Virus record (IMG/VR): IMGVR_UViG_3300030329_002967
Location: 1-64,000 of that record
Strand: one strand, 5' to 3'
Source: a virus
Length of the DNA stretch: 64,000 nt
This document shows, one piece after another, positions 1-64,000 of this stretch. The notes beneath the pieces were generated by a model. That model searched no databases. It was not told the origin of the DNA and saw only the letters and a program-made list of their open reading frames with translations. A program made the translations under genes and the position numbers. The number at the start of each line of letters is the position of its first letter. Positions within the stretch are counted from its first letter, which is position 1.

Positions 1-587
1 TGAGAAAACATCTCATACAGGTCAACGTAATACGCCGCTGTTCGAGGCTCAATACCCAAGGTATCCTTAACGTAAGAATTAAATCCTACATTCCCTTCGC
101 TGTATATAGCTTCACCATCCTCAAGAATAGTAAGAAACGTATTATTACGCTTAATATAAGCAAGCAACCCACCAAGCGTAAACACGGTACGCTCCTTGCG
201 CTCAGTATAAGCCATCGCCGCATCAAGGGCATTACCATCATGCTCCTTTAGAGCCTTAGTAACACTAGTAGTCTTCTTAAACACCTTAATGTCATCAGAC
301 TCTTCCTCAGCTTCAAGCTTATCAGCAAGAGGAGCCTCTTCCTCTACCTCTTCCTCTTCAGCAGGGGCTTCAGTGTCTTCTAATAAAACAAACTCCTCAA
401 AGAATAGGGAATCTACTTTCCCTGTATCTACAGAGCTTACATTATAGAGCTTTTCATCTGGATCATACCCAGTAATCTCTACTATCTCATATTGGGAAAG
501 TTCTCCAGCGTCACCCTCTTCGTGATACCCTTTAAACTTAACCTTAGTCCCGGTAGGGACTGTCTCTTCTATCGTTATTGTAGCCAT
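1..587 (-). CDS. Unrecognised acidic phage protein, C-terminus outside window
   Basis: The frame opens at an ATG at 587 and is still open at base 1, so at least 195 residues are seen. I do not recognise the family. Visible parts are a beta-rich N-terminal segment of about 75 residues, a very acidic Glu/Asp linker at about 80-105, and a predicted helical domain from about 115 with the pattern GGLLAYIKR then RTAAYYVDLYEMF, which could be a nucleic-acid or protein-binding fold. It has its own promoter and a leader with a hairpin. It sits downstream of the recombination genes, so a DNA-metabolism role is possible but unproven. Confidence 0.8.
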   Translation of the reverse strand, partial: MATITIEETVPTGTKVKFKGYHEEGDAGELSQYEIVEITGYDPDEKLYNVSSVDTGKVDSLFFEEFVLLEDTEAPAEEEEVEEEAPLADKLEAEEESDDIKVFKKTTSVTKALKEHDGNALDAAMAYTERKERTVFTLGGLLAYIKRNNTFLTILEDGEAIYSEGNVGFNSYVKDTLGIEPRTAAYYVDLYEMFS

Positions 588-622
588 AATAATTAAATCG
601 CTACCAGTTTTGTTAAGTTAAC

Positions 623-651
623 TCAAGCGAAAAGGTAGCATTCTCACTTGA
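623..651 (-). other. Hairpin at the predicted 5' end of the mRNA of the 587 gene
   Basis: On the minus strand the arms UCAAGUGAGAA and UUUUCGCUUGA pair over 11 bp, with two G-U pairs and a 7-nt loop. The upstream arm starts about where transcription from the 658-685 promoter should begin. A 5'-terminal hairpin could protect the mRNA from decay or control translation. The remaining leader is about 35 nt. Confidence 0.55.
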
Positions 652-657
652 TATAAT

Positions 658-685
658 AGTATAGCACATCCAAAGAACTTTGCAA
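658..685 (-). promoter_or_regulatory. Sigma70-like promoter of the 587 gene
   Basis: TTGCAA, 16-nt spacer ending in GTGC, TATACT. This is the TTGCAA version of the phage-wide promoter. Unlike most copies, it is followed by a leader of about 65 nt. Confidence 0.75.
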
Positions 686-693
686 GTCTTTTT

Positions 694-1125
694 TTATTTA
701 TTTTGAACGGCGTTCAATTTTCTTTTGCGGATAGCCTTAGATTTAGTCCTAACTGCTCTCTCATCCTTAGTCTTAGATGCATGACAGACCTTACATATAG
801 CTTGAAGATTATCCAACTCACAGAACAGCCTATGAATAAAATCATCCCAGTTAGTAAAACCCTTAACAGGGTCAACCACTGGTATTATATGATCCGCAAC
901 CATGTCCTTCTTTGCTACCAGAGTAGAGCATATCGAGCATCTATGTAACTTGCATCTCCTCCCTGTATCGGGATTAACGCCATTCTCCACAAACGCATCG
1001 CTAATTATCTTAGATCGTGGCGACCACCTCACTGAACCCCTACGAAGTAAACTCCTTATAAAAGACCTAAACTGAGCCTCAGTCCATCTACCACAATTTC
1101 TATTCCTAGGTATTTTACTAGCCAT
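694..1125 (-). CDS. HNH homing-type endonuclease
   Basis: A 143-residue protein with a classic HNH fold: a CSIC zinc knuckle at about 66-69, ADHIIPV at about 78-84 carrying the first catalytic His, a central Asn in ELDNLQAIC, and a second zinc knuckle CKVCH. It would make DNA nicks or breaks. Free-standing HNH genes in phages are usually homing endonucleases or packaging nucleases; the position next to recombination genes does not decide between them. The ATG at 1125 overlaps the stop of the nuclease gene upstream (ATGA). A GAACGnCGTTC palindrome lies inside its last codons. Confidence 0.85.
   Translation of the reverse strand: MASKIPRNRNCGRWTEAQFRSFIRSLLRRGSVRWSPRSKIISDAFVENGVNPDTGRRCKLHRCSICSTLVAKKDMVADHIIPVVDPVKGFTNWDDFIHRLFCELDNLQAICKVCHASKTKDERAVRTKSKAIRKRKLNAVQNK
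703..717. promoter_or_regulatory. Dispersed palindrome, copy 1
   Basis: TTGAACGGCGTTCAA, a perfect palindrome around the central base. It lies in the last codons of the HNH gene, just upstream of the next promoter (658-685). Confidence 0.7.
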
Positions 1126-2018
1126 CAATTATACGCAAAACACAAATCAACACATTCGCAACTCTTAGCAACAGAAGTATCACAGGATGAACAAACAGGC
1201 AACCTTCCCGGTAACTCATCCAATGGGTTATCCATAGCGCAAGTATTTGATATTACCCTAGCCCTATCCCACATCATATCTAAAACCAAATCGTGGCTAT
1301 GATTACTATCTACATGAAACTCCTTATAAGGTGACTTAAAAGACCACTCTTTATTAACATAAAATATAGTAACAGCGTCATCTACAAAAAAACCATTAAG
1401 CTTAAGTAATTTACTATACCCCATAGCTTGATGCACATGATCTGGCTTAGGAGAATCCAAGGACTCAAACCCTTTTCTATTTATACTCTTACACTCCACT
1501 ACTCTTAGTTTATTATTATCTGGGCGTTTGTATATAAGATCTGGGTTACCAGCTATCTTAGCCTCATTATCAAAAAGGGTGACCTCCTCGTAATGTATAG
1601 CCTTACTTCCGCAACCTCCGCAAAACTTATAGTCGTAATAATAGCCCTCATATTTAACTTCCCCACAATCGCACACCCACATACCATAGATATCCTCCCT
1701 ATTCATAGCTTTAATAAACTGCGCCCTAACATGGTTCTCTGCCGCCCTTCCAAAAGCCCATAGAACCCTATCACTAGATTTGGGAACGCTAGTAAACTCC
1801 ATATTAGATGTATTAGCTAAAATATGCTTTCTCGCACATATCCCTATTAAAGAGGTAAGATGTAAATAATCTCCCCCTACTCTTGCAACCTCAGGTTTAC
1901 TATCCATAGAGGTAATAATAGATTTCAAATAATCCTCCCCATGAGTACCATTACTAGACGGTTGATCAGTTACCTCTTTAACGGATAGTTTATTAGTAAG
2001 ATTATTTAATAACGACAT
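1125..2018 (-). CDS. Cas4/RecB-like PD-(D/E)XK exonuclease with a probable Fe-S cluster
   Basis: A 297-residue protein. The core AGNPDLI followed by LRVVECKSI gives the D...ExK catalytic residues of PD-(D/E)XK nucleases. A Cys in the N-terminal LIGICARK segment and the C-terminal cluster CSSC...CECVDLC match the layout of Cas4/AddB-type nucleases with an iron-sulphur cluster. A central CDCG...CGGCG knuckle is an extra metal site. Known relatives are 5'-3' ssDNA exonucleases used in recombination. It is coupled by overlap to the resolvase upstream and the HNH gene downstream, so it probably processes ends for the RecA-like protein. Confidence 0.8.
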   Translation of the reverse strand: MSLLNNLTNKLSVKEVTDQPSSNGTHGEDYLKSIITSMDSKPEVARVGGDYLHLTSLIGICARKHILANTSNMEFTSVPKSSDRVLWAFGRAAENHVRAQFIKAMNREDIYGMWVCDCGEVKYEGYYYDYKFCGGCGSKAIHYEEVTLFDNEAKIAGNPDLIYKRPDNNKLRVVECKSINRKGFESLDSPKPDHVHQAMGYSKLLKLNGFFVDDAVTIFYVNKEWSFKSPYKEFHVDSNHSHDLVLDMMWDRARVISNTCAMDNPLDELPGRLPVCSSCDTSVAKSCECVDLCFAYN

Positions 2019-2368
2019 TATCTAGGTTGAGAGAGTATATCTAAAATCCAAGTAGGCACAACAGCTACCTCACCAACAGGCTTACCCTCCTCTAAAAACT
2101 CCACGACCAATGCTGGCAACTCATTACTAGGTAATGCGGCTTCCTCCAATTTATCCAGCATATCTCTAGTAACTCTAAAAGACTTAGCAGAAGTAGTCTT
2201 AGCCTCTATCCTACAAACCTTTTCCAGCCTAGCATCTCCTTTCTCACTACCGCAACCACTACCTCTAACTGTCCTGCCTCCCACACGTTTAGCTAACTCC
2301 CTTTCCTGAGAGGCAGACCTTATGTGTGCAGGGCTACTCTTACCCTTAATTCTTTTCGGTAACCTCAT
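2018..2368 (-). CDS. Hjc-like Holliday junction resolvase (PD-(D/E)XK)
   Basis: About 116 residues from the ATG at 2368; a TTG 15 bases upstream is possible but less likely. An N-terminal Glu, then VRGSGCGSEKGDARL and CRIEAKTT give the E...D...ExK set typical of archaeal-type Hjc and small phage resolvases. The usual length of the family is 110-140 residues, so it is complete. The start lies inside the end of the RecA-like gene, which points to coupled translation. Likely role: cutting branched DNA made during recombination-dependent replication. A generic small DNA nuclease is the alternative. Confidence 0.72.
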   Translation of the reverse strand: MRLPKRIKGKSSPAHIRSASQERELAKRVGGRTVRGSGCGSEKGDARLEKVCRIEAKTTSAKSFRVTRDMLDKLEEAALPSNELPALVVEFLEEGKPVGEVAVVPTWILDILSQPR

Positions 2369-3512
2369 CTGATAAAGAAACAAGCCTCCCTAACGTAGAA
2401 ACTAGATAACCATCGGGAGGTAAGGCCGGAATCCCTTTAATGGTTCTTTGGTTTGCTATAATCGACCTAGCAAGCGTATCCTCCTCCTCACGGTTAGCGT
2501 ACAGATATTCCTCTATCTCAGACAGCCTACCGTATTTAGTAGTAGGATCTATACCTGTTAACAGTCTCCAAGACGCACCTCCACCTTTAATAAACCCCAT
2601 CTTCTTACCAAAGGTCATAAGGGCTGGTACATTATCATAAGACCCTATAGGCAACCCCTTATCATTATCTGGGTTAAGGTAAAACTGAAACTCTCCCTCC
2701 TTAATCGAAGACCCGTGCTTATTCTTTTCTATTTTGAAAGCTTGCTCATTAAAGTCAGTAACATCTATAGAGTTTCTGTCTTTCCCCATGTGTTCCTTCT
2801 TAAGCTTAAACCAAAGCTTAGTTGTAGGGTTATGGTTTATTTGAACACCTCCCGGTAAGGTTAGAGGACTCCCCAAAACAAAACCTACTTTATTCCTAAA
2901 CTGATTAACCAGCCACACACTTGTCCACTTACCTTTCTTCCTGCCAGCCGTATTATTAGATGTCATCTTACTACACATCTTACCCATAAGCCTAGGTAAA
3001 GCCGCCATAGTGTCATCCTCTGCTGAATTATCAAGAACCTTCATAGGAACACAAGCAGGAATCGAATCAAGTACCACAAGAGAAACTGAATCTATCTTCA
3101 TCCAGTCATCCATTATATCCACCGCTTGCTCTCCATACTCAGGTCTACCTACCATCATCCTATCAATATCCACCCCCATCTTAGCCGCCCAGCTAGAATC
3201 GAACAAACCTTCGGCATCAATCCAGCCTACAACCTTATCGGGATGCTTCTCTTGAAATTTAGCTACAGCCTTAAGATAATGAGTAGACTTACCAGTAGAG
3301 TGGTAGCCATAACTCATCGTGCTATAGCCCTCAGGGAAGCCGCCCAGTAGGGCGAAATCCAGAATAAAGCAACCAGTAGGTATTGAATTGCATAAGGGTA
3401 CTTTACTAGCAGGGATCATAAGACCGTCACCATGAATCTTATGAGACTCATCTATAGCCTTTAAAACATCCTCAGGTAACTTATTATATTTAGCTCTTTT
3501 CCTAGTCGGCAT
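2346..3512 (-). CDS. RecA/UvsX-like recombinase
   Basis: From the ATG at 3512 the protein has 388 residues. The start follows a GGGGAGG ribosome-binding site; a longer frame to 3623 runs over the neighbouring gene and is rejected. Walker A is GYHSTGKST at about 69-77; WIDAEGLFD and VVLDSIPA give the catalytic Glu and Walker B; LVNQFRNKVG and a glycine-rich loop fit DNA-binding loops. It would coat ssDNA and drive strand exchange. It sits in an operon with a resolvase, a Cas4-like nuclease and a helicase, forming a complete phage recombination set. Confidence 0.88.
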   Translation of the reverse strand: MPTRKRAKYNKLPEDVLKAIDESHKIHGDGLMIPASKVPLCNSIPTGCFILDFALLGGFPEGYSTMSYGYHSTGKSTHYLKAVAKFQEKHPDKVVGWIDAEGLFDSSWAAKMGVDIDRMMVGRPEYGEQAVDIMDDWMKIDSVSLVVLDSIPACVPMKVLDNSAEDDTMAALPRLMGKMCSKMTSNNTAGRKKGKWTSVWLVNQFRNKVGFVLGSPLTLPGGVQINHNPTTKLWFKLKKEHMGKDRNSIDVTDFNEQAFKIEKNKHGSSIKEGEFQFYLNPDNDKGLPIGSYDNVPALMTFGKKMGFIKGGGASWRLLTGIDPTTKYGRLSEIEEYLYANREEEDTLARSIIANQRTIKGIPALPPDGYLVSTLGRLVSLSDEVTEKN

Positions 3513-3852
3513 TAGACTCTGAAACCTCCCCGCTAACTCTCTTGAACTCCTCATCCATAAGGCGATCCACCAAGACTGATACATCCGTATATCTAGCCTC
3601 AGCCCCCTCAATGCTTGGCTCACAAGGTAAGCTAACAGTTACCCCAATCTTAGCTGACTCATAGTTTCCTAAATTCTTAGTAATTCCTGCGGTCACGCTA
3701 ACATATCCGGGGTTAACAGAGCTAACGTCAGATTCCAACTCATCCATTATCTCTACTTCTAGGTCAGGAGCATTAGTAGTTACCTTGGAAGAACCACGGG
3801 CTACGTTTTTGCTACCTCTACTTCTTACTGCTGTTGATGCTGTCTGATTCAT
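3502..3852 (-). CDS. Small conserved-looking protein upstream of the recombinase
   Basis: A 116-residue protein that I do not recognise. The first 35 residues are Ser/Thr/Arg-rich and probably disordered. The rest reads as a beta-rich domain (YVSVTAGITKNLGNYES, then a VTVSLPC strand) with a helical tail rich in Glu and Asp. It overlaps the recombinase start by 11 bases, so the two are probably translated together. An accessory role in recombination is an inference from position only. Confidence 0.7.
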   Translation of the reverse strand: MNQTASTAVRSRGSKNVARGSSKVTTNAPDLEVEIMDELESDVSSVNPGYVSVTAGITKNLGNYESAKIGVTVSLPCEPSIEGAEARYTDVSVLVDRLMDEEFKRVSGEVSESNAD

Positions 3853-3873
3853 ATAGTATTCGTTTTATATAAA

Positions 3874-4377
3874 TTAGTTATTCTCTATCGAGTCCCAAAC
3901 TCTTTCTATTGTATATGTATCTGTAGTCCTAAACGCCGCCCTTCCCTCAAGATCTTCCTTAAGAACAAAAGCAACAGCATTAGCTTGATCTAAGGTATAG
4001 CATTTTTGCCCCGTACTTAATATATTAGTAGGCTCAGGGAATTTACCTGTAGTAATCCATATAGACAGAACCTTAGGAACAACCCCTATAAACTTCGCAA
4101 TCTCATCAATAGTTAAATACTTAGGATTTACCTTAGCATACTGACTAGCATTACCAGCATCAGCACCAAAAGACTTAGGGCGAAAAGACGGATTAGTCTT
4201 CTTATACCTCAGCCTCTCAGCATTAATAATCTTCTCTCTATAAGCTGGATCTTTAGCATACCTCTCCCTCCTTTTATTAAGGTACTCTTTCTGGTACGCC
4301 TTCGATGCGGCAATAGCTTCAGCCTCGGTATGATACTTCCTCGGCCTCCCTCTTTTTGGTTTATTATCTTCACTCAT
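3874..4377 (-). CDS. AT-hook and MerR-like HTH DNA-binding protein
   Basis: 167 residues. KRGRPRKY at about 8-15 is an AT-hook (GRP core). A long basic helix with many Arg/Lys and Tyr follows at about 25-65. Residues about 88-115, LTIDEIAKFIGVV...WITTGKFPEP, match the excisionase/MerR-type winged HTH. It therefore probably binds DNA through two elements and could be a regulator or a DNA-architectural factor. It is the only clear HTH regulator in the left half of the window, so it is one candidate for the protein that reads the dispersed palindromes. The start overlaps the end of the helicase gene. Confidence 0.68.
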   Translation of the reverse strand: MSEDNKPKRGRPRKYHTEAEAIAASKAYQKEYLNKRRERYAKDPAYREKIINAERLRYKKTNPSFRPKSFGADAGNASQYAKVNPKYLTIDEIAKFIGVVPKVLSIWITTGKFPEPTNILSTGQKCYTLDQANAVAFVLKEDLEGRAAFRTTDTYTIERVWDSIENN

Positions 4378-5783
4378 AAACTGTTTTTTTCTAAATAATT
4401 AATGGTTACATTTGTTGATTGAAATCCTTTAAGTCTTACTCTGGTATACGCCTCAAATAAAGGAATACCTTTATCCGATATAGAAAACCAAAGAGGCTTC
4501 CTCTTACTCTCTAACGGCCTCCTTACCCTCCCTACCGCTTGTATATTATCTGGCGAAGGTAAAGCCTCTATCCCTGCGTCCAGTCTAGGTATGTCTACTC
4601 CCTCCTTCATCATAGAGTATGTAGCCAATATTACTGGGCAATCCTTTTTGATGCCCTCTAAATAATCTAAAGTAGCCTTTGGTCTTTTATTACCGCCTTT
4701 CTTTTTCCCTTTACTATTCCCACAAAAATACCCAATGTCCTCTACGGGTATGCCGCTTGAAGCTAATAACTCTCCAAGTAATTCCGCATGATCTATAAAC
4801 TTAGTTATAATTAATAACTCTCTACCCTCATCATAAAGGCGACACGCAAGTCTAGTGATAAGGGCATTACGCTCACTAAGATTAGACAAGTATTTAAGAG
4901 GCTTAACATTAGACTTACACTTCTCAATCCATTTATGCTTATCGCCTATATGCTCAAAAGGAACAACCCAGCAGTTACAGTCCAACGCCTTAGAGGAGGC
5001 CACCACCTTAGGCTTTCCAAAATAATCGAGATACAACGAATCTCCTCCATCCTTACGCTTCTCAGTAGCAGTAACAGCTATACGATATAAAGGATTAAAC
5101 AAAGTCATAGTAGAAGCAAAAACCCTAGCACCAAGTTTATGAGCCTCATCCCACGCTACAAACCCAAAAGAATCATAAAAGCGTTGGGGCCACTCCTTCA
5201 TAAATAAATTATGTATAACTGCAATCACTAAATTCTTATCCCATAAATCCCTATCCTTTGAAGCACCAGATAGAATACCTATCTCCTCTTCCTCCATCCC
5301 CAAATGCCTCATTGCCTCTTGCTTCCACTGTTCAGCTAACACTTTTGTAGGAACCACCACCAACGCAGTCTTTCCTAATGTTCCAATAGCATTAAGAACT
5401 GCCACTGTCTTACCACTACCAGTTGGAGCTACAGCCAATACAGCATACTCAGTCACAAGTGAGTCCACCATGTCTCTAAAGAACTCTGCCTGTCTAGGAG
5501 GAGCCTTAGGGTTATTAGGATCGGGAAGTCTCCTAACCTTAAACTCCTCGCCTACCGAAAGATCCTTAATGAACCCCGACTCTCCCCACCTAGAAATCCC
5601 ATAAGCTACGGGTACTCCTATCTTATACTCTTCTTCTATATACTGAGGAATAGGTAAGGGAGGTTCGGTGTCCATCGGCGAGGGCTTAGGATTAATGGTC
5701 AATTCTTTCTTAATATCTTCTAACGCATCTGGTGAAAACCCAGAGCGATTAATCCAATACATTGTAGAAAGAGTTGCTTTCAT
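4374..5783 (-). CDS. Superfamily 2 DNA/RNA helicase (UvsW/RadD-like)
   Basis: 469 residues. Motif I APTGSGKT at about 119-126, motif II DEAH (in AWDEAHKLG) near residue 210, motif III AVTATEK, and a C-terminal motif VI AVGRVRRP give a complete SF2 helicase. Within phages this type resembles T4 UvsW, which unwinds branched recombination intermediates. It follows the ssDNA-binding gene by 30 bases; a GAACGnCGTTC palindrome fills this gap just before an AGGA ribosome-binding site. Confidence 0.87.
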   Translation of the reverse strand: MKATLSTMYWINRSGFSPDALEDIKKELTINPKPSPMDTEPPLPIPQYIEEEYKIGVPVAYGISRWGESGFIKDLSVGEEFKVRRLPDPNNPKAPPRQAEFFRDMVDSLVTEYAVLAVAPTGSGKTVAVLNAIGTLGKTALVVVPTKVLAEQWKQEAMRHLGMEEEEIGILSGASKDRDLWDKNLVIAVIHNLFMKEWPQRFYDSFGFVAWDEAHKLGARVFASTMTLFNPLYRIAVTATEKRKDGGDSLYLDYFGKPKVVASSKALDCNCWVVPFEHIGDKHKWIEKCKSNVKPLKYLSNLSERNALITRLACRLYDEGRELLIITKFIDHAELLGELLASSGIPVEDIGYFCGNSKGKKKGGNKRPKATLDYLEGIKKDCPVILATYSMMKEGVDIPRLDAGIEALPSPDNIQAVGRVRRPLESKRKPLWFSISDKGIPLFEAYTRVRLKGFQSTNVTINYLEKNSL

Positions 5784-5796
5784 AGTCCTAAGCCCT

Positions 5797-5811
5797 TTGA
5801 ACGCCGTTCAA
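5797..5811. promoter_or_regulatory. Dispersed palindrome, copy 2
   Basis: TTGAACGCCGTTCAA, perfect. It lies between the ssDNA-binding gene and the helicase gene, 14 bases before the helicase start. Confidence 0.7.
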
Positions 5812-5812
5812 T

Positions 5813-6628
5813 TTAATCAGCGAAGTTTGGTTCCGCATCAGCCTTAGTTTTGCTAGAGACTCTACGTCTACGAATAATCGGGGAGGTATTCTCCTCTTCC
5901 TCAATATAATCCGAGTATTCCTTAGTAGATCCCGGTGACGGTGAACCACCTTGCTGGCTAATAAACTCGTCAGGATCGGGCTGAGGCATTAACGCCATAT
6001 AATCGTAAGGCTTAGTGTCCTCGTCCTCAGCTTTAATTACATTACCTTCCTTAGTTTTAATCTCTGGGTGACCAAAAGCCTCACAGAGATCTGCTTCACT
6101 GTAATAGTCACTTATGATATTGCCTGTCTCCTCTGAGGGAACGGGCATACCTGTAGAAAAGCTTGTAGGCTCATTATCCCTAGATAATGTCACTGTAACT
6201 CCCTTAAGAGTTTTATGATTCTTCTTAGCTATTTTTTCCACTCTAAGAAAGTCCTCAAGCTGACCTCTCTTAATGCATAAAAACATCTTAGTATACTCCT
6301 TCGTCTCGCCAGTTTTCTTACTAACATAAGGACGGTGTACAAGCACACTTAAATACAAAACTAAAGTAGATGCGCCATGCTCTTTACACACAGGGCAATC
6401 TGATTCAGTCTTAATACACGGTACAATATTACCCCACTTACCATCTGCGCCTTTAAGGTTATGCTCATACCTAGCAAATCCATCTTCAATAGACTCATCT
6501 AAGAAAGTAACATCGCATTTCTCTCCTCTCTTCTGCCAAAACCGCCACGGCATAAAACCGCCACTACTCTTCTTACTTACACTCGCCGCTTCATCAGCGA
6601 ACATCTTACTTATTCTTCCTACACTCAT
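5813..6628 (-). CDS. Single-stranded DNA-binding protein (gp32-like)
   Basis: 271 residues. WRFWQKRGEKCDVTFLD near the start, then VPCIKTESDCPVCKEHG (a Cys/His metal knuckle) followed by a beta strand LVLYLSVLVHRPY, are typical of T4-gp32-type phage SSBs. The C-terminal third is disordered and acidic (IEEEE) as in SSBs that recruit partners, but it ends in a basic RRRRVSSK stretch plus a short acidic tail. No Shine-Dalgarno is seen. It probably covers ssDNA for the polymerase, primase and recombinase encoded next to it. Confidence 0.75.
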   Translation of the reverse strand: MSVGRISKMFADEAASVSKKSSGGFMPWRFWQKRGEKCDVTFLDESIEDGFARYEHNLKGADGKWGNIVPCIKTESDCPVCKEHGASTLVLYLSVLVHRPYVSKKTGETKEYTKMFLCIKRGQLEDFLRVEKIAKKNHKTLKGVTVTLSRDNEPTSFSTGMPVPSEETGNIISDYYSEADLCEAFGHPEIKTKEGNVIKAEDEDTKPYDYMALMPQPDPDEFISQQGGSPSPGSTKEYSDYIEEEENTSPIIRRRRVSSKTKADAEPNFAD

Positions 6629-6681
6629 ATTTATTATTTAGCTATTTAGCTTTTTTATTTGTTATATTAATATTGAAATCT

Positions 6682-6709
6682 ATATTAACACAGGTTTTAT
6701 ACTTTGCAA
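6682..6709 (-). promoter_or_regulatory. Sigma70-like promoter of the SSB gene
   Basis: TTGCAA, 16 nt ending in CCTGTGT, TAATAT. It carries the same spacer signature as the phage-wide promoter, with a leader of about 47 nt. Confidence 0.55.
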
Positions 6710-6716
6710 GAGAAAA

Positions 6717-7751
6717 TTATACAAACTTAGATGTATAGATTTCATTATCTTCTCCTAACACCATTTCCTTTACTTGCTCCAAGTTAAGGTCATCTGGATC
6801 ATCTATACCTTCTGGATAAAGGCACATATAAACTGGTACATGAGGCAACAACATATCTAACGCCCCTCCTCCACGAAATGCCCTACCAAACATACCTACC
6901 TCCCCTGCATCATCATTGTCGTACAGCATATAAACTGGATTATCCAGATCCACAATACTGTCTCTTTGCGCCTCGCTCATACTACTCCCCATAGTAGCAA
7001 CAGGATTACAAAACTCCCTTACACCTAATGAAACCATATGCGCTAAAGCAAACAAACCCTCGACAACTAAGATAGGCTTCCTATCTGGATTACCCTCACT
7101 CCAAGGAATAAGATGCTCCCCAAGTAAGAGGCAACTCTTTTTAAGGCCAGCGTAATCCTTAACCTTAGGTTTTAGATCATCATATATAGCCCTTCCAGTA
7201 AACCCATACAAAGAAGAATCTATACCTCTAACAGGAAACATAATCCTCTTATCCTCTTTATCATATCGTAGCCCTAACTGCTCAGCCGCATCTAAAGTAA
7301 TTCCTCTACATTCAAGATAATTACACGCTTCACTAAACTCATGCACCCTAGGGTATATCCTATACAAAACCTTCTCAGTATCCTCGTCTATAGACGTTAA
7401 ATAATCAGACTCTCGTTCCTCAAACTCAAATTCGCCGAAAGTATTAGGAACCTCGTCCGTCCACGCCCTAACTATAAGATCAGAATAATTCTCACCTCTA
7501 ATTATACCTAAAGAGCTTAAAAATATAGTAAGATTTCCATGCCGTTTACAGGTAAAGCAATTAAACCCAGAATACCCCTCAGGATTAATCTTAAACGAAA
7601 ATGAAGGTCTGCTATCTGTACCACTTATATGATCAGTTGACGCAAAAGGGCAACGGCATACGAGCCACTCACTGCGGCTAGGCGATCCCGTCTTATCTAC
7701 TACTGGTATCCCTAACTCAGCCAACAATTCCCTAAGCTTAGCCTCAGTCAT
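6717..7751 (-). CDS. DNA primase (zinc finger plus TOPRIM)
   Basis: 344 residues. An N-terminal CHC2-type zinc ribbon (CRCPFASTDH, then NCFTCKRHGN) at about 32-70 binds template DNA. The TOPRIM core follows at about 225-300: VVEGLFALA with the metal Glu and LYDNDDAG with the DxD pair. It makes RNA primers for lagging-strand synthesis. It is shorter than cellular DnaG and has no helicase domain; a separate DnaB-like helicase is encoded at 11555-12823. The start has a GGGGGGAG ribosome-binding site and overlaps the upstream gene (ATGA). Confidence 0.87.
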   Translation of the reverse strand: MTEAKLRELLAELGIPVVDKTGSPSRSEWLVCRCPFASTDHISGTDSRPSFSFKINPEGYSGFNCFTCKRHGNLTIFLSSLGIIRGENYSDLIVRAWTDEVPNTFGEFEFEERESDYLTSIDEDTEKVLYRIYPRVHEFSEACNYLECRGITLDAAEQLGLRYDKEDKRIMFPVRGIDSSLYGFTGRAIYDDLKPKVKDYAGLKKSCLLLGEHLIPWSEGNPDRKPILVVEGLFALAHMVSLGVREFCNPVATMGSSMSEAQRDSIVDLDNPVYMLYDNDDAGEVGMFGRAFRGGGALDMLLPHVPVYMCLYPEGIDDPDDLNLEQVKEMVLGEDNEIYTSKFV

Positions 7752-8221
7752 TTTTCTCCCCCCTCACATATAAGCTCTGTCTCCCTTAAATAAATACCAC
7801 TAATGTACTTATCGGAAGGACAGGACGCTAAAGCTATAGGGCTTATCTTTTTGTGCATCCTCCATATAGCACAACCAGCGCAACAGGATACAAAAGGAAT
7901 ACATGGCCCCACAATAGGCTTAGCCCCCTCTTCCTCTTTAGTATAATAAAACCTTCCTATAAACCTAGCCTTACGCCCTTCCTTACAATAAGGCACTAAA
8001 TCAGCCAGCATATCCCTAACAGCATCATCACCATAAGTTTGATTTAAATTATCTGACCCTAATGACTCCTTCTTTAACAAATCCCATAAGTCACTCTTAT
8101 CTTTTTCAGAAAAAGAATCATCAAATAATCCGCTTACAGCGACTACAAGACTAGCTAGAGCCTTTTGAAGCTCTTCTGGTAAATCATGTAGCTCTTCTGG
8201 TAAATCAGAATCGTCTAACAT
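7748..8221 (-). CDS. Cys-rich protein of unknown function
   Basis: 157 residues, not recognised. The N-terminal half is acidic, begins with two copies of DLPEEL, and is predicted helical. The C-terminal half carries six Cys, including CIPFVSCCAGC, and a final pair that could bind zinc or an Fe-S cluster. It is translationally coupled on both sides (TAATG upstream, ATGA into the primase), so it probably acts with primase or polymerase. Confidence 0.7.
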   Translation of the reverse strand: MLDDSDLPEELHDLPEELQKALASLVVAVSGLFDDSFSEKDKSDLWDLLKKESLGSDNLNQTYGDDAVRDMLADLVPYCKEGRKARFIGRFYYTKEEEGAKPIVGPCIPFVSCCAGCAIWRMHKKISPIALASCPSDKYISGIYLRETELICEGGEK

Positions 8222-8631
8222 TACTTCTTAGGCTTAACAACCACGTTCTCAGTAAGATTCTTAACCTCAGAACAACGGGTAGCTACCTCTGTTCCTGCCA
8301 CTCCCACTACACTGGACTTTGTAGCAGATACGCACTCCATAAAATCCTTATCGTTAACCAGCTTCCTAAGTTGATGGACATCAACAACTGTTCTCGTAGG
8401 AGTCTGAAATGATGCCTCAAGAATTACCCTTCCCGTAGAGCATCTAGTATCAAAAACCTGAGAATCAAGCTGTTGCTCCTTCATCAAAGAATAAAGCTTT
8501 TTACGAGCCTCAGTAGCCTTACGGGTAGCTTTATTAGCTTGTTGGTTTCTCTCATAGAACTCGACCGTAAGCTCTTCAAGTTCGGCTTCTATATCTCTTT
8601 TAACTCTCTGTCTATTAAGTTTATTACTCAT
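8221..8631 (-). CDS. Coiled-coil protein with a leaderless-type start
   Basis: 136 residues from the ATG at 8631. A longer frame to 8679 would translate the promoter itself and is rejected. Residues about 5-60 form a charged coiled coil (EAELEELTVEFYERNQQANKATRKATEARKK when read in pieces). The C-terminal half, with TPTRTVVDVHQLRKLV, looks like a small globular domain seen in phage gene-regulation proteins, but I cannot name it. It starts the primase operon and has its own promoter 7 nt upstream. Confidence 0.7.
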   Translation of the reverse strand: MSNKLNRQRVKRDIEAELEELTVEFYERNQQANKATRKATEARKKLYSLMKEQQLDSQVFDTRCSTGRVILEASFQTPTRTVVDVHQLRKLVNDKDFMECVSATKSSVVGVAGTEVATRCSEVKNLTENVVVKPKK

Positions 8632-8637
8632 AATTTT

Positions 8638-8666
8638 ATTATAACACAGTTTAAAACCTTTGTCAA
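8638..8666 (-). promoter_or_regulatory. Leaderless-type promoter of the 8631 gene
   Basis: TTGACA, 17-nt spacer AAGGTTTTAAACTGTGT, TATAAT; the -10 box ends 6 nt before the ATG. It matches the accessory-region promoters almost exactly. Confidence 0.88.
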
Positions 8667-8675
8667 CTAAATATA

Positions 8676-11558
8676 TCAACTATTTGAACGCTGTTCAAAC
8701 CAACTAGGCTTAACTGCCTCCTCAACCTCTATCTCGTCCATATCTCCTAGATTACTTCCCACGCTAACATCAGCAATCATAGGAAAGGGTGACTCGATTC
8801 CAAACCACTCCATAAGAGGTGGATTCTCCATATAATACTTAACCGATTCAGCCGCTTCCTGTACTCTATCCTCCTTAACCGCAAGTACGACTGCATCATG
8901 TATGAACATCAGAGGGCGCATCAAATCAGTAGGCGCATCCCTAGATAACCTTATAAGAGATATAAGCCCCAAATCACTAGCAAACCTCTGAACAGTAGAG
9001 TTTATAGCCTGTCTTTCTGAGTTTCCCTGTATACCTTCATCAAAAGACAGGATATTCGGTAACCGCCTTAAAGCTCCATGCAGTCCTCTAACATAACCAT
9101 TACGCCTAACTTCCCTTTTCCTATCCCTATGCCATTTACTAAGTGCTGGATATTTCGTAAAGAACTCCTCTCTAGTAGATTTAGCTTCTTCATCGCTATA
9201 CTCAATCCCATACTCTGTCTTAGCGTATACTTTGAATCCCTTCCACCACATACCGTACAGATAACCAAAAGCTACACTTTTAGCTTGGAACCTCTTAAGA
9301 TCACAATAATCCTTAACAGTTATATGGCTTCTCTCATCAGCAGTTAAAGACCTCAAATATTTATCTGAATTAGGCCAGTCCTCATAACATTCAGTCAAAA
9401 GCGTTCTATCGCTTCTGCCAGCCAGAAAATCACTTTCGGAAACGCCCATGATAGCCGCCGCTGTAGCAGAATGGATATCCCCACGCTCCCTATATATACG
9501 AATCATATTATGCTCGTTAGCCTCCCAAGCCGCTACACGAAGCTCAACCTGAGAATAATCCGCTTCCATAAACACATACCCCTCAGGAGGGACAAAGACC
9601 TTTCTAAAAGACTTAGCCATATCACCACGCTTAGGGATATTCTGTAAGTTAGGGTCACTACTCGCAGTCCTTCCAGTAACAGTTCTATGTAAATGAAAAC
9701 TAGAATGAATTACTGGATTCTCTTGTATATATCTCCAAAACCCAGACGGCTCACTAGTCATAACCTCATAGACATTTCCGCACTCATCAACCCTCAGACA
9801 CTTCCCAGCCGTATACGGGACATCAGTCAAATCCATATACGGCCTCCTGAGCCTCTTTAGATTAGTGATAGAGCAGTAAGAAATCCCTGCAACGTCCAAC
9901 GCACTTTTAACCCTGCTAGGCAACGCTCCCGACTTCAGCCTCTTAACGGGAATAACTACCTCAGAACCCTCACTCCCTACATAAGTAGACCTCATCTTAG
10001 CCAACTTAAAATATTGAGTTAATTTACGAACAAAAGGTATATGCTCAAAATAAGGTAAATGCCCTTTAGCCGACGTACTAGGAACCTTCTCCCCATCGGG
10101 CAAATTTTTAGTAGCCTTAGTAAACATAATTGGCTCCAGCCTATTGCCCTCAGAATCACGAATACCCTCTTCGCCAAATAAAATATCTACCACAAACTTC
10201 TGCCTTGTAAAAGACCAAGCCCCAATATGCTTACGCAATACGGGTGCTGGAACCTCTTCTATTAACTCGTCATACATCTCTTTCTCCCTATTGGTCAACT
10301 CCTGCTCCAGTCTACGCAAAGAATCTACATCAATATTGATCCCCTCCTGCTCCATCTTTAGGAAAGCTCTTAAGCTAGGCATTTGAACCTTAAGAAAGCA
10401 ATTCCATTGCTCCTCATCCTCCTTAGCAATAGGAAGGAGTGCATTAGCTAATCTATAAGTAGCATCCGTATCTCCTCCTGCGTACTCCAGCATTTTATTA
10501 AATGGAACATCCTGCATACGAGACTTATTAGTAGTCTTATTAAAATCATCTGCATACCCAGCCATAGACGGAACCCATCTTCTAACACAATCGTCTAAGG
10601 ACTTACTCATCATATTCTCATCCGCAACAAAAGCTAACTGCATAGTGTCGGCATACCAATTAGCTACCTCTATATCCAAGGTATTAAGAGCATGAATATC
10701 GAACTTAAGGTTATGCCCTGCTACTGCTATATCCATAGCTAATAACTCTTTAAGCTGACCTATTAACCTATCTCTATCATCTACGGTATAGCTAGAAAAC
10801 CAACTAGGAGTATCTTCAGAACTAAGCGATGAGTCCCTCACATAATCAACATCAAGTGGAATAACTACAGCCGTTCCTTTTTTGGTAGTAATACTAACCG
10901 TTAATACACGAAAGGTGCTAGAGTAGTGATCCACCCCAACAGTCTCACAATCCAATGCTAGTGACTTAGGAGGATCATCAATAATATACTGAATATCAGA
11001 ACACCAAGAATACCCCTCTGAATAATCCCTCCTTCCATACTCATCTAAATCCCAGCCCTTATCCTGTAAATCTTTAATCTGCCTAAAATCAGATTCATAT
11101 ATCTCTTTAAGCTCAGGTCTACGCAAAACATGATAAGGAGCCAATAAAGGTAAAACAGGTATATCTCCTGTAGAAAGGGATGTAATAAATGTGCCTCTAG
11201 CCTTCGTTATCTGAACAGATTTTCCGGCCAACTGTCTATTACCTATCTTGCCTAGCGGCAAAATAACCTTAGCCCCCTCAAGCAAGGGCTGTAGCTCCTG
11301 TAAAAAACCCTCTCTATACTCAGATACAAAATTACCTATTCTGCTCTCACTACCATCTAAATCTATACTTATAGGGGGGCAGGGAGTAATGAACGTAAAC
11401 CTCTCAGGCCCAAACCCACAAATCTTAGCCTGACGAAGAAACAACTTCATAGCAACATCAGTCATAACCCCTCCAGACCTAAATACACTCTCAGGAATAG
11501 CATCAGTGATTACCACTATGTCTCCAATAGATCCCTCAACTACATTAATACTGCTCAT
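8676..11558 (-). CDS. polA: Family A DNA polymerase with N-terminal uracil-DNA-glycosylase-like domain
   Basis: 960 residues. Residues about 1-165 resemble the UDG superfamily (LPLGKIGNRQLAG, RGTF, LAPYHVLRRPEL). A 3'-5' exonuclease follows with exo I DCE (D203, E205), exo II GHNLKFD and exo III YAGGDTD. The polymerase domain has motif A DYSQVELR, motif B KSVAFGYLYG and motif C HDAVV. Motif C keeps the catalytic Asp, but the usual next Glu is Ala. UDG-polymerase fusions are known in SPO1-like phages. It is the replicative polymerase. Its last codons contain a palindrome site. Confidence 0.9.
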   Translation of the reverse strand: MSSINVVEGSIGDIVVITDAIPESVFRSGGVMTDVAMKLFLRQAKICGFGPERFTFITPCPPISIDLDGSESRIGNFVSEYREGFLQELQPLLEGAKVILPLGKIGNRQLAGKSVQITKARGTFITSLSTGDIPVLPLLAPYHVLRRPELKEIYESDFRQIKDLQDKGWDLDEYGRRDYSEGYSWCSDIQYIIDDPPKSLALDCETVGVDHYSSTFRVLTVSITTKKGTAVVIPLDVDYVRDSSLSSEDTPSWFSSYTVDDRDRLIGQLKELLAMDIAVAGHNLKFDIHALNTLDIEVANWYADTMQLAFVADENMMSKSLDDCVRRWVPSMAGYADDFNKTTNKSRMQDVPFNKMLEYAGGDTDATYRLANALLPIAKEDEEQWNCFLKVQMPSLRAFLKMEQEGINIDVDSLRRLEQELTNREKEMYDELIEEVPAPVLRKHIGAWSFTRQKFVVDILFGEEGIRDSEGNRLEPIMFTKATKNLPDGEKVPSTSAKGHLPYFEHIPFVRKLTQYFKLAKMRSTYVGSEGSEVVIPVKRLKSGALPSRVKSALDVAGISYCSITNLKRLRRPYMDLTDVPYTAGKCLRVDECGNVYEVMTSEPSGFWRYIQENPVIHSSFHLHRTVTGRTASSDPNLQNIPKRGDMAKSFRKVFVPPEGYVFMEADYSQVELRVAAWEANEHNMIRIYRERGDIHSATAAAIMGVSESDFLAGRSDRTLLTECYEDWPNSDKYLRSLTADERSHITVKDYCDLKRFQAKSVAFGYLYGMWWKGFKVYAKTEYGIEYSDEEAKSTREEFFTKYPALSKWHRDRKREVRRNGYVRGLHGALRRLPNILSFDEGIQGNSERQAINSTVQRFASDLGLISLIRLSRDAPTDLMRPLMFIHDAVVLAVKEDRVQEAAESVKYYMENPPLMEWFGIESPFPMIADVSVGSNLGDMDEIEVEEAVKPSWFEQRSNS
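8683..8699. promoter_or_regulatory. Dispersed palindrome, copy 3
   Basis: TTTGAACGCTGTTCAAA. It overlaps the last codons of the polymerase and lies 17 bases upstream of the -35 box of the next promoter (8638-8666). Confidence 0.7.
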
Positions 11559-12823
11559 AAAATATAATCATTATCTGAATTAGAGTCACCCACTGTCTCG
11601 CCATCCTCAACTAAAGGAACCTCAGATAAATCAACAGGCGTAAATGTAAAGGCCGTTGCAAATCTAGGAGAATCCCCCTCCCTATTCTTCATCACTTCAA
11701 TAATCCTCTGAGTAGACTCATTAGGTGATGCTCCATCCCTCACCCCCAGTACAATGCTTGCATCCTGAGGGATAGAATCAGAGCCAGCTATATCACCTAA
11801 GTCAAAAGACTTCTTAGATCTATTCTTCTGATTACGATTAAACTGCACACTCGCCACTACAGGGATATCATATCTTATAGCTATCTGCTTAAGCTCTCTA
11901 ATAACCTCACTGATACTCTCCCACCTACTTACATATCCCATTTTCCTACCTGACGGAGACAAGAGATATGCCGCATCGACATATACGCACGAAGGCGAAA
12001 ACTCCAGTACCATCTCTTCGATTGCGCCACAATCTTTCTTCATGTCTCCCGACAAAAGATGTACAGGGCTTCTACCTGACTCAGAGTCTATAGCTTCCAT
12101 CATTCTCTGTTCTGGATGAGAGCCTACCTCACCAGCCCTAATGAAATTAGGGTTTATCCTAGTAGATCTCCCTAACCAACGCCTAGCAATCTGACGCATA
12201 CTCATCTCCATAGATATAAAAGCTATCGGATTATTTGCACGGGAAGCCGCATAAGCCATCTCCATTAATAACCATGACTTCCCCATACTCGGCCTACCAG
12301 CAATCACCACAAGGTCACCTCCCATTAATCCACAAGTAGCCTCATCTAACGTATCCCACCCAGTAGGTATACCACGCAATCCCGGTGCATTCTTAGCTTC
12401 TAAATAATCAGAAGCCACACCTACCAACTCATCCGAAATAGTAGTAAATGAACTAGTGCCTATTGCCCTTCTAGCCTCCTGCAACATCTCAGACAAAACG
12501 TCTATAACGCCATCGGTATCCCTATTACGCATAGACTCAACCAACCTAGGATGCCTCTCATTCACCTCAGAGTAAGCAAACCTCTTCCTCAATAAGTCAT
12601 AATAATAATCGGGAGACGAAGACTGCCTAAGGGTAGAAAGCGGATGCCCAGCGGATGCCACCTCATCAGCAGTAGGCAACGCTCCGTAAGTATCTAAATG
12701 GTTCTTTACATAAAGAAGTGCTGGAACCTCTTCTTCCAAGAAGAACTCAGTAGATGACTTTCTTATAATAGACTCATTTGAGTGTTCAATACAGGCTCGT
12801 AATAATTTTAATCCTACAGACAT
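11555..12823 (-). CDS. dnaB: DnaB-like replicative helicase
   Basis: 422 residues, with a small N-terminal domain, GIPTGWDTLDEAT and then Walker A GRPSMGKS at about 176-183, FISMEMS (catalytic Glu motif), Walker B CVYVDAAYLL, and VASVQFNRN as the H4-like DNA loop. This is the RecA-type fold of DnaB/gp41 hexameric helicases. The length is close to phage DnaB proteins (about 400-450). It overlaps the polymerase start by 4 bases, fitting a common replisome operon. Confidence 0.88.
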   Translation of the reverse strand: MSVGLKLLRACIEHSNESIIRKSSTEFFLEEEVPALLYVKNHLDTYGALPTADEVASAGHPLSTLRQSSSPDYYYDLLRKRFAYSEVNERHPRLVESMRNRDTDGVIDVLSEMLQEARRAIGTSSFTTISDELVGVASDYLEAKNAPGLRGIPTGWDTLDEATCGLMGGDLVVIAGRPSMGKSWLLMEMAYAASRANNPIAFISMEMSMRQIARRWLGRSTRINPNFIRAGEVGSHPEQRMMEAIDSESGRSPVHLLSGDMKKDCGAIEEMVLEFSPSCVYVDAAYLLSPSGRKMGYVSRWESISEVIRELKQIAIRYDIPVVASVQFNRNQKNRSKKSFDLGDIAGSDSIPQDASIVLGVRDGASPNESTQRIIEVMKNREGDSPRFATAFTFTPVDLSEVPLVEDGETVGDSNSDNDYIL

Positions 12824-12850
12824 TAATTTTTATATATTAATAAACAGGCA

Positions 12851-13441
12851 TTAAACCTGTATAAACTTTTTTACAACTCGGTTTTCAATAAGACTACGGA
12901 AGCTCTGACTAAATACGTCATCCCCTATCAGCCTCTTCTCAGTATGAATTAATAACGATTTACCTTGCATCAACCATTTAGACATCACCCATTCAAGAGT
13001 TTTTAACTGACTATCCGAATGGCTCCCAGATTCGCAATAATTAATACCATCAACTACAAGCAGACCCTTACCCTGTAACTCCTCCCACATATCATCATTA
13101 AGGTTAGGAGGCATAAGTTCAAGCGCATGAACACACTTAACCGACACACCTTTTAGGACTGCCGCCCTAGCTATCAAATAAAACACCTTCATCATATCAG
13201 AATCAGAAGTATAGACTAATTCAACTACTGAAGACTTAGTGCTTAAACCTGCCAATCCCCCTTCTTCGATCCAATCCAACGCCTCAACGCAATGATTAAA
13301 TACACTAGAATCCTTATCCCATCTTGAAAGTGATTCATCACTTGTATGTAAAAATGACGGTATCCCAGCTAACGCAAAAGATTTTTTAATATCATTAGAT
13401 TTCAATACCTGACTCGAACTCGCCGAAAGATCCTTCTTCAT
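12851..13441 (-). CDS. Possible helicase loader, degenerate AAA+
   Basis: 196 residues. It lies directly between the O-like initiator and the DnaB-like helicase, the usual place of a DnaC-like loader. It keeps a Walker-B-like strand GLLVVDGINY and a later STOP-like strand KSLLIHTEKR (sensor I position), but I see no Walker A P-loop, so ATP binding is doubtful. Loader function is inferred from gene order and these two strands. The start overlaps the end of the initiator gene. Confidence 0.55.
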   Translation of the reverse strand: MKKDLSASSSQVLKSNDIKKSFALAGIPSFLHTSDESLSRWDKDSSVFNHCVEALDWIEEGGLAGLSTKSSVVELVYTSDSDMMKVFYLIARAAVLKGVSVKCVHALELMPPNLNDDMWEELQGKGLLVVDGINYCESGSHSDSQLKTLEWVMSKWLMQGKSLLIHTEKRLIGDDVFSQSFRSLIENRVVKKFIQV

Positions 13442-14639
13442 TATTTATAGCCCTTTTATTTCTTTTCTCTTCTTGTCTACTCATAAACTCCTCAACACTT
13501 ATTCCAGCCTTGAGAGCTTCGTTTTCAAGCTTAACTCTTAATTTCTCTAATAACTCCCTTTCTCTCCTCAACTCATCCTTAATATCCTTATAACCAGTTT
13601 CACGCTTAGCTATACCCTCAGCTTTTTCGTGATCCATCCCTCTCTCTATAAGCCTCTCATACTTTCTCTCCCACTCATCAAGGCTACGCCAACGCTTCAC
13701 CTTCTCCTGCTCATTATAGGCATCCTCTATCTTATGCCTTATCTTAGAGTTCACCATAATATTAATACTAGGAGAATCTGGATAATCGCTCATCCAATAA
13801 AAGCACAACTCTTTTAAAGCCTTCCAATTCTCAAATACCCAACGTAAGTAATCCAAAAACTCACCTTCGTCCCTAGACTTAGTCCACTCCACCGCATATT
13901 TATGTAGTATAGACAAACTAGCTTTAGCAACAGGAGGCAACTTTCCCTTAGGGTAGTTATCAGTAAACAAACTTCTCCATATCTCAGGCAACGATGATCG
14001 AGAAGGCACGAACCCTGACTTCTCTCCATTTGCACGGCGTTCATATTTACCTTTAGCCCTCAACCTATCTAATCGTTGTGCGCTTTTTTTAGTTCGCAAC
14101 CGAATAGCCTTCTCCATCTCGATAAGAGCATCCCCTATCTTATCCGCACCGTCAGGTGCGACTGTTGGAGAATTTTCTCTATTATTATTTATCTCTCTTT
14201 GTTGTTCCACTATTGGTACACTTTCACTGTCCCACTTTTGTACCACCTCCTGTTCCACTTTTGGTACAGTTTTATTTTGCTTAAGTCTCTTAGGTATCTT
14301 CATTTTTGGATTCCAATCTAAGTTAAGGCAGTATTTATATGAGTTTCCAGTCCTCTCTCTGAGGATTGCTCCTCTCTCAATAAGATTCGCAACCACTCCA
14401 GATACATATCCTCTATTAGTAGATATAGGGGAGGCATAGCACTTTTCATCTGACCACACGCCTTTACAGAAGTGCTTTCCCGTAATCCTCTCCCACTTTT
14501 TACCCCATCCCACTGTCCTATCATATATAAAAAGAACTGTTCGGAACTCTAGGTTACTAAGTGAGTTTCCCCACTCTCTAAGGATAAGTCTAAGTACGTC
14601 TTTGGAAAACTCCCAACTACGATATTCGCCCTCTTTCAC
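13395..14639 (-). CDS. Replication initiator, phage O-like
   Basis: I place the start at the GTG at 14639 (414 residues), 4 bases after the stop of the gene upstream; a GTG at 14729 would overlap that gene by 86 bases. The N-terminal segment LSNLEFRTVLFIYDRTVGWGKKW matches the winged-helix domain of lambda-O-type initiators. A Gln/Asn/Glu-rich linker follows at about 150-200, then a charged helical region with a long coiled coil (about 320-400). It should bind the origin and recruit the helicase and loader encoded just downstream. Confidence 0.75.
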   Translation of the reverse strand: MKEGEYRSWEFSKDVLRLILREWGNSLSNLEFRTVLFIYDRTVGWGKKWERITGKHFCKGVWSDEKCYASPISTNRGYVSGVVANLIERGAILRERTGNSYKYCLNLDWNPKMKIPKRLKQNKTVPKVEQEVVQKWDSESVPIVEQQREINNNRENSPTVAPDGADKIGDALIEMEKAIRLRTKKSAQRLDRLRAKGKYERRANGEKSGFVPSRSSLPEIWRSLFTDNYPKGKLPPVAKASLSILHKYAVEWTKSRDEGEFLDYLRWVFENWKALKELCFYWMSDYPDSPSINIMVNSKIRHKIEDAYNEQEKVKRWRSLDEWERKYERLIERGMDHEKAEGIAKRETGYKDIKDELRRERELLEKLRVKLENEALKAGISVEEFMSRQEEKRNKRAINNEEGSFGEFESGIEI

Positions 14640-14643
14640 TAAG

Positions 14644-14868
14644 TTAAACCCTATTTTCGTGATAACTCTTAAGAACTTTATCTTTCCTATACTCGTATAA
14701 CGTCTTATAAGGTAATCCGCATCTCCCACATCTTCTAGATAGCAAGCGGCTTATACCACCTTTATTTTCTAAACTACCATAGTCCATCCATTTATGGGTT
14801 AGGTAGCCATCGGCACAAGGGAATAATCTTTTCCCTTCATCGTTGTATGTTTTCTTTGACAGTATCAT
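14644..14868 (-). CDS. Small basic protein with a CxxC motif
   Basis: 74 residues, not recognised. One CGRCG pair and an upstream lone Cys could hold zinc. It is rich in Arg, Lys and Tyr. It sits directly before the initiator gene. A possible promoter (TTGTAT, 18 nt, TAATAT) ends 6 nt before the ATG, so this mRNA too may be leaderless. Confidence 0.65.
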   Translation of the reverse strand: MILSKKTYNDEGKRLFPCADGYLTHKWMDYGSLENKGGISRLLSRRCGRCGLPYKTLYEYRKDKVLKSYHENRV

Positions 14869-14906
14869 TATATTATATTAGTTAATGTTATTATTTTGAT
14901 ACAATT

Positions 14907-14975
14907 ACTCATTAAATCCTAATTCTAATGAGTCTCTTGCCTGAGGGTAGTGGGGATAAAACCCTACTACCCTCA
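14907..14975 (-). terminator. Two tandem hairpins between operons
   Basis: Arms at 14942-14955 and 14962-14975 pair over 14 positions around a 6-nt loop, with one A-C mismatch on the minus strand (a G-U pair on the plus strand). A second hairpin, ACTCATTA/TAATGAGT, follows at 14907-14933. There is no clear U-tract. They mark the end of the DUF1257/DUF2997 operon and probably act as a terminator or an mRNA end-stabiliser. Confidence 0.45.
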
Positions 14976-14989
14976 TATTATTAATAGTC

Positions 14990-15382
14990 TTAGGTACTTA
15001 ATAATTTTTTACCACTTCTCGTATATAAGTCCTCTATTCCTTTAGGAATCCAAAATGGTATCCTACGTCCTTTAGTAAGCGATTGGATTACTAAAATTTC
15101 CGTCTCTACTGCATCATCGTAATCCTCAAAATAAGCAATCTCCTCACCTTCGGGTAGCTTTGTATGAGGCAGTACACTATCCATAATAAATTTAGTAGTC
15201 CAACGCTTATCCGAATCAGCCCATCTAATATACCATTCTTGGTAATCCTCATCCCACTCGATTAGGGTGACTCGCTTTACTTTAGCCTTTCCAAACTTAG
15301 TAAGATCCACTCCCCTACCTTTTTTATGCTTAAGCCCGAACAGAGATCCGTCGGGCCTTACTGTAATTAATTGCTTAGCCAT
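14990..15382 (-). CDS. Uncharacterised protein of the Ycf46/DUF1257 module
   Basis: 130 residues. I do not recognise the family. It is rich in Trp, Tyr, Lys and Asp with several beta strands (KRVTLIEWDEDYQEWYIRW), which suggests a compact beta fold. It overlaps the stop of the DUF2997 gene (TAATG), so it belongs to the same operon and probably the same functional unit. It is followed by the two tandem hairpins. Confidence 0.7.
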   Translation of the reverse strand: MAKQLITVRPDGSLFGLKHKKGRGVDLTKFGKAKVKRVTLIEWDEDYQEWYIRWADSDKRWTTKFIMDSVLPHTKLPEGEEIAYFEDYDDAVETEILVIQSLTKGRRIPFWIPKGIEDLYTRSGKKLLST

Positions 15383-15585
15383 TAAAGTCCCTCCATTTCT
15401 AATGTCTCGTCAGTATTAGTATTGTACATCTCTTCAGTCTCCTCAATCTTGGCGAGATTCTCATCCCCTCCAGTAAGAGCGTCCAGTATGGGCTTTGTAG
15501 CATCCGTACACGCCGACCCTGTAAATCCCTCAGCTTTAATCTTCGGAACTCCTATCTTATCAATTTCAATATATATTTTAGCCAT
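15382..15585 (-). CDS. DUF2997 protein
   Basis: 67 residues. KIYIEIDKIGVPKIKAEGFTGSAC followed by a helix with TKPILDALTG fits the DUF2997 pattern: a beta hairpin, the conserved G.aC segment, and a helix ending before an acidic tail. Function is unknown in the family. DUF2997 genes are typically found next to DUF1257 genes, as here (17 bases downstream), so both are probably subunits or substrates of one system with the AAA+ ATPase. Confidence 0.72.
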   Translation of the reverse strand: MAKIYIEIDKIGVPKIKAEGFTGSACTDATKPILDALTGGDENLAKIEETEEMYNTNTDETLEMEGL

Positions 15586-15602
15586 TGTCTTATTCTTATA
15601 AA

Positions 15603-16163
15603 TTAAACTTCAACCTCAATATGAACTGACCCGTCTTCGTCTGTATACTGATTCATCACTGTATATCCAGAGTCAGTAGCAGAATTTATAGCGGCATTAA
15701 CTGAATACGACTGCAACGCCTTACCCATAGAGTGTAGTATTTGATCTGTATCAGACTGCTCACCCGACCAGTGTTGAGTATCTGCCCCATCATACTTAGC
15801 TCCTAAGAACTCTTTAATAGCCCCTTTACCCTCGGAAGATCCCTCCACACAATGACTTGCATAATCATAGTCATCAAATATAGGAACGAGATTCCCGTCC
15901 TTATTTTTAATAAATCCAATATCATAGTACGCATCCTTAACCTTAAGGACATAATCGCACTCGTCAGGATTAGCATGGAAGACTAGGTCATCATTCTTAC
16001 CTACCAAGTGCTTAGCGATTTGGTTATTGTAATACATCCTAGGGACTGCATTTCGCACCAACTCGACGTTTATACCCTGAGATATTAAGTCTTGTTCCAT
16101 CTGACGCAGGGTTCTCTCGTCATCACTGATGGTGACTTTATTTACTGTTGCTGTATGGCTCAT
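15603..16163 (-). CDS. DUF1257 (Ycf35-like) protein
   Basis: 186 residues. It begins MSHTATVNKVTISD, continues with a YYDIGFIKNKDGNLVPI-type core at about 93-110, and ends in a beta strand with VHIEVEV, all as in DUF1257, the family of plastid/cyanobacterial Ycf35. The biochemical role is unknown. With the neighbouring DUF2997 protein and the Ycf46-like ATPase, it makes a phage copy of a gene set known from bacterial chromosomes. It has a TATAAT box 11 bases before the ATG. Confidence 0.75.
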   Translation of the reverse strand: MSHTATVNKVTISDDERTLRQMEQDLISQGINVELVRNAVPRMYYNNQIAKHLVGKNDDLVFHANPDECDYVLKVKDAYYDIGFIKNKDGNLVPIFDDYDYASHCVEGSSEGKGAIKEFLGAKYDGADTQHWSGEQSDTDQILHSMGKALQSYSVNAAINSATDSGYTVMNQYTDEDGSVHIEVEV

Positions 16164-16174
16164 AGTTTTATTAT

Positions 16175-16201
16175 ATTATACCAAGGTTTTTGACAAATCA
16201 A
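16175..16201 (-). promoter_or_regulatory. Possible promoter of the DUF1257 gene
   Basis: A perfect TATAAT with a weak TTGATT 15 nt upstream. It lacks the conserved spacer of the main promoter family. Confidence 0.4.
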
Positions 16202-16215
16202 GAAAATTAAATATT

Positions 16216-16866
16216 TTAAAGATTAATGCCTCGCCTCTTTCTTATTCTTGTTACTACTTTTCTTTTTTCTCCCGTGTCGAGGTCTACAACCTCTTTCACA
16301 ATCTTTTTATCAGCAGATAACTTCTCAGGAACTAATACATCTGAGACAATATTTAATGACTCAAAAATATTACTCCCCGACAACCTCCTAATATGCTCCC
16401 CTATAGGGGCTTCTGAAGACAACTCATTCTCCAACTCTTCAACATCTAGTATATCAAACTTACCTTTAAGGAAAGCTGAGGTATACGCCACCCTAGCCTC
16501 TTCCAGTAATGGGATAGTAAGATGCCTAAACGCCGCATTATCCCTCACTCTGATATGGAAGTATCCTGACTTTTCCATATGCCCGTAACCTCTCCTAACA
16601 TTAACCTTAACTCTAACCAATGCCCCCTCTTCAAGGCTATAAGATGAGTCAACAAATCTACCGCATATATCGGGCTTAACGCCCGGCACTGAAGGAACAA
16701 AGGTTGGACTCCCAACTTCCTCTATAGAGCTATTATTCGGGTTTCTAGCGGCAACATTAAGGAACTGAATACCTACTGACGGAGTTCTAGATACACTAAA
16801 CGCACTTACAGAAGCACTTTGCTTTTTTAAATTAACCTTACCTGTCCTTATACTTAATTTTATCAT
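16216..16866 (-). CDS. Uncharacterised protein between the ATPase and DUF1257
   Basis: 216 residues, not recognised. Residues about 20-125 look beta-rich (VGIQFLNVAARNP, VRVKVNVRRGYGHMEKSGYFHIRV), possibly a sandwich or OB-like fold; about 125-185 is helical and acidic; the last 30 residues are very basic (KRKVVTRIRKRRG) and may bind nucleic acid. It lies 14 bases after the AAA+ gene and before DUF1257, so it is a candidate specific partner of the ATPase. Confidence 0.7.
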   Translation of the reverse strand: MIKLSIRTGKVNLKKQSASVSAFSVSRTPSVGIQFLNVAARNPNNSSIEEVGSPTFVPSVPGVKPDICGRFVDSSYSLEEGALVRVKVNVRRGYGHMEKSGYFHIRVRDNAAFRHLTIPLLEEARVAYTSAFLKGKFDILDVEELENELSSEAPIGEHIRRLSGSNIFESLNIVSDVLVPEKLSADKKIVKEVVDLDTGEKRKVVTRIRKRRGINL

Positions 16867-16880
16867 ACTATTTATATTGC

Positions 16881-18524
16881 TTAATTAACTGCTCTACGCC
16901 CTTTAGTTCTTTTCCTAGCAATCTTAGGTGAGGCACTCAATCCTCCATCAGCCCTAGAAGCGTTACGAGCATTATTTTTAGCCCAGTTCTCCATAGACTT
17001 AAAATCCTCAGGGAACGCCTCGCTAAGAGGCTTCATAATCTCAAGCTGAGCTACCAAGCTCTTACCTGTAATGCTTTCGCCACTCCTAAAGCTAACCTTC
17101 TTAGCCTCTTTAACTGCCGCCTCTATCTCTGCGCTCACAAATCCTTTAGATGCTGTAACCGCTAAATACAGGTCGCTAACCTCTTTAGGGTCTTCATTAC
17201 GCTTCTTAAGATGGATATCTAATACAGCCTTCCGCTCAACCTCATTCGGTGGAAGCACCGCAAACACTTCATCCATGCGTCCCTTTCTCAGCATCTCGGA
17301 AGGTAAGCCCTCAACCCTATTAGCGGTTAGAATCCAAAAGATATCTGCCTCAGACTCCTGCATAGCTGTAAGGAATATACCAAGAACTCGCTGGCTCACT
17401 CCACTATCGCCTCCTCCTTTATGCGCTCCTCCTAAAGCCTTATCAACCTCATCAATAAGAGCAACGCATGGTGACATAGATTCTAACTGCTTAATTGCAG
17501 ACCTAGCTTTAGACTCTGAAGACCCTACGATCCCAGCAAAACACTTAGATACGTCCACCCTAACCAATGGCCTATTAAGAACTGTTCCAGTAGCTTTACC
17601 AAGCAGAGTCTTACCAGTTCCCGGTGGCCCTACAGCAACTATCCCCTTAGACTTATCCACTCCTGCACTATACGCCTCAGGAGTCATACACTCTGAAGCA
17701 GTCTTGATCCACTCTTTAAATACCTCTAACCCTCCTACATCCTCCATGCTGACACCCTTCATCAATTCAAGCACCTCAGATTGCTTAACAACATCAGTCT
17801 TAGAATCAAGAATGGTTCCATTAAAATCAGTAAACTCAATCTCATGCCACTTCTTCTTAGAGTCCTTGGGTGGGCGGTTCTCCACTATCGCCTTAGACAT
17901 CGCAACTTCAGCTTCCATCTGAGTCATTCCAGAAGCAGAACCGACGATGGTATCCTTAAGGCTATCTTCATACATAACAGGCACTTCCTCTCCCTCAGGA
18001 GTAGAAGACTCTATTACATAATCATAAATCTCTGCTATCTCCTCCCTATTCGGAAGATCGTAGTCCACTACGGGGATATCATGCTGTAACTCCTCAGGGA
18101 GATTCTGGCACTCAGGTACAATTAGGACTAGCCTCAAAGCGGTAGACTCGGCAAAATCCCTAGCATAGTGCCTAAGGCACTCTACAAAACCGGGGTGCTT
18201 AGCCAACCAAGGATGCACGGCGTTCATAACAAACACTCCAGCTTCCCAAAACTCCTTGCCCCCTCCATCGATATCCATAATCTTTTTCAATGCCTTATAA
18301 ACATCAGCTACCCCATCCCCATTAACAATAGTACCTGATTCAAACTCTTCCGAAGTATACTTAGTCCACCCATCCCGAATATTCCAAATTCCGAAAGGCA
18401 GTCCCTTAGAGAAGGCGAACTCTCTTAGGGATTCAATAGCCCTAAATGGTTCCCTAGTTCTGGTAAGCATTACCCCGACCCCTGAGGAGGAAAGGGTATT
18501 AATTTGTTTTAAGTATTTTTTCAT
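16881..18524 (-). CDS. Ycf46-like AAA+ ATPase
   Basis: 547 residues. An N-terminal Ycf46-type domain at about 1-170 (a degenerate P-loop-less fold with ...FVMNAVHPWL... and RLVLIVPECQNLP...DIPVVDYDLPNREEI) is followed by a linker and a canonical AAA+ domain: Walker A GPPGTGKT at 299-306, Walker B CVALIDEVD, sensor I ILTANR and an arginine-finger-like LRKGRMDEVF. This double-domain layout is that of plastid/cyanobacterial Ycf46. Members probably remodel proteins. It has its own leaderless-type promoter, identical over 32 bp to that of the DNA ligase, and leads the DUF1257/DUF2997 operon. Confidence 0.82.
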   Translation of the reverse strand: MKKYLKQINTLSSSGVGVMLTRTREPFRAIESLREFAFSKGLPFGIWNIRDGWTKYTSEEFESGTIVNGDGVADVYKALKKIMDIDGGGKEFWEAGVFVMNAVHPWLAKHPGFVECLRHYARDFAESTALRLVLIVPECQNLPEELQHDIPVVDYDLPNREEIAEIYDYVIESSTPEGEEVPVMYEDSLKDTIVGSASGMTQMEAEVAMSKAIVENRPPKDSKKKWHEIEFTDFNGTILDSKTDVVKQSEVLELMKGVSMEDVGGLEVFKEWIKTASECMTPEAYSAGVDKSKGIVAVGPPGTGKTLLGKATGTVLNRPLVRVDVSKCFAGIVGSSESKARSAIKQLESMSPCVALIDEVDKALGGAHKGGGDSGVSQRVLGIFLTAMQESEADIFWILTANRVEGLPSEMLRKGRMDEVFAVLPPNEVERKAVLDIHLKKRNEDPKEVSDLYLAVTASKGFVSAEIEAAVKEAKKVSFRSGESITGKSLVAQLEIMKPLSEAFPEDFKSMENWAKNNARNASRADGGLSASPKIARKRTKGRRAVN

Positions 18525-18532
18525 ATCAGTTT

Positions 18533-18561
18533 ACTATATCACACAAAAAAACATTTGTCAA
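18533..18561 (-). promoter_or_regulatory. Leaderless-type promoter of the AAA+ gene
   Basis: TTGACA, 17-nt spacer ending in TTTGTGTGA, TATAGT; 8 nt to the ATG. The block 18541-18572 is identical to 46080-46111 before the ligase gene. Confidence 0.85.
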
Positions 18562-18611
18562 TATTGAAAATAAAAAATTTTTTACTATACATCTGTTATA
18601 AGATTCTATAA

Positions 18612-18959
18612 TTATATAAATCGAGCTAAGGTTGCGCCTTTGCCTTCTGCCTCTTCGATCATCCCACTAGCTATCTCCATACGAGGCTCAAGATACTCTT
18701 CACGTTGCCCAAAGAAAGTAAACCCATCTATCGCCCTAACCTCTATACCCATATCAATAAACTCTCTTAGGTCAGATAATTTATACTGCTCTACAGATTT
18801 TGAAAATTCTCTAATAGGTATAGGAGGTAAGGACTCGAAGTCTGGGTCATACCCTAAAGCACTCATAAAATGCCTAGTATTCTCTCTAGCCATACTTAGT
18901 TCTTCTTTAGTTTGAACTAAAGAATTATTTTCATCCACAAAATGAAGTGATGCACACAT
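18612..18959 (-). CDS. Uncharacterised small protein with leaderless-type start
   Basis: 115 residues from the ATG at 18959; an upstream ATG at 19007 would translate the promoter and is rejected. I do not recognise it. It is helical with acidic patches and a central LPPIPIREFSKSVEQYKLSDL segment. It sits between the lysis cassette and the AAA+ gene with promoters on both sides, so it is a single-gene unit. Confidence 0.65.
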   Translation of the reverse strand: MCASLHFVDENNSLVQTKEELSMARENTRHFMSALGYDPDFESLPPIPIREFSKSVEQYKLSDLREFIDMGIEVRAIDGFTFFGQREEYLEPRMEIASGMIEEAEGKGATLARFI

Positions 18960-18966
18960 ATCATTA

Positions 18967-18994
18967 TATATAGCACAATTCATAACATTTGCAA
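18967..18994 (-). promoter_or_regulatory. Leaderless-type promoter of the 18959 gene
   Basis: TTGCAA, 16 nt ending in ATTGTGC, TATATA; 7 nt to the ATG. A palindrome lies 17 bases upstream of the -35 box, the same arrangement as at 8638-8699. Confidence 0.7.
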
Positions 18995-19010
18995 GAAAAA
19001 ATATCAACTA

Positions 19011-19027
19011 TTTGAACACTGTTCAAA
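19011..19027. promoter_or_regulatory. Dispersed palindrome, copy 4
   Basis: TTTGAACACTGTTCAAA. It lies between the stop of the 107-aa lysis-region protein and the next promoter. Confidence 0.7.
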
Positions 19028-19351
19028 TTAATCATTATCACTAAGTTTATCTAAAATTTTCGTCTGCTGAACTTCAATCCTTTCCAGCACCCCGTCAGTT
19101 CCTTCCTGTCTAGTTCGTATAACGGCTAAGTCTGTCTTGATCGCTCCTATTGCCTCAGAATGTCTAGTAAGCGTTTCAGAATGAGAGGTAATAACTCTGT
19201 CGTGCCTCTTTAATTCCTCACTTTCAACAGCTTCCCTAGACATCATTGTTAGGGCGAAGGAAACCATAGATACTCCTCCCGTAATAATAGTGATACAAAA
19301 CCATTTAGGTAATTTAACAACCTCTCCGTCTTTAATCTTTTCGGCGTTCAT
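19028..19351 (-). CDS. Membrane-anchored coiled-coil protein, lysis region
   Basis: 107 residues. One membrane segment at about 17-36 (FCITIITGGVSMVSFALTM) is followed by a long coiled coil (about 45-105) built from HSETLTRHSEAIGAIKTDL-type heptads. Proteins of this shape in phage lysis regions include XhlA-type and spanin-like partners of holins. It follows the endolysin gene by 37 bases. Function in lysis is inferred from shape and position. Confidence 0.68.
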   Translation of the reverse strand: MNAEKIKDGEVVKLPKWFCITIITGGVSMVSFALTMMSREAVESEELKRHDRVITSHSETLTRHSEAIGAIKTDLAVIRTRQEGTDGVLERIEVQQTKILDKLSDND

Positions 19352-19388
19352 ATATTATACTACTAATATACATCATCGCCTAAGCACC

Positions 19389-20471
19389 TCAATCAGATGC
19401 TACACGAATTAAGCTTCCCATTTTAAATAGGTCTGCTTCCGCATCACGCCTAAGATGCAGTCCTTTGAGTTTAGAATAATCCCAAAGCCTTTTCATAGAT
19501 CTTATATGCGAGGGAACATAACCAGCATAGCCTCTAGCAATATCAGTCTTAATGTCCCTCATCTCTTTTCGGGTTGATCCCCTCATTGATGCGCCCCTAT
19601 TAAATACCAGAGAAGTAAGTGCCGCATTCTCATGTGGGTGTAATCTAGTTGTAGATATGTCAAACGCTCTTCTAGCTCTCTCACTATAATTAGGAATCGT
19701 AATCTCATAAAACACATGAGAAGCTTGATCCCATGTTACCCTCACCGAGTTCTTAACCCTAGGTAACCCATTATAGTACGCATCTCTTCCTTTTAGCCCT
19801 CTAACCTTTTTTAAGTCTCTCACCATAGAGGCCGTAAGAACGCCTTTAAAAGCCTCTTCTATTTCTGCCTCACTCATATGCCCTAAATCTATTCCGAAGC
19901 CTACAGTGACCCCTGACTGCGTACTACGCCACGCTGGAACAGTAGGCTTCATCAACCTAGACTCATAATAAGCCCTACCGCCTACCTCATAATAAATAAT
20001 CATATCCACACCCTTTTTACTAACAGGCAATTCAGTTGGGCAGGATGCCCTTCCATGCACAATAGAAAAGAAAATAATCAGCCATGTAATTATAATCCAC
20101 TTAGTCTTATCAACTGGAGCCATACGATGCCATCCTACATCAAAAACCTTACCAAAATCCCTACCCAAAGTATTCTTAAACGCCCACCTTAATACTAACC
20201 AACCTACAAGACCAGCTACCGCAACAGTCATAAGCAGATTAAATAACTCTACCAGCCCATAAGAAGCACTAAATGTCTTATAAGAGGCTTCAGCCACTAT
20301 ACTAGAAGAACCCTCAGTCAACTCCACCCCAGTAGCTTCAGCCTCAGCCTTAAGCTGATTACTATCATTAAACCCATTTATAAGATTAATAATAAAAAGA
20401 GCAAGATAAAACCCAGCGATGGTTACACACGCAACCTTAATATCCCTACGAACTGAATTACATTTACTCAT
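19389..20471 (-). CDS. Membrane-anchored endolysin, lysozyme/muramidase type
   Basis: 360 residues. Three hydrophobic segments (about 13-32, 62-83 and 110-132) precede a lysozyme-like domain from about 150: a Tyr-rich start with the probable catalytic Glu in IIYYEVGGRAYYES, then VTVGFGIDLGHM, and ALTSLVFNRGA as the conserved second half. The pattern fits phage-lysozyme/pesticin-type muramidases that cut peptidoglycan. The membrane-embedded N-terminus suggests a membrane-tethered or signal-anchor-release enzyme rather than a soluble one. The start overlaps the o-spanin-like gene by 4 bases. Confidence 0.75.
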   Translation of the reverse strand: MSKCNSVRRDIKVACVTIAGFYLALFIINLINGFNDSNQLKAEAEATGVELTEGSSSIVAEASYKTFSASYGLVELFNLLMTVAVAGLVGWLVLRWAFKNTLGRDFGKVFDVGWHRMAPVDKTKWIIITWLIIFFSIVHGRASCPTELPVSKKGVDMIIYYEVGGRAYYESRLMKPTVPAWRSTQSGVTVGFGIDLGHMSEAEIEEAFKGVLTASMVRDLKKVRGLKGRDAYYNGLPRVKNSVRVTWDQASHVFYEITIPNYSERARRAFDISTTRLHPHENAALTSLVFNRGASMRGSTRKEMRDIKTDIARGYAGYVPSHIRSMKRLWDYSKLKGLHLRRDAEADLFKMGSLIRVASD

Positions 20472-20740
20472 TTGCTACTACCTATAACAACTGCTCTACG
20501 ATAACTCCACTCTGAGTGAAACTTCTGCCCTCTCCCTATAAGAACCCCTTCGGAAAATCGGTATTCAACGCCTTCCTTTAAAGTTATATGAGGAGGGTCA
20601 TAAAGTGCGCTTTCGTTCAATGTCGTATCGTTGCGAAAGACGTTCGAGCCGCAACTTGGCAGAAGGACTACCATCAGAAGCGGCTTCGTCCATTTTATCT
20701 TGGATAGAATAAAGGTAAACACGTTGTCTCCAACTAACAT
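20468..20740 (-). CDS. Probable o-spanin-like lipoprotein (Rz1-like)
   Basis: About 90 residues from the ATG at 20740 (a GTG at 20746 is possible). A hydrophobic stretch PLLMVVLLPSC ends in a lipobox Cys near residue 30, so the mature protein is a small lipoprotein of about 60 residues. It overlaps the small membrane protein at 20598-20789 in a different frame, as Rz1 overlaps Rz in lambda. With the holin and endolysin on either side, an outer-membrane spanin is the best guess; this would imply a Gram-negative host. Confidence 0.55.
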   Translation of the reverse strand: MLVGDNVFTFILSKIKWTKPLLMVVLLPSCGSNVFRNDTTLNESALYDPPHITLKEGVEYRFSEGVLIGRGQKFHSEWSYRRAVVIGSSK

Positions 20741-20789
20741 AAGCACTGTACGCCGTAAGTGCCGCCGCTAGTGCTTTAAGTATTTTCAC
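20598..20789 (-). CDS. Probable i-spanin-like small membrane protein (Rz-like)
   Basis: 63 residues starting at a GTG at 20789 that overlaps the holin stop (GTGA). An N-terminal membrane segment (LKALAAALTAYSAYVSW) is followed by a charged helix of about 40 residues with coiled-coil character. It overlaps the lipoprotein gene out of frame. It is shorter than most i-spanins, so a simple regulator of lysis is the alternative. Confidence 0.55.
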   Translation of the reverse strand: MKILKALAAALTAYSAYVSWRQRVYLYSIQDKMDEAASDGSPSAKLRLERLSQRYDIERKRTL

Positions 20790-20953
20790 TTTTTGCGCTT
20801 ATTCATCACTGACCAGACCAGTCCTACAAGAGTTACAACTGCGGCAACGCCCGTTGTAACTTCTTCTCCTGTAGCAAGTCCTCTTTCAGTGATAAAACCT
20901 CCCCCGAAGGTGAGAATGTGCCTTACGATTCCTAATATAGCTTCCTTACTCAT
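20786..20953 (-). CDS. Holin
   Basis: 55 residues: MSKEAILGIVRHILTFGGG, a Gly-rich first hydrophobic segment, a short polar turn (TERGLATGEE), a second membrane segment VAAVVTLVGLVWSVM, and a basic tail NKRKK. This is a typical small two-segment phage holin that would permeabilise the inner membrane to start lysis. It is the first gene of the lysis cassette. The gene was found by translating the gap upstream of the spanin-like genes. Confidence 0.72.
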   Translation of the reverse strand: MSKEAILGIVRHILTFGGGFITERGLATGEEVTTGVAAVVTLVGLVWSVMNKRKK

Positions 20954-20995
20954 AATTCAATAATATGATGGATTAATATGATTTCAATAAAATAA

Positions 20996-22333
20996 TTAAG
21001 CAGGGACTTCGTAACCCCTAACAATAACGGTAACAGTCTTTCCTATAGAGGGCGTTCCTGCGCTAGTTTGGCGAGTACTTATATAAATCTTCTTAGTGCC
21101 ATCTCCAGTAATACCTGCTCCCGGTGCGCCAAACGAGGTATCTGATGCTGACCTAACTGACCCATCTGGCTGTAAATCATCAGACCATTCCGTAAGCTCA
21201 CCTGTGGTAGAGTTCACATCGCCTATATGAATGGTAGGAGGGTTAGCCCCAGCAGATCCGAGTACATCTGTATCAGTAACAATGTAAGCCCACTCTGTAG
21301 CATAGAACTTAAGCCCATTAGTTATAATAGCATAAGTAGCTAATGGTACATGACCCTCTGTAACAGAGTGCGCTAAGTACAAAGCGGAATCTGCGGCTGT
21401 AGTTCCAGCAGTAACCGTAATAGCGTGTGGGCCGTAATTTACGGCTGTAAGAGTAATTTTATCAGTAGAGCCGTTTGCCGCTGTAATACCAGCAATGCCA
21501 TTAGTAGAGTCTCCTGCCGCACTAGCTCCATACTTTGCTAACGCAGTATTGCTAGTACCATTAATGGCCGCAAGAATATTAGTAGATGATCTAGCAGATG
21601 GGCCAGTATTCTGTATAAATATCTCCCCTGCCGCTGGAGTTACCGCACTAAGGTCAGCAACAAGCTTAAGGGTAATATCTGTCCCAAGTCCACCAGCACC
21701 AGTTGACACATTAACCTTCACTGTATTATCTGATCCAATGCTAACATAGAGCGCATCTGTAGCTACACTTCTAGCTCCGTCTGGTTGAGGAGATGCAGGG
21801 TGTGCATCATTAAGAACAATGTCAGGAAACTCATATTGAGCGAACTTAGCTCCACGACTAGGTGCAGAATCACTAGGACGAAAGACATTATTATGCACAC
21901 GGGCATACACCGTTTGGCTTCTAACCCAATCAGTAGCAGACGTTCCCCCGCCTGACTCAGATAAAGCTACCTCAAACCCTACGTCAACATAAGTTATGTC
22001 ATCGGCGGTAGTTGAATTAACCGCAAGTAATGTATCTATCTCGTCTGTATCAGTATCTATACTAATACTATAAGACCCATCGTCGTTATTAGGGGCTGTA
22101 GTTGTAGACCCGAAAGATACTAAAGATCCATCAAATTTATCCTTCTCTTTAAGAGCTACCGCAACATAAGAAGTAGATGCCTTCTTCCTAGGGTTTCCCC
22201 TATCGTCCAAAAATTGTATATCAAACGAGACATTATCCCCTCGTTTTAAAGGAATTGGGTTTCCTGTACTATATGCGTCAGGAAAGCCTTTTTTCTTCTG
22301 GATAGTCCCGTCTTCTCTAATATAAAGCTTCAC
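20996..22333 (-). CDS. Probable tail-tip or baseplate-associated protein
   Basis: 445 residues. The N-terminal 150 residues (KLYIREDGTIQ...IPLKRGDNVSFDIQFLDDRGNP) look like an Ig/FN-type beta domain found in tail and baseplate proteins. The rest is rich in Ala, Ser, Thr and Gly with short beta repeats, typical of fibre or tail-tip proteins. It is the last gene of the tail block. Receptor binding is an inference. Confidence 0.6.
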   Translation of the reverse strand: MKLYIREDGTIQKKKGFPDAYSTGNPIPLKRGDNVSFDIQFLDDRGNPRKKASTSYVAVALKEKDKFDGSLVSFGSTTTAPNNDDGSYSISIDTDTDEIDTLLAVNSTTADDITYVDVGFEVALSESGGGTSATDWVRSQTVYARVHNNVFRPSDSAPSRGAKFAQYEFPDIVLNDAHPASPQPDGARSVATDALYVSIGSDNTVKVNVSTGAGGLGTDITLKLVADLSAVTPAAGEIFIQNTGPSARSSTNILAAINGTSNTALAKYGASAAGDSTNGIAGITAANGSTDKITLTAVNYGPHAITVTAGTTAADSALYLAHSVTEGHVPLATYAIITNGLKFYATEWAYIVTDTDVLGSAGANPPTIHIGDVNSTTGELTEWSDDLQPDGSVRSASDTSFGAPGAGITGDGTKKIYISTRQTSAGTPSIGKTVTVIVRGYEVPA

Positions 22334-22376
22334 ACTATATTTTAAGATTACAGTAACCCCCTGTCAAGGTCTACTA

Positions 22377-22393
22377 TTTGAACGATGTGCAAA
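22377..22393. promoter_or_regulatory. Dispersed palindrome, copy 5
   Basis: TTTGAACGATGTGCAAA, the asymmetric GTGC version. It lies in the gap between two tail genes, 44 bases before the 22333 start. Confidence 0.7.
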
Positions 22394-22397
22394 TAGT

Positions 22398-23447
22398 CTA
22401 ACTAGGATCATAAGTATTGTCAGGATCAATAGGATCATCAAGTGCATGATCTGAGCCTTTTTCGCCTCCATCGACCTCATTCTCAACTCGATACTTAACT
22501 ATTGTAATATCGCTCATCCAATATTGTTCAAGAGATTCTAAAGTATACGGATGATCATCACGGGTATTCCTTATCTTATCTGCCTCTTCCTTAAAATGGT
22601 TTTCATTTTTGTCATTAGCAATCAGATGAGGGTGATTAGCAGGTAGTTCGGTTTCTTTAAATGTAACCTTCCCTATAAGAAAAAACTGACATCCATAACC
22701 TACCTCATTCTCACCGGAATCCGCAACTTCAGAAGGATCTTTAGTAGCGTCTATAATCCACACCTGCGCCCGATCAGCCCCAGCCTTGATTTGATTTATA
22801 TTATCCGTCCCTCCAGTAAGCTCATTACCATCCTTATCCTTCCTAGAAGTCCACGCTTTAACCCAAATTCTAAAATCCTTAGTAGCTTGTGCATTTACGA
22901 GTTGGGATATTATCCAACCTGCTCCCTCCTCATCAACAGCCACTCCCTCAACGGCCTTACCATCTGCCGCACTCTCCGCTTCTGTAACTAAAGTAGGGAA
23001 TATAGGCTCTATGTCATTTCCCCATACAGGACACCCGTCCTTATCTATAGCCGCATATACATTCTGGTTTTGTTTACGAAAATTACCATACTGATCTGTA
23101 TGCGATAAAATCTCGCCGGGTGATCCGACTTCACAAGCGGCATTAATAAACGCAACACTACCAGTATTTATATACAGTGTTTGATCCGCAAAAGAAAAAT
23201 GTAGCTCAAATCTTCCTACAAACACTCGATTTTGTTCGGGTATTATATCAAATGAGAAATTTACCCCATCGTTAGCCTTAGTAAGGGCAATAGTACTAGA
23301 AGACTGAGGAACTGGTAAAGTCTGATATAGTTTATTAACCCCTTTAGCTAAGGTATTCAAAGCTACTTCCAACTCAGGTTGATCGGGTGCTGAAAACTCA
23401 GGTACGAGTGTAGATCTGTCCTTAGTATTATGATTAATAGTACCCAT
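22398..23447 (-). CDS. Tail protein of unknown type
   Basis: 349 residues, mostly predicted beta with an acidic C-terminus (about 12 Asp in the last 35 residues). The first 60 residues contain a helix (LEVALNTLAKGVNKLYQTL) that could trimerise it. It lies between two other tail genes downstream of the tape measure, the usual place for tail-tip components. No family recognised. Confidence 0.6.
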   Translation of the reverse strand: MGTINHNTKDRSTLVPEFSAPDQPELEVALNTLAKGVNKLYQTLPVPQSSSTIALTKANDGVNFSFDIIPEQNRVFVGRFELHFSFADQTLYINTGSVAFINAACEVGSPGEILSHTDQYGNFRKQNQNVYAAIDKDGCPVWGNDIEPIFPTLVTEAESAADGKAVEGVAVDEEGAGWIISQLVNAQATKDFRIWVKAWTSRKDKDGNELTGGTDNINQIKAGADRAQVWIIDATKDPSEVADSGENEVGYGCQFFLIGKVTFKETELPANHPHLIANDKNENHFKEEADKIRNTRDDHPYTLESLEQYWMSDITIVKYRVENEVDGGEKGSDHALDDPIDPDNTYDPS

Positions 23448-23449
23448 TA

Positions 23450-24223
23450 TTAAATGTTAATTTTCGCTCCCACAGGATAAATATCTTTATTCCATTTCCT
23501 TACTCCTGACAGTCTCCAATTCCTAGTAACCTTAAACCCCGTCCCTACAGGTTCGACATCACACGAAATCTGTAACCAATCACGCTGGGGGTGACCATTT
23601 AAATTACCCATGCCGTGACCATCGGGAATCCTAAGTCTTTTACCAATATTATTTAGATGTTGTGCGATAACAAATGCATCTTTCTTCGGCACTAACCTAG
23701 TTTCAGAGAAAATAAACCCTCCTTCCAAATAGGATTTAACACCGTAAAGGGCATTGCCGGCTTCATCAATAAACCCTTCAAACTTATGTTGGCCCTTCAT
23801 ACCCTTTGGAGTCCATCTCGCCCCGTTTAATGGCAAGCCCGGAGTTCCAGCAAAATCCTCAAAATCTGGATGAGTTTCAATAGGCTCGTTAGAAGAAGTT
23901 CCCCTTAGGCTATACTTGGTGCTAGTATCTTCTTCATCTTCTTCATCTTCGCCTGTTGGATCGGGTATCCCCTCAAAATTTACCTTAACTTGAGCCAAGC
24001 ATCCGGGTTGTCTTGTAATAGTAGCCGTTTTAAATCTTAACCAATCAAAGTCAGGGTGAACCCTTATTTGATTCACCAGTACAGGAGCTACCTCATACTT
24101 GCAGGTATAGGTCAATGAAGCCTTCGCTATACCATCCTCATCGTAATTAATTGTAGCAGGTACATTCTCTACTAATTTAATTAAACTCTCGCCTATATAA
24201 ACTGTATCTATCTTTGTTGCCAT
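23450..24223 (-). CDS. Distal-tail-like protein
   Basis: 257 residues. It follows the tape measure gene by 12 bases, the position of the distal tail protein in siphoviruses. The sequence is beta-rich, with two similar halves: each has a strand TYTCKYEVAPV- or ISCDVEPVG-like followed by DWLRF or DWLQI. This internal repeat suggests a duplicated beta domain. No specific family was identified, so the name rests on position. Confidence 0.55.
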   Translation of the reverse strand: MATKIDTVYIGESLIKLVENVPATINYDEDGIAKASLTYTCKYEVAPVLVNQIRVHPDFDWLRFKTATITRQPGCLAQVKVNFEGIPDPTGEDEEDEEDTSTKYSLRGTSSNEPIETHPDFEDFAGTPGLPLNGARWTPKGMKGQHKFEGFIDEAGNALYGVKSYLEGGFIFSETRLVPKKDAFVIAQHLNNIGKRLRIPDGHGMGNLNGHPQRDWLQISCDVEPVGTGFKVTRNWRLSGVRKWNKDIYPVGAKINI

Positions 24224-24235
24224 ATCAATTATGCT

Positions 24236-26896
24236 TTAAATATCATCAATCTCTATTAAAAATCCGGGGTTCTCTCCCATACGCTGTAGCATAGTTTCTA
24301 ATAGGGTAGCCGTCTTAGAAGTATTCCTAACAATATCTAATTGAGGATCAGCACCGACCCTGCCTACTCTTCCTCCACCTCCTATAGCCGCCAAAGACGA
24401 AACTACGGGAGTAAGAAAGCCTGTTTTCTTTAATTGCGCTCTAGCGTCAACAATCTGGGCGGCTATTGCAGATTTTTCCGACCAGACACCGGGCTTCTCA
24501 CCAAACTTCTTAGCCATTTCTTGAATAGATAGCATCCTCTCAACTTCTTTAGCCTCTTGTACCCTACCAGCAATCTTAAGCTTAAGGATTGCCAACTCCT
24601 CCTTAGCTTCCTTTACCCTCTTAGATTCAGCGTCCCTCGCTCTCTTATCACCCACCCTAAGTTTTTTAATTTCCTGTCTCAACCCAAACAATTTCCTAGC
24701 TTCCTCTGTAGTACTCTTAGAATGAATCCACTCCTTACTATTCATCTTATCTCTAATAGCGGCAATTCTCTCTGTAAGATGAGCCTCATCTCTCAGCCCT
24801 GCGTGTTTAATCATCATAGCGGCCTTCTCCTCAGGGGTTGCAAGCTCACTAATTTGTTGCTCTTTAAAAAGGTCTACGTCAGACTTATCCAACTCTGCAA
24901 GTACCATCCTCCTATCTGCTTCCTCAGCCATTTTCCTATTCCTAGCCCGCTGATTTCTTTCTTCTAAGGCTATTTTCGCTTCGGCTTCGGCTCTTATTGC
25001 GCCCTCTAATTCAAATTCTTTTGTTTTACGGGCATTAATGCCATCTAATATTTTTAAATGTCTTTCAGCTTGAACAAATAATGTACTGCCTTCTTTATTC
25101 TGATCCCTCATAGCCTCAGTCCCTTTTCTCAAGGACTCATACATAACATCAAACTGTACACGATCCGTTGTCGCTATTAACTCTTTAACATCACTAATAT
25201 TACTCTTAGCTTGATTCACTGCACTCTTTTGAATATTTAAGTCCTTATGAGCTTTCCACATAGCCGATATCGAAGCGATCTTATTACCCTCATCCCTAAA
25301 TAAATTAATTGCTTCAGTAGCCCCAGCCCATATCCCAGCACCTATCGTAGCGGCGGTAGCAATCGTACCTGCCAATACCTTCACTCCTGATTTTGCGGCG
25401 ACTACTCCTGCTCCCCCTGCGACTCCGCCTGCGACTGCTCCTCCAGTTGCCTGTGCCGCTTTTAACGCCTTAGTGGCGGCTACCGCCCCCCATAGACCCT
25501 TAGTAAGTAAAGCAAATTTTGCTGTCACTCCCACTATAGCAAACGCCACCCCTTTAAACAGAAGGAGTCCAGATATAAGCAACGCTGGCCCCTTAAGGAA
25601 ACTTAAGTGTTTATTAAGGAATGCCAACGATTCTGCCACTGCCTTAATAACCCCGACAACAGCAGTAAATACATTCGTAAGTGACCTACCTAACTCAATA
25701 GCCGCTTCCGATTTGGCGAACTCTCTTAGCATCTTCCCTAAGCTCTCTAAAGTATCTCTAAACGCCTGTCCCAAACCAGAATCCCCAATAACCAATAAGA
25801 CCTCTTGAAACGCTGACCTCACTCTAAACGCCGCCCCTTTCAAGGTATCATCCATAGTTTTTGCCATCTTCTCTGCCGCACCTTCAGACCCCTCGGTAAC
25901 TCTAATCATATCCTCAAATGCATCTACCTGAGAAGTAAGGATTCCTGCGGCTACTCCAGCACGTTGACCGAAAATACCATAAGCGTTTCCAGCGTCCACT
26001 CCAACCCTCTTCAACTCTTTAAATATAGTGATAAAGCTATTAGTCGCTGGATTAATCTTATCCATGTTCGCCCCCATCTCCTTAATCTTTCGAGTAGCGA
26101 TATTCGTAGGGTCAGCGAGTTTAGACATAACCCCTCTAAGGGCTGTACCACCCATAGTGGCTTGAATACCACTACTTGCAAGAACACCAAGAGCCGCTGA
26201 AGTCTCCTCAACAGATTTTCCTAAGCCTCCAGCCAGAGGAGCAATAAACTTCATACCTTGCCCCAACTGCTGAATATTCGTATTAGAGTTAGCCGCTGTA
26301 GCCGCCATTACGTCTGCAAACCTTCCAGTCTCCTCAAACTTCGCCCCCATAGCAGTCATCACATTTGTAACAATATCTGCGGCTGTAGCCATATCCAATG
26401 ATCCCGCTTGCGCCAAATGCAATACAGAAGGTAAAGCCGCCATAGATTGCTTAGCATCCAATCCTGCCATTCCTAAGAATACCAAACCACCTGCGGCATC
26501 AGTAGCAGAAAACCTAGTGTCTCTACCCATCTGCCTAGCCAGCTTACTCATATCCCTAAACTGGATATTAGTAAACCCAGCGGCTTGCTCCACAACTGAC
26601 TTAACCCTAGCCATTGAGTCTTCAAAATCAGCGTTAACCTTAATTAACTCCCTTACAGCATCTTTACCAAACCGAAGAGTCTGGTATGCACCAGCAACAA
26701 CCAAAACATTACGAACAAGCCTACCAAATGCGCTACCTAACCGCTTAGTATCACGTTCAGCACCTCTAGTAGCACGACTCATCCTGTCTAAGGATGCGGT
26801 CATCTTATTAAGCGAAGCGTTTATTTCCTTAAGCTTATGATTAAGGGCAACCGAACCGCCTTCTTTAAAATTAATAAATATTGTCTCCGAAGCCAT
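24236..26896 (-). CDS. Tail tape measure protein (TP901 core)
   Basis: 886 residues. The TP901-type core at about 85-330 is clear: FTNIQFRDMSKLARQMG, FLGMAGLDAKQSMAALPSVL, FADVMAATAANSNTNI, LGVLASSGIQATMGGTAL. Hydrophobic segments at about 430-560 include a Gly/Ala-rich stretch, and the C-terminal third is a charged coiled coil. The length sets tail length; at about 0.15 nm per residue this gives a tail of roughly 130 nm. It follows the frameshifted chaperone gene, as in lambda-like tail operons. Confidence 0.92.
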   Translation of the reverse strand: MASETIFINFKEGGSVALNHKLKEINASLNKMTASLDRMSRATRGAERDTKRLGSAFGRLVRNVLVVAGAYQTLRFGKDAVRELIKVNADFEDSMARVKSVVEQAAGFTNIQFRDMSKLARQMGRDTRFSATDAAGGLVFLGMAGLDAKQSMAALPSVLHLAQAGSLDMATAADIVTNVMTAMGAKFEETGRFADVMAATAANSNTNIQQLGQGMKFIAPLAGGLGKSVEETSAALGVLASSGIQATMGGTALRGVMSKLADPTNIATRKIKEMGANMDKINPATNSFITIFKELKRVGVDAGNAYGIFGQRAGVAAGILTSQVDAFEDMIRVTEGSEGAAEKMAKTMDDTLKGAAFRVRSAFQEVLLVIGDSGLGQAFRDTLESLGKMLREFAKSEAAIELGRSLTNVFTAVVGVIKAVAESLAFLNKHLSFLKGPALLISGLLLFKGVAFAIVGVTAKFALLTKGLWGAVAATKALKAAQATGGAVAGGVAGGAGVVAAKSGVKVLAGTIATAATIGAGIWAGATEAINLFRDEGNKIASISAMWKAHKDLNIQKSAVNQAKSNISDVKELIATTDRVQFDVMYESLRKGTEAMRDQNKEGSTLFVQAERHLKILDGINARKTKEFELEGAIRAEAEAKIALEERNQRARNRKMAEEADRRMVLAELDKSDVDLFKEQQISELATPEEKAAMMIKHAGLRDEAHLTERIAAIRDKMNSKEWIHSKSTTEEARKLFGLRQEIKKLRVGDKRARDAESKRVKEAKEELAILKLKIAGRVQEAKEVERMLSIQEMAKKFGEKPGVWSEKSAIAAQIVDARAQLKKTGFLTPVVSSLAAIGGGGRVGRVGADPQLDIVRNTSKTATLLETMLQRMGENPGFLIEIDDI

Positions 26897-26908
26897 ACCT
26901 ACTAAACA

Positions 26909-27112
26909 TTAAAGGTTAGACATCAATTCTTCAAGGGATTCCTCACGGGATAGCACCCTGCATTTAACTCCCTCCTTAAGATAATAATAATGCTCATACG
27001 CAAATACAACCTTAAGGGGCATACTATAAAAGATATCCTTTGCCCACACTCCACTAACCGAATGAACAACAGCGCACATTCGGACTAACCAAGGTGGGCT
27101 TAATCGTTTCCC
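26909..27112 (-). CDS. -1 frame extension of the tail assembly chaperone (gpT-like)
   Basis: This frame is open from the GGGAAAC slippery site to a stop at 26909-26911, adding about 66 residues to the chaperone after a -1 shift. It reads ...SPPWLVRMCAVV...FYSMPLKVVFAYEHYYYLKEGVKC. It lies exactly between the chaperone stop and the tape measure start, as the T part of lambda gpGT does. An in-frame ATG exists inside it, but without a ribosome-binding site. Confidence 0.75.
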   Translation of the reverse strand, partial: GKRLSPPWLVRMCAVVHSVSGVWAKDIFYSMPLKVVFAYEHYYYLKEGVKCRVLSREESLEELMSNL

Positions 27113-27624
27113 TCTACAGGCTTTTCTGGAGCAGTGCTTGTACTTTTATCTGGAATAGCTTCCACCTGCGTACTAACAGAATCGCTTATTAACTGAATAA
27201 CTTTTCCAGTAATAATCTCTACCTCATTAGCGTTAATAGTATTAGCTATTTTCATAGCCTCAGCGATTAATTTAGGTCTATCGCCGAATGCCAACTCAGT
27301 AGCTTTATTGACATCACAACTCTGGAGCGTAATAAATATACATATCTCCAGCAAAATATTATCAATTTCGTCAACCTCCACGCCGTCTATTAATGGACTC
27401 TTAACCTGACTAAGCAACGCTATAGATGCCAAAGTAAGAGGCCGTAACTCTATCCCTAGCACCACATCTTTAACTCCCAGCATATCGGCAACAACAGATT
27501 GATCCAAGTCCTTCTGAACCCCCTCAATACTTTTATCGGTGTCTACCTCCTCAGGAATATTAACTTCATCATTACCTTCTTCTTTGGTAACGGACTTTCT
27601 TTTTCTAGCTACTTTCTTACTCAT
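27100..27624 (-). CDS. Tail assembly chaperone (gpG-like)
   Basis: 174 residues in the unshifted form. Highly charged ends flank a helical middle (SIALLSQVKSPLIDG, DNILLEICIFITLQSC). It lies directly upstream of the tape measure and ends in a -1 slippery site, as gpG-type chaperones do. A minor share of ribosomes should make the longer G-T form that loads the tape measure. Confidence 0.72.
   Translation of the reverse strand: MSKKVARKRKSVTKEEGNDEVNIPEEVDTDKSIEGVQKDLDQSVVADMLGVKDVVLGIELRPLTLASIALLSQVKSPLIDGVEVDEIDNILLEICIFITLQSCDVNKATELAFGDRPKLIAEAMKIANTINANEVEIITGKVIQLISDSVSTQVEAIPDKSTSTAPEKPVEGND
27106..27112 (-). other. -1 ribosomal frameshift slippery site GGGAAAC
   Basis: In the chaperone frame the heptamer is read G GGA AAC, four codons before the end (GGA, AAC, GAT, stop). 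It has the X XXY YYZ form, one base different from the lambda G-T site GGGAAAG. A -1 slip moves the ribosome into the open frame at 26909-27112. Confidence 0.78.
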
Positions 27625-27628
27625 AATA

Positions 27629-27645
27629 TTTGAACGTCGTGCAAA
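27629..27645. promoter_or_regulatory. Dispersed palindrome, copy 6
   Basis: TTTGAACGTCGTGCAAA, asymmetric version, filling the gap between two tail genes, 5 bases before the chaperone start. Confidence 0.7.
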
Positions 27646-28092
27646 TTACGAACCGTCAGGATTACACCTAACCATTCCCTTCTTAATACAATTTTTCTCC
27701 TTCTTACTCCCCTCCTTAACAAATAACACCGCACTACCGCTTGGGGATTTATACGAAACGATAGGTACACTCCTAACCATATTAGCCTTTAACCAGTCCA
27801 TGTTCTTAACAGCGCACATAGCAAAAGTAAAAGGATGCTCAGGATTCTGATCTATCCATTTCATATCCTCAGAGAACGCCTTGATTAGCTCTTGGGTCTG
27901 CATAGTCCCGTCCTCAGAACACTCTTGAAAATTAAAGAGCCACTTCTCCTTACCGTCTTTTAACCGTACATGATTATGCGATTTATACTTATAAAGTGGT
28001 ACGCCTACGCTCAAAAGGCATACGGCTAACTCAAGGTTTGCTACCCTAATGAAAGACGATGATTCGATATCTGAAATATTTTCCTCGCTCAC
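27646..28092 (-). CDS. Uncharacterised protein of the tail block
   Basis: 148 residues starting at a GTG. I do not recognise it. It has a helix near the N-terminus (ANLELAVCLLSVGVPL) and a Lys-rich C-terminal part with two Cys. It lies upstream of the tail chaperone and downstream of the tail tube-like gene. Confidence 0.62.
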   Translation of the reverse strand: MSEENISDIESSSFIRVANLELAVCLLSVGVPLYKYKSHNHVRLKDGKEKWLFNFQECSEDGTMQTQELIKAFSEDMKWIDQNPEHPFTFAMCAVKNMDWLKANMVRSVPIVSYKSPSGSAVLFVKEGSKKEKNCIKKGMVRCNPDGS

Positions 28093-28149
28093 GGCTTCGG
28101 CTCAATCAAGGCTAGGCTCAAAGTCCACACCTTATATCTAAACTATAAA

Positions 28150-28341
28150 CTAAGTATTATCTGTAAAATTAAGACCTATAGAAAACTTAGGAGGTACAGG
28201 ATCTACTTGTACATCAACCCCAACCCTTGAAGGAGGGTCAGAAAAAGGAATAGGAAGGCTTGCCCCTGTTTTAAGTGACTCGCAGGAAACCCCACAAATT
28301 AATAGCGCAACCGCTCCGATTATAGTCAGTAACTTATTCAT
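28150..28341 (-). CDS. Small predicted lipoprotein
   Basis: 63 residues. A signal sequence MNKLLTIIGAVALLICGVSC ends in a Cys in a plausible lipobox, giving a mature lipoprotein of about 44 residues rich in Pro and Val. Its presence inside a tail operon is unusual. Phage lipoproteins of this kind can block receptors or injection by other phages (superinfection exclusion); here that is only a suggestion. Confidence 0.65.
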   Translation of the reverse strand: MNKLLTIIGAVALLICGVSCESLKTGASLPIPFSDPPSRVGVDVQVDPVPPKFSIGLNFTDNT

Positions 28342-28358
28342 AATTATCTATCTAATAT

Positions 28359-28730
28359 TTAGCTATTTATGCCGCTATATTGAGTAGCCTTAACAGTAGT
28401 CTTAACAAAGTCTTCGTTAGTCTTCTCAATCGTAATCTCTTCAATTACATTCTTAGCTCCAGAAGTCTCTAAGTTATAATCAGATGAGGTAAGAGTAAGA
28501 GTATCTCCTACGTTAGTAGACCCTAGCTCTCCATACCCCTCAATAGTTATCTCTGCTGTAGGATTATAAGTGGCTACGGCAACTATAATACCGCACTTAT
28601 CTCTAATTTCTTTTTTATCAACTTTTTGATTTGAACTAACGCTCTGAGTAACTAAACCCAACTCATCGTCCTCAACACCAAAATCGATTGTTCCGGTGTC
28701 TCCATCTTTTAAAACTGTTCCACAAGCCAT
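28359..28730 (-). CDS. Probable tail tube-like protein
   Basis: 123 residues, almost entirely beta (TGTIDFGVEDD, PTAEITIEGYGEL, NVIEEITIEKTNEDFVKTTVKA). Size, fold and position between connector genes and the chaperone fit a minor or major tail tube protein of siphoviruses. No family motif decides. Confidence 0.55.
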   Translation of the reverse strand: MACGTVLKDGDTGTIDFGVEDDELGLVTQSVSSNQKVDKKEIRDKCGIIVAVATYNPTAEITIEGYGELGSTNVGDTLTLTSSDYNLETSGAKNVIEEITIEKTNEDFVKTTVKATQYSGINS

Positions 28731-28791
28731 ATTATTCTATAGTAAAATTATAATTAAATTTCGCACATCAATATAAGGTGTCAATACTATT

Positions 28792-29358
28792 TTATCCAGT
28801 AGTAGTTGGAAAATTATTTGCTCTCTGCCCTCTACAGTAAGGCAATAGATCACAAGATACAGTTATATATGATTGAAATGTTAATTCAGAAGTTTCAGAA
28901 TCTCCTACAGAAATAGTTAAGGGTCTATGCAATGTCTGTAAAAGCCTAGCATCCGCTACAGGAGAGGATGCCGCTGTGTCCTCAATGGCATCTCGCACTA
29001 AAGCTAACCACTCCAAGAAACCTTTACTCGCCGAGGAATCAGTAGGGTCACGCCGAAACCACCCATGCTTCCTAGAGGTAGCAAATCTAAATGTAAGATC
29101 AAGGGACTCCACTGTATTAATATTGCCCCTAGCCGCCGTACTCCCCGATACTGGCGCACCAGCCCACAAATTCTCCACAATATTAATAGACCAAGGCTGA
29201 AGCAAAGGTAAGTCATCCTCGCCATCTACCTTTAGGGTTCCTTCAGTATCGTAATTAAGTCCATCAAGAGACTTACCTGACCCCGTATGATAAGTAAGAC
29301 GCTTGTCTATAACCCAAGCCGCCGCCGTCGCATTAAAATTATCTGTAATTGCACTCAT
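28792..29358 (-). CDS. Tail completion or terminator-like protein
   Basis: 188 residues. The pattern (LLQPWSINIVENL, VESLDLTFRFATSR, FLEWLALVRDAIED, RPLTISVGDSETSELTFQSYITVSCDLLPY) resembles small alpha/beta proteins that close the tail tube or connect tail to head. It overlaps the gp10-like gene by 4 bases. The assignment rests mostly on position. Confidence 0.5.
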   Translation of the reverse strand: MSAITDNFNATAAAWVIDKRLTYHTGSGKSLDGLNYDTEGTLKVDGEDDLPLLQPWSINIVENLWAGAPVSGSTAARGNINTVESLDLTFRFATSRKHGWFRRDPTDSSASKGFLEWLALVRDAIEDTAASSPVADARLLQTLHRPLTISVGDSETSELTFQSYITVSCDLLPYCRGQRANNFPTTTG

Positions 29359-29840
29359 TTAATTGCTTTCTTTATATATCTCTCCAAAGTTTCTCCGTAT
29401 ATCCTCTTAATATGGTTTATTCGGACGATTTTCATAGCTTTAATTCCTCTAACCCTCTTAACGAAAACAAAGTCTCTCCCACTTTTAAAAGATTTACGTT
29501 TAGCTATTACCCCTCTAGCCCCTACCCTATGCGCCCTCCTAGTCTTAGGGATAAATAAATATCCTCCTCCAGTAGCCCCATGCGCCTTAGTTCCCTTATC
29601 AAGATAAGAAGCAACTGGGGATTTATTATAAACAGACCACCCATGCCCAATCCTAGATACAAACCAAGATTGTTTAGTTTTCCCTGTAAAACCAACAGGT
29701 GTTCTATCCTTAAGATCACGCTTTACTGCATTAGCGGCAATTAGAGTATTAGCCTTAAGTCTTGAGGGGCTTAACGCCCGTTGACTCCTCTTCACTAAAG
29801 CCTTAGCTCGACCAAACTCGGCACTAACCGTAAAGGCCAT
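29355..29840 (-). CDS. HK97-gp10-like head-tail joining protein
   Basis: 161 residues, very basic. The core LIAANAVKRDLKDRTPVGFTGKTKQSWF...VYNKSPVASYLDKGTKAHG is typical of the HK97 gp10/Mu gpG-like family (TPVdTGrlr..w plus LE.GT..h). It sits directly after the gp6-like connector with a 1-base overlap. It should form part of the tail completion complex. Confidence 0.75.
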   Translation of the reverse strand: MAFTVSAEFGRAKALVKRSQRALSPSRLKANTLIAANAVKRDLKDRTPVGFTGKTKQSWFVSRIGHGWSVYNKSPVASYLDKGTKAHGATGGGYLFIPKTRRAHRVGARGVIAKRKSFKSGRDFVFVKRVRGIKAMKIVRINHIKRIYGETLERYIKKAIK

Positions 29841-30484
29841 TAAAAGAAAGTGCTATGCTGTCTCCAAGGATGTAATAAAGTCTTAGCCTCAGGAGGAACA
29901 GCCGTTTCTAAAAGTTCAGTCCTGCCCCCATCAAGACCTATCTCTTCTTTTCTATTTTCATTACTCCAGTTAGCGGCGATAAGCGTACAAGCCCTTCTAA
30001 CTGCTGAAGGCATAGTAGGAGGAGGTGCGGTAGATGGATTAGAGCCGTCTAACGCATACCCGAAAGTTCCCTTTATATCCATATTTTGAATAAATGGATA
30101 TGTACCAAAAACCGCTCCGGGGTGCGGAAACGTGACTGCTCCTTGTTTATAAACTATGAACTCCCCAGCCCTATAATAATAAGTATCCGCATTATACTTA
30201 TCCGCATCAGCAGGACTCTCGGTATGATCGCTATATACCCATAACCCTGTAATTGTAATTATAGGCCAAGGAAAATGAACCTCGTTTTCTAAAACGTGCG
30301 CCCTAGGGACAGTGTATGCAGTAGAAGAATAATCTTGATACCGAAAATTAGTATTGCAATAATCCTCTATAAAACGAGAGGCTAAGTTAATCTGGTTTTG
30401 ATACCAAGAGGTATCAGAACTTGAAGAGTTCTTAGTCTCCTTTTGCACATCCTCCAACGTGCAATATGGCCTATCGAGTGCCAT
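29840..30484 (-). CDS. Head-tail connector (gp6-like)
   Basis: 214 residues. The N-terminal pattern TLEDVQKETKNSSSSDTSW...INLASRFIEDYCNTNF matches the gp6-like connector that forms a ring under the portal. A beta part and a helical C-terminus (VRRACTLIAANWSNENRKEEIG) follow. It is longer than HK97 gp6 because of a beta insertion in the middle. Confidence 0.75.
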   Translation of the reverse strand: MALDRPYCTLEDVQKETKNSSSSDTSWYQNQINLASRFIEDYCNTNFRYQDYSSTAYTVPRAHVLENEVHFPWPIITITGLWVYSDHTESPADADKYNADTYYYRAGEFIVYKQGAVTFPHPGAVFGTYPFIQNMDIKGTFGYALDGSNPSTAPPPTMPSAVRRACTLIAANWSNENRKEEIGLDGGRTELLETAVPPEAKTLLHPWRQHSTFF

Positions 30485-30488
30485 GCGG

Positions 30489-30653
30489 TCACTTTACCTT
30501 CCCGTATGTCTTGGCATACGCCTTAACCTCTACAACGCCTACAGTCCCGTCCTCCTCGGTAGGAGGAACGCTCTCTATCTTAACCCCTAACTCCTCAGCT
30601 AATCTAACTGCGGAACTAGTAGCTTTAATAGACTTGGCTGTTCCTTTATTCAC
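30489..30653 (-). CDS. Small protein in the head-tail junction operon
   Basis: 54 residues from a GTG at 30653 that overlaps the upstream stop (GTGA); stop at 30489-30491, 5 bases before the connector gene. Basic N-terminus, acidic middle (PPTEEDGTVG), beta-like C-terminus. Found by translating the gap. No family recognised. Confidence 0.6.
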   Translation of the reverse strand: MNKGTAKSIKATSSAVRLAEELGVKIESVPPTEEDGTVGVVEVKAYAKTYGKVK

Positions 30654-30832
30654 TCCGCTTTTGACTTTTTTTTTGGAGATGATGTTTTGGCTTTAGGCTT
30701 TGACTTACCGACCTCAGCGATAACTGCGTCTTTATCTTCAGCCTGTTCCCATCTACTAATCCAATCGCTTTCAGCCGCTTCACTAAGTCCTGCGGCACTA
30801 AGTGCTTTATTTAAATCTGCTCTACTCGACAT
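30650..30832 (-). CDS. Small helix-hairpin protein with Lys-rich tail
   Basis: 60 residues: a helical domain of about 40 residues (ADLNKALSAAGL...WISRWEQAEDKDAVIAEVG) and a tail of Lys, Pro and Ser. The first part resembles small helix-turn-helix peptide-binding folds such as HeH/LEM, but this is weak. It belongs to the connector operon. Confidence 0.62.
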   Translation of the reverse strand: MSSRADLNKALSAAGLSEAAESDWISRWEQAEDKDAVIAEVGKSKPKAKTSSPKKKSKAE

Positions 30833-30837
30833 AATAC

Positions 30838-31374
30838 TTATACGTTTATTGATTCTGGTTTACGGGTTCTCTTTCTAACGACTTTTTTCTTTGCAGTTTT
30901 AGTTTTTTTAATCGGCTTAGCTGTAACTTCGCCGTATACTCCTAAAGAGCTAATTTCGTCATTATTAAGTTTATCCCATTCATATACTCTAGCTACAGAA
31001 ACAATAATATCAACTGAATCATTTTTCAACCCTCTATATACTGGAGATCGATAAATTTTACATCCTACTGTCTCCATAGCCTTAACAATCCTATTAAGAG
31101 TATGTAAAGAATACCTAGATTGTAAAATCTTATACAGAGTAGGATGGCCCCACGCAATAGTCCTTAAATCAAAAACACTATCCACACAAAGAGGTTTAGT
31201 AATTATATTCCTTTTACGCTGTTCCTCAGAAACCTTTTTTTCTTTTAGCTCATAGTCAGGCTTCCCCTCTAACGCACCCCAATACCAATCGTATATCTCA
31301 AATACTTGATTTTTTTGAATCCTGCCTACAGGGGCGAGAGTCTTAGGCTCACCTTTATGTTTTACTATTCTCAT
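30838..31374 (-). CDS. Uncharacterised protein after the major capsid gene
   Basis: 178 residues from the ATG at 31374. A longer frame to 31440 would start inside the capsid terminator and is rejected. The middle has a helix-rich part (YKILQSRYSLHTLNRIVKAMETVG); the C-terminus is very basic (KKTKTAKKKVVRKRTRK). The N-terminal MRIVKHKGEPKTLAPVGRI looks like a small structural motif. Similar basic tails occur in capsid cement proteins, but no family is recognised. Confidence 0.6.
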   Translation of the reverse strand: MRIVKHKGEPKTLAPVGRIQKNQVFEIYDWYWGALEGKPDYELKEKKVSEEQRKRNIITKPLCVDSVFDLRTIAWGHPTLYKILQSRYSLHTLNRIVKAMETVGCKIYRSPVYRGLKNDSVDIIVSVARVYEWDKLNNDEISSLGVYGEVTAKPIKKTKTAKKKVVRKRTRKPESINV

Positions 31375-31437
31375 ATAATCCCATCTTAATACTTCATTAA
31401 AAGTAGTCAAGGAAATAAAGCTTAAGACCCTTACAAG

Positions 31438-31469
31438 CAAAAACCGCTAACCCCGAAGGATTAGCGGTT
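31438..31469 (-). terminator. Intrinsic terminator after the major capsid gene
   Basis: On the minus strand AACCGCTAATCC and GGGTTAGCGGTT pair over 12 bp around a UUCG tetraloop, followed by UUUUUG. It lies 60 bases after the capsid stop. It would cut the high capsid transcription before the connector genes. Confidence 0.85.
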
Positions 31470-31479
31470 GCTACCTAAA

Positions 31480-31506
31480 TTAGCGGAAGGGCGAACAAAC
31501 CGCTAA
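31480..31506 (-). terminator. Second hairpin before the capsid terminator
   Basis: TTAGCGG and CCGCTAA pair over 7 bp with a 13-nt loop. The same two words occur in the terminator stem 10 bases on, so the arms can exchange partners. This allows a terminator/antiterminator choice. Confidence 0.55.
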
Positions 31507-31528
31507 AAGAGATGTGTTGGACTACAAA

Positions 31529-33268
31529 TTAAGCAGTGTAATTGTATCCTACGTTCAGTGTAGTATTGCTTGCGCTTGGTGATTCAAGCGGTGCAAAAGC
31601 TCTGCGGAACGAAGCAATAACTTGATTCGACTGCTGAAGCTTGTCTTGGTTAACCTCAACGGTAAACCCACGCCTTGCCCCGACTACAAACTGAGGACGA
31701 TTAACAAGAACGATAGAACCCTGAGTCGTTGTAGACCCATCATAGATTCCAGCGGCGGTTAAATCCTCACGTTGGAAAGCAGATACAAGTACCTTAATTC
31801 CAAATATAGAACCAAGGGTTCCAGTAAGGAGAGTAGCATTGTTGTTTCCAACCTTATCAATCGTCTGCATTGCATCGACTTTCATAAGATCGTTATAAGC
31901 CTTCGGCCCTACGATAAACACAAGGTCAGCAGGATTGATGCCCCACTTGCCCATAGCTTTACGCATAGTAGCGAGGTTATCCTCGTCTACAGCAGTAAGG
32001 TCAGACTTAAGGTTAGCATGAACAGCCGTACCCCATCTACGAAGACCATCCCAAGCTCTACGCCTGTCAGTGGTCTGATTAGTAACAGAGCCAGTATCCA
32101 TGTGAGAAGTACCAGTTGCGTCTCCATTAAGAATAACGTCTTCAAACGCTTCTACTGCACCAACAGTAAGCTGGTCAGTAACCATAGGAAGAATAGCAAG
32201 GATAGCATCTTCATCTGCCTCGTAGCTGTACTGGGTTACCCCAAGAAGCTTCTTAGCAGTAAGTGTTACCTTTGCAGTACCCGGTGATGATTCCGTAGGA
32301 TCAGTACCAGCCCTAGGAAGAGCGGTAGGCTCACTACCTGACAGGTAATAAGTCGGACGAGTAGTGGTTAGCGGAAGCTCATAAGGTTGAGTCGGCATAG
32401 CAATTTCGCCAGCGGCGAACTCTGCCGCAATAGCAGACTCAAGATAAAAGCGTGACTGAAGATCACTAGACAAATCAGTAGGAACTAACTCATCACCTGA
32501 GCTAGAACCAGTAGATGTAAGTGCCTTACTACCTATTGAAGACTTGATGCTCTTAAGTTTCTGCTCACCTTTAAGGGCGGCGAACTTAAGCTGATCATCA
32601 GTGATTCCGTCATTCATGTCTGTAACAGGGGCAGAACCCTTAGCTACATTCTCACGCTGAACGTCAGAATCAGTGTTCATAACCATAAGGTTAAGTAGTT
32701 GCTTCTGAGAAACAGGCAAGTTACCTAGTCGATGTTCGACAGGGAAATTTGCGTTGAACTCACTATGCTCGACACGCTTAGGTGTACGAGTTGACTTTGA
32801 GAACTCGTCAAGTGCTTTGACTAGCTCATCTTTGGTAATACCTTGATCTGGCATGGATTTTTTGACCTCCTCTATTATTGCGTCTGTATCGACGGTTTGT
32901 GAATGTTTCTTTACGATTTCTTCGACCTCGGAAGAATCAGTAGAAGCTTCTTTAAGCTTCTCGACAAGATCATCAGCGTCTACAGCAGGTGTAGAAGGTA
33001 CAGCGTCTTTTACAGCTTCACCGATAAGGGACTTAAGTTCCTCGTCTGTGACGCCTTTTTCTTCTGTTTCTTCAGCCGCTTCTTCAGCTTCTTCTCCGTC
33101 TTCTCCTTCTTCTTCAAGTGCGAACTCTTTACAGATTGACTCAACGTCAAGACCAGCCTCATTAGCTTTCTCTTCAAGAGAAGCCATAAGCTCCTGCTCT
33201 TCGTCTGTCAATCCTTCTTGCGACTTAGCCTTAAGCTGAGCCAGTTGAAGTTTTTCCTTCAGTTTCAT
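31529..33268 (-). CDS. Major capsid protein, HK97 fold, with fused scaffold-like N-terminus
   Basis: 579 residues. The first 200 or so are extremely acidic and coiled-coil-like (many Glu and Ala, EEGEDGEEAEEAAEE), acting as an internal scaffold that is normally removed by the protease encoded upstream. The HK97-type capsid domain follows from about 260: LVPTDLSSDLQSRFYLESAIAAEF, TKVTLTAKKLLGVTQYSYE-like, AFEDVILNGDATG, WGINPADLVFIVGPKAY, and a C-terminal QVIASFRRAFAPLE. It has its own terminator. Confidence 0.9.
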   Translation of the reverse strand: MKLKEKLQLAQLKAKSQEGLTDEEQELMASLEEKANEAGLDVESICKEFALEEEGEDGEEAEEAAEETEEKGVTDEELKSLIGEAVKDAVPSTPAVDADDLVEKLKEASTDSSEVEEIVKKHSQTVDTDAIIEEVKKSMPDQGITKDELVKALDEFSKSTRTPKRVEHSEFNANFPVEHRLGNLPVSQKQLLNLMVMNTDSDVQRENVAKGSAPVTDMNDGITDDQLKFAALKGEQKLKSIKSSIGSKALTSTGSSSGDELVPTDLSSDLQSRFYLESAIAAEFAAGEIAMPTQPYELPLTTTRPTYYLSGSEPTALPRAGTDPTESSPGTAKVTLTAKKLLGVTQYSYEADEDAILAILPMVTDQLTVGAVEAFEDVILNGDATGTSHMDTGSVTNQTTDRRRAWDGLRRWGTAVHANLKSDLTAVDEDNLATMRKAMGKWGINPADLVFIVGPKAYNDLMKVDAMQTIDKVGNNNATLLTGTLGSIFGIKVLVSAFQREDLTAAGIYDGSTTTQGSIVLVNRPQFVVGARRGFTVEVNQDKLQQSNQVIASFRRAFAPLESPSASNTTLNVGYNYTA

Positions 33269-33412
33269 ATTTAAGAATGATTAGATGTTTATATTTATTG
33301 ATTTCTGCTGACAAACTTACTACCTATTGGGTTCAGAATCTTAAGGAGAAAAATTAATTATAGTTAATATTCATTCATTAACCTTTACGGTCAACAGTGA
33401 TATTAACATTTT

Positions 33413-34510
33413 TTAAAGTTTTTGGCGAATTTCACCACCGAAACTCTTACGGTGAGCCTTAAAAACTTTTTCTGCGTAATCAGTGTCTAACGACCTAACT
33501 TGAAATCTAGCGTCAGGATTAGCTGGAACTACCACAAGAGAAGTCTCATGGAGTCTAATCTCTTCTATACCTTTTAAGTCATCTTTATAAAAAAATGACC
33601 CTCCTATTGATAAAGTCTTAAGACTACCTTCCATAATTTGAAACCTAACGTGCTGTGCGTCAGGATGAGGGGAGTTAGTAACCCTTCCTTTGACAAATAA
33701 ACCCTTGTCCTTAACTACCCTCACCATATCATAGTGACCCATAAGATTATTTACAGACCTCATATGGTCTGTAAGCATAACAGGATTTTCCTTAAACTCA
33801 GTCAGCCACTTATCAAATGCGTCAGGCACTATATAATCACCGTCTCTATCTTCAGGCGTAACTCCCTTAAAAGTAGAAGCAAATCCCTCAAAAGTAACAT
33901 CACGGTAATCAACGACATTTCCGTCATCGTCTGTAAGCTCAGTCGCATTAGACGCTTTACTTAAAGGATCATTAGAAAACCAAGATCTAACATCTCTATC
34001 CTTAACGGTAACCGCATCAATCTCTGTTAAATCCTCAACAGGGACATTAACGCAGGAGTCCTGAGACATAATAAGTACCCCGTCACTATTAGGGAGAGTT
34101 AACTTAACCTTCGCCTCCCCTTGTTTAATATCATCAACTACCCCAGCAATAGATGTTCCCTTCTCACTAAGCCTAAAAAACACAGTTTTGCCAACTAAAG
34201 GAACTTTAGACTTAGGCTTTTCCTCCTCATCGCCGTACCCATCGCTAACAATTCTCTGATACTCGTCCATATTAACACAAGGCATATAAAAAGTCTCTCC
34301 ATCTACAGTATGCGTATGTGAACCAGTGCATCCTATTACTTCAGCCCTAGCCTCGGCTTCTTCAGAAGTAGTATAAGTGTCAGTCCCTACCTGTTCCTTA
34401 CTTTTAGAACCCTTAGGGTTAAAATCCTTAGAGCGTTTAACCAACTTACCTTTAATTCTATCCCAAACTGTAGCGTCCCTATTAACGCTGGTAATCTTAA
34501 ATGAAGACAT
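33413..34510 (-). CDS. Prohead maturation protease (HK97 family)
   Basis: 365 residues. The protease domain lies in the second half: FEGFASTFKGVTPEDRDGDYI, DHMRSVNNLMGHYDMV with the catalytic His, LKTLSIGGSF with the catalytic Ser, and HETSLVVVPANPDA. The first 190 residues are an extra domain not found in HK97 gp4, with a Cys pair and a beta-barrel-like part. It cuts the scaffold part of the capsid protein encoded directly downstream. Confidence 0.88.
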   Translation of the reverse strand: MSSFKITSVNRDATVWDRIKGKLVKRSKDFNPKGSKSKEQVGTDTYTTSEEAEARAEVIGCTGSHTHTVDGETFYMPCVNMDEYQRIVSDGYGDEEEKPKSKVPLVGKTVFFRLSEKGTSIAGVVDDIKQGEAKVKLTLPNSDGVLIMSQDSCVNVPVEDLTEIDAVTVKDRDVRSWFSNDPLSKASNATELTDDDGNVVDYRDVTFEGFASTFKGVTPEDRDGDYIVPDAFDKWLTEFKENPVMLTDHMRSVNNLMGHYDMVRVVKDKGLFVKGRVTNSPHPDAQHVRFQIMEGSLKTLSIGGSFFYKDDLKGIEEIRLHETSLVVVPANPDARFQVRSLDTDYAEKVFKAHRKSFGGEIRQKL

Positions 34511-34528
34511 AACAGGAATTTACTTCAA

Positions 34529-34545
34529 TTTGAACGCCGTGCAAA
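34529..34545. promoter_or_regulatory. Dispersed palindrome, copy 7
   Basis: TTTGAACGCCGTGCAAA, between the phosphoesterase stop and the protease start, 18 bases before the latter. Confidence 0.7.
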
Positions 34546-34547
34546 CC

Positions 34548-35462
34548 CTATTCATAATCGATAAGATCTAAGTGCCTTTCAAAATGCACACGCCTTTGAC
34601 TGCGGCTACCATCCAACTGAGGCAAGTTGCGATAAAAGAACCTTAACCATATGCACCCAATCGGTTTTGGAGGGAACCCCTTAAGATTCTCCCAATTAAC
34701 CTTACCTTTATTATAATGATTTTTATAACTAGGGATCTGCAAATGCCATTGAGTCCTATGAACAATTTTTCCTTTAGAGGAAACATGACGCTTTGTAATA
34801 GGAAACTCCCAAGCATCGTGAGTATGGCCTTGGCAAACTATGTCAGCGTCAGAGTATACGGCCCTCCGTGATGCCTGTATTACGTTCTTAGTTACTGGGC
34901 CACCGCCTCCATACCCATGATGATAATCAATAAGATATGAGTATTGCTCTGTCTTACCCATTGAAAACACAAGTCTCACAAACCCCTGTATACTACCAGC
35001 CTGAACAGTAGATGTAGGACAAGCTACTTTTAGCCCCTCAACAAATCTACCAGTTATATCAGTTTCACACCTCTTAGATACACTAGCTTCATGGTTGCCA
35101 ACCCCTACCATAACAAAATTATCACCATAAGGGGCAAAAAATTTCACGCCAGTATCTATAACAGAGTCTATGTAATTATCCACATTATGCTCCTCCCTTA
35201 TACTGCTCTTACTCCCCCTAGGGTCATATTTCCCCTGCATAAGACAGAAAAGATCCCCCGTATCTATAATCATCGCATTCCTATCTTTAGCCTTCTTAAG
35301 ATGCTCTAACTGCAAATCTGTATTAGATTTAGGATTATCCCAGTGCCTATCTGAAGTTAATAGAACCCACTGCTCCCAATTGCGTAAAGTATCTCCCTTA
35401 ACATCTACCTGTATAATGTCCTTATGAGTAGAGGCTTTAAAACGTAAACCCTTTTCATTCAT
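34548..35462 (-). CDS. Calcineurin-like metallophosphoesterase
   Basis: 304 residues with all metal-binding motifs in order: SDRHWD near residue 33, DTGDLF, GVGNHEAS, a mid His in DYHHGYG, and GHTHDAW. This family hydrolyses phosphodiesters or monoesters (nucleases such as SbcD, or nucleotide phosphatases). It is placed between fibre-region genes and the protease, an unusual position for a DNA-repair enzyme; it could act on DNA during packaging or on host nucleotides or second messengers. The substrate cannot be told from the sequence. Confidence 0.82.
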   Translation of the reverse strand: MNEKGLRFKASTHKDIIQVDVKGDTLRNWEQWVLLTSDRHWDNPKSNTDLQLEHLKKAKDRNAMIIDTGDLFCLMQGKYDPRGSKSSIREEHNVDNYIDSVIDTGVKFFAPYGDNFVMVGVGNHEASVSKRCETDITGRFVEGLKVACPTSTVQAGSIQGFVRLVFSMGKTEQYSYLIDYHHGYGGGGPVTKNVIQASRRAVYSDADIVCQGHTHDAWEFPITKRHVSSKGKIVHRTQWHLQIPSYKNHYNKGKVNWENLKGFPPKPIGCIWLRFFYRNLPQLDGSRSQRRVHFERHLDLIDYE

Positions 35463-35510
35463 ATAAGGGGAATATATGCCCTAAAGCATAATTTTCCAGT
35501 TATTAACAAT

Positions 35511-35732
35511 TTAAACACCGCATATTACTTCCCCATCAGTTTCTATCCATACTTTAGCTCCGCACGGCAACGGCTTGTCAGGTGAATAAACCACCTTACA
35601 GGGAGAGTTAATAACAACCGAGTGGCAATACTCATTAGTCTTATATGTCTTAACCGTAATAACTGGTTCTCTTTTACCTGTTTTATAATTACTGCGTATC
35701 TTATGCTGATTAATATGTATCTTTTTTTTCAT
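35511..35732 (-). CDS. Small uncharacterised protein
   Basis: 73 residues, basic N-terminus, beta-rich with three Cys. No family recognised. It is a stand-alone small frame in the gap between the phosphoesterase and a secreted protein, with clear coding on both sides. Confidence 0.55.
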   Translation of the reverse strand: MKKKIHINQHKIRSNYKTGKREPVITVKTYKTNEYCHSVVINSPCKVVYSPDKPLPCGAKVWIETDGEVICGV

Positions 35733-35758
35733 ACCAACTAAACCCTACCTTATACAAC

Positions 35759-36121
35759 TCATGCCCCCCACATCACCCTTATTCTTATCATTTCAGCCTT
35801 AAACCAAGAGAACATCTGCCCTGCGGCATCTCTGTAGTTTAGCTCAAGGGTCACTCGTTGATTAAATATAGACCCCTGCAAAGGGTTAAAGGGTCTGAAC
35901 CAATTAGCATTTGGATCTTCTTCCTGCTTTACTTCAAGAATGTACCAAATAGGTCTATCGAACGTAGAGTCAGATATAAAACTAATTTCAACCACCCCCA
36001 TTGCAGGGTAATGGAAAATCTGTAATTCTGGTACAGGGGGTATTGTACCCCAATGGTCATCAGCTTTTAATAACGTAGAGGCTAAATATGTTAAAGATAG
36101 TAGGAGTGATAGCCTCCTCAT
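35759..36121 (-). CDS. Predicted secreted protein
   Basis: 120 residues. An N-terminal signal peptide (MRRLSLLLSLTYLASTLLKA, cleavage likely after about residue 20) precedes a beta-rich domain with several Trp. The residues LEVKQEEDPNANWFRPFNPL look like those of small beta-sandwich modules. Its place between structural genes suggests an envelope protein expressed by the infected cell or lysogen. Confidence 0.62.
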   Translation of the reverse strand: MRRLSLLLSLTYLASTLLKADDHWGTIPPVPELQIFHYPAMGVVEISFISDSTFDRPIWYILEVKQEEDPNANWFRPFNPLQGSIFNQRVTLELNYRDAAGQMFSWFKAEMIRIRVMWGA

Positions 36122-36172
36122 AGCTTACCTTCATACCCAAAGCATCACCCCCCGTACTTAGGGATATAGAAA

Positions 36173-36697
36173 TTAATTATCTATATGATTCCACTGTTTA
36201 GCGTATGACTCAGCGGCCTTTGACATAACAAACTGAACATACTCTTCATCAGTACCGATACCGGGATCTTCTACGGTAGTAGGCAAATCTGGGGTTCCTT
36301 CAACATAATCTGGATTTGGAATCTCACGATCTCCTTGTTCAGCCACATAATCTGGATTTGGAATGGTAGGTTCTCCTTGTTCAGCTACATAATCTGGATT
36401 TGGAATGGTGGGATTTCCTACTGCTGGAATATAATCGTCATCCTCTGGATCTCCTTGTTCAGCCACATAATCTGGATTTGGAATAGTCTCATCTCCTCGT
36501 GCTGGAACATAATCAGGGTTAGGAATAGTCTCTTCTCCCTCTGCTGGAACATAGTCTGGATTAATCATCTCAGGAGATCCCTCAGGTTTAATATAATCTG
36601 GATTAGGCATCGGTGGCAAACTTTCGTTATAAGCCTCCCTTGAACTGGTAATACCAGCAAGATGCTCCTCTTCTTCAATATTTATTTCAAATTTCAT
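36173..36697 (-). CDS. Tandem-repeat protein (PNPDYV repeats)
   Basis: About 174 residues from the ATG at 36697 (a TTG at 36724 is possible). Residues about 25-135 are built from eight to nine tandem copies of a 13-15-residue unit with core IPNPDYVAEQG, each with Asn-Pro-Asp-Tyr. The ends are non-repetitive. Function unknown; such repeats in the fibre region can form rod-like spacers. The start overlaps the end of the gene upstream. Confidence 0.68.
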   Translation of the reverse strand: MKFEINIEEEEHLAGITSSREAYNESLPPMPNPDYIKPEGSPEMINPDYVPAEGEETIPNPDYVPARGDETIPNPDYVAEQGDPEDDDYIPAVGNPTIPNPDYVAEQGEPTIPNPDYVAEQGDREIPNPDYVEGTPDLPTTVEDPGIGTDEEYVQFVMSKAAESYAKQWNHIDN

Positions 36698-36872
36698 TTG
36701 TGTTATCCTCTTTTTCTTCGTCAATGGTTATTGCCTTAAAAGCTTCTATCGCTTCTGAAATCTTAGTTGCATTATCCTTCTCAAATGCACTTAACCCTAG
36801 GGTTTGAGTTCCAGTAGTTATTAGTTGTAGTAGTATTGTGCGTTGCTCAGTTGTCATCAAGTGATGGTACAT
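36687..36872 (-). CDS. Small uncharacterised protein of the fibre region
   Basis: 61 residues; ATG codons at 36872 and 36857 are both possible. Helical, with a Thr/Leu-rich first half and an acidic tail. It is coupled to the repeat protein by an overlap of 11 bases and follows the fibre gene. No family recognised. Confidence 0.55.
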   Translation of the reverse strand: MYHHLMTTEQRTILLQLITTGTQTLGLSAFEKDNATKISEAIEAFKAITIDEEKEDNTNEI

Positions 36873-36899
36873 TAAGTAATTATAGTTTCAAGGACTTTT

Positions 36900-39800
36900 T
36901 TAAGCGAACGCAATTTCATGTTCTGTTCCTCCCCCATCTTGGAAATAAAGTTTGTTGTCTGATTTGGTGTAAACTTTACCAACATCGGCGGTTGCCGTTG
37001 GAGTTGTAGTTTCGGTCAGAGCCATCGCTCCAGTTACCTTGACCCCATCAGTTAATGTCTCGAATTTCTGCGAGTTATCGTGACGAAATTTTACCGCACC
37101 ATTTTTAGTACAGATAATCGCAGTTTCCCCATATACACCGTCACTATCATTGAAACCTAACGCTAAATCATTAATTGCCGAAATTTGAAATTCATTGCCT
37201 CCTGTGTACGCAATACGGCCACGCACATTGTTATACCAGAGCTTCAAGTCACGGTGAGTTCCTAGAGCCAGCAACGAATGATCTGGGAATACTGTGCTTG
37301 GGGTATAAGTTTGACCTTCTATTCCTATTCCAGTATACGATCCGTCTAAGAAGAAATAGGTTGCTACGTCACTACCAGTACCATCATCTGCTTGGAAAAT
37401 GATATCTTTATCGGCTCCGTCTTGTCTGATGTAAAGATCAGTGGCTTGTGTGTTAAGAATGTAAGAAGCACCTGCCATGTGGGTGATCCTCAGATCCATA
37501 TCATTCCCGAAATTCAAAGTACTATCATCTGGGAATATGGTTCTTGGGTATCCAGAGGATACGCCTCCGTCGAGACGGAAGTACTCTTCTATCCCATTAC
37601 TGCCGTCATCGCATTTGAATACGATATCATGGTCATTAGCATTATTTTGAATAATGAGATTTCCCTCATTCTGGGTATTGGAAATATAACTATCCGTTCC
37701 GTCGTGATAAATCTGTAAATCATGGCTATTACCAAAATAAGCGTAAGCATTGTCATTATGCAAAGAGCTTTTAACAAAGTTGTTTACCTCTGAGTCTCCA
37801 TTAATAACGAGGTACTCAGTCGTTCCTCCACTACCATTATCGTTTAGGAATACTATATCACCATTATCAGCACCCTGTGTAATCTTAAGATCCCCGGTAG
37901 TGTTATTGGTTATCATAGAGTTTGTGCCATCGTGATAAAGTTCTAAATCAAGACTATCTCCTAGCCTGATTCTACCGCCATCAGCGTGTGCCTGATGATT
38001 ACCTCCCATGATGACATCACCATTGAATGTAGCTCCAGCCGCAAACGTAGTCGCTCCTGCCGCTGTAATAGTCAGTCGAGTATTACCATCAGTTTGAAGT
38101 TTTAGCCCACTCGCCGCACCTGTCCCAAGGTCTTCAGTATCCAAAACAAGATAATTACTATCAAATTTAAGCGTTGCTCGTTCGTAGTTAGAAGCGTCCG
38201 TATACGTTTCATATAACTCAAGAGCCGTTGCAGTTGTTCCGTCTGCAATAGTAAGATTTGCGGTTGGCGTTCCCGTATTTATGCCTACTTTGCCGTCATC
38301 GTCTATTGATAGTCTGGTGTACTGTGTTCCACCTTCACTTGCGGCTTCGAGCATTAAAAACCTTCCGCTAGAGTCTATGGATTGATGCCATATTTGACCC
38401 GTTCCCGTTCTAGAAAGCCTAAAGGTGGGAGCGGTTGCGTGTGACACATGAAGCATGGCGTTAGGACTTGTAGTCCCTATTCCTACATTGCCTCCAAAAT
38501 GGTTTATCATATCAGTACTGGCCTGATAGACACCGTAAGGAGTATTGGTTTGAGTACCATGAGTTAAATCTCCTATATACAAACCATACGTATTAGTTAT
38601 TGTATGACCTGAATTTTCAAATGACGACATAATGCCATCTGCAACAGCATATCCTATCCAATTAGTGATAGTACCGTTTCCACCTAATTCTGTATGAGTA
38701 TTATAATGAGCTACGGTATGAATTTGTCCACTACCTGAAGTGTGAACTCTACTCATGTGGTTTTTTAAGTAAGTTCCTGTTCCTGTAGAACTAACTGTTG
38801 TCATCACTTGTTGATGAGCTGTATTTGTAAAACTACCACCTGTACCTGTTAGGTTAAAATAATCTTGTATTTTATATCCGCCAGTTTGCGTACTAGTAGC
38901 GGTTAATGTAGCGGTTGTTTGGACTGTAGCGTCCATAGTTGAGCCTGATAGTGTTTGAGAATCTGCTATATCTAATAAAGCGGCTGGCGAGGTAGTGCCG
39001 ATGCCTAACTTAGAATCTCCCCCTAAAATTAAATCATCTGTGCTTTCGTCCCATAACATATAAGCTCCGCTAGTATTTCCAAAGAACTTAACATCATGCC
39101 CATCAGTGTCGGCTCCTACGGTCAAGGTTCCAGATGCGGTTACTCCAGTCGAGTTTGTAGCGAATCTTTTAGTGCCACCGCCCCATAGTTCCACAATCTT
39201 ACCGCTCCCTGTTTTAGCACCAAACATCATGTTTCCGCTTACAGGATCTCTCATGTATAAACTAGAACCTACCTCAAAATACAGGTCGCCGTCGCCTTGC
39301 TCTTGAATGTGCGAATTATTACCATTGTGGTATATCAATAGATCATTACCATCCCCAAACGCTATCCTACTATTGTCAGGCCATTTAGTGCTAAGCATCG
39401 TAGTAGCACTACCGTCGTGAGTGGCGTCTCCTCCATCTAACCAAAAATAGTTGGCTAATGTACCGTTTCCAGCATCGCATTGAAATATCAAATCCCCGTC
39501 ATCACCTCCATTGGCAATGATCATATCTAAGTTATCAACTTTAAGAACGCCAGAATTTGAACTTGATGAATCATACAACTCAAGCTGTGGAGTGCTTTGC
39601 TGAATTTTTATACCGCCGTAAGCAGTCATCAACCCAGTAGTTGCATGAATCGCAACTCTAAGACTACTATCTGTTTCAAATTTTAGCCCGCTTGCTGTTC
39701 CTGTTCCAAGATCGTCAGTACCTACAACGAAGTAGCCGCTATCGAATTTAAGTATTCCACGTTCGTAATTAGAATCATCAGTCCAAGTCTCGTATAACTC

Positions 39801-40574
39801 AATCGCAGTTGCAGATGTTGAATTTGCTATAGCAAGCTCTGAGGCGGGTACGGTCTTGCCTATACCAACTTTGCCATTAGAGCGAAACCTGACAATTTCA
39901 GTTCCTCCAACATTTGTTTGGTCGGAATGGAATGTAATATTATATCCGCTATGGGCCGCTAACCTAAGATTGCCCTCCAAGTCAATAGTACCATGAGCAT
40001 CAACACCAACCCTTTTAACTCTGATTGCCCCCTCAACGTGAAGGGGTGATGCAGGGGCCGCGACTCCGAGTCCTACGTTTCCATTGTCTTTGTCTATTAA
40101 AAAATAAGTATCACCACTATCCTCTGTTATTTCAAAATGCCCTGTTTGGTAATTCCTACCAATGTCCCAGTAAGTCGATGAAGACCCACTAGCTAATCGT
40201 AATTGCTTATCATTTCCACCATCACCTTGAATTTCTAAAATAGATCCGGGGGTCGTATTTCCGATGCCAAAATTAGCCCCAGTGTTAATATAACTGACGT
40301 TAGCGTTACATCTGATAGCACACTCAATAACACCCCCGTCATACAGAAACAGTTCCCCTTGATCAGCCGTGCCGTCCATCGACACCTTGAAAATATCGTT
40401 GGAAGAACCAGCTTTGTGGAGGACTATTCCATCATCAGAAGCACTGACCTCCACGTTTAGTGCGTGGGAAGGGCTAGTCGTATTGATCCCTAACCTATTA
40501 TTAGTAGTATCTAAATAAAGCGGCTCGCCGTCCGAAAATTTACTACCGTGACTATGAATACTTGGATTAATCAT
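36900..40574 (-). CDS. Large tail fibre protein
   Basis: 1224 residues made of repeating fibre modules. Units of the type (L)GIGTTSPSxxLxV or VGINTGTPTANLTIADG recur about eight times, separated by long Gly/Ser/Asp-rich segments with DLxLYHDGTNSxI elements. This low-complexity beta style is typical of long trimeric phage fibres. The C-terminus ends in DVGKVYTKSDNKLYFQDGGG, a small cap motif seen in many fibre proteins. I see no peptidase-type chaperone domain. It should carry the receptor-binding part. Confidence 0.82.
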   Translation of the reverse strand: MINPSIHSHGSKFSDGEPLYLDTTNNRLGINTTSPSHALNVEVSASDDGIVLHKAGSSNDIFKVSMDGTADQGELFLYDGGVIECAIRCNANVSYINTGANFGIGNTTPGSILEIQGDGGNDKQLRLASGSSSTYWDIGRNYQTGHFEITEDSGDTYFLIDKDNGNVGLGVAAPASPLHVEGAIRVKRVGVDAHGTIDLEGNLRLAAHSGYNITFHSDQTNVGGTEIVRFRSNGKVGIGKTVPASELAIANSTSATAIELYETWTDDSNYERGILKFDSGYFVVGTDDLGTGTASGLKFETDSSLRVAIHATTGLMTAYGGIKIQQSTPQLELYDSSSSNSGVLKVDNLDMIIANGGDDGDLIFQCDAGNGTLANYFWLDGGDATHDGSATTMLSTKWPDNSRIAFGDGNDLLIYHNGNNSHIQEQGDGDLYFEVGSSLYMRDPVSGNMMFGAKTGSGKIVELWGGGTKRFATNSTGVTASGTLTVGADTDGHDVKFFGNTSGAYMLWDESTDDLILGGDSKLGIGTTSPAALLDIADSQTLSGSTMDATVQTTATLTATSTQTGGYKIQDYFNLTGTGGSFTNTAHQQVMTTVSSTGTGTYLKNHMSRVHTSGSGQIHTVAHYNTHTELGGNGTITNWIGYAVADGIMSSFENSGHTITNTYGLYIGDLTHGTQTNTPYGVYQASTDMINHFGGNVGIGTTSPNAMLHVSHATAPTFRLSRTGTGQIWHQSIDSSGRFLMLEAASEGGTQYTRLSIDDDGKVGINTGTPTANLTIADGTTATALELYETYTDASNYERATLKFDSNYLVLDTEDLGTGAASGLKLQTDGNTRLTITAAGATTFAAGATFNGDVIMGGNHQAHADGGRIRLGDSLDLELYHDGTNSMITNNTTGDLKITQGADNGDIVFLNDNGSGGTTEYLVINGDSEVNNFVKSSLHNDNAYAYFGNSHDLQIYHDGTDSYISNTQNEGNLIIQNNANDHDIVFKCDDGSNGIEEYFRLDGGVSSGYPRTIFPDDSTLNFGNDMDLRITHMAGASYILNTQATDLYIRQDGADKDIIFQADDGTGSDVATYFFLDGSYTGIGIEGQTYTPSTVFPDHSLLALGTHRDLKLWYNNVRGRIAYTGGNEFQISAINDLALGFNDSDGVYGETAIICTKNGAVKFRHDNSQKFETLTDGVKVTGAMALTETTTPTATADVGKVYTKSDNKLYFQDGGGTEHEIAFA

Positions 40575-40879
40575 CTTTTCGATTCTCCGATTTCTACGAA
40601 TACTGTTTTTGATGTAGAGCCTATTGCTATAATTTTTACTCTATTAGTTTTAGCACTTAACCTAATTTCTTTACTACCATCTCCTGTAAACCTAGAAGTT
40701 CCGTCTCCGTCTGCATATGCAGTATAAGTAGTCCCACCATCAAGAGAGTACTGAATTTCCCATGTAAAGTTTTGCGCTGTAGTTCCCGTCTTCTCTTGTA
40801 AGGCTACAGCGTAGATGTCTCCTACGTCTGCCCCCACAAAATCCACTGTATCATTAGTCCCTGTTACTGATTCTGCCAT
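40571..40879 (-). CDS. Small beta protein preceding the fibre
   Basis: 102 residues, beta-rich (NFTWEIQYSLDGGTTYTAY, KEIRLSAKTNRVKIIAIG). The sequence resembles short carbohydrate-binding or collar domains found next to fibre genes. It overlaps the fibre start by 4 bases, so an interaction with the fibre is likely. A palindrome lies upstream. Confidence 0.6.
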   Translation of the reverse strand: MAESVTGTNDTVDFVGADVGDIYAVALQEKTGTTAQNFTWEIQYSLDGGTTYTAYADGDGTSRFTGDGSKEIRLSAKTNRVKIIAIGSTSKTVFVEIGESKR

Positions 40880-40914
40880 AACTGTATTATTTAGTTAATT
40901 TAATATAAAATACT

Positions 40915-40931
40915 TTTGAACGGTGTGCAAA
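40915..40931. promoter_or_regulatory. Dispersed palindrome, copy 8
   Basis: TTTGAACGGTGTGCAAA, in the gap between the MuF-like gene and the small fibre-region gene. Confidence 0.7.
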
Positions 40932-40932
40932 T

Positions 40933-41901
40933 TCATCGTGTATATGATCCCCCTTGTTGCATAACTAAATCTGGTGGATCTCCGTCTTTCTTATACATAC
41001 CGCTAGGTACTATAAGCCCACTATGTCCTATATGAAAGTCAAGTTCCCCTTCTCTGTTTATTGGAATATTCCTTAAATTACAGGTGGGCATCCCATCAAG
41101 GTGAGGGGATCGCTTTTCTATATGCCTACATCCTATAACCGACACATGACTAATTTTCCCACTGGCGACCAGCGCAACCTTAGTTGCAGTATCAGTCACC
41201 CTACCCATCTCAGTCCTAGCTATTGTAGGAACTCTATTACTGGAAATGCTAGGAACTTTATCCCTTAGCTTATCAGCTACCTCGCCAACAGACATTCCTT
41301 GTGAAACACCCTCTGCTACAGTTCTCCTAATTATTCCCCTCGTAGTTTCATTAATACTGGTAATATACTTCCCAACACCTCTAACCCTCCTGTCCATTAC
41401 ATGAGCATAACTACGATTAGGCTCCACCCCTAACGCTGTAGAAACTTTACCATACACATCATCAGCAACCGATTGTAAAATCGGAACCATTATAATAGCA
41501 GTCTGTAAACCATCTGCTCCAGTTTCGTCTTGAATAGCTGACTCCCACGCCGCTAACTGAGTCTCCGAATTTAACTGCTTTGAACGAACCCCATAAAAAT
41601 TACTATACCTGCCCAGCGCACCCTCAATCACCCTATCGACACTATCCTGTATCGCCGAAGACAGTTTATCTGAAAGGCTTAAAATCCCTCTACCTCTTGC
41701 GCTCCTATTTATATTAGATATATCCAGAATCAAGCTCCTGCCATTATCAGTATTAAGCTCCTCATAACTCCATCCATCAGCAGGGACGAATGACTTCCTA
41801 TAAGCATTAAATAATTTTAATGGAGAGGGGCGAAATCGTCCTATCCTATTAGCCGCACGTTCCGAAGCACTTGGGCTACGCCTCCTCTTCGTAACTATCA
41901 T
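40933..41901 (-). CDS. MuF-like head morphogenesis protein
   Basis: 322 residues. The C-terminal half has the MuF pattern: VADKLRDKVPSISSNRVPTIARTEMGRVTDTA, then a His/Cys segment VIGCRHIEKRSPHLDGMPTCN that may hold a metal, and a final FHIGHSGLIVP. The N-terminal half is helical and would bind the portal. In SPP1 the equivalent gp7 enters the head with the DNA. It overlaps the portal gene by 26 bases. Confidence 0.8.
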   Translation of the reverse strand: MIVTKRRRSPSASERAANRIGRFRPSPLKLFNAYRKSFVPADGWSYEELNTDNGRSLILDISNINRSARGRGILSLSDKLSSAIQDSVDRVIEGALGRYSNFYGVRSKQLNSETQLAAWESAIQDETGADGLQTAIIMVPILQSVADDVYGKVSTALGVEPNRSYAHVMDRRVRGVGKYITSINETTRGIIRRTVAEGVSQGMSVGEVADKLRDKVPSISSNRVPTIARTEMGRVTDTATKVALVASGKISHVSVIGCRHIEKRSPHLDGMPTCNLRNIPINREGELDFHIGHSGLIVPSGMYKKDGDPPDLVMQQGGSYTR

Positions 41902-43177
41902 CAGCCTCGACTACGCTCTCTATAACCTCAGTAGACGGATCTGAAACCCCAGCAAGCTCTAAAGGAACTCTAGTCGTATCTACCAAAAACTGATCTAAAA
42001 GAGGATTATCAATTACAGGTAAATTACATAACTCCCTCAACTCATTAGCAGTCATAGCCCCAAGTTCAACCAACGGCTTATACTCCTTAACAATCTGCTC
42101 TACGTCAATGAGTCCACTCATCTCGTAGCTAATCTGATCCCCTGTCCCTAAAAACCCGTCAGAGTTTATCTTACCTACAAGCATATCCAACAGAGGGACA
42201 ATCTTATATTTTCTAAAGTTTACCTCGTCCTGCCTAGCAGTTGCATAATTAGCCGCACCATCTATACCAACAATAGAAAGAGGTATACCATGATTTAAGA
42301 AAATCTGCTCCACATTCCATTTCTCTTTTTCTATAGACTGCATCTCAGCCATAGTCATACCGAGCCTGTGGTAGTTCCACTTACCGTTCAGAAACGCTAC
42401 CTTTCCTGCGTTTTTCTTCCCACTATACTCAACATTAAACTTTTTCCTCAACTTAGCCCACTGAGCTTCGTCAGCGATATCAGTCTCTCTAGTCATCACT
42501 CCCGACAACTGCGCTCCATTTTCGATAAATTTTTCCCCCAGAAAAGACTTATTAATAAACTCATTATATATAGACTCTGAAGGCTCAATAGACCCCATTC
42601 CCATAAGAGAGTCGGTAGGGTGTACGCTTCTAAAATGTATAATTTCCTCAGGACTATACTTAACTTCATTGCCATTAACCGTATAAATATAGCTAGAAAT
42701 CTTATTCTCCTTGTCAGGAACCACCTTCATGTGATGAGGCATTAACGGATAGAGGTGTAATGGCCTCCCTTTCATATCCATCTGATCCTTCAACCAATAA
42801 GCATTTCCTACTAACTCCATATGAAAAGCCCACATCTCAAGTAACTCAGGCCACGAATCATAAGGGTTAGGGCTAACTAAGATACCCGACTCTCTCTCCT
42901 GCGCCGTGCGATCTCCCATCTTAAACTTTGCAGACAGAATAACTGACGAAATAATCCTACATGATCTAAACGTAGCCCAGCATTTCTTAGACCCAGCCTC
43001 CAAATATGAATTATAGTCTTCAAACTTATGAATAGGAACCCCTATTCTATACTCGATCCACTCCCTCTCCTTGGTATCAAAAGGATACCTACTAATTGCG
43101 GCTAATTCAGCCTTAGTAGCTTTACTAAGGTCTATGTCAGAGCTACCCCTCCTAAATAATTTATCAAGTACTCCCAT
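41876..43177 (-). CDS. Portal protein (HK97 family)
   Basis: 433 residues. Recognised by the ordered pattern ...PYDSWPELLEMWAFHMELVGNAYW, HYLPLMPHHMKVV-like, EIIHFRSVHPTD, EKFIENGAQLSGVM, VAFLNGKWNYHRLGMT and WNVEQIFLNHGIPLSIVG, as in HK97 gp3-type portals. Twelve copies would form the DNA channel and docking site for terminase. It is of the usual length. The portal is far from the terminase genes (14 kb), so the packaging module is split by the accessory region. Confidence 0.88.
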   Translation of the reverse strand: MGVLDKLFRRGSSDIDLSKATKAELAAISRYPFDTKEREWIEYRIGVPIHKFEDYNSYLEAGSKKCWATFRSCRIISSVILSAKFKMGDRTAQERESGILVSPNPYDSWPELLEMWAFHMELVGNAYWLKDQMDMKGRPLHLYPLMPHHMKVVPDKENKISSYIYTVNGNEVKYSPEEIIHFRSVHPTDSLMGMGSIEPSESIYNEFINKSFLGEKFIENGAQLSGVMTRETDIADEAQWAKLRKKFNVEYSGKKNAGKVAFLNGKWNYHRLGMTMAEMQSIEKEKWNVEQIFLNHGIPLSIVGIDGAANYATARQDEVNFRKYKIVPLLDMLVGKINSDGFLGTGDQISYEMSGLIDVEQIVKEYKPLVELGAMTANELRELCNLPVIDNPLLDQFLVDTTRVPLELAGVSDPSTEVIESVVEADDSYEEEA

Positions 43178-43188
43178 AATACACTAAT

Positions 43189-44004
43189 CTATCTATTGTC
43201 TTCGCCCGACCTTCTACGACTAGCCCTTTTTCTAGTAACTTTCTTACTAGCCCTCTTAATCTTTTTTGGCGTAGGGGCTTCCTCGTTTTTACCAATAAGG
43301 TCAATCAACTCTTCCCCATTTAAGGAATACACCCCTTTATCATTAGGTTTACACTCAACGCAAGATCCAGTAATTAGATTAACTGTCCCTTTAATTGGTG
43401 ACCACACCATTACTCTACCTAATCTCTTTGAATCCTCAGGATAAGCCTTAGTTATAAGCTCAAGTACATTATCAGTAGGGGCTATTACTTTTTCAAACCC
43501 GTCTCTCTTCATTATATCTCTTTCCCTAAACAGGGAAACCCCAAGATGCTTATTTATATTAACATAATCTGCTAAATTATTGGTAGCAATTATCAGATCA
43601 AAAGTACCCTCAAGCCACTGACTCTGTTCCCTTAATAAAATAGGACGCTCTTCGTTAGGAGTATCAGCTAAAATCTTAAGTATTGCCTCCGCTTTACCAA
43701 TAGGAGTAGATTTTTTATCTAAAGCCTTATCTAAAGCATCCTTAAAACTCCCCTCTTCTAAAGAATCTTTATTAGTTACAACCAAAGTAGCGGCATCTTG
43801 AAATCTTCTAACAGAATCCCTAACAAATACCACCTTCTCTGCCTTATTCCACGCATCTAAGCCTATTTTTTTCTTAGCAACAGAGGGAATCTCCCATCTA
43901 GCTACCGTATCAACTGGCTCTAATTTAAATCCAGTAGAAAACATAGTGTTTCCAGTAAGAGGGTTTTCAATAAGTATAAGCTTCCCGTCTTTAGAAGATT
44001 TCAT
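43189..44004 (-). CDS. Uncharacterised protein upstream of the portal
   Basis: 271 residues. I do not recognise the family. It has a mainly helical middle (GKAEAILKILADTPNEERPILLREQSQWLEG read in parts) and a strongly basic Lys/Arg C-terminal tail of about 25 residues (KKIKRASKKVTRKRASRRR) that may bind DNA. It lies 11 bases before the portal gene, so a head-associated role is likely. A palindrome sits 69 bases upstream of its start. Confidence 0.62.
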   Translation of the reverse strand: MKSSKDGKLILIENPLTGNTMFSTGFKLEPVDTVARWEIPSVAKKKIGLDAWNKAEKVVFVRDSVRRFQDAATLVVTNKDSLEEGSFKDALDKALDKKSTPIGKAEAILKILADTPNEERPILLREQSQWLEGTFDLIIATNNLADYVNINKHLGVSLFRERDIMKRDGFEKVIAPTDNVLELITKAYPEDSKRLGRVMVWSPIKGTVNLITGSCVECKPNDKGVYSLNGEELIDLIGKNEEAPTPKKIKRASKKVTRKRASRRRSGEDNR

Positions 44005-44072
44005 ATAGGAATTTTAATCCATGTAGCACCGTATGCAAGGAATCACTTACTTACTATGTCAAATTAATTAAA

Positions 44073-44087
44073 TTGAACGGCGTTCAA
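44073..44087. promoter_or_regulatory. Dispersed palindrome, copy 9
   Basis: TTGAACGGCGTTCAA, perfect; directly follows the stop of the zinc-finger microprotein at 44089. Confidence 0.7.
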
Positions 44088-44088
44088 T

Positions 44089-44229
44089 TTAATCTACTTT
44101 CCTATTTTTAAGAAATTCTTTATAGCACTTCCTGCAAATCTTCTCTAAGGGTGCGTCACCCTCAGCACAAACAGATATACAGTCCTCTTTCCTAACAATT
44201 ACAGAGCATCGGCTACATCTATTAGGCAT
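44089..44229 (-). CDS. Zinc-finger microprotein
   Basis: 46 residues: MPNRCSRCSVIVRKEDCISV, then CRKC near residue 32-35. The two CxxC pairs, 27 residues apart, should bind one zinc ion, as in small transcription-associated fingers. It overlaps the end of the GroES-like gene by 8 bases. It was found by translating the gap. Confidence 0.68.
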   Translation of the reverse strand: MPNRCSRCSVIVRKEDCISVCAEGDAPLEKICRKCYKEFLKNRKVD

Positions 44230-44488
44230 ATTCTTTGCAGATAATTTTAGGCTCGTCTATAACGATAAAATCCTCTCCCTCGTGAGTATAATGCGTCCCT
44301 TGCAATTTGGTTATCATAACCCTGTCTCCTTTATTAAGATACTCACACTTATCTCCTACAGCGACCACCTCTCCCCAAGTCTCTGTTGTTCTTGAAACCT
44401 CAGGAACAATAATTCCTCCCTGAGTAACCTCTGTCCGTGAATCCATCTTCACTAACAGCCTATTATTTATTGGATTTAAATCAGCCAT
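44222..44488 (-). CDS. groES: GroES-like co-chaperonin
   Basis: 88 residues from the ATG at 44488; the longer frame to 44557 would overlap the gene upstream by 65 bases and is rejected. The Cpn10 pattern is clear: LNPINNRLLVKMD, then the mobile loop VTQGGIIVPE, WGEVVAVGD, NKGDRVMITKLQGT and IIC. It lacks none of the core strands but is slightly shorter than GroES (97). By analogy with T4 gp31 it may replace host GroES to help fold the capsid protein. Confidence 0.82.
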   Translation of the reverse strand: MADLNPINNRLLVKMDSRTEVTQGGIIVPEVSRTTETWGEVVAVGDKCEYLNKGDRVMITKLQGTHYTHEGEDFIVIDEPKIICKEYA

Positions 44489-44492
44489 AAAC

Positions 44493-44771
44493 TTAATAAT
44501 CTCGATAATCGCTATCCTCTTCCTTGTCAACAACCTTAGGAGCAGTATTGCTCCCAATCAAAACAAGTAACACAACGATAGAGATAAGCCAAACTAGTGG
44601 CCCTCCAAGAGCAACCGCCAACGCCATTGCCGTCCTAGACCCTGCGTTTCGATGATCCTCTTTTACACCTATCGTCCAAGTAGGGATAGCAATCAAGAAC
44701 AGCCACACGACCATCCACAAAAATGACTTCCCTGTTCCCTCTATAGCGTCTACTACATACTCTATTATCAT
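44493..44771 (-). CDS. Two-span membrane protein
   Basis: 92 residues with two membrane segments at about 17-36 (FLWMVVWLFLIAIPTWTIG) and 50-75 (ALAVALGGPLVWLISIVVLLVLIG) and a charged C-terminal tail. It could be a second holin-type protein or an exclusion protein. It lies just upstream of the GroES-like gene (5 bases between). No family recognised. Confidence 0.6.
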   Translation of the reverse strand: MIIEYVVDAIEGTGKSFLWMVVWLFLIAIPTWTIGVKEDHRNAGSRTAMALAVALGGPLVWLISIVVLLVLIGSNTAPKVVDKEEDSDYRDY

Positions 44772-44811
44772 AATTTTATTATTTTCATTAACATTTATTC
44801 AATCATTAAAA

Positions 44812-44886
44812 ATAAATAACGGATGTTCAATGTAGGCATTTCAACCTTGTTTGGAGATCTCCTCCAACTCTATTTCCGTTATTTAT
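44812..44886 (-). terminator. Second stem after the RNA candidate, probably its end
   Basis: ATAAATAACGGA (44812-44823) and TCCGTTATTTAT (44875-44886) pair over 12 bp around 51 nt that contain a TTGGAG/CTCCAA hairpin. A U-rich run follows on the minus strand. This may terminate or be part of the RNA at 44889-45132. Confidence 0.45.
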
Positions 44887-44888
44887 AA

Positions 44889-45132
44889 TTTTTTTAAAGG
44901 AAGCACCTTATGCGCTAAGAGATCGGGCATTAGCACCCTCCAGCCCCTTAGACCGATTTGCAGGGTATTCCAGCGTATTTATAGATCCCCACCTAACAAC
45001 TGGCCCTGCACCCGTGTACGCAACTCTCATCCTGCGCTCTTATCAGTACAACCACACGAAGTCATCACATAAGATGCTTTCTTTAAAAAAATCATTATCT
45101 AAATTCAAAGAACATGGGATCTCTCCCACTAA
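44889..45132 (-). ncRNA. Candidate structured noncoding RNA with a 24-bp closing stem
   Basis: No frame of 60 codons on the minus strand fills this 412-base gap (44772-45183), yet it has its own phage-type promoter (45139-45166). Positions 45068-45091 and 44889-44912 pair over 24 positions with one mismatch and one G-U. Inside, TAAGAG/CTCTTA, TGCAGGG/CCCTGCA, ATCGG/CCGAT and TCGTGT/ACACGG helices can form. I found no tRNA, tmRNA or RNase P signature. It lies between the ligase and a membrane-protein gene and is transcribed with them. Confidence 0.6.
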
Positions 45133-45138
45133 TAATTA

Positions 45139-45166
45139 AGTATATCACAGGATTTAAACTTTGCAA
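45139..45166 (-). promoter_or_regulatory. Promoter of the 45-kb RNA candidate
   Basis: TTGCAA, 16 nt ending in TCCTGTGA, TATACT. It carries the same spacer signature as the leaderless promoters but has no start codon after it. Confidence 0.75.
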
Positions 45167-45183
45167 GCAAAAGTTATCACTAT

Positions 45184-46065
45184 CTACCCCCATACACACT
45201 CCTCAGGAACCTTATCATCCCTCCACTTCAATAACCCATCAACACCTCTCACCGCATTAGGGTGTCTCATAGCACCAGACTCAAACAACTGCCAGCCCTT
45301 CACCTCTATAACCCTTCCGATATATTTCCTATCCTCATTCCAGATGTCTTGCCTCTCCGCATCCGTGAAGCCACCTCCAACCCTTACCTTCTTAACTAAC
45401 TCACCATCCACATAAAGACCGCAAACCAACGCCCCCAGCTTCCCCACATTCCTTCCACCACCCTCTTCCACACCCATCACCACATAATCCATCGTAAACA
45501 CCTGCTTCTTGCGGTAGATCACCGCCCCGACATAAGCCTCATCACTCCGCTTGTAAATAAGACCCTCTCCCCCACCATTCTCCACCTCACGCTCCCAAAC
45601 CTCTTCAGCCTCCTCAATCGGAAACGTAGGCACTAGCTCAAACATAGACCCCTCAAACTCCACCTCCTCCAGCAACCCCCTTCTCTCATTCCACGGCAAC
45701 GCATACGCCTCCCTCTCAATCCCCGTCCCATTATGCAAATCAATCTCCAGCACATCAAACACCATAACCTTTCCCAAACCACCCTCACCACTCGTAGCCC
45801 TCTGCGTCCCTACCAAATACTCCCCCACAATCACCCCACTATACTTACAGTCCAACCCCGACCGTCCCTCATACTTCAACTGTCCCTGCCTCGAATAAAT
45901 CCGTACCTCTCCCTCCTCAAACACACACCTAGCCCACCAACCATCATACTTCACTTCCACCACATCCGCATACCTATCATACGCCTCCCCATGCTCCTCC
46001 ACATTAACATACTTCTGCACCCTCCCACTCAACCTCCCCTTCTCAACAACTCTCTCTTTTATCAT
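45184..46065 (-). CDS. ATP-dependent DNA ligase
   Basis: 293 residues from the ATG at 46065, 6 nt after a -10 box; the frame open to 46164 would run through the promoter and is rejected. Motif I KYDGW carries the nucleotide-binding Lys, followed by SRQG, GEYL (motif III), LIYKRSD (motif IV) and an OB-fold part with the final WQLF region. It seals nicks with ATP. Base use differs from all neighbours: the coding strand is very G-rich (many AGG, GTG, GAG codons), which suggests recent acquisition. Confidence 0.85.
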   Translation of the reverse strand: MIKERVVEKGRLSGRVQKYVNVEEHGEAYDRYADVVEVKYDGWWARCVFEEGEVRIYSRQGQLKYEGRSGLDCKYSGVIVGEYLVGTQRATSGEGGLGKVMVFDVLEIDLHNGTGIEREAYALPWNERRGLLEEVEFEGSMFELVPTFPIEEAEEVWEREVENGGGEGLIYKRSDEAYVGAVIYRKKQVFTMDYVVMGVEEGGGRNVGKLGALVCGLYVDGELVKKVRVGGGFTDAERQDIWNEDRKYIGRVIEVKGWQLFESGAMRHPNAVRGVDGLLKWRDDKVPEECVWG

Positions 46066-46071
46066 ACCCCC

Positions 46072-46100
46072 ACCATACCACACAAAAAAACATTTGTCAA
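46072..46100 (-). promoter_or_regulatory. Leaderless-type promoter of the ligase
   Basis: TTGACA, 17 nt with TTTTTTTGTGTGG, TATGGT; 6 nt to the ATG. Part of a 32-bp block identical to that before the AAA+ gene. Confidence 0.85.
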
Positions 46101-46148
46101 TATTGAAAATACGAAAATATGCAAAAATACCGAAAAGCACAAACCCCT

Positions 46149-46165
46149 TTTGCACATCGTTCAAA
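46149..46165. promoter_or_regulatory. Dispersed palindrome, copy 10 (opposite orientation)
   Basis: On the plus strand TTTGCACATCGTTCAAA; the GTGC half points the other way compared with most copies. It lies 49 bases upstream of the ligase promoter. Confidence 0.68.
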
Positions 46166-46339
46166 TCTACACCCCTCTTACCCCCCCACCATGTGCCTCA
46201 AATGTGCCTCAAATGCCACTCATCACCCCCCATTTACACCCCATTTAGTTTTTAATTTTTAATTATTCATGTGGTGTATCCCGTCAATTTCGTTAGGAAA
46301 ACGGTATAATCGGTTTTGAGTTCGCGAATTTTGAAAAGC
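46166..46339. other. Noncoding gap with direct repeats and G-runs
   Basis: The 328-base gap 46066-46393 has no gene after the ligase promoter. It holds two copies of AATGTGCCTCAA at 46190-46212 (related to GTGCCTCAAA near 57735), four long C-runs (G-runs on the minus strand) at 46171-46245, and an AT-rich stretch at 46248-46270. No promoter of the main family is seen. Confidence 0.5.
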
Positions 46340-46381
46340 AAAAGAGCCGAGCAGTCACCTGCCCGACTCAATCGCTCTTTT
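46340..46381 (-). terminator. Terminator-like hairpin after the 46394 gene
   Basis: Outer arms AAAAGAGC/GCTCTTTT (8 bp) enclose an inner stem CGGGCAG/CTGCTCG (7 bp) with a GUGA loop. The 3' arm ends in UUUU. It lies 12 bases after the stop. Confidence 0.65.
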
Positions 46382-46393
46382 ATGTTTACCAGT

Positions 46394-46852
46394 TTAATCT
46401 TTAAGGTCACTAGTGTTAACACTTAGTTTGATATCGTGCTTTACGTCGTGTAATTCCTGCTCAAGCTCGCAAACTTCGTTAGTTCTTTCTCTCAATCTAT
46501 TAGTAAGTGATTGAGTTTTTTCCTCAAGCTCTTTTACTTTTTTCTTAAGCTCACGAACCTCTGCCCATCCATTTTTTGCTGACTCTTTCCATAGCGCATT
46601 CATTGCGTTATTGGATATTCTGATCTTAGCTTTTGCCTTTGGTCTTTCCTTTATAGCGATAAGCAAATCTAAGACTAGAATAAGCATCATGTGAAAGGCG
46701 AGGACTGTCATATTGAAGAATAAGACGAGAACAGTCTGCTCCACTGTGATAAGCGAAATTATGAACGATGTGCAAACAAGCACAAGCGAAGTTAATGTTA
46801 TTACCATTACTGGCATTGTGAAGCTCTTAAGAATATTGATTAATTTTTTCAT
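46394..46852 (-). CDS. Membrane protein with coiled coil
   Basis: 152 residues. Two hydrophobic segments at about 12-33 and 36-66 are followed by a coiled coil at about 90-140 (EVRELKKKVKELEEKTQSLTN read in parts). No family recognised. It is the second gene of a unit started at 47106, with a stable hairpin in the gap. A palindrome-like site lies inside its coding part (46760-46776). Confidence 0.62.
   Translation of the reverse strand: MKKLINILKSFTMPVMVITLTSLVLVCTSFIISLITVEQTVLVLFFNMTVLAFHMMLILVLDLLIAIKERPKAKAKIRISNNAMNALWKESAKNGWAEVRELKKKVKELEEKTQSLTNRLRERTNEVCELEQELHDVKHDIKLSVNTSDLKD
46760..46776. promoter_or_regulatory. Palindrome-like site inside a gene, copy 11
   Basis: TATGAACGATGTGCAAA, one base off the consensus at one end. 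It is inside a coding region, so it may be chance. Confidence 0.4.
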
Positions 46853-46868
46853 TGTTTTGTTTAGTTGT

Positions 46869-46888
46869 GGGGAGGCTTTCGCCTCCCC
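46869..46888 (-). other. Stable intergenic hairpin
   Basis: GGGGAGGC and GCCTCCCC pair over 8 bp; on the minus strand the loop is GAAA (GNRA). No U-tract follows, so it is more likely a processing or stabilising hairpin than a terminator. The core is the same as in the terminator at 52894-52923. Confidence 0.55.
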
Positions 46889-46896
46889 TAATTTAA

Positions 46897-47106
46897 TTAC
46901 TGGTTTGTAGCAAACTCGAATGCTGTATCTGGCTGAAAGTCAGGACTAATTGCTTGCCCTGTATACCCATCATCAAATCCGTCAGTCTCGAATAGCTCGA
47001 CACCGTCAAGGCATTCAGTTGGTACATCGTCAAGCATTGCGTCAAACATTCTCTCATAATCGACCCCTTGAGGTTCGCCGTTATTGATATTATTTTCTGT
47101 AAACAT
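46897..47106 (-). CDS. Small acidic protein with leaderless-type start
   Basis: 69 residues, very acidic (about 17 Asp/Glu), with aromatic residues at the end. Acidic proteins of this size are often DNA mimics or inhibitors of host enzymes, but nothing specific supports that here. The ATG is 6 nt after a -10 box. Confidence 0.65.
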   Translation of the reverse strand: MFTENNINNGEPQGVDYERMFDAMLDDVPTECLDGVELFETDGFDDGYTGQAISPDFQPDTAFEFATNQ

Positions 47107-47112
47107 GATAAT

Positions 47113-47140
47113 ATTTTAACCCATCCTTTAACCTTTGCAA
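47113..47140 (-). promoter_or_regulatory. Leaderless-type promoter of the 47106 gene
   Basis: TTGCAA, 16 nt AGGTTAAAGGATGGGT, TAAAAT; 6 nt to the ATG. Confidence 0.75.
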
Positions 47141-47257
47141 TAAAAAAGATACATTATTTCAATATATTTATCAGACATTATTATAATTACTATAATACAG
47201 CACCTCCTCCTATATTGTTGTTCATTTGAACACCCCTATATCTTTTTTACGGAATCT

Positions 47258-47308
47258 GTGTAAAAACACCACCAGTGTAAAGATGAACACCATGTAAACG
47301 TGAACACC
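47258..47308. repeat. Three tandem 17-bp iteron-like repeats
   Basis: Units at 47258-47274, 47275-47291 and 47292-47308. The last two (GTGTAAAGATGAACACC and ATGTAAACGTGAACACC) match at 14 of 17 positions; the first keeps GTGTAAA. A further copy (ATGTAAATGTGAACATG) lies at 57823-57839. This could be an initiator-binding cluster of a replication origin. The gap 47107-47727 contains no gene. Confidence 0.5.
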
Positions 47309-47338
47309 TCGTAGATATTGATACCACATATAGCACTA

Positions 47339-47433
47339 ACTACCTATTCGGTGAGCTTGCGATGGAACTGGAGGCGTGGTCATTCGGCGGGGCCACGATA
47401 ACCCTGCACCGCATAATCGCATATAGAGGTAGT
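47339..47433. other. Foldable noncoding segment with ATTCGG motifs
   Basis: ACTACCT/AGGTAGT (7 bp) encloses TGCGAT/ATCGCA (6 bp) and a CGTGGTC/GGCCACG hairpin with the loop ATTCGGCGG. CGGTG and CACCG could add a pseudoknot. No promoter of the main family was found next to it, so the transcribed strand is unknown. The ATTCGG motif also recurs in the plus-strand RNA candidates. Confidence 0.4.
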
Positions 47434-47492
47434 AGCCAGCAAGGTAGTAGCGCAAGGTGATGTACCTTGGCGCATCACTTACTCAGTAAGGA

Positions 47493-47509
47493 ATTGAACG
47501 GCGTTCAAA
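47493..47509. promoter_or_regulatory. Dispersed palindrome, copy 12
   Basis: ATTGAACGGCGTTCAAA, inside the 620-base noncoding region. Confidence 0.65.
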
Positions 47510-47592
47510 TATATGCCAGCCCCCCTGTAGCCCCTGTACATACAGATAGCTTAATCGCTAATATACTATATCGCCTAGGGGTAGCCTTGAAC

Positions 47593-47731
47593 GTAGGCTA
47601 AGAATGTTAAGATAGGCTTAGATTAAAAAAAATAGATAAGGAGTAGCTTCCTCGGTAGGATTAGCCGTTGCTTATATGTAGGCTAAGATATTAATGATAA
47701 GGGTAGCTACCGCACTAAGGTTAAACCTTAG
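47593..47731. repeat. Direct repeats and a small hairpin in noncoding DNA
   Basis: GTAGGCTAAGA occurs at 47593-47603 and 47678-47688, with related TAGGCTTAGA and GGGTAGC words between them. CTAAGG/CCTTAG form a hairpin at 47715-47731 overlapping the stop of the next gene. It may belong to the same origin-like region as the iterons. Confidence 0.4.
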
Positions 47732-48012
47732 GTAGAAGCGTAAGCTTCCTTATGTGCCTTAACTGCCTTCTTGACGGTATATGGATCTTCACATAGGGAT
47801 ACCCTAAACTGTAGATCTAACATCTTGTTTACTTCAGTTAGGATAGCGTCGGCGTTGTCCTGCACCTCTACATATAGGTGTCGGGCCGAACCTTCGCCGC
47901 TACATGGGTGAGTCTCGTCGTAAACTCTCTTGCAGTCTTGCATGATGTTGATGCATACCTGTGCAATCTGTGCCATGCCCTCTAGTGATAAATTTTCAAT
48001 TTTTTCAATCAT
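47728..48012 (-). CDS. Small uncharacterised helical protein
   Basis: 94 residues, three Cys, helical (LEGMAQIAQVCINIMQDCKRVYDE, then NADAILTEVNKMLDLQF). No family recognised. It has a leaderless-type promoter and a short downstream hairpin, so it is a single-gene unit. Confidence 0.65.
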   Translation of the reverse strand: MIEKIENLSLEGMAQIAQVCINIMQDCKRVYDETHPCSGEGSARHLYVEVQDNADAILTEVNKMLDLQFRVSLCEDPYTVKKAVKAHKEAYAST

Positions 48013-48018
48013 GCTATT

Positions 48019-48047
48019 ACTATAGCTTAGGTTAAGACCTTTGTCAA
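48019..48047 (-). promoter_or_regulatory. Leaderless-type promoter of the 48012 gene
   Basis: TTGACA, 17 nt AAGGTCTTAACCTAAGC, TATAGT; 6 nt to the ATG. Confidence 0.85.
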
Positions 48048-48213
48048 GTTATTTTATTTAAATAAAAGGTGTGAGGAGGGATTTACTTTTTACCCTCAAC
48101 TTTCGGTTTCAACATATTGCAGTTTAACCTAATCGCACTCCGCTCTCTTCGCTCAGCCGGTTGGCCCCTGCTCAAGACACAGATACTTTATTGCTGTTGT
48201 AACAATTATTCAG

Positions 48214-48519
48214 TCACTCACGTTGAGGAGCTACCTCAAAATTCATATCATCACTTAGTTGCTGTAAGCATTCCATAACATCGGTAAGTGATGCATCTAC
48301 TGCGTCTACCGTCTTATGTACATTACTCACCCTAGCTAACAGTAACGCTATAGTTATCTTGCTTAATTGGTCACTTGGGATTAACTCATCACCGCACACA
48401 CACCGTAATGCATTAACTGAAACTTCCACGGTTCCATGTGGGGAAGGTAGTTTAAGTTCCCTCGGTACTAGGTCGTAATAACCATCGCCGCATTCTGTAC
48501 AACAAATTCCTTCTTTCAT
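48214..48519 (-). CDS. Zinc-ribbon protein, transcription-factor-like
   Basis: 101 residues. CCTECGDGYY at the start and LRCVCGDE at about 38-44 form a two-CxxC zinc ribbon, as in the MqsA/YgiT type N-terminal domain. The rest is helical without a clear HTH (ITIALLLARVSNVHKTVDAVDASL). A decayed promoter copy (ATGACA ... AAATAG) precedes the ATG, overlapping the end of the upstream gene. Confidence 0.65.
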   Translation of the reverse strand: MKEGICCTECGDGYYDLVPRELKLPSPHGTVEVSVNALRCVCGDELIPSDQLSKITIALLLARVSNVHKTVDAVDASLTDVMECLQQLSDDMNFEVAPQRE

Positions 48520-48523
48520 CGTG

Positions 48524-48694
48524 CTATTTCTTAGCCCTAAGACCTATGTCATATCGCTGAGTGGTATGCTTATACCATACAGCCATACGCCGATCCTCTT
48601 CTTTCTGCTTTATCCTTTCCAACTCGTGAGCAGTAGGTTTGGTAGCTTTCAATACTCTATTCCTCTCAAGGATACTTTTTTTAAATGGACTCAT
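48524..48694 (-). CDS. Basic microprotein
   Basis: 56 residues, MSPFKKSILERNRVLKATKP..., rich in Lys, Arg and Glu, predicted mostly helical. It ends 4 bases before the zinc-ribbon gene. The ATG is 9 nt after the -10 box. Found by reading downstream of the promoter. Confidence 0.65.
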   Translation of the reverse strand: MSPFKKSILERNRVLKATKPTAHELERIKQKEEDRRMAVWYKHTTQRYDIGLRAKK

Positions 48695-48703
48695 CGTACT
48701 ATT

Positions 48704-48732
48704 ACTATAGCATAGTATAAAACCTTTGTCAA
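48704..48732 (-). promoter_or_regulatory. Leaderless-type promoter of the 48694 gene
   Basis: TTGACA, 17 nt AAGGTTTTATACTATGC, TATAGT; 9 nt to the ATG. Confidence 0.85.
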
Positions 48733-48745
48733 ATAAAAAAGGCTA

Positions 48746-48838
48746 CTATTTTCTTGGTTTAGATACCGCAAAGAACCTAAGCACTGCTACCATAATTAGT
48801 AGCCAAAATATTAAACCAACTATAACTAATGGACTCAT
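48746..48838 (-). CDS. Single-span membrane microprotein
   Basis: 30 residues: MSPLVIVGLIFWLLIMVAVL then a basic tail. One membrane segment with the N-terminus outside or in the membrane and positive charges inside. The ATG overlaps the stop of the coiled-coil microprotein (TAATG), so the frame is translationally coupled. Confidence 0.6.
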   Translation of the reverse strand: MSPLVIVGLIFWLLIMVAVLRFFAVSKPRK

Positions 48839-48975
48839 TACTTACCTTCCAATTCATCGATTATTTCAATGAGTTCATCTACCTTATCTTCAAGCTTTCT
48901 AAACCTTGACTCGATAGCGTCCAACACCTCTTGCCATGACCTCAATTCTGTACGGGGTATATCGTTATCACTCAT
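48838..48975 (-). CDS. Coiled-coil microprotein
   Basis: 45 residues; MSDNDIPRTELRSWQEVLDA then a coiled coil rich in Glu, Asp, Ile and Leu to the end. It is the middle gene of a three-gene unit from the promoter at 49121-49149. No family recognised. Confidence 0.6.
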   Translation of the reverse strand: MSDNDIPRTELRSWQEVLDAIESRFRKLEDKVDELIEIIDELEGK

Positions 48976-48983
48976 TGCTTTTA

Positions 48984-49115
48984 CTAATCTATTGGCTGAC
49001 GGCGTAAGCGTTTCTCTAAGATGCGCTTATACTTCTTAGCTTTAGCGGCTGAATTACCTCCACGGTGAAACTGCCCGTCCTCTTGCTTTGAACCTTTCAT
49101 TATTCTCTTCATCAT
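48984..49115 (-). CDS. Basic microprotein, MMK start
   Basis: 43 residues, MMKRIMKGSKQEDGQF..., with many Lys and Arg in the C-terminal half (KAKKYKRILEKRLRRQ), likely nucleic-acid binding. First gene of its unit; the first ATG is 5 nt and the second 8 nt after the -10 box. Confidence 0.62.
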   Translation of the reverse strand: MMKRIMKGSKQEDGQFHRGGNSAAKAKKYKRILEKRLRRQPID

Positions 49116-49120
49116 GCTTA

Positions 49121-49149
49121 ACTATAGCACAAGTTAAAACCTTTGTCAA
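49121..49149 (-). promoter_or_regulatory. Leaderless-type promoter of the 49115 gene
   Basis: TTGACA, 17 nt AAGGTTTTAACTTGTGC, TATAGT; 5 nt to the first ATG. Confidence 0.88.
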
Positions 49150-49158
49150 CTAATTATA

Positions 49159-49338
49159 TCAACTAATATTCGATAGTATTGAAACCGTTACAAGTGCCAT
49201 TGGCATAATTATAAAGCCCACGACATTGAATATAAACTGGGGTCTGCGGTTAGGTTTACCTTCTTCGTAGTATACTCCTCCCATCTCTTCCCACCATAGG
49301 TACAGGCGGGTACTCCACTTAGTTTTTTTATTTTTCAT
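49159..49338 (-). CDS. Small membrane protein
   Basis: 59 residues. The first 33 are polar with Trp and Tyr clusters (LYLWWEEMGGVYYEEG); a membrane segment follows at about 35-57. It overlaps the end of the gene upstream by 11 bases. No family recognised. Just below the length cut-off often used for automatic calls. Confidence 0.6.
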   Translation of the reverse strand: MKNKKTKWSTRLYLWWEEMGGVYYEEGKPNRRPQFIFNVVGFIIMPMALVTVSILSNIS

Positions 49339-49528
49339 TATTTATCGTGTCAGCAATAAGCTCATTAATTCTCGTAAGGTTACGCTCTACTAGCCTTGCT
49401 TGAATACTGGCTTCAAGCTCATCAAAGGGCTTACCGATCTTAGTTATCTGACCTATTGCGTTTAGGGCCAGTGCTGTATTAGCTTCTATGCGAGCTAGGA
49501 GTGCGTGTGTATCGGTTGATATTCTCAT
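49328..49528 (-). CDS. Small helical protein
   Basis: 66 residues, two to three helices (HALLARIEANTALALNAIG, LEASIQARLVERNLTRINEL). Second gene of the unit from the promoter at 49762. No family recognised. Confidence 0.6.
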   Translation of the reverse strand: MRISTDTHALLARIEANTALALNAIGQITKIGKPFDELEASIQARLVERNLTRINELIADTINNEK

Positions 49529-49533
49529 AGTCC

Positions 49534-49755
49534 TTAGATTCGTGATTCGTTTGAGCAGAGCTTGTCGGCTGATCTTCTGGCCTCGTCCTCTGCTCTATGC
49601 CATTCGGCTTCCTGATCCAGTTCTTCCTGCTCTATCATTTCGATAATGTCAGTCTCGTGAATAAGGTGGCCTCCTGCATCCTCGTAATACTCACTCGCTG
49701 GGTGAGAGGTAATGTGGTTGGCTTCGATATAATCTTTAATTTTTTCTTCCATCAT
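49534..49755 (-). CDS. Small acidic protein, MME start
   Basis: 73 residues, rich in Glu, Asp and His (EYYEDAGGHLIHETDIIEMIEQEELDQEAEWH read in parts). Predicted helical. No family recognised. The start is 6 nt after the -10 box. Confidence 0.62.
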   Translation of the reverse strand: MMEEKIKDYIEANHITSHPASEYYEDAGGHLIHETDIIEMIEQEELDQEAEWHRAEDEARRSADKLCSNESRI

Positions 49756-49761
49756 GATCTT

Positions 49762-49790
49762 ACTATAGCACAGTCTAAAACCTTTGTCAA
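49762..49790 (-). promoter_or_regulatory. Leaderless-type promoter of the 49755 gene
   Basis: TTGACA, 17 nt AAGGTTTTAGACTGTGC, TATAGT; 6 nt to the ATG. Confidence 0.88.
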
Positions 49791-49808
49791 ATAAAAAAGG
49801 TATTTATT

Positions 49809-49997
49809 TTAACTAGGGTGGGTAAGGGTGGTAACGGTAATATCATTAACGTGCTGGCGATCCCAATCATCGAACCCATCCATTAGATTATCGACCTTAA
49901 CATCAGCATCATCACGGGTGTCGAATGGGCCGTATACGGTGGCCCCGCAATTATCCCAACTCACTACTACAACTAGTTTATCTCCTTGTTTCATCAT
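49809..49997 (-). CDS. Small acidic protein, MMK start
   Basis: 62 residues: a beta strand KLVVVVSWDNCG, then DTRDDADVKVDNLMDGFDDWD, strongly acidic. The fold may be a small alpha/beta domain with the shape of DNA mimics, but this is only a guess. Single-gene unit. Confidence 0.62.
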   Translation of the reverse strand: MMKQGDKLVVVVSWDNCGATVYGPFDTRDDADVKVDNLMDGFDDWDRQHVNDITVTTLTHPS

Positions 49998-50002
49998 GCC
50001 CT

Positions 50003-50031
50003 ATTATATCACAGTCTAAAACCTTTGTCAA
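50003..50031 (-). promoter_or_regulatory. Leaderless-type promoter of the 49997 gene
   Basis: TTGACA, 17 nt AAGGTTTTAGACTGTGA, TATAAT; 5 nt to the first ATG. Its -35 box directly abuts the stop codon of the 50358 gene (50032-50034). Confidence 0.9.
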
Positions 50032-50358
50032 CTAAAAAGAACTACTATATTCAATATCTGGGAACTCAATACGATGCCTCAACTCATCTTGGCCTCTCAT
50101 CGCATGAAGCGAGCTTTCGCCTCCTATATGAAACTCGATACGCTCATCATCCGAGAACTCCCTGTACTCTTTCCAATCGTAAATCGTAAAGAATGAGCCA
50201 TCGCTGGTCAGCATATCCCATTCAACTGTTGTCTTATCACCACCTCCACGCCAGCACGGTTCACCGCACACTGCTTTAATCTGATTTACAGACGCTAATA
50301 TCGTCTGCCCGTGAAAACTTGTACTAATGAACGGAGTATTTTTTGCTTGTTTCATCAT
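50032..50358 (-). CDS. Small uncharacterised protein, MMK start
   Basis: 108 residues, alpha/beta with several Trp and Tyr (VEWDMLTSDGSFFTIYDWKEYREF). Two Cys in VCGEPCWRGGG. No family recognised. Its stop codon touches the next promoter without a spacer base. Confidence 0.65.
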   Translation of the reverse strand: MMKQAKNTPFISTSFHGQTILASVNQIKAVCGEPCWRGGGDKTTVEWDMLTSDGSFFTIYDWKEYREFSDDERIEFHIGGESSLHAMRGQDELRHRIEFPDIEYSSSF

Positions 50359-50363
50359 GCTTT

Positions 50364-50392
50364 AATATAGCACACCCTAAAACCTTTGTCAA
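50364..50392 (-). promoter_or_regulatory. Leaderless-type promoter of the 50358 gene
   Basis: TTGACA, 17 nt AAGGTTTTAGGGTGTGC, TATATT; 5 nt to the first ATG. It is back to back with the plus-strand promoter at 50427. Confidence 0.88.
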
Positions 50393-50426
50393 ATAAAAAG
50401 AGCATTTATTTTATGCGTTATTTAAC

Positions 50427-50455
50427 TTGACAAAGGATATAACCTGTGTTATATT
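50427..50455 (+). promoter_or_regulatory. Plus-strand promoter without a gene (1)
   Basis: TTGACA, 17 nt AAGGATATAACCTGTGT, TATATT. Same family as the minus-strand promoters, pointing the other way. No start codon and no long frame follow. Confidence 0.85.
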
Positions 50456-50461
50456 AAGAGG

Positions 50462-50640
50462 GCGGTTAGTGAGATGGGTTGCCATTGGGTACGCTGGCCT
50501 AGAGTTCCGCTTAAAGGTTAAAAAAAGCGGCTACCACGATTAGGAAAACACCTACTCCTTCTCAGCCTAGAACCCCCTCTTGATTGAGAAGTCGAATGCA
50601 GGTGAAACTACTCCCTACCTATGAAATCGTGGTAGCCAAA
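50462..50640 (+). ncRNA. Candidate plus-strand noncoding RNA (1)
   Basis: From the expected start near 50462 the transcript can fold: 50529-50541 and 50625-50637 form a perfect 13-bp stem; inside it CACCT/AGGTG (50549-50553 with 50600-50604) and CTTCTCA/TGAGAAG (50558-50564 with 50585-50591) nest. Before it, ATGG/CCAT and CCGCTT/AAGCGG hairpins are possible. There is no T-run at the end. It stops short of the minus-strand microprotein gene at 50647. Confidence 0.6.
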
Positions 50641-50646
50641 GTGATC

Positions 50647-50784
50647 CTACTCGTACCAAGTAACCTTGGCAAGTGGGAATTTTTCAAGCACCTTAGCTAC
50701 GAAAGCTTCTGCTGATCTGCGCTTGTAGCCAAATGGTCTAATTCTAGTCTCAAGGCCCGGTAATGTGTACTCTATTTCAATCAT
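50647..50784 (-). CDS. Basic microprotein with leaderless-type start
   Basis: 45 residues: MIEIEYTLPGLETRIRPFGY, then KRRSAEAFVAKVLEKFPLAK and TWYE. Alpha/beta pattern. Only the first ATG position is an ATG here (GCATGATT), showing that this position can start translation. No family recognised. Confidence 0.65.
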   Translation of the reverse strand: MIEIEYTLPGLETRIRPFGYKRRSAEAFVAKVLEKFPLAKVTWYE

Positions 50785-50789
50785 GCCTT

Positions 50790-50818
50790 ACTATAACACA
50801 GGTTAAAACATTTGTCAA
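50790..50818 (-). promoter_or_regulatory. Leaderless-type promoter of the 50784 gene
   Basis: TTGACA, 17 nt AAATGTTTTAACCTGTGT, read as TTGACA then AATGTTTTAACCTGTGT, TATAGT; 5 nt to the ATG. Confidence 0.88.
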
Positions 50819-50835
50819 CTAAAAAGATATACTAT

Positions 50836-51090
50836 TTAAATCATAACTGCGTAACCCTCGATGGCATCCTCTTCTCGGTCGCGTACGCCTTCGGTATAAG
50901 CGTTGGCCCAAGTCTCCCAATTATCCCCATCGTCTACGATGCCGATATTGGTTGGCATATTCACCCCGTTCTCCGCATCGAGTGCGTAGTATCCGATGTC
51001 GTAAGCGACTTGGGCGATGGTGTTTTCGGTGACGTTGCCATCCTTATCGACAACTTCCTCATACTTCTTTCTTAGGGTTTCGTTCATCAT
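50836..51090 (-). CDS. Small acidic protein, MMN start
   Basis: 84 residues, acidic (about 20 Asp/Glu), helical N-terminus (LRKKYEEVVDKDGNV) and a second part with DNWETWANAYTEGVRDREEDAIEG. No family recognised. Single-gene unit after the RNA cluster. Confidence 0.63.
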   Translation of the reverse strand: MMNETLRKKYEEVVDKDGNVTENTIAQVAYDIGYYALDAENGVNMPTNIGIVDDGDNWETWANAYTEGVRDREEDAIEGYAVMI

Positions 51091-51095
51091 ACCTA

Positions 51096-51124
51096 ACTAT
51101 ATCACAGTATAAAACCTTTGTCAA
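51096..51124 (-). promoter_or_regulatory. Leaderless-type promoter of the 51090 gene
   Basis: TTGACA, 17 nt AAGGTTTTATACTGTGA, TATAGT; 5 nt to the first ATG. Confidence 0.88.
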
Positions 51125-51154
51125 CTAAAAAAGGTATTTAAATTGATGCTATCC

Positions 51155-51229
51155 CCATTAGTCTCCTCCTTTCGGATTGTAGGCGTGGTCTGACGCCTCG
51201 TTGTTCGGTCTTTCGACCTACACTAATGG
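51155..51229 (-). ncRNA. Four-helix RNA fold downstream of the tRNA-like gene
   Basis: CCATTAGT and ACTAATGG close an 8-bp stem around three hairpins: GGTC/GACC with a GAAA loop, AGGCGT/ACGCCT with a 6-nt loop, and TCC/GGA with a GAAA loop. The compact four-way junction begins 2 bases after the tRNA acceptor stem. Two GNRA loops suggest tertiary contacts. It is probably part of one longer transcript from 51538. Confidence 0.58.
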
Positions 51230-51231
51230 CT

Positions 51232-51370
51232 GTCCGTAGCAGGACTCGAACCTGCGACCTCCCCTTATACCATTAACAATGACTAGTTGCTTAAAGCGAT
51301 ACCAGCGAGTAGTCACTCTCTACTGGCTCTACTTCTAGGCGGGTTGCTCTGCCAACTGAGCTATACGGAC
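51232..51370 (-). tRNA. tRNA-like gene with about 67 extra bases
   Basis: A perfect 7-bp acceptor stem (GTCCGTA/TACGGAC), D-arm GCTC-AGTTGGCA-GAGC and T-arm GCAGG-TTCGAGT-CCTGC are all present. Between D- and T-arm there are about 67 bases more than normal. A TTGTTAA loop flanked by weak pairing would give anticodon GTT (Asn), but the anticodon stem is poor. CCA is not encoded. It may be a tRNA with a small insertion or intron, or a tRNA mimic in a larger RNA. The extra part contains an AGTAG/CTACT hairpin. Confidence 0.6.
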
Positions 51371-51385
51371 ATCAATTTAATTCTC

Positions 51386-51491
51386 ACTGATGACTCACTC
51401 CCATATAGGGTTAACGAGGAGTAATTACTTCCTCCATCGAACCGCTTGCAATCGGTTTCAACTTCACCCTATAGGGGAGTGAATCATCAGT
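51386..51491 (-). ncRNA. Long-stem RNA fold upstream of the tRNA-like gene
   Basis: 51386-51411 and 51466-51491 pair over 26 positions with two mismatched positions. The closed part holds AACCG/CGGTT and GAGGA/TCCTC hairpins. The 5' arm can instead form a local hairpin TTCAC...GTGAA, so two states are possible. It starts about 40 nt after the promoter at 51538. Confidence 0.6.
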
Positions 51492-51537
51492 AATTTACGG
51501 GATAAGCTACTTACTTTTACTTCACCTCCCGTGATTA

Positions 51538-51566
51538 AATATAGCACACCCTAAAACCTTTGTCAA
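51538..51566 (-). promoter_or_regulatory. Promoter of the tRNA/RNA cluster
   Basis: TTGACA, 17 nt AAGGTTTTAGGGTGTGC, TATATT; identical in spacer to the 50364 promoter, but no start codon follows. The region 51091-51751 has no protein gene. Confidence 0.88.
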
Positions 51567-51601
51567 CTAAAAAGATATATTTTTATTTTTTATTTTTTTC
51601 C

Positions 51602-51629
51602 TTGACATAATAAATAGTTATGCTATATT
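51602..51629 (+). promoter_or_regulatory. Plus-strand promoter without a gene (2)
   Basis: TTGACA, 16 nt ending in GTTATGC, TATATT. It is divergent from the RNA-cluster promoter. The spacer differs from the family consensus. Confidence 0.7.
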
Positions 51630-51635
51630 AGCACT

Positions 51636-51775
51636 GTTCGACAAATAGCCACGGTTGATGTAACCGATTGAACGATGTGCAAAATGCTCAATTCCTCAAA
51701 GGAGGTGGGATTAAAACTTTCCCTATTCGGTAACCCCTAAAAAAACCTGCGCTACCGAAGAGCGGATAAAGGGGT
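51636..51775 (+). ncRNA. Candidate plus-strand noncoding RNA (2), antisense to the DUF2958 gene end
   Basis: After the promoter the plus strand has no long frame. TTCGGTA (51726-51732) and TACCGAA (51753-51759) can pair over 7 bp. It shares the words ATTCGG, ACCC, AAAAAACC and TG in the same order with the RNA candidate at 57491. It carries a palindrome (51667-51683) and runs into the 3' end of the DUF2958 gene on the other strand, so it could act as antisense RNA. Confidence 0.5.
51667..51683. promoter_or_regulatory. Dispersed palindrome, copy 13
   Basis: ATTGAACGATGTGCAAA, about 31 bases after the expected start of the plus-strand transcript. Confidence 0.62.
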
Positions 51776-52027
51776 CGGCTTAAACCATAAATCCCTCTCT
51801 ATGCGAGCGGATGCCGCCTCAAAGGTAGACAAAGAGAAATAGCCTAGCTCACTCACATAGCCGTCCACAAGGCCAAAAAAGGTATCCTCACCATCAAACT
51901 CAGTTGCATACCAAGTGTAATTCCCAAAAGGGGTAAAGTACTTTACTATCGCCACTGGATCTTCCTCATGCTCAGTTGATCCAAGCTTAGGTAATTTACG
52001 TCGTAACTCTTTAGTTAATAATTTCAT
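51752..52027 (-). CDS. DUF2958 protein
   Basis: 91 residues. The DUF2958 pattern is clear: MKLLTKELRRKLPKLGSTEH, VKYFTPFGNYTWYATEFDGE, FFGLVDGYVSELGYFSL, and RDLWFKPTPL at the end. The family is common on plasmids and phages; its biochemical role is unknown. It follows a 51-aa basic microprotein by 25 bases and is probably transcribed with it. Confidence 0.85.
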   Translation of the reverse strand: MKLLTKELRRKLPKLGSTEHEEDPVAIVKYFTPFGNYTWYATEFDGEDTFFGLVDGYVSELGYFSLSTFEAASARIERDLWFKPTPLSALR

Positions 52028-52052
52028 AATTAGTCTTAGTATAGCGGTACAA

Positions 52053-52208
52053 CTAAAAGCTTACCTTGCCCCTGCACTTAGCCTTACTCCTAGCCTTACG
52101 CTTATCTGTAATCCTACGGGTTCCGCTTACCATAAGCCAAGCGATAAACTTATCCCCACGCTTAACTCTGGCATGGGACACTGACTTTCTTTTTTTCGTT
52201 TTCATCAT
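52053..52208 (-). CDS. Very basic microprotein, MMK start
   Basis: 51 residues with about 18 Lys/Arg: MMKTKKRKSVSHARVKRGDK, FIAWLMVSGTRR, then KRKARSKAKCRGK. Likely binds nucleic acid. First gene of a unit with DUF2958. Confidence 0.62.
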   Translation of the reverse strand: MMKTKKRKSVSHARVKRGDKFIAWLMVSGTRRITDKRKARSKAKCRGKVSF

Positions 52209-52213
52209 ACCTA

Positions 52214-52242
52214 ACTATAGCACATCCTAAAACCTTTGTCAA
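52214..52242 (-). promoter_or_regulatory. Leaderless-type promoter of the 52208 gene
   Basis: TTGACA, 17 nt AAGGTTTTAGGATGTGC, TATAGT; 5 nt to the first ATG. Confidence 0.88.
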
Positions 52243-52257
52243 ATAAAAAGACATACT

Positions 52258-52422
52258 TTATTGGTGATGTCTTTTAAGGCATATCCTGCGCCACTTCCTA
52301 CGGGTAGTAGCAACATCCATGTCACAACTCTGTAGCAGACGCTTCCAACTCTCCCAGTTAGGTCTAGGCACGGGAGTCTCCTCCCATGCCCTTTTGCGTT
52401 CTTCGGGTGTAGTCACTTTCAT
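52258..52422 (-). CDS. Basic microprotein with Trp repeats
   Basis: 54 residues: MKVTTPEERKRAWEETPVPR, PNWESWKRLLQSC, ATTRRKWRRICLKRHHQ. Four Trp and two Cys. It starts 2 bases before the stop of the gene upstream ends, so the two are probably coupled. No family recognised. Confidence 0.62.
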   Translation of the reverse strand: MKVTTPEERKRAWEETPVPRPNWESWKRLLQSCDMDVATTRRKWRRICLKRHHQ

Positions 52423-52423
52423 A

Positions 52424-52834
52424 TTAATCTATTTCGTTACTGTAAGGACGCTTAGCGTCAACTACGTTCTTCCAACCATGACAATCCGCAACAAAGCCTT
52501 CGGACTCCAGAAACCCAACGTGCGAGCGAGCTTGCTCAACTGAGGTATCCATCGCATCAGCCAACTCATCAAAGTTCTCCCTACCGTTCAACACGATAGG
52601 ACACTCGGACGAGAAGATATACCTATTAAACGCCGCTCCTGCCCAATCAAGTCTACATCCCGTAAAGTCCCTAGGCACTCTCTGCTTACCCATAGCCGTC
52701 TGTACGCACTCTTTAAGCCTAATGAACGAAGGACGAACCCCAAAATCTTCGGCGACTCTCCTACGGATCTCTGCTCCCTCCTTCAACTCGGCTGGGGTTG
52801 CCAGCCTTCCTTTATTTTTCTCTTTTTGCATCAT
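52424..52834 (-). CDS. Possible winged-helix DNA-binding protein
   Basis: 136 residues, MMQ start 6 nt after a -10 box. The C-terminal part, FDELADAMDTSVEQARSHVGFLESEGFV, reads as a winged-helix HTH (helix-turn-helix then wing). The middle has a beta part with SSECPIVLNGREN. It could be an early regulator; it is another candidate for binding the dispersed palindromes. Confidence 0.58.
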   Translation of the reverse strand: MMQKEKNKGRLATPAELKEGAEIRRRVAEDFGVRPSFIRLKECVQTAMGKQRVPRDFTGCRLDWAGAAFNRYIFSSECPIVLNGRENFDELADAMDTSVEQARSHVGFLESEGFVADCHGWKNVVDAKRPYSNEID

Positions 52835-52840
52835 GTAGGT

Positions 52841-52869
52841 ACATTAGCACAATAAAAAGATCTTTGCAA
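52841..52869 (-). promoter_or_regulatory. Leaderless-type promoter of the 52834 gene
   Basis: TTGCAA, 17 nt AGATCTTTTTATTGTGC, TAATGT; 6 nt to the first ATG. Confidence 0.72.
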
Positions 52870-52893
52870 GTTTTATTTTCAATTATTTACAAA

Positions 52894-52923
52894 TAAAAAA
52901 AGGGAGGCTTTCGCCCCCCTTTA
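52894..52923 (-). terminator. Intrinsic terminator
   Basis: On the minus strand AAAGGGGGGC and GCCTCCCTTT pair over 10 bp (one G-U) with a GAAA loop, followed by seven U. It lies directly after the 20-aa microprotein gene at 52927 and ends that transcript before the next promoter. Confidence 0.88.
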
Positions 52924-52926
52924 TTG

Positions 52927-52989
52927 TTATTTTTTGTTAATCTCGTCGTAGACAAGAATAGCCAGCAGTATTAATGCAAGTATTGTCAT
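52927..52989 (-). CDS. 20-residue membrane microprotein, copy A
   Basis: MTILALILLAILVYDEINKK, then stop. One membrane helix of 14 residues and a charged tail. It differs from copy B (57315-57377) at four positions, all conservative (I/L, V/I, I/L), with many silent base changes, so both are under protein-level selection. Second gene after the 120-aa protein; followed by a terminator. Confidence 0.75.
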   Translation of the reverse strand: MTILALILLAILVYDEINKK

Positions 52990-52996
52990 AAATAAT

Positions 52997-53359
52997 TTAA
53001 ACTACTACCACCTCTACACGATCTTCCATTTCAGGAAAATCGCCCTTAATCTTTCCTGCAAGATAAGCTCTAGCTCTCTCCTTACCTACGTTGATCCACT
53101 CCCGTGAGTCAACAGGGCGGCCATTCACCTTAGGCAAGAAGTGTTCTTGGTGGAATCCAATCCCGGTTATCCCGTTAACTCGCTCCCTTGTGGTAGGGGT
53201 ATTCCATCCTGCCAGCGTAGCAAACACTTCGCCATTTTCACGTTTGATAATCTTGTTACCAAACAGCCATACGCTTTCACCGTCCGTGTAAGTGTTATCC
53301 ACTCTTAACTCTCTGCCCGACTCAAATGCGGATTTAATTCGTTGTGTTATTTTTCTCAT
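52997..53359 (-). CDS. Uncharacterised protein of the accessory region
   Basis: 120 residues. Beta-rich with conserved-looking NTYTDGESVWLFGNKI, TTRERVNGITGIGFHQE and a VEVVVV end. The pattern looks like a small phage family that modifies or binds a surface, but I cannot name it. It has a leaderless-type promoter and leads into the membrane microprotein 7 bases downstream. Confidence 0.65.
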   Translation of the reverse strand: MRKITQRIKSAFESGRELRVDNTYTDGESVWLFGNKIIKRENGEVFATLAGWNTPTTRERVNGITGIGFHQEHFLPKVNGRPVDSREWINVGKERARAYLAGKIKGDFPEMEDRVEVVVV

Positions 53360-53364
53360 GCTTT

Positions 53365-53393
53365 ACTATATCACAGGTTAAAACCTTTGTCAA
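53365..53393 (-). promoter_or_regulatory. Leaderless-type promoter of the 53359 gene
   Basis: TTGACA, 17 nt AAGGTTTTAACCTGTGA, TATAGT; 5 nt to the ATG. Its -35 box directly abuts the stop codon of the 53579 gene (53394-53396). Confidence 0.9.
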
Positions 53394-53579
53394 CTAAAAA
53401 GATGTAACTTCATCAATATAATTAACATTAAAATCATTATCTTCGAGTAGCTTTCTATCAGAGTAGTTCCTGACTATCTCTTCTGCTTCTTCTTTGTCCT
53501 TTGCTTCTACTTCGTAGCAATTCATTATGCTAACGCCAACGTAGTATTTTTTCTTCTTACTCATCTCCTTATCTTCCAT
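53394..53579 (-). CDS. Small protein sharing an initiation block with the gene upstream
   Basis: 61 residues; starts MEDKEMSKKKKYYVGVSI. ATG codons at 53579 and 53564 are both possible. The residues EDKEMSKKKKY are also found inside the upstream gene, because a 34-bp DNA block is repeated (53544-53577 and 53734-53767). The rest is alpha/beta with an acidic helix (EAKDKEEAEEIVRNYSD). Confidence 0.6.
   Translation of the reverse strand: MEDKEMSKKKKYYVGVSIMNCYEVEAKDKEEAEEIVRNYSDRKLLEDNDFNVNYIDEVTSF
53544..53577. repeat. 34-bp direct repeat, first copy
   Basis: Identical to 53734-53767. It encodes EDKEMSKKKKY in both places and contains AAGGAGATG on the minus strand. Confidence 0.85.
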
Positions 53580-54060
53580 CTCTTTTATCCAGATCCTCTG
53601 GTTTCAGATACTCTGCTAGGTGTTGGCAATCCTCATCGGGGTAGTCATATACTTCTACGTTACCTTTTGAATCATGCTTATAGTTCCCGTCTTCATCCTT
53701 TAGTGCGTAGGATAAATCCCAAACTACTACTTCGTATTTTTTCTTCTTACTCATCTCCTTATCTTCCCAATCTATTGAATGAGCATAAACAAGTAACCCT
53801 TCCAAAGCCTGTGAAGGATCTGTAAGCTTTAATACAATATTGCACCCTTCATCTATAAGCTCCTCATTCTCAGAATTATCATAATCAAGTACCGCCTCTA
53901 AGGTTGGCGTATCTCTAACTATAACTGCTCTGTGATGCTGAAAAGAACGCTTACGAATTGCTCCAACGTCTCTAACCTTTAATGGATATACGAGAGTAGC
54001 TTCGTCGTAAGCTCTTGTGCAGGACTTCCTTATCTGTCTATACTTATTAGTGTTTTTCAT
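53569..54060 (-). CDS. Two-part accessory protein with internal start-like block
   Basis: 163 residues. The first 97 (KVRDVGAIRKRSFQHHRAVIVRD...LKLTDPSQALEGLLVYAHSI) form one unit. Then EDKEMSKKKKYEVVVWDLSY begins a second unit of about 60 residues that is related at its start to the next gene. This looks like a fusion of two small genes, or an internal start at Met 103. The ATG is 8 nt after the -10 box (GCACGATG). Confidence 0.6.
   Translation of the reverse strand: MKNTNKYRQIRKSCTRAYDEATLVYPLKVRDVGAIRKRSFQHHRAVIVRDTPTLEAVLDYDNSENEELIDEGCNIVLKLTDPSQALEGLLVYAHSIDWEDKEMSKKKKYEVVVWDLSYALKDEDGNYKHDSKGNVEVYDYPDEDCQHLAEYLKPEDLDKRDGR
53734..53767. repeat. 34-bp direct repeat, second copy
   Basis: Identical to 53544-53577; here it is inside the long gene. 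Confidence 0.85.
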
Positions 54061-54068
54061 CGTGCTTT

Positions 54069-54097
54069 ACTATAACACAGGTTAAAACCTTTGTCAA
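54069..54097 (-). promoter_or_regulatory. Leaderless-type promoter of the 54060 gene
   Basis: TTGACA, 17 nt AAGGTTTTAACCTGTGT, TATAGT; 8 nt to the ATG. The first ATG position is changed to ACG here. Confidence 0.9.
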
Positions 54098-54109
54098 CTA
54101 AAAAGGCTA

Positions 54110-54691
54110 CTAATATTGATCTCCTTCCCTAGCGTATACTTCAACTCGCCTCTGAATTTCATCAAAGATTAAGTTAATAGTCTTCCGGCTAGTCTCCGTT
54201 CCGTAGTACCCACTCCCATGCGTTCCTTCTTTGATTCTATTAACCCTCAGAGCCACTAACTTAAGTAACTCTTCACTGGTACAGGTTTCAAAAAAATCAG
54301 TATAAACATCCCAATTCCATTCAACTCCATAAAGATCATTATCGGGTTTAGTAACAGGCTCTTCCTTATTCTTAGGAGCAGAGCAGAGCCGAGTAGACGC
54401 ATACTCGCTTATATAAGGATTCATCCACTCCTTAACAAAATAATTAAGGGATCTTGTTCCTATAACTCCTTCATTAATAGGATGCCTACCTTTTCTATCA
54501 TACCTATATTGGATAGAAATGGAATTAGGTTTACCTGTCGCTTCCTCCACTGCCTTAATCGCATCCTCACCTACCCAATTCTGCTGAAGATAATGTTGGC
54601 GAAATCTTCCAACTTTACTGCAAACGCCATCAATTACTTCAGATGGGACGTTGCTCTCAATAAACTCTTTAATTGTTTCTATATTCATCAT
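54110..54691 (-). CDS. Uncharacterised protein, MMN start
   Basis: 193 residues, the largest of the unknown accessory proteins. Helical with aromatic clusters (YGVEWNWDVYTDFFETC, HGSGYYGTETSRKTINLIFDEIQRRV). No family recognised. Single-gene unit. Confidence 0.65.
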   Translation of the reverse strand: MMNIETIKEFIESNVPSEVIDGVCSKVGRFRQHYLQQNWVGEDAIKAVEEATGKPNSISIQYRYDRKGRHPINEGVIGTRSLNYFVKEWMNPYISEYASTRLCSAPKNKEEPVTKPDNDLYGVEWNWDVYTDFFETCTSEELLKLVALRVNRIKEGTHGSGYYGTETSRKTINLIFDEIQRRVEVYAREGDQY

Positions 54692-54697
54692 GCTTTT

Positions 54698-54726
54698 AAT
54701 ATAACACAGGTTAAAACCTTTGTCAA
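54698..54726 (-). promoter_or_regulatory. Leaderless-type promoter of the 54691 gene
   Basis: TTGACA, 17 nt AAGGTTTTAACCTGTGT, TATATT; 6 nt to the first ATG. Confidence 0.9.
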
Positions 54727-54746
54727 GTTATTTTATATAAGTTTTT

Positions 54747-55097
54747 TTAAGCTATCGCCTTCCTTCCTAACCCTTCCATATTTAGCTCTGGCCGCATCTC
54801 CTTAATCATTGCAAGCTCACAGGCATGGGCTTCTTTCTTGCCTCGTATGATAGTCACTACTTCCCGTGTAAAGGCATCTGGCCCCGACTCTCTGATAGCA
54901 TCAGCTATACGAGTAACCTTACCGTACTGAAGTGCATTCCGTGTATGGGCCTTGAACCTATTCTTCACTGAACGAGTGAATGCCCTGCCTTCCGCTACTA
55001 CCACACCTATATACTGATCTCCTGTAGTATTGCAGGTAAGTTTATAAATCACATAGTTCCTATCGGAGCGTTTCTTGCGTGGTTTGTTTTTCATCAT
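54747..55097 (-). CDS. GIY-YIG endonuclease
   Basis: 116 residues from the ATG at 55097 (MMK start); a start at 55112 would lie in the promoter. YVIYKLTC then QYIGV gives the GIY and YIG elements, followed by VKNRFKAHTRNA with the catalytic Arg and His, and ACELAMIKEMRPELN with the Glu and Asn. It is a single-domain enzyme with a basic N-terminus (KNKPRKKRSDR). Probably a free-standing homing endonuclease. Confidence 0.82.
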   Translation of the reverse strand: MMKNKPRKKRSDRNYVIYKLTCNTTGDQYIGVVVAEGRAFTRSVKNRFKAHTRNALQYGKVTRIADAIRESGPDAFTREVVTIIRGKKEAHACELAMIKEMRPELNMEGLGRKAIA

Positions 55098-55103
55098 GCC
55101 TAC

Positions 55104-55131
55104 AGTATACACAATAAAAGAACTTTGTCAA
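55104..55131 (-). promoter_or_regulatory. Leaderless-type promoter of the GIY-YIG gene
   Basis: TTGACA, 16 nt AAGTTCTTTTATTGTG, TATACT; 6 nt to the first ATG. A palindrome lies 8 bases upstream. Confidence 0.82.
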
Positions 55132-55139
55132 ATAAAAAG

Positions 55140-55156
55140 ATTGAACGACGTTCAAA
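55140..55156. promoter_or_regulatory. Dispersed palindrome, copy 14
   Basis: ATTGAACGACGTTCAAA, between the U-tract of the terminator and the GIY-YIG promoter. Confidence 0.7.
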
Positions 55157-55218
55157 AAAAATAGGGTCGGGAGAAACTCTTATATGCTGACTGTACGCCA
55201 ACTAGTAACTCCCGACCC
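55154..55218 (-). terminator. Large terminator-like stem with U-tract
   Basis: GGGTCGGGAG (55164-55173) and CTCCCGACCC (55209-55218) pair perfectly over 10 bp around 35 nt. On the minus strand the stem is followed by UA and eight U. It ends the 55478 transcript, including the structured part at 55241-55333. Confidence 0.72.
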
Positions 55219-55240
55219 CGGTATGATGAAAAAAGCTTGT

Positions 55241-55333
55241 AACAGTAACCAACCAAAGTTTTCGAGAATTTAAGATCCTGTTGTGGATCGCTCTATCACT
55301 TTGTAACTCCCTTGGTAGAGAGTGGTTACTGTT
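55241..55333 (-). ncRNA. Structured 3' UTR or RNA candidate
   Basis: AACAGTAACCA (55241-55251) and TGGTTACTGTT (55323-55333) pair perfectly over 11 bp. Inside are GATCC/GGATC (6-nt loop) and CTCTATC/GGTAGAG (7 bp with one G-U), making a three-way junction. It starts 4 bases after the stop of the 46-aa gene and is followed by a terminator, so it could be a stable 3'-end-derived RNA. Confidence 0.58.
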
Positions 55334-55337
55334 AAAA

Positions 55338-55478
55338 TTATCTCCAATCGCCTATATGAACCACGTACTTATTCATATCAGGTGCTTCAATCTCAAAGGA
55401 AAGCTTCTCCATCTTCAGCCAGTAGATTAACTTAACCAACTGCTCTGTCTCGTATAATGTAATTGTGTCTCCCATCAT
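55338..55478 (-). CDS. Microprotein, MMG start
   Basis: 46 residues: MMGDTITLYETEQLVKLIYW, LKMEKLSFEIEAPDMNKY, VVHIGDWR. Alpha/beta pattern. No family recognised. It lies between a strong promoter and a structured 3' UTR; the RNA part may be as important as the peptide. Confidence 0.65.
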   Translation of the reverse strand: MMGDTITLYETEQLVKLIYWLKMEKLSFEIEAPDMNKYVVHIGDWR

Positions 55479-55484
55479 GCTTTT

Positions 55485-55513
55485 ACTATATCACAGGTTA
55501 AAACCTTTGTCAA
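55485..55513 (-). promoter_or_regulatory. Leaderless-type promoter of the 55478 gene
   Basis: TTGACA, 17 nt AAGGTTTTAACCTGTGA, TATAGT; 6 nt to the first ATG. The end of the 55667 gene overlaps its -35 box and spacer. Confidence 0.9.
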
Positions 55514-55667
55514 ATAAAAAGTGTTGGATTTTTGATAACGTGGATTTACCATTTATGGTGGGCTTACCATCGTTACTCTCAGACTCGCTGGTTTTCAACA
55601 GCAAGAGGTTATTTCTGCGTTTAGAAATTACCCAACTACCTTTGTACAAAATGTTAACAATAATCAT
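55491..55667 (-). CDS. Microprotein whose end overlaps a promoter
   Basis: 58 residues from an ATG at 55667 that overlaps the end of the 55836 gene. Basic with KRRNNLLLLKTSESES. Its last residues FDKGFNL plus stop are read from the promoter sequence (TTGACAAAGGTTTTAACC...TGA). No family recognised. The overlap may be chance read-through to the first stop. Confidence 0.48.
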   Translation of the reverse strand: MIIVNILYKGSWVISKRRNNLLLLKTSESESNDGKPTINGKSTLSKIQHFLFDKGFNL

Positions 55668-55836
55668 TATGAGTAAATATATCTTTCCATAGTTTTACAA
55701 CTTCCTTATCACTCATCTTATTATAAACGAAATCTAACAGGAGATCGACTATCTCACCTTCATGCATAGTGCGAGCTTCCCTTTGAGCTAATTCAAAACG
55801 CTTATTCTTTAACTCAATCATCTCTTCTTCTTTCAT
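55654..55836 (-). CDS. Small helical protein
   Basis: 60 residues, charged, helical (EEEMIELKNKRFELAQREARTMHEGEIVDLLL read in parts). Fourth gene of the unit from the 56278 promoter. No family recognised. Confidence 0.6.
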   Translation of the reverse strand: MKEEEMIELKNKRFELAQREARTMHEGEIVDLLLDFVYNKMSDKEVVKLWKDIFTHNDYC

Positions 55837-55841
55837 AACTT

Positions 55842-56090
55842 CTAACGATACTTACTGTTAAACTGTAACTCCCAACCCTTCGGGCTAACTCCCGTGACCG
55901 CAAACTCCCTGTCATCCGCACTAAGCGACCTTAGCGCATCTTGAGCTAAAGCCCCTTGGTTGTACCGAAACAACTCCTGCGCTGGAATAGCGACGCTATA
56001 CTCCTCTCCCGTAACGACACACGGCCCCGTAAAAGTGTAAACGTGTGGGTCGTAGGACTCTTCGTATTTGCAGTTTTGTAGGTATGCCAT
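55842..56090 (-). CDS. Small beta protein of a conserved-looking phage type
   Basis: 82 residues. The part VYTFTGPCVVTGEEYSVAIPAQELFRYNQGALAQDALRSLSADDREF has the look of a small phage family, with a beta hairpin, the LFRYNQG turn and an acidic helix, but I cannot name it. It follows the 59-aa gene by 2 bases. Confidence 0.66.
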   Translation of the reverse strand: MAYLQNCKYEESYDPHVYTFTGPCVVTGEEYSVAIPAQELFRYNQGALAQDALRSLSADDREFAVTGVSPKGWELQFNSKYR

Positions 56091-56092
56091 AA

Positions 56093-56272
56093 TTATTCGT
56101 AGCTGTAAGGGATGCTGTCATCTGAATAAACTTCAGATAGTTGTTTTGCGATTAGTGCGACCCTCTCGGTTTCATTCGCATCATCATTCAATATCTCCCA
56201 TAGCTCTCGTGGATCTGACTCCCCGAAAACTTCCCGTGGGTCTTGTTGTATCAATTCTTTATTTTTCATCAT
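56093..56272 (-). CDS. Acidic microprotein, MMK start
   Basis: 59 residues: MMKNKELIQQDPREVFGESD, PRELWEILNDDANETER, then VALIAKQLSEVYSDDSIP. Acidic and helical. First gene of the unit. Found by reading downstream of the promoter. Confidence 0.65.
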   Translation of the reverse strand: MMKNKELIQQDPREVFGESDPRELWEILNDDANETERVALIAKQLSEVYSDDSIPYSYE

Positions 56273-56277
56273 GCCTT

Positions 56278-56306
56278 ACTATAACACAGGAATTATTCTT
56301 TGTCAA
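56278..56306 (-). promoter_or_regulatory. Leaderless-type promoter of the 56272 gene
   Basis: TTGACA, 17 nt AAGAATAATTCCTGTGT, TATAGT; 5 nt to the first ATG. The -35 box encodes the last residues (IDKE) of the 56559 gene. Confidence 0.85.
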
Positions 56307-56559
56307 TTAAAATATATAACTTTTTTAATAACCTTCTGTACCGAGCATCCAGTACTATAACTACCCCTAAGATAAGAATGTTCAGCACCTTGATAGGCAG
56401 GAGTTCCATGCCTTTTTCGGAATCAACTAAATACAGCATAACCCACGCAAATGTGCCTACCAGCACTGCCCATAGCAATAACTCCTTTATTCTATACAGT
56501 CTGCAAAGCCTACTATGTAGGCGAGTAGACTCGCTAAATTGGTATTCGGTTTTCTTCAT
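56293..56559 (-). CDS. Two-span membrane protein
   Basis: 88 residues with membrane segments at about 29-47 (LLLWAVLVGTFAWVMLYLV) and 54-70 (LPIKVLNILILGVVIVL). Basic ends. Its stop lies inside the next promoter. It overlaps the gene upstream by 4 bases. No family recognised. Confidence 0.63.
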   Translation of the reverse strand: MKKTEYQFSESTRLHSRLCRLYRIKELLLWAVLVGTFAWVMLYLVDSEKGMELLPIKVLNILILGVVIVLDARYRRLLKKLYILIDKE

Positions 56560-56963
56560 CTCTTCGATCTGCTGGTGTAATATTCGTTAAGCTCCTTCTG
56601 GGTTTCGGTAAATGAATCCCATGACTTACTCAGGTGGGCTGAGGTAACTCGCTCGTTATGCTCATCTTCACCTGCGTAGAGCGGGATGGCGCAAGTCTTC
56701 CCGTCTTCGTCACATGGCCTGTAGTTATCCACATGATCCCATAAGTCTACGTTTGGTATCCACCAAAGGTTAGTCTTTCGGGTCTGCTCTAGGTAGGCAT
56801 CTGAGCCAGTCTTGGTGTCCTTAGAGTCGAAGCCTAAGCCGTAAATTCTTGCCAGCCTTCCCATAGCCTCAAATGGGTTTCGGCCAGTGCAGTAGCCCAT
56901 ACAACTCGTAGCGAAGTACGTGCCTTTCTGGGATGTTAAATATAAGTCTAAGTTTTTCATCAT
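56556..56963 (-). CDS. Uncharacterised protein, MMK start
   Basis: 135 residues. The start LDLYLTSQKGTYFATSCMGYCTGRNPFEAMGRLARIYGL has a beta hairpin with two Cys and a helix, similar to small phage proteins of unknown role. The second half is acidic with several Trp. First gene of its unit. Confidence 0.64.
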   Translation of the reverse strand: MMKNLDLYLTSQKGTYFATSCMGYCTGRNPFEAMGRLARIYGLGFDSKDTKTGSDAYLEQTRKTNLWWIPNVDLWDHVDNYRPCDEDGKTCAIPLYAGEDEHNERVTSAHLSKSWDSFTETQKELNEYYTSRSKR

Positions 56964-56969
56964 GCTATT

Positions 56970-56998
56970 ACTATATCACAGGTTAAATCCTTTGTCAA
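56970..56998 (-). promoter_or_regulatory. Leaderless-type promoter of the 56963 gene
   Basis: TTGACA, 17 nt AAGGATTTAACCTGTGA, TATAGT; 6 nt to the first ATG. Confidence 0.9.
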
Positions 56999-57013
56999 GT
57001 TATTTATGTAAGT

Positions 57014-57271
57014 TTATATTACGTGGCCCTCATAGAGATAAAGATCGTCTGGGAAATCACCTCCGCACGTTACCCATGTAATCCCGGTAACCCTGTAATC
57101 GTACTGTTCGCACTCACCGAATACGTCATAGTCCTCATACCAAGGTGCAGGGTATTCGCCTCCTACCTCTGGCTTCAGTTCGGCTACAATCCCTGAGAAC
57201 TCTTCGCCCTTCCATATGAAGCGTATTCGCTGGCCTACGCTTACTGCTGTACTGCACTGTTGTTTCATCAT
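57014..57271 (-). CDS. Small beta-barrel-like protein, MMK start
   Basis: 85 residues. VGQRIRFIWKGEEFSGIVAEL looks like an SH3- or KOW-like barrel start; acidic and Tyr-rich middle (PWYEDYDVFGECEQYDY). No family recognised. Single-gene unit. Confidence 0.64.
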   Translation of the reverse strand: MMKQQCSTAVSVGQRIRFIWKGEEFSGIVAELKPEVGGEYPAPWYEDYDVFGECEQYDYRVTGITWVTCGGDFPDDLYLYEGHVI

Positions 57272-57276
57272 ATTAT

Positions 57277-57305
57277 ACTATAACACAGGTCAAAACCTTT
57301 GTCAA
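57277..57305 (-). promoter_or_regulatory. Leaderless-type promoter of the 57271 gene
   Basis: TTGACA, 17 nt AAGGTTTTGACCTGTGT, TATAGT; 5 nt to the first ATG. Confidence 0.9.
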
Positions 57306-57314
57306 GTTATTTAT

Positions 57315-57377
57315 TTATTTTTTATTGAGTTCGTCATAAATCAAAATCGCCAGTAAAAGAAGGGCTAATATTGTCAT
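57315..57377 (-). CDS. 20-residue membrane microprotein, copy B
   Basis: MTILALLLLAILIYDELNKK, then stop. The ATG is 5 nt after a -10 box of the main family, so this peptide has its own leaderless unit. Near-identical to copy A (52927-52989) at protein level but not at DNA level. Size and shape fit small membrane toxins or regulators of membrane enzymes. Confidence 0.78.
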   Translation of the reverse strand: MTILALLLLAILIYDELNKK

Positions 57378-57382
57378 GCCCT

Positions 57383-57410
57383 AATATAGCACATAAAAAA
57401 CCTTTGTCAA
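57383..57410 (-). promoter_or_regulatory. Leaderless-type promoter of microprotein B
   Basis: TTGACA, 16 nt AAGGTTTTTTATGTGC, TATATT; 5 nt to the ATG. Confidence 0.85.
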
Positions 57411-57455
57411 GTAAATTATATATTTAATTTTTTTAATTTTTATACGATATTTTGC

Positions 57456-57484
57456 TTGACAAAGGACATAACCTGTGTTATACT
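57456..57484 (+). promoter_or_regulatory. Plus-strand promoter without a gene (3)
   Basis: TTGACA, 17 nt AAGGACATAACCTGTGT, TATACT. It is back to back with the microprotein B promoter and nearly identical to the plus-strand copy at 50427. Confidence 0.85.
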
Positions 57485-57490
57485 ATACAC

Positions 57491-57690
57491 GGAACCTTGA
57501 TGCACTAACGGTAATATGCGATTGGTGAAACTTCGTCCTTAAATGGCCTTATACTATTCGACGGAGCCTGAAAAACCGTGGGTGCGGTGAATCTTACCCA
57601 TTCGGCGTACCCAAAAAACCCTGAGGCGCACTATTCGGCGTAGAAAAAACCACCGATAGGCCGCATAAACCTCCATATCCCTTTTTTATA
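57491..57690 (+). ncRNA. Candidate plus-strand noncoding RNA (3) with repeated ATTCGG units
   Basis: No long frame follows the promoter. 57580-57592 and 57600-57612 form a 13-position hairpin with one mismatch and two wobble pairs. The word yATTCGrCGkA occurs three times (57554-57566, 57598-57610, 57631-57643), each followed within a few bases by an A-run and CC. A T-run near 57684-57690 may end it. The gap 57378-57947 has no protein gene. Confidence 0.58.
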
Positions 57691-57822
57691 ATCCAACAAC
57701 TCTATCAAGCTAAGCCCCATCAAGCTCAAAAAAGTGCCTCAAAAAAATGTGTGCCGTCCCTAGCTTTGCCAAATTTTCGAGATTATTTTAAAAATTAAAA
57801 ATTAAATATTATATAAAAGTTA

Positions 57823-57839
57823 ATGTAAATGTGAACATG
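57823..57839. repeat. Single copy of the iteron-like 17-bp element
   Basis: ATGTAAATGTGAACATG matches the 47292-47308 unit at 14 of 17 positions. It lies in an AT-rich stretch (57781-57830) followed by GATAGG-like short repeats to 57895. Confidence 0.45.
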
Positions 57840-57947
57840 AATGTGTGTATACAGATAGGGATAAGGATAGGAATAGATCTATAGATAAGTATAGGTCTTA
57901 ATTGTTCTATTCTATTATAGAGATAACGTGGCGCAACGGGTTGAGTC

Positions 57948-58157
57948 TTAAGATTGCTCTGCCGCTTCCTCCATCTCTTGAGCTAAGTCTTCGTCCACCG
58001 CACTCCAGTCAAAGTTATCTGCAACTTCAGAACTCTTACTATCCCAATCAGCCTGTGACACTGGCGCACCTATATCATCCCTCGTCCACACCTTACCTAT
58101 TATATGCTCGTCAGGCTCAAGATCAGATAAGCTATCTATAAATTCATCAACAGTCAT
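57948..58157 (-). CDS. Small acidic protein
   Basis: 69 residues with about 20 Asp/Glu: LSDLEPDEHIIGKVWTRDDI, then SEVADNFDWSAVDEDLAQEMEEAAEQ. Possible DNA mimic or inhibitor; no family recognised. It follows the 34-aa membrane microprotein with an overlap. Confidence 0.64.
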   Translation of the reverse strand: MTVDEFIDSLSDLEPDEHIIGKVWTRDDIGAPVSQADWDSKSSEVADNFDWSAVDEDLAQEMEEAAEQS

Positions 58158-58251
58158 CTTTATCTAAATTCAAATATACAGAAAGGCTGTACCTCAGTGC
58201 AAAAACTGCTAAGGACAACCATAACCCAGTACATATAAATGTAATAAGCAT
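58147..58251 (-). CDS. Possible single-span membrane microprotein
   Basis: 34 residues: MLITFICTGLWLSLAVFALR then YSLSVYLNLDKDDC. One membrane segment. It overlaps the start of the next gene by 11 bases. No ribosome-binding site or family promoter is seen, so the call is tentative. Confidence 0.42.
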   Translation of the reverse strand: MLITFICTGLWLSLAVFALRYSLSVYLNLDKDDC

Positions 58252-58270
58252 GAGCAGACCCTAGCCCACT

Positions 58271-58287
58271 ATTGAACGTCGTGCAAA
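58271..58287. promoter_or_regulatory. Dispersed palindrome, copy 15
   Basis: ATTGAACGTCGTGCAAA, 7 bases after the stop of the large terminase gene. Confidence 0.7.
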
Positions 58288-58293
58288 TACGCT

Positions 58294-59769
58294 TTAAGCG
58301 ATAAGTAAAACGTCCCGCTTAACCAGCATCTCCCACGCTATAGACACTGCATCAACTTGGTCATCATGCCTAGCCTCAGGAAACAACTCAAGCTCATTAA
58401 GAAAATCCTTATTCCAATCCCCTCTCACCACACAAACCTTACCAGCCTCTATTAAGTTCAACCAAGGTTGCGCTCTCAGAAGCTTACCTCCCCTTGGAGG
58501 GTTCTTCTTCACCACACTAACCTGTCCAAGCAACTCCTGTTTAACATCAGAGTACACAGCATCAAATCCTGACACACCCTCAACGCCTATACGGAAAACA
58601 CGGTCATTGTCTCTATCGATTAAACTCTGGGTAATAATCATATTACGCATCTGCGCCCACGCTTTTTGACCCCTCCTAGAATTAATAATATAAAACCTAC
58701 CATTCTTATCCCTAGCGCAAAGGACACCAGCGGTAAAGTCTGCTTGCTGTCCCTCAGTAATAGCCAAGTCCCATCCTCTAACCCACTCCACATCTCTAGG
58801 AACTTCATCCTTTGTTATAAAAACTAAATTAGATATATCGCATTGCTCGCCGCTAGCGGTCTGAGGTCTACCCATATACTGAGACTCCCACTCATAAGAA
58901 GGCATCATAGCCTTCACACCTTCAAGAAATTTTAAAGGCCGTTGCTCAGGGAATAAAGCCTCTCCCGGTTCCCGTCCAAGTACATCCCCCTCTTCTGCAA
59001 TAGCCGCCAAGTTTGTCTGCTGAAATAACAACTCCTCATGCCCAGCATCAATAAGCTTCCTCTGTCCTTCCTCAGAAATTAACCCCCCAATAAGATCGTC
59101 AGGATGCCACCTCGTAGCTATAATGAATATCTTTCCATCGGCACTCATACGAGTAAGGCAGTCAGCATGAAACCACTGATTAATTTTTCTTCTCTGCGAA
59201 GGAGACTCTGCCTCCGCTCTTCCAGAATGCGGATCATCAATTATCAGCCAATCGACCCTCCTACCAGTAAGCTTTGAACCAGCCGACCTAGCTTGAATAT
59301 TAGAATTATTAGTAAACAATACATCCCCTGCCCTATCTCGACCCTTAACAGGTCTTATGTCTGGAAAAATCAACTGATATCTAGGACTCTCCATAACCCT
59401 CCTAGCCTCGTCAATAAACTCTGTAAGCAAAGAATGAGAAAACCCTGTAAGCGCAATATTAATTCCCGGCTCTGCCCCAATAAGCCATGCGGCTACCCTA
59501 ACAGAAAGCATCCTACTCTTTCCATGCTGAGGAGGAACCGAAACGACCTGATACTTACCTATCTTACCCTCCCAGCACTTCTGAGCTACGTCAGCCAGAT
59601 AAGTATGCAAAGCCCCTAAAGAATAAACCTGACCCTCTACCTGAGGCCACATAAAATGAAGGAACGAAAGTAAGTCTTTCCTAGATGCCCCCACAAGTAC
59701 TTCAAGAACAGCCTCATGCTCGTCTTTAGAAAAGTTAGAAGTTGATTCCTTAGTGTTTGTCTTCGCCAT
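58294..59769 (-). CDS. terL: Large terminase subunit
   Basis: 491 residues. The ATPase has Walker A VPPQHGKS (about 80-87), Walker B LIIDDPH and coupling motif ATRWHPDD. The nuclease domain has RGWDLAITE with the first Asp, a second acidic site in IGVEGVSGFDA, and RHDDQVDAVS near the end. It cuts and packages phage DNA. It overlaps the small membrane protein upstream by 20 bases. It is of normal length. Confidence 0.92.
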   Translation of the reverse strand: MAKTNTKESTSNFSKDEHEAVLEVLVGASRKDLLSFLHFMWPQVEGQVYSLGALHTYLADVAQKCWEGKIGKYQVVSVPPQHGKSRMLSVRVAAWLIGAEPGINIALTGFSHSLLTEFIDEARRVMESPRYQLIFPDIRPVKGRDRAGDVLFTNNSNIQARSAGSKLTGRRVDWLIIDDPHSGRAEAESPSQRRKINQWFHADCLTRMSADGKIFIIATRWHPDDLIGGLISEEGQRKLIDAGHEELLFQQTNLAAIAEEGDVLGREPGEALFPEQRPLKFLEGVKAMMPSYEWESQYMGRPQTASGEQCDISNLVFITKDEVPRDVEWVRGWDLAITEGQQADFTAGVLCARDKNGRFYIINSRRGQKAWAQMRNMIITQSLIDRDNDRVFRIGVEGVSGFDAVYSDVKQELLGQVSVVKKNPPRGGKLLRAQPWLNLIEAGKVCVVRGDWNKDFLNELELFPEARHDDQVDAVSIAWEMLVKRDVLLIA

Positions 59770-60040
59770 TATAAAATTTAGACATCAACTTATCCATATC
59801 AGCTTCTAACATTCCTATCTTCAAGTCCTGCCTAACGTCGGAAGGGAGGCTTCCGCTTCCCCACTTCCCTGCGGGCCAATCAGAGACAAAGATTGCGTGT
59901 TTATCTACATCCTTCGCCATCATTTGAATTTGAAAGTCATTGTGTTGCACTTGCGACTGTAATTTTGAAGCCCACCATACTATTCCACCTGCTTGAACAG
60001 CTAAACCAACGCATAGAGAAATTAAATATTTACTGTCCAC
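59750..60040 (-). CDS. Small membrane protein between the terminase genes
   Basis: 96 residues from a GTG at 60040 that has a strong AGGAGGAG site just upstream; a frame to 60061 would start inside the small terminase gene. One membrane segment (LISLCVGLAVQAGGIVWWAS) then a coiled coil. It resembles small spanin- or holin-associated proteins in shape. Both ends overlap terminase genes. Confidence 0.66.
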   Translation of the reverse strand: MDSKYLISLCVGLAVQAGGIVWWASKLQSQVQHNDFQIQMMAKDVDKHAIFVSDWPAGKWGSGSLPSDVRQDLKIGMLEADMDKLMSKFYNGEDKH

Positions 60041-60593
60041 TCTCCTCCTCCTCTGGAACATCTATCACCGTAGTCCTATCATTGACATTCTTATCTGGCA
60101 ACAAAGAAGGGTTACGGGTTATAATAGCCTTCAATGCCTCCATCTTTTCTGTATCAGTCAATGTAGCCTCACTAACACCAGCTACTATAAGAGGTGTACC
60201 ATCACTCCCTACTTGAACAGTGTCCCTACGAGCATAATCATTAGGTCTACGCCTCTCCAACCACCAAGCCGCCGCTTGCCAATTACCCTTTCCTGCGGCC
60301 TTTTGGATGCACATCACATTCCTATGCTCTGCCTGAGTGGTAGCATCCTCAACCATCTCATAAAATTCTCTAGCTACAGTTCCCTCAGGTGCGGAGTTCC
60401 CCTGTTTCATCCATCTATAAAAAGATGAAGGGCTAATCCTAGCCACCCTACAAGCCGCCGAATAAGTATTACCAGCGATTAGCGCACCCTTTATTTTCTC
60501 GCATACATTAGGGTCAGTCCTAAGATCTGTCCTACCAGTATCAAGAACTTCCTCCCCAGACGCACTAATTCTTTTACCTTTACCTTTACTCAT
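60030..60593 (-). CDS. terS: Small terminase subunit
   Basis: 187 residues. The HTH YSAACRVARISPSSFYRWMKQG at about 37-60, then a helical core (FYEMVEDATTQAEHRNVMCIQKAAG...NWQAAAWWLERRRPNDYARR) are typical of phage small terminases. The acidic end (EEEESG) would contact the large subunit. It recognises the packaging site. Confidence 0.85.
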   Translation of the reverse strand: MSKGKGKRISASGEEVLDTGRTDLRTDPNVCEKIKGALIAGNTYSAACRVARISPSSFYRWMKQGNSAPEGTVAREFYEMVEDATTQAEHRNVMCIQKAAGKGNWQAAAWWLERRRPNDYARRDTVQVGSDGTPLIVAGVSEATLTDTEKMEALKAIITRNPSLLPDKNVNDRTTVIDVPEEEESGQ

Positions 60594-61213
60594 TGCTCAT
60601 TAAGTTCCTCTATATCCTCTCCCAAGTCAAGTAACGACTCCTTAGCAAATATATTAACCTCAAGACAATGAGGGCAAATAGTCTCTATATGCTTAGACTC
60701 AGCCTCTCCTCTATACGGCTCAGAATAAGGATCTGCCAACTCACCCTCACCATCATCTAAAGAAACCTCTATACCAGCACTATCTAAAATATCTTGCCAC
60801 TCCCCCTGAGAGAAGAACGCAGACATACTTAAAGGATCTTCAGTTACTATATCCTTAAGCTCTTCTTGTAATATTTCATCATCCCAATAACTAAACTCGC
60901 CAACCTTATTATCAGCAATGCGGAATCTCCTAGCCTTTTCCTCAGGTAAATCAAGACGCACCACGCCTACCTCCTTAACTTCTAACCGCATCAACGCCTT
61001 ATACCTCGTATGCCCAGCAATAATTACTCCCTCTTTATCAACAATTATTGGTACATTATAGCCATACTTAGAAATAGACTCAGTTACATCCGTAACCGCT
61101 TCCTCATTTTTTCTAGGATTCCTCCAATAAGGAACTATTGAGTCAATACTAACCTTTTCAATATTTACAGAATGTTTATTCTCAGTCTTCATAATATTCC
61201 AAATTCTACTCAC
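60590..61213 (-). CDS. ParB-like protein 1 (ParB/Srx fold)
   Basis: 207 residues from a GTG at 61213 overlapping the stop of the gene upstream; an ATG at 61192 is the alternative. IVPYWRNPRKNEEAVTDV, IIVDKEGVIIAGHTRYKAL and FRIADNKVGEFSYWDDE give the ParB/Srx N-terminal domain with the GHTRY motif. In CTPase/nuclease ParB proteins this part binds nucleotide. A Cys pair ICPHC lies near the end. No HTH is visible. Confidence 0.85.
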   Translation of the reverse strand: MSRIWNIMKTENKHSVNIEKVSIDSIVPYWRNPRKNEEAVTDVTESISKYGYNVPIIVDKEGVIIAGHTRYKALMRLEVKEVGVVRLDLPEEKARRFRIADNKVGEFSYWDDEILQEELKDIVTEDPLSMSAFFSQGEWQDILDSAGIEVSLDDGEGELADPYSEPYRGEAESKHIETICPHCLEVNIFAKESLLDLGEDIEELNEQ

Positions 61214-61830
61214 TTCACCAATCTCTTATCTATATGATAAGGCTCCTTACAATGCTCACACTTAACCTCAAAGGTCATATCCTGCGCCCTTTCATCCAAA
61301 TCCTCATATTTTTTATCAAGAGCTTCCTGAGTCGCTTCAATCTTTTCTTTAGTAGGGGAATTAACTGAAGTACCTGCCTCATCCAATGACCCTAACAGTA
61401 ATTCCAACTCGCCACTCTTAAAGAAAACATCCATAGCGCCATCTCCTTCTACCGCCCTTATCTCAGGCACAAGTAACTCTTTATCCCAAGATGCCACCTC
61501 AGATACCTTATTGTCGGCAATCCTAAATTCCTTAGCCTGTGCCTCCGATAAATGGCTTGCGACCATAACACTAACTTTAGGCACTTTCATATCCTGTAAT
61601 GCTTTATACCTCGTATGCCCAGTAACTATTACCATGTCAGAGTCAACGACTATAGGGACAGCATAACCGAACTCCTTAATTGACTCTTTAACCGCATCAA
61701 CAGCGTCAGCAGGGATCTTACGAGGGTTCTTACCGTAAGGTTTTATATCACCTATATCAACTTCCTTAATATCTCCACTATTAATTATCTTATCTAACTC
61801 AGACTGTAATTGGTTCTTCTGGATGCTCAT
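61210..61830 (-). CDS. ParB-like protein 2 (ParB/Srx fold)
   Basis: 206 residues. Clearly related to protein 1: IKPYGKNPRKIPADAVDAV, IVVDSDMVIVTGHTRYKAL, FRIADNKVSEVASWDKEL, and a terminal CEHC pair. The two probably arose by duplication. It overlaps both neighbours, so all are in one operon with terminase. Confidence 0.86.
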   Translation of the reverse strand: MSIQKNQLQSELDKIINSGDIKEVDIGDIKPYGKNPRKIPADAVDAVKESIKEFGYAVPIVVDSDMVIVTGHTRYKALQDMKVPKVSVMVASHLSEAQAKEFRIADNKVSEVASWDKELLVPEIRAVEGDGAMDVFFKSGELELLLGSLDEAGTSVNSPTKEKIEATQEALDKKYEDLDERAQDMTFEVKCEHCKEPYHIDKRLVK

Positions 61831-62473
61831 CTTTATATTCCTTTTTAAATTTAAGTTGCTGTTTCATTTCCCAAGACTTTCGATAATTGACATTCTCAAA
61901 CAGCTTAGAGAATCCAGTAACGTGCTTAAGCCTCACTAGTTCATCGGCACTCATACCCAACTCAGAGCATATAGCCTCGTCCGTCCACCCATTATCAAGC
62001 ATCTCGAAAACCATATTACCCATACCACTAACCGAGTGCTTACCTCTAGCCCTATTATGCCTAACAGTAGAAGCCATCCTATCATTAATATCCTTATCAA
62101 TAACAACGACGGGAAGCATCCCGTCAGTAGTTTCCATTATATCCTTATTCCTTCTCATGGTAGAATACCTATGAAACCCATCGACTATCACATACTTACC
62201 CCTATCAGCATCATATATAGTAACAACTGGCTGAGTATATCCATCATGGCTAATAGATGTATACAATAACTGCATCTCAGTATCAGCTACAGCATTAGGA
62301 TTATAATCATTAGCCTCAACATCAGTAATCGGAACCCAAGTTACATTACCAACCGGGTGAATCGCATCTACCATCTTATGTATAAGAAGTGAATACTTAT
62401 TAGCGAGAGCTAATTTATCTTTAATACCCTCGCACTCAGTAAATTCTTTAATTAATTCAGATTCTATACTCAT
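61799..62473 (-). CDS. ParB-like protein 3 (IbrB-like)
   Basis: 225 residues from the ATG at 62473. Differs from the first two: VPITDVEANDYNPNAVAD, VDGFHRYSTMRRN and RHNRARGKHSV, then an HTH-like GWTDEAICSELGMSADELVRLKHVTG. This layout matches IbrB/ParB-like proteins that partner PAPS-reductase-like IbrA. It is 11 bases upstream-coupled to protein 2 and follows the 78-aa protein. Confidence 0.82.
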   Translation of the reverse strand: MSIESELIKEFTECEGIKDKLALANKYSLLIHKMVDAIHPVGNVTWVPITDVEANDYNPNAVADTEMQLLYTSISHDGYTQPVVTIYDADRGKYVIVDGFHRYSTMRRNKDIMETTDGMLPVVVIDKDINDRMASTVRHNRARGKHSVSGMGNMVFEMLDNGWTDEAICSELGMSADELVRLKHVTGFSKLFENVNYRKSWEMKQQLKFKKEYKDEHPEEPITV

Positions 62474-62478
62474 AAACA

Positions 62479-62715
62479 CTAAACTTCTTTTGGATGCATC
62501 ATTATAAATCCTTTACCATTACACTTAACTCCCAGCACATTATAATCTATCCACTCAACTGCTTCTTCATGGCCCATACCTTGACTCATAAACACACTTA
62601 CCATCTTTTTATAATCATATACTAATAAGCCACAATCAGATGAGCCTACGATTGCATCGTCTAACCCATCTAATATTAATGCTCCGTCTTCAAGATTATC
62701 TATTTCTACACTCAT
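62479..62715 (-). CDS. Small protein between IbrB-like and PAPS-reductase-like genes
   Basis: 78 residues, acidic, alpha/beta (VYDYKKMVSVFMSQGMGHEEAVEWIDYNVLG). Small proteins with a similar VEWIDYNVLG-type motif are seen in phage genomes, but I cannot name the family. It overlaps the PAPS-reductase-like gene by 4 bases. Confidence 0.66.
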   Translation of the reverse strand: MSVEIDNLEDGALILDGLDDAIVGSSDCGLLVYDYKKMVSVFMSQGMGHEEAVEWIDYNVLGVKCNGKGFIMMHPKEV

Positions 62716-63863
62716 GGCTCGATTGTCTCCTTCTTTTCAGATTCAGCTAACTCCATTCTTAATTTTCTATTAGATTTTACAACCGCATAATTCTCAGGGG
62801 CGGCTAAGAAGTTAGAAACTTTAACACCTTCATGGTCGTTACATAAAATAGACATAACTTGAGCCTTGTATACTCCCCTATTGTCAAGAAATCCAGCCAT
62901 ATCTCTCTCCATCCTAGAAAACATTCCCTTAAACTTAGAATTTAACTTGGGTTCAGTAATAAGCTTCTCAAGCAAATGATCCCTATAATCTTTCCAATCC
63001 CCAAACATAGGAGGAACATCCTTAGGAAAATAATCTTGGACTCCCATCTTCCCAGCCATGTCTATCCCCTCTATTCTCTTAACCAACCTCTCATAAGTCT
63101 GAGGCTCGATCTCCTGTAAGACAAACAATGCCCATACAGCAGTCTCATGGTGAACATTACTCACCCTCATCTTAGTGCTTGCTACGCCATACCTATAAAA
63201 ATGATCGTATAATTTACAGTAAGGCCAATCATGGTCGTTTATAGCTTTCCATATATCAGTAGTAGCCCAATCATAAATAGGATAAAACGTCACGTTAGTA
63301 GTAGGCTCAAGAGTCTTTCCCCAAGTCACCCATTTATAACAAAGTGAGTGCGTGAGAGCTACAGTCCTAGAGGGAGACTCCTCGCACCTAACCCCGGCTA
63401 AAAAGGCCGTCTTCTTATTGGGCCACAAGACATTAGGTATCTTCTTAAACAACTGAGAAAATCTATCAGTCCCGAAATTATTTTCAGTAATAGCATAAGA
63501 CTCCTTAGGTCTTATCCAAAGATCCTCCTTACCCTCATCCCAGCATTCAAGCCAATGCTCATCTACACTAGTAGCATTAAATAGTTTAAACGGTATCTGC
63601 AACCAATATGGTTCAACGTCAGGATGCTCCATCATCTGACGAACAGAATCGATAGTCGCTTGCCACTCAGCCTCTTGATCCAAGAACAACACCTTAAGAG
63701 GTAATCTATTCGCCTCCTTCGCCGCTTCCAAGGCTAACTGAAACGTAACAGTAGAATCCTTACCTCCACTAGTAGACACTACTACATTGTCAAACTCAGA
63801 AAAGATCCACCTCATACGCCTCCTAGCCGCATCTAAAACATTCTCATTCTTAAAGGTTTTCAT
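62712..63863 (-). CDS. PAPS-reductase-like protein (IbrA/DUF3440 type)
   Basis: 383 residues. SGGKDSTV at about 32-39 is the PP-loop that binds ATP or adenylyl groups; FLDQEAEW, AGVRCEESPSRT and YPIYDWATTDIW are the following family motifs, as in PAPS reductases and IbrA-type proteins with DUF3440. The reductase Cys of true PAPS reductases is not obvious. DndC of the phosphorothioate system belongs to the same superfamily. It is encoded with ParB-like partners, as IbrA is with IbrB. Confidence 0.85.
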   Translation of the reverse strand: MKTFKNENVLDAARRRMRWIFSEFDNVVVSTSGGKDSTVTFQLALEAAKEANRLPLKVLFLDQEAEWQATIDSVRQMMEHPDVEPYWLQIPFKLFNATSVDEHWLECWDEGKEDLWIRPKESYAITENNFGTDRFSQLFKKIPNVLWPNKKTAFLAGVRCEESPSRTVALTHSLCYKWVTWGKTLEPTTNVTFYPIYDWATTDIWKAINDHDWPYCKLYDHFYRYGVASTKMRVSNVHHETAVWALFVLQEIEPQTYERLVKRIEGIDMAGKMGVQDYFPKDVPPMFGDWKDYRDHLLEKLITEPKLNSKFKGMFSRMERDMAGFLDNRGVYKAQVMSILCNDHEGVKVSNFLAAPENYAVVKSNRKLRMELAESEKKETIEP

Positions 63864-64000
63864 ATTTTACAAATCTTATCTTTAGAAAAATGCCTTCTTT
63901 TAATATTCTTACTCCAATTCCTAGTAACCCTATAGCCTATATTACCTATCTTTCTAGGATTTCCAGCAACAGAGGACACATTGACATTATGCTGAACAAT
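63860..64000 (-). CDS. C-terminus of a gene entering from beyond the window
   Basis: The last 46 residues of a frame that is open at base 64000 and stops at 63860-63862, overlapping the PAPS-reductase-like start (ATGA). Very basic (RKIGNIGYRVTRNWSKNIKRR). Too short to identify. The overlap puts it in the same operon. Confidence 0.65.
   Translation of the reverse strand: MVQHNVNVSSVAGNPRKIGNIGYRVTRNWSKNIKRRHFSKDKICKI

Follow-up and report, generated by a model that had tools for sequence, protein, structure and literature searches.

The window analyzed here, 64 kb of a 70.7-kb IMG/VR phage record, contains a 660-base gap between the ORFs at positions 50836-51090 and 51752-52027, and this gap holds an RNA locus, all parts of which lie on the minus strand (Table 1). 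No ORF of at least 50 aa was found in 51090-51752, and no ATG-started ORF of at least 25 aa was detected on the transcribed strand of the locus, in agreement with the original prediction that these 660 bases are devoid of a protein gene. It had also been proposed that one promoter leads into the locus, and a TTGACA-17-TATATT sequence was indeed located at 51566-51538. A strict sigma-70 pattern (TTGACA, 16-18 nt, TATANT) was matched 24 times in the window, mostly 5-9 nt ahead of an ATG, so that the corresponding messages would be leaderless. The copies that were not placed at this distance from an ATG were those at 51566 (-), 50427 (+), 51602 (+), and 57456 (+). The promoter of the RNA locus is of the phage's own type, without an ORF behind it.

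Table 1. Features of the RNA locus in the window. Paired strands are separated by a slash.
Feature	Position	Strand	Remarks
Promoter TTGACA-N17-TATATT	51538..51566	-	TG precedes the -10 box; no ATG within 40 nt
5' domain	51384..51493	-	19+8 bp stem ending in a two-hairpin junction; z -8.5
P0, 5' strand UUAAAUUGAU	51371..51380	-	flush with the acceptor stem; mononucleotide-shuffle p 5e-5
tRNA-like unit	51231..51370	-	acceptor 51370-51364/51238-51232, D arm 51361-51346, T arm 51255-51239, A73
Middle segment, 90 nt	51256..51345	-	replaces position 26, anticodon arm, and variable loop
3' element, conserved	51155..51230 (about)	-	z -4.3; homologues L306, L309, L114, L311
P1 of 3' element	51229-51222/51162-51155	-	pairing kept through sequence change
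P3 of 3' element	51218-51215/51210-51207	-	GAAA loop; pairing kept through sequence change
Invariant core ACGAGGCGU-N5-CACGCCUA	51180..51201	-	unchanged in 7 aligned sequences
P4 of 3' element	51197-51193/51186-51182	-	
P5 of 3' element	51176-51174/51169-51167	-	GAAA loop; pairing kept through sequence change
P0, 3' strand AUCAAUUUAA	51138..51147	-	pairs with 51380-51371
U6 run, probable 3' end	51127..51132	-	from sequence; overlaps the conserved upstream part of the next promoter
P1 stem sequences of the five members			CCAUUAGU/ACUAAUGG; CUUACAC/GUGUAAG; CUGAU/AUCAG; CUCUUU/AAAGAG; CUCAACAG/CUGUUGAG

The predicted transcript, of about 400 nt, comprises in order a 5' stem domain, a tRNA-like unit, and a multi-helix element, and as a whole (51531-51128) it was far more stable than its shuffled versions (z -6.8). 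No terminator hairpin was found at the U6 run. We infer that this promoter drives the synthesis of a single RNA that folds as one molecule. The 26-position stem fold of the original prediction corresponds to the 27-bp stem of the 5' domain; none of 200 shuffled sequences was as stable, and the pair probabilities were 0.98-0.99. This domain was found so far in the window phage only. A helix that had been overlooked, P0, consists of 10 pairs, all Watson-Crick, which enclose both the tRNA-like unit and the 3' element; its mean pair probability was only 0.47, with the shuffle p value given in Table 1. Formation of P0 would imply that the RNA extends at least to 51138, and the tRNA-like unit and the 3' element may thus be enclosed in a single domain that directly abuts the acceptor stem. 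Neither P0 nor the 5' domain was seen in the homologues described below.

The tRNA-like unit matched the Rfam tRNA model RF00005 with 46.3 bits (E 1e-6 over 64 kb; gathering score 29), and was not reported by ARAGORN at 51370-51231. As had been noticed, its acceptor, D, and T arms are perfect (7/7, 4/4, and 5/5 pairs, respectively), and the proposed excess of about 67 bases agrees with a middle segment of 90 nt, since an anticodon arm and variable loop normally take about 24 nt. The three arms of the RF00005 model are thus present, and a canonical anticodon arm was found neither directly nor after one excision. The middle segment alone folded no better than chance (z -0.43), and in an exhaustive single-excision search the score reached for a canonical anticodon arm was equaled by 54% of shuffled inserts, which argues, as far as sequence can tell, that this unit is not a decoding tRNA in waiting. 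An encoded CCA was considered, as GCCA stands behind the acceptor, and was rejected: the homologues keep only N-GC, so the match is probably a coincidence. An ordinary tRNA with a group I intron, the case that would have spoken against the original prediction, was excluded by the size of the insert, which is too short, and by the lack of a match to any Rfam intron family. Like tmRNA and other tRNA-like structures, the unit has an acceptor and a T arm and carries a large domain between the D and T arms, but its D arm is intact with a 4-bp stem, and no tmRNA was matched in the window by ARAGORN or Rfam.

Directly behind the acceptor stem, the predicted four-helix junction with two GAAA loops was recovered as a stable fold, all helices of which nest inside P1. 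A further helix, P2 (UGUAG/CUACA), is possible and has end bases in common with P1 and P4. Scanning 47 records for the invariant core with at most one mismatch returned the three expected exact matches and no others, whereas a reversed control pattern gave no match in the same records. The 22-nt core (ACGAGGCGTNNNNNCACGCCTA) is an easy search handle for more members.

Homologues were sought by several routes. A pattern built from two hairpins of the 3' element matched at least six IMG/VR stretches; among the matches listed, four had no further likeness and two, L306 and L309, were homologous, sharing with the window a nearly identical core, about 45 nt long, in which three positions vary. In both, the element lies directly behind a T arm. 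L309 scored 36 bits with the Rfam tRNA model, contains a 97-nt insert, and has a perfect TTGACA-17-TATAAT promoter upstream; L306 has perfect acceptor (7/7), D, and T stems, with 160 nt from the D stem to the T stem. A scan of our loci with ACGAGGCGT-N5-CACGCCTA led to L114, in which the core stands directly behind a second tRNA-like unit; this contig had originally been chosen for an insert in another of its tRNAs and not for the core. When the complete region was compared by blastn with 50,697 phage records, mainly tRNA arms were matched. Further blastn matches were weak (E 0.7-8). One of these, in Pseudomonas phage Psa21 (E 2, acceptor 6/7), shows the full arrangement, unannotated, inside a tRNA array, its assignment coming from context and structure. 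Support is weaker still for three other phages, in which the core is present and the remaining parts were not fully assignable: pEa_SNUABM_4, with an unannotated copy in a tRNA array, Kumotta, and CUS-3, where the core lies between Q and holin. The well-supported members are thus few (n = 5: the window, L306, L309, L114, and Psa21), two of the homologues having been found by core probe. Since the scans used exact patterns, the first of them judged among the matches listed, this set is small and biased toward near-identical cores. Searches with the terminase and DNA polymerase gave best contigs of 33-53% protein identity, and the RNA was absent from the parts of these contigs that were scanned.

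The stretch of CUS-3 carrying the core (25116-26038, between Q and holin S) is non-coding and unannotated. A query of 421 bases spanning this core was covered to at least 80% in 117 of 5,426 complete E. coli genomes, and, among the matches listed, these copies were mostly without an annotated feature.

In all five members, the tRNA-like unit, made up of an acceptor, a D arm carrying GG, and a T arm, is followed by the 3' element in the same register (acceptor 3' strand, N, GC, P1), although the five acceptor stems are all different. The P1 stems also differ in all five (5-8 pairs, all Watson-Crick), the P3 stems are of three kinds (GGUC/GACC, AUGA/UCAU, and GCAC/GUGC), and the P5 stems are different in every member. 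P1, P3, and P5 therefore vary in sequence yet stay paired around a core that does not change, so that the covarying homologues that had been suggested as a check were found, with compensatory changes. As MAFFT puts P3 and P5 in the wrong place, the helices were assigned manually and not from an automatic alignment. It is this fixed-register arrangement, a tRNA-like unit and an element with the invariant core and maintained P1, P3, and P5 pairing, that was found across the family. The distance from the D stem to the T stem is free to vary, with values from 28 to 160 nt (90 in the window and 108, 160, 58, and 28 in the others). The spacing of 28 nt, in Psa21, is near normal, and some members could thus be functional tRNAs to which the element is simply appended.

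At the loci of the family, no Rfam family other than tRNA was matched, and no description of the 3' element was found in the open-access literature. As the module also follows tRNA-shaped RNAs in other phages, it indicates an RNA family absent from Rfam, and we consider it rather probable that the locus is a gene devoted to a non-coding RNA of about 400 bases, one member of a new family of phage RNAs in which a tRNA-like unit is joined in fixed register to a conserved module. The family would be an apparently undescribed group of structured RNAs tying the tRNA fold to a 3' module across phages of different hosts, namely the Pseudomonas phage Psa21 and uncultivated phages, and perhaps phages of Erwinia, Arthrobacter, and E. 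coli.

As to function, the RNA may act as a tRNA mimic, as a 3'-end processing element, or as a ribozyme. Both the fixed register and the presence of a small invariant core among variable helices would be expected of a ribozyme or of a factor-binding module. In the proposed mechanism, the RNA would be transcribed from its own promoter and fold as one molecule, its tRNA-like part would not serve as a decoder, and the retained tRNA elbow would be recognized by tRNA-binding or processing enzymes. The 3' element always starts immediately behind the acceptor stem, at the site expected for the CCA end, and could control or replace 3'-end maturation, either by binding a factor or by self-cleavage; the product would be a stable tRNA-shaped RNA whose anticodon arm is replaced by a phage-specific domain. 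We propose only tentatively that the module represents a new class of natural ribozyme or a factor-recruiting RNA that docks on a tRNA fold and processes its 3' end, and that phages use such RNAs to make tRNA-shaped molecules in which other domains replace the anticodon arm.

Among the alternatives, the one with the most in its favor is that the 3' element is a new self-cleaving ribozyme, or an RNase site, that trims the 3' ends of phage tRNAs, the tRNA-like unit being its substrate. Its position directly after the acceptor stem in five members, the short invariant core inside variable helices capped by GAAA, UUCG, or GGAA loops, and its occurrence in tRNA arrays are all consistent with this, and theta ribozymes provide a precedent: these HDV-like ribozymes are also small structured elements fixed directly 3' of phage tRNAs, for which trimming of the tRNA 3' end was proposed (PMC10879173). 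However, no Rfam ribozyme was matched, and an HDV-like folding of the element was rejected, as its topology, with all helices nested inside P1, is against it, no double pseudoknot was visible by eye, and the Rfam HDV models were not matched. The tRNA-like unit also differs from the tRNAs that accompany theta ribozymes in that it is usually without a normal anticodon arm. We thus regard the trimming ribozyme as possible rather than probable. A divergent member of GOLLD is unlikely, even though the setting is similar: GOLLD is a large structured RNA of some bacteria and phages or prophages that contains a tRNA or pseudo-tRNA and occurs in tRNA clusters (PMC6582537), and the present RNA shares with it an embedded tRNA-like unit in a large phage RNA and the association with tRNA arrays. 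Yet the GOLLD model RF02032 gave no match at E<=10 in seven records (that of the window and six others), nor in permissive local scans of the loci, whereas the core and architecture reported here were found without this model. By the Rfam model, the likeness to GOLLD holds and membership does not; of the original suggestion that the RNA was either a GOLLD member or a new class, the second part is the one to which the homologues with compensatory changes lend support.

It is less likely still that the locus is an intron-containing tRNA gene, for example a Thr GGU tRNA with an intron after nt 29, from which the insert is spliced out. Small inserts at nt 28/29 are common in phage tRNA genes, and a mature arm, CCCUA AUGGUAU AAGGG, can be drawn; but this arm has an A31-A39 mismatch and two extra nucleotides, and more than half of the shuffled inserts did as well, as mentioned above. 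The insert of the window was also rejected as a member of either of the two recurrent insert families described below: it scored 3.4 bits with the class B model (R1, a hairpin and ACAGCAA at nt 28/29) versus 26-47 bits for members, and the class A model (R2, a two-stem fold with a GUUAUC end) had no match in it. Moreover, neither RtcB nor a T4-type RNA ligase was found in the record, in which a PF09414 match corresponded to a DNA ligase. Phage tRNA genes with short inserts of undefined type, called enigmatic introns, were reported in Lak megaphages by Devoto et al. (PMC6784885); the insert of the window differs in that it cannot be removed to give a tRNA, and the excerpted text of that paper describes no conserved 3' element. 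Finally, a decayed tRNA within an unrelated RNA would account for the absence of an anticodon arm, but in the window the other three arms are all intact, and unrelated phages share this arrangement, which makes this reading very improbable. Our preferred reading thus remains a new RNA family, and with the cultured phages Psa21 and pEa_SNUABM_4, the question of tRNAs within ornate RNAs, which dates from the time of GOLLD, becomes testable in ordinary infections.

In parallel, two recurrent families of 40-60-nt inserts were observed in the anticodon arms of phage tRNA genes, mostly after nt 28 or 29, and in many of these genes, removal of the insert restored a canonical anticodon loop on a 5-bp stem. 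Class B consists of a hairpin and a nearly invariant ACAGCAA (L013, L024, L063, L079, L125, L136, L158, and others; alignments A1 and A4), with a covariation score of 0.668 versus 0.213 +/- 0.032 for shuffled alignments and at most 0.280 for slid controls. With the class B model, more copies were detected in contigs from Clostridia and in Pectobacterium phage CBB, whose class B genes, of 114-122 nt, are annotated as tRNA-OTHER, tRNA-Phe, or tRNA-Ser. The class B pattern was also matched in the bacterial contigs L269-L300, nearly all from Clostridia (including Ruminococcus flavefaciens FD-1) plus two from Myxococcota, and ARAGORN did not report the class B genes of bacterial contigs in the loci tested. 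Class A has a long stem with an inner hairpin, forming a two-stem fold, a CTT...CGA internal loop, and a GUUAUC end (L008, L061, L111, L153, L155, L156, L267, L076, L053, and L040; alignment A5), with a covariation score of 0.494 versus 0.256 +/- 0.037; its model detected several copies in each of L076, L053, and L040. A permissive Rfam scan of ten intron-bearing or neighboring loci returned only tRNA, tRNA-Sec, and sub-threshold matches, and no description of class A or class B introns was found in the open-access literature. A role of phage RNA ligases in the removal of tRNA introns was considered and rejected, as no enrichment was observed (14 of 33 intron-bearing contigs versus 6 of 15 control contigs). 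In addition, a tRNA-like gene of a 131-kb viral contig (L264, 110-217, minus strand) has no visible anticodon loop, its anticodon arm being a GC-rich branched double hairpin.

Elsewhere in the window, the region 47000-57500 contains an array of near-identical extended -10 promoters located 5-9 nt before an ATG, often ATGATG, and followed by small ORFs, which are apparently leaderless early-type genes. Three more promoter-driven stretches, at 50462-50650, 51636-51790, and 57489-57690 on the plus strand, have no start codon beside the promoter; their folding z-scores were -2.5, -0.6, and -1.6, respectively, and the first has a 12-bp closing helix (GGCTACCACGAT/ATCGTGGTAGCC). A manA RNA (RF01745), a motif known from marine metagenomes and cyanophages, was matched on the minus strand at 48066-48239 with 56.8 bits, for a gathering score of 55.2.

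Follow-up and report, generated by a model that had tools for sequence, protein, structure and literature searches.

YrlA and the bacterial Y RNAs are noncoding RNAs that contain a tRNA mimic. GOLLD, ROOL and OLE are large structured noncoding RNAs which, according to the accessible text of one account, form homo-oligomers partly via kissing loops (PMC12286853). The same account, in the portions available, describes GOLLD and ROOL as cage-forming phage RNAs that lie near tRNAs, and the palindromic loops of OLE and GOLLD as covarying yet staying palindromic (PMC12286853). The tRNA cluster of phage T4 contains two stable RNAs, rnaC (139 nt) and rnaD (119 nt), whose roles are given as unknown in the available text of the two sources (PMC3014915, PMC9697503), and introns in the tRNA genes of Lak megaphages are called enigmatic in the accessible part of the report on them (PMC6784885).

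Here we consider an element in a 64,000-nucleotide stretch of viral DNA (the window; positions 1 to 64,000 of IMG/VR record IMGVR_UViG_3300030329_002967). An initial annotation had described it as a tRNA with a 67-base excess and no good anticodon stem, and had offered a disrupted tRNA, a tRNA mimic or a new type of small intron as explanations. Our analysis of the sequence leads us to believe, with a probability of roughly 0.85, that the element represents a noncoding phage RNA in which two domains are joined, a tRNA-like domain (T) and a second structured domain (B), rather than a decoding tRNA or an intron-bearing tRNA. Of the explanations offered earlier, a mimic, in the sense of a non-decoding tRNA-like RNA, fits best, whereas simple decay is improbable and a new small intron lacks support for the window gene.

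Palindromic loops kept through sequence change, as described for GOLLD and OLE, are seen in two subgroups of the T-B kind, while the window T itself falls short by the hairpin rule used below. Unlike GOLLD, ROOL and OLE, they are much smaller (about 245 nt including a closing helix, P0), their oligomers are only putative here, and a tRNA fold is built into the RNA itself; Rfam scans of the window and 21 other loci gave no GOLLD, ROOL or OLE covariance-model match at T-B. With rnaC and rnaD they share being phage-encoded, the T4 pair lying beside tRNAs in the accessible descriptions. The 3' end of rnaC has a T-arm-like hairpin and an acceptor-like 3' strand, and neither a D arm nor a 5' acceptor strand was recognised there by eye; the T4 region is without B, and the T4 pair was set aside as members of the family. 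Lak tRNA genes, as far as the available text describes them, are likewise over-long by an insert, but there the genes that have the insert can be aligned with those that lack it, while in T-B the insert is a paired arm that is followed by a second domain (PMC6784885). Rfam gave no match to YrlA or the bacterial Y RNAs at the window, a comparison limited by the fact that Rfam may not include the relevant YrlA model.

Results

The tRNA-like domain

The Rfam tRNA model matches T over its full length at 46.3 bits (gathering threshold 29), and the acceptor (7/7), D (4/4) and T (5/5) stems are fully paired (Table 1). In a normal tRNA the D and T arms are about 23 nt apart; here the distance is 90 nt, which confirms the 67-base excess. 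Run without introns, ARAGORN returned zero tRNAs across the window. With introns permitted, it called T a tRNA-Ile(TAT) with a 67-nt insert at 35/36, with T33, A37 and A38, and the anticodon stem left by this splice has only four pairs, one of them G.G. No canonical anticodon arm (5-bp stem, 7-nt loop with U33) can be formed by T, unspliced or single-spliced, so that the reported lack of a good anticodon stem is borne out; the anticodon loop suggested in the same annotation, TTGTTAA (51273-51279), was wrong, as it overlaps the 3' strand of hairpin 2. At this locus neither ARAGORN nor Rfam finds a tmRNA, and no minus-strand ORF of at least 80 aa overlaps the T-B unit in the window. Rfam matched no group I intron core at T, and 67 nt is far below known group I intron sizes. 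A reduced group I intron, with UGACUA/UAGUCA as a P7-like pairing by eye, was considered and rejected, as it lacks Rfam support and the pairing fits a two-hairpin arm better.

By itself the window T folds modestly better than its shuffles (z -1.78, 7/200). A covariance model built on T (R2) scores the window at 43.3 bits and does not discriminate, ordinary tRNAs reaching 46.9 with it. A search for close relatives of the window phage via neighbouring genes and terminase gave none that were useful. By sequence comparison, T keeps the acceptor, D and T arms of a tRNA, with the anticodon arm replaced by a larger paired structure.

Table 1. Positions of the features discussed (window positions unless a locus is named).
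Feature	Position	Strand	Basis or remark
Sigma-70-like promoter, TTGACA-17-TATATT, extended -10 TG	51538..51566	(-)	11/12 consensus matches
RNA A, 5' module upstream of T: 29-nt arms (90% complementary), two inner hairpins	51386..51491	(-)	
P0 5' strand (UUAAAUUGAU)	51371..51380	(-)	could pair with 51138-51147, closing T + B
T, tRNA-like domain	51231..51370	(-)	Rfam tRNA model, arm pairing
T acceptor stem	51364-51370/51232-51238	(-)	
T D arm	51346-51361	(-)	
Enlarged anticodon arm + variable loop (90 nt), in place of normal anticodon arm	51256..51345	(-)	
Possible hairpin 1 (CCAG/CUGG)	51302..51326	(-)	sequence and inverted repeat
Hairpin 2, AGCAA[CUAGUCA]UUGUU	51275..51291	(-)	5-bp stem, 7-nt loop
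T T arm	51239-51255	(-)	
T N73 = A	51231	(-)	CCA not encoded
Linker G, single nucleotide, N73 to B	51230..51230	(-)	1 nt in 57/64
B, 75-nt structured RNA	51155..51229	(-)	covariance model, 95 bits
Order within B			P1 CCAUUAGU/ACUAAUGG, P2, GAACAACG, P3 AGGCGU/ACGCCU, ACAA, P4, GAGA
P0 3' strand (AUCAAUUUAA)	51138..51147	(-)	
Stem-splitting tRNA inserts, examples	L201:905-1026	(+)	
	L110:2120-2236	(+)	
	L105:9980-10106	(+)	
	L116:7370-7484	(+)	
	L204, others		
Stem-splitting tRNA insert, cultured phage	Serratia phage BF KY630187.1 296462-296762		
GUUACU(U)/GUUAU insert family	L087:4110	(-)	
	L100:147	(-)	
	L144:3123	(-)	
	L168:2558	(-)	
	L185:445	(+)	
Stand-alone B, Patescibacteria/unplaced MAGs	L350, L352, L354, L361, L364, L373, L376-L378, L380, L383, L387, L389, L398, L401		

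The enlarged anticodon arm and its loops

The arm was analysed in a first, marine subgroup of phages, for which 12 T sequences were aligned out of 13 grouped by eye (L279 could not be parsed and was left out; the alignment also leaves aside L368, which looks alike). There it consists of a 6-bp stem and two hairpins. Over the whole of T, changes on both sides were found in 28 of the 37 pairs tested, the loop palindromes included, and both-side-changed cells numbered 87, against 25.8 after shuffling and at most 14 after sliding. The hairpin 1 loop reads ACTAGT, TCTAGA or ACATGT and is palindromic in 12/12; that of hairpin 2 reads TGATCA or TAGCTA and is palindromic in 11/12, the exception being L284 with CGATCA. 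A second T subgroup carries ACTAGT, GCTAGC or GATATC in the same columns (9/9). When sequences with pairwise similarity below 85% were retained, 16 of 38 distinct T had hairpin loops with 6-nt complementarity to themselves or to each other, compared to a mean of 3.7 and a maximum of 9 in 500 rounds of loop shuffling, and palindromic six-mers over 51 distinct T inserts amounted to 99 against 62.5 expected (sd 8.2).

Adjacent bases within one chain cannot pair together, and for this reason we read the palindromic loops as putative intermolecular contacts. This is the argument made for OLE and GOLLD in the accessible text of their description (PMC12286853). The pattern suggests that the T-B RNA is probably self-associating.

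The window is a weaker case for loop docking than the palindromic subgroups. The loop of possible hairpin 1 contains UGACUA (51310-51315), a complement of the hairpin 2 loop, and hairpin 2 has a marine counterpart in AGCGA[CUGAUCA]UCGUU. By the hairpin rule, however, the window loops give 3 mutual and 4 self matches and fall short of 6-nt complementarity, and the minimum-energy fold of the unit prefers UGACUA/UAGUCA as a nested plain helix over the two-hairpin form.

RNA family B

BLAST of the window against loci that had been gathered for other reasons matched one other phage, L171, where the matching stretch lies between two over-long tRNA-like elements. A sequence pattern derived from that stretch retrieved 110 stretches in viral contigs which, together with the window, were reduced to 88 by removal of duplicate flanks, one of them (L324) being a coding chance match. 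A covariance model built from nine sequences (R1) then gave 101 viral matches in 100 sources, or 74 distinct rows. Across these rows 96.4% of the cells are paired, with 324 both-side-changed cells compared to 86 after shuffling (0/500) and at most 75 after sliding. The window B is the best match of this model, which was built with the window B included, and the stretch from 51229 to 51150 gives a closed fold with three inner hairpins (z -4.35).

Members of the family share helices P1 to P4, with covariation, and a GAACAACGAGGC...GCCUACAA core. The core was preset by the search pattern, so that its invariance is partly due to selection, and P3 shows hardly any variation; the covariation evidence therefore rests on P1, P2 and P4. 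No B-like family was found in the Rfam scans of the window and 21 other loci. A literature search, which fell short of most subscription papers and bioRxiv, found no paper with GAACAACGAGGC, and within the same bounds no published description of T-B was recognised from titles and abstracts. To judge by its covariation, B is a real structured RNA family, apparently undescribed.

The model is specific, matching one in 234 loci gathered for other reasons (100 + 80 + 54), namely L171, in which B stands beside a tRNA-like part with an insert. Each of 20 phage records scanned whole, of about 10 to 459 kb, contains one B (20/20), and so does the window phage. Taken with the linkage described below, these scans indicate that many phages carry the T-B pair, once per genome.

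In named bacterial contigs, B was found in Patescibacteria MAGs and in one Bacteroidetes MAG, generally without T, from which it follows that B has no need of T. Many of these bacterial B have a promoter-like site before and a terminator-like hairpin after them, as judged by eye. The matches in named contigs also include phage-like contigs with T (L358, L368, L394) and a MAG labelled Euryarchaeota (L392) in which B is accompanied by a T ending in CCA. A draw of Patescibacteria genomes contained B in 2 of 192, one being the centre of the draw and one already known, and B is thus sporadic in this group; since they are rare, the stand-alone B genes are possibly mobile. Among cultured phages, a collection BLASTed with few members only, the model matched Tetrasphaera phage TJE1 alone, at 35.7 bits. 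Matches in Bradyrhizobium and other coding matches were set aside as chance because their flanks read as coding. The Arthrobacter phages Kumotta and QuinnAvery were rejected as carriers, as they have the P3 hairpin in common, yet gave no match to the B model. What these two phages do possess is a conserved, largely unannotated stretch (L407:1905-2050 (+), L408:660-810 (+)) with a long closing stem and the B-like P3 hairpin, near HNH or terminase genes.

A self-cleaving ribozyme was also considered for B and set aside by argument: Rfam gave no ribozyme match, and since B in Patescibacteria begins, as judged by eye, no more than about 10 nt from where transcription is predicted to start, self-cleavage would have little to cut. 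Two neighbouring features may be recorded here. A RAGATH-1 hammerhead ribozyme match at L252:3342-3412 (+), 59.7 bits, and a B element are about 1 kb apart. At L171:5420-5490 (-), the second over-long tRNA is followed by the truncated beginning of a B, which leads into a short RNA with, by eye, tmRNA-like ends (GGGGGTGCATCGGATTCGA ... GGGTTCAACTCCCAACACCTCCACCA).

Linkage of T and B, the closing helix and the upstream region

Linkage was counted over the 80 of the 101 viral B that were left after removal of duplicates. A T arm and acceptor 3' strand lie directly upstream of B in 64 of the 80, and the spacing between discriminator and P1 is exactly 1 nt in 57 of those 64. The closing acceptor 5' strand is present in 61/80, giving T lengths from 74 to 215 nt, and only two of the 61 (74 and 77) are of ordinary length. 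The remaining 16 have no T arm by the rule applied, several of them with a T-arm-like hairpin with another loop, as seen by eye. The 88 pattern matches give a similar picture: a complete tRNA-like element stands within 70 nt upstream of B in 56, with a D-to-T distance of 58-112 nt in 54 of these and the ordinary 23 nt in 2 (L290, L343).

In the window, the repeats at 51138-51148 and 51370-51380 are perfect complements, and without the first base of the tRNA they leave a predicted 10-bp helix, P0, that can close T and B into one unit. The 245-nt P0-T-B unit folds better than its shuffles (z -3.70, 0/200). An unrestricted search for P0 over the T-B class found no enrichment beyond chance. When the helix was placed flush against T, 12 of 47 members (distinct flank pairs, L279 left out) had at least 5 bp, compared to a mean of 3.05 with swapped partners and 0/1000 reaching 12; the flush condition was set once the window had been seen.

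Upstream of T, the promoter-like site predicts, by consensus match only, an RNA start near 51531. The module RNA A has a strongly favoured fold in the window (z -9.45, 0/200 shuffles); at its position long hairpins of a different kind occur in the relatives L302, L310 and L253, and many relatives have none. A promoter-like intergenic stretch (TTGACAAAGGTTTTA...TATA) recurs at several window genes (50358-50386, 51120-51148 and 52212-52236, (-)). Elsewhere in the window, 48066-48239 (-) matches the manA RNA motif (RF01745) at 56.8 bits against a gathering threshold of 55.2, a motif that came from marine metagenomes and cyanophages according to the available text of its description (PMC2864571).

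Small inserts in T-B and in other phage tRNAs

One splice produces a canonical anticodon loop in 23 of the 51 T-B class inserts. Shuffling of the interior gives a mean of 19.5, and 24 of 200 such shuffles, with the insert ends kept, reach 23; none of the 51 allows a split inside the anticodon stem. In view of this lack of excess and of the four-pair stem with its G.G, a small intron was rejected for the window gene.

A second class of phage tRNAs behaves differently. Its inserts of 37-77 nt mostly interrupt the anticodon stem directly 3' of base 28 or 29, and in a first viral scan one splice restored a perfect arm in 47/82, compared to 1.9 after shuffling. In a wider set of 147 candidates, collected partly via a CAGCA motif, one splice gave a canonical arm in 78, and 50 of these 78 have CAGCA downstream of a hairpin. 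These inserts look like genuine small introns, so that the new intron type that had been suggested for the window seems to exist in other phages. In cultured jumbo phages of Serratia and Erwinia the tRNAs of this class carry the annotation tRNA-OTHER or tRNA-Lys, and the loci scanned with the B model had no B beside them.

Inserts of other kinds were also seen. One further stem-splitting family is without CAGCA and has GUUACU(U) or GUUAU ahead of the 3' exon (Table 1). The tRNA-like genes at L188:2268 (+) and L169:13346 (-) have D-to-T gaps of about 70 nt with another kind of insert, inside which CACCC/GGGTG and CGTCC/GGACG covary.

Discussion

Our consideration of how the T-B RNA might work is speculative. 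We propose that the unit would be transcribed as a single RNA from the promoter-like site, and that T and B would then form one RNA particle in which P0, the acceptor stem and P1 of B meet at a three-way junction. The tRNA shape of T might contribute stability and processing signals, or perhaps allow binding of tRNA-binding proteins, and the domain on the anticodon side might, through its complementary hairpin loops, dock onto other copies or fold back in cis. By analogy with GOLLD and ROOL, we weakly infer that the most likely role is that of a self-associating RNA scaffold or of a decoy made in infection; any choice between such a scaffold and a tRNA-body decoy is made here with low confidence. 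The fullest form of the model is more tentative, and we would lean against it as a whole: a new kind of phage RNA particle, in which self- or mutually complementary 7-nt loops have turned the anticodon arm of a tRNA fold into a docking device, T and B are closed into a unit that dimerises or polymerises in infection, and B is a module that Patescibacteria also possess and that moves between viruses and cells.

Perhaps T and B are instead two independent genes, for a tRNA-like RNA and for B, joined so that tRNA-processing enzymes free the 5' end of B. The B genes that stand alone in some Patescibacteria, between promoter-like and terminator-like sequences, and the occurrence of the stable rnaC and rnaD beside tRNAs in one T4 cluster, give this scenario some substance. 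Nevertheless, a mere processing handle would need no conserved branched arm, and P0 in the window pairs the leader with the trailer of the joined unit, and we therefore regard two independent genes as unlikely, though the most serious of the alternatives. A more specific possibility is a tRNA decoy against defences that cleave or sense tRNAs, with the tRNA body kept and no anticodon left to cut. It follows from the anatomy, an intact body with its anticodon arm replaced, but it leaves B and the palindromic loops unexplained, and no link to defence was seen in our analysis; we consider it improbable.

For a decayed tRNA, a gene killed by insertion or fusion whose remainder was kept by chance, one can point to the weak anticodon stem and to the fact that no close relative was found for comparison. 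A chance remainder would hardly be expected to have perfectly paired acceptor, D and T arms and its own promoter-like site. Moreover, simple decay is very improbable because many diverse phages show this architecture again, with covarying helices and the fixed 1-nt spacing to B. Least credible is a tRNA-Ile(UAU) gene whose new 67-nt intron is spliced from the anticodon loop to yield a decoding tRNA: the ARAGORN call, the perfect anticodon arms restored in other phages and the introns published for Lak tRNAs, as far as the text available goes (PMC6784885), speak for it, but the defective spliced stem, the want of excess restorable loops and of any stem split across the T-B class, the internally paired and covarying arms, and the absence of B beside intron-type tRNAs, L171 excepted, whose tRNA-like part is of the T-B kind, speak against it.

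If the two-domain RNA that we favour is taken as the working model, several consequences follow. It would add an apparently undescribed structured RNA family, of which each of 20 phage records contains a single copy, and would account for over-long tRNAs of a type that tRNA-finding programs overlook or call intron-containing. Through it, tRNA-like phage RNAs of obscure role, T4 rnaC among them, may become a testable class whose domains are defined, and the question of why phages build RNA assemblies could be put to a small system. Should B prove to be a shared module, one RNA would link phages and Patescibacteria.
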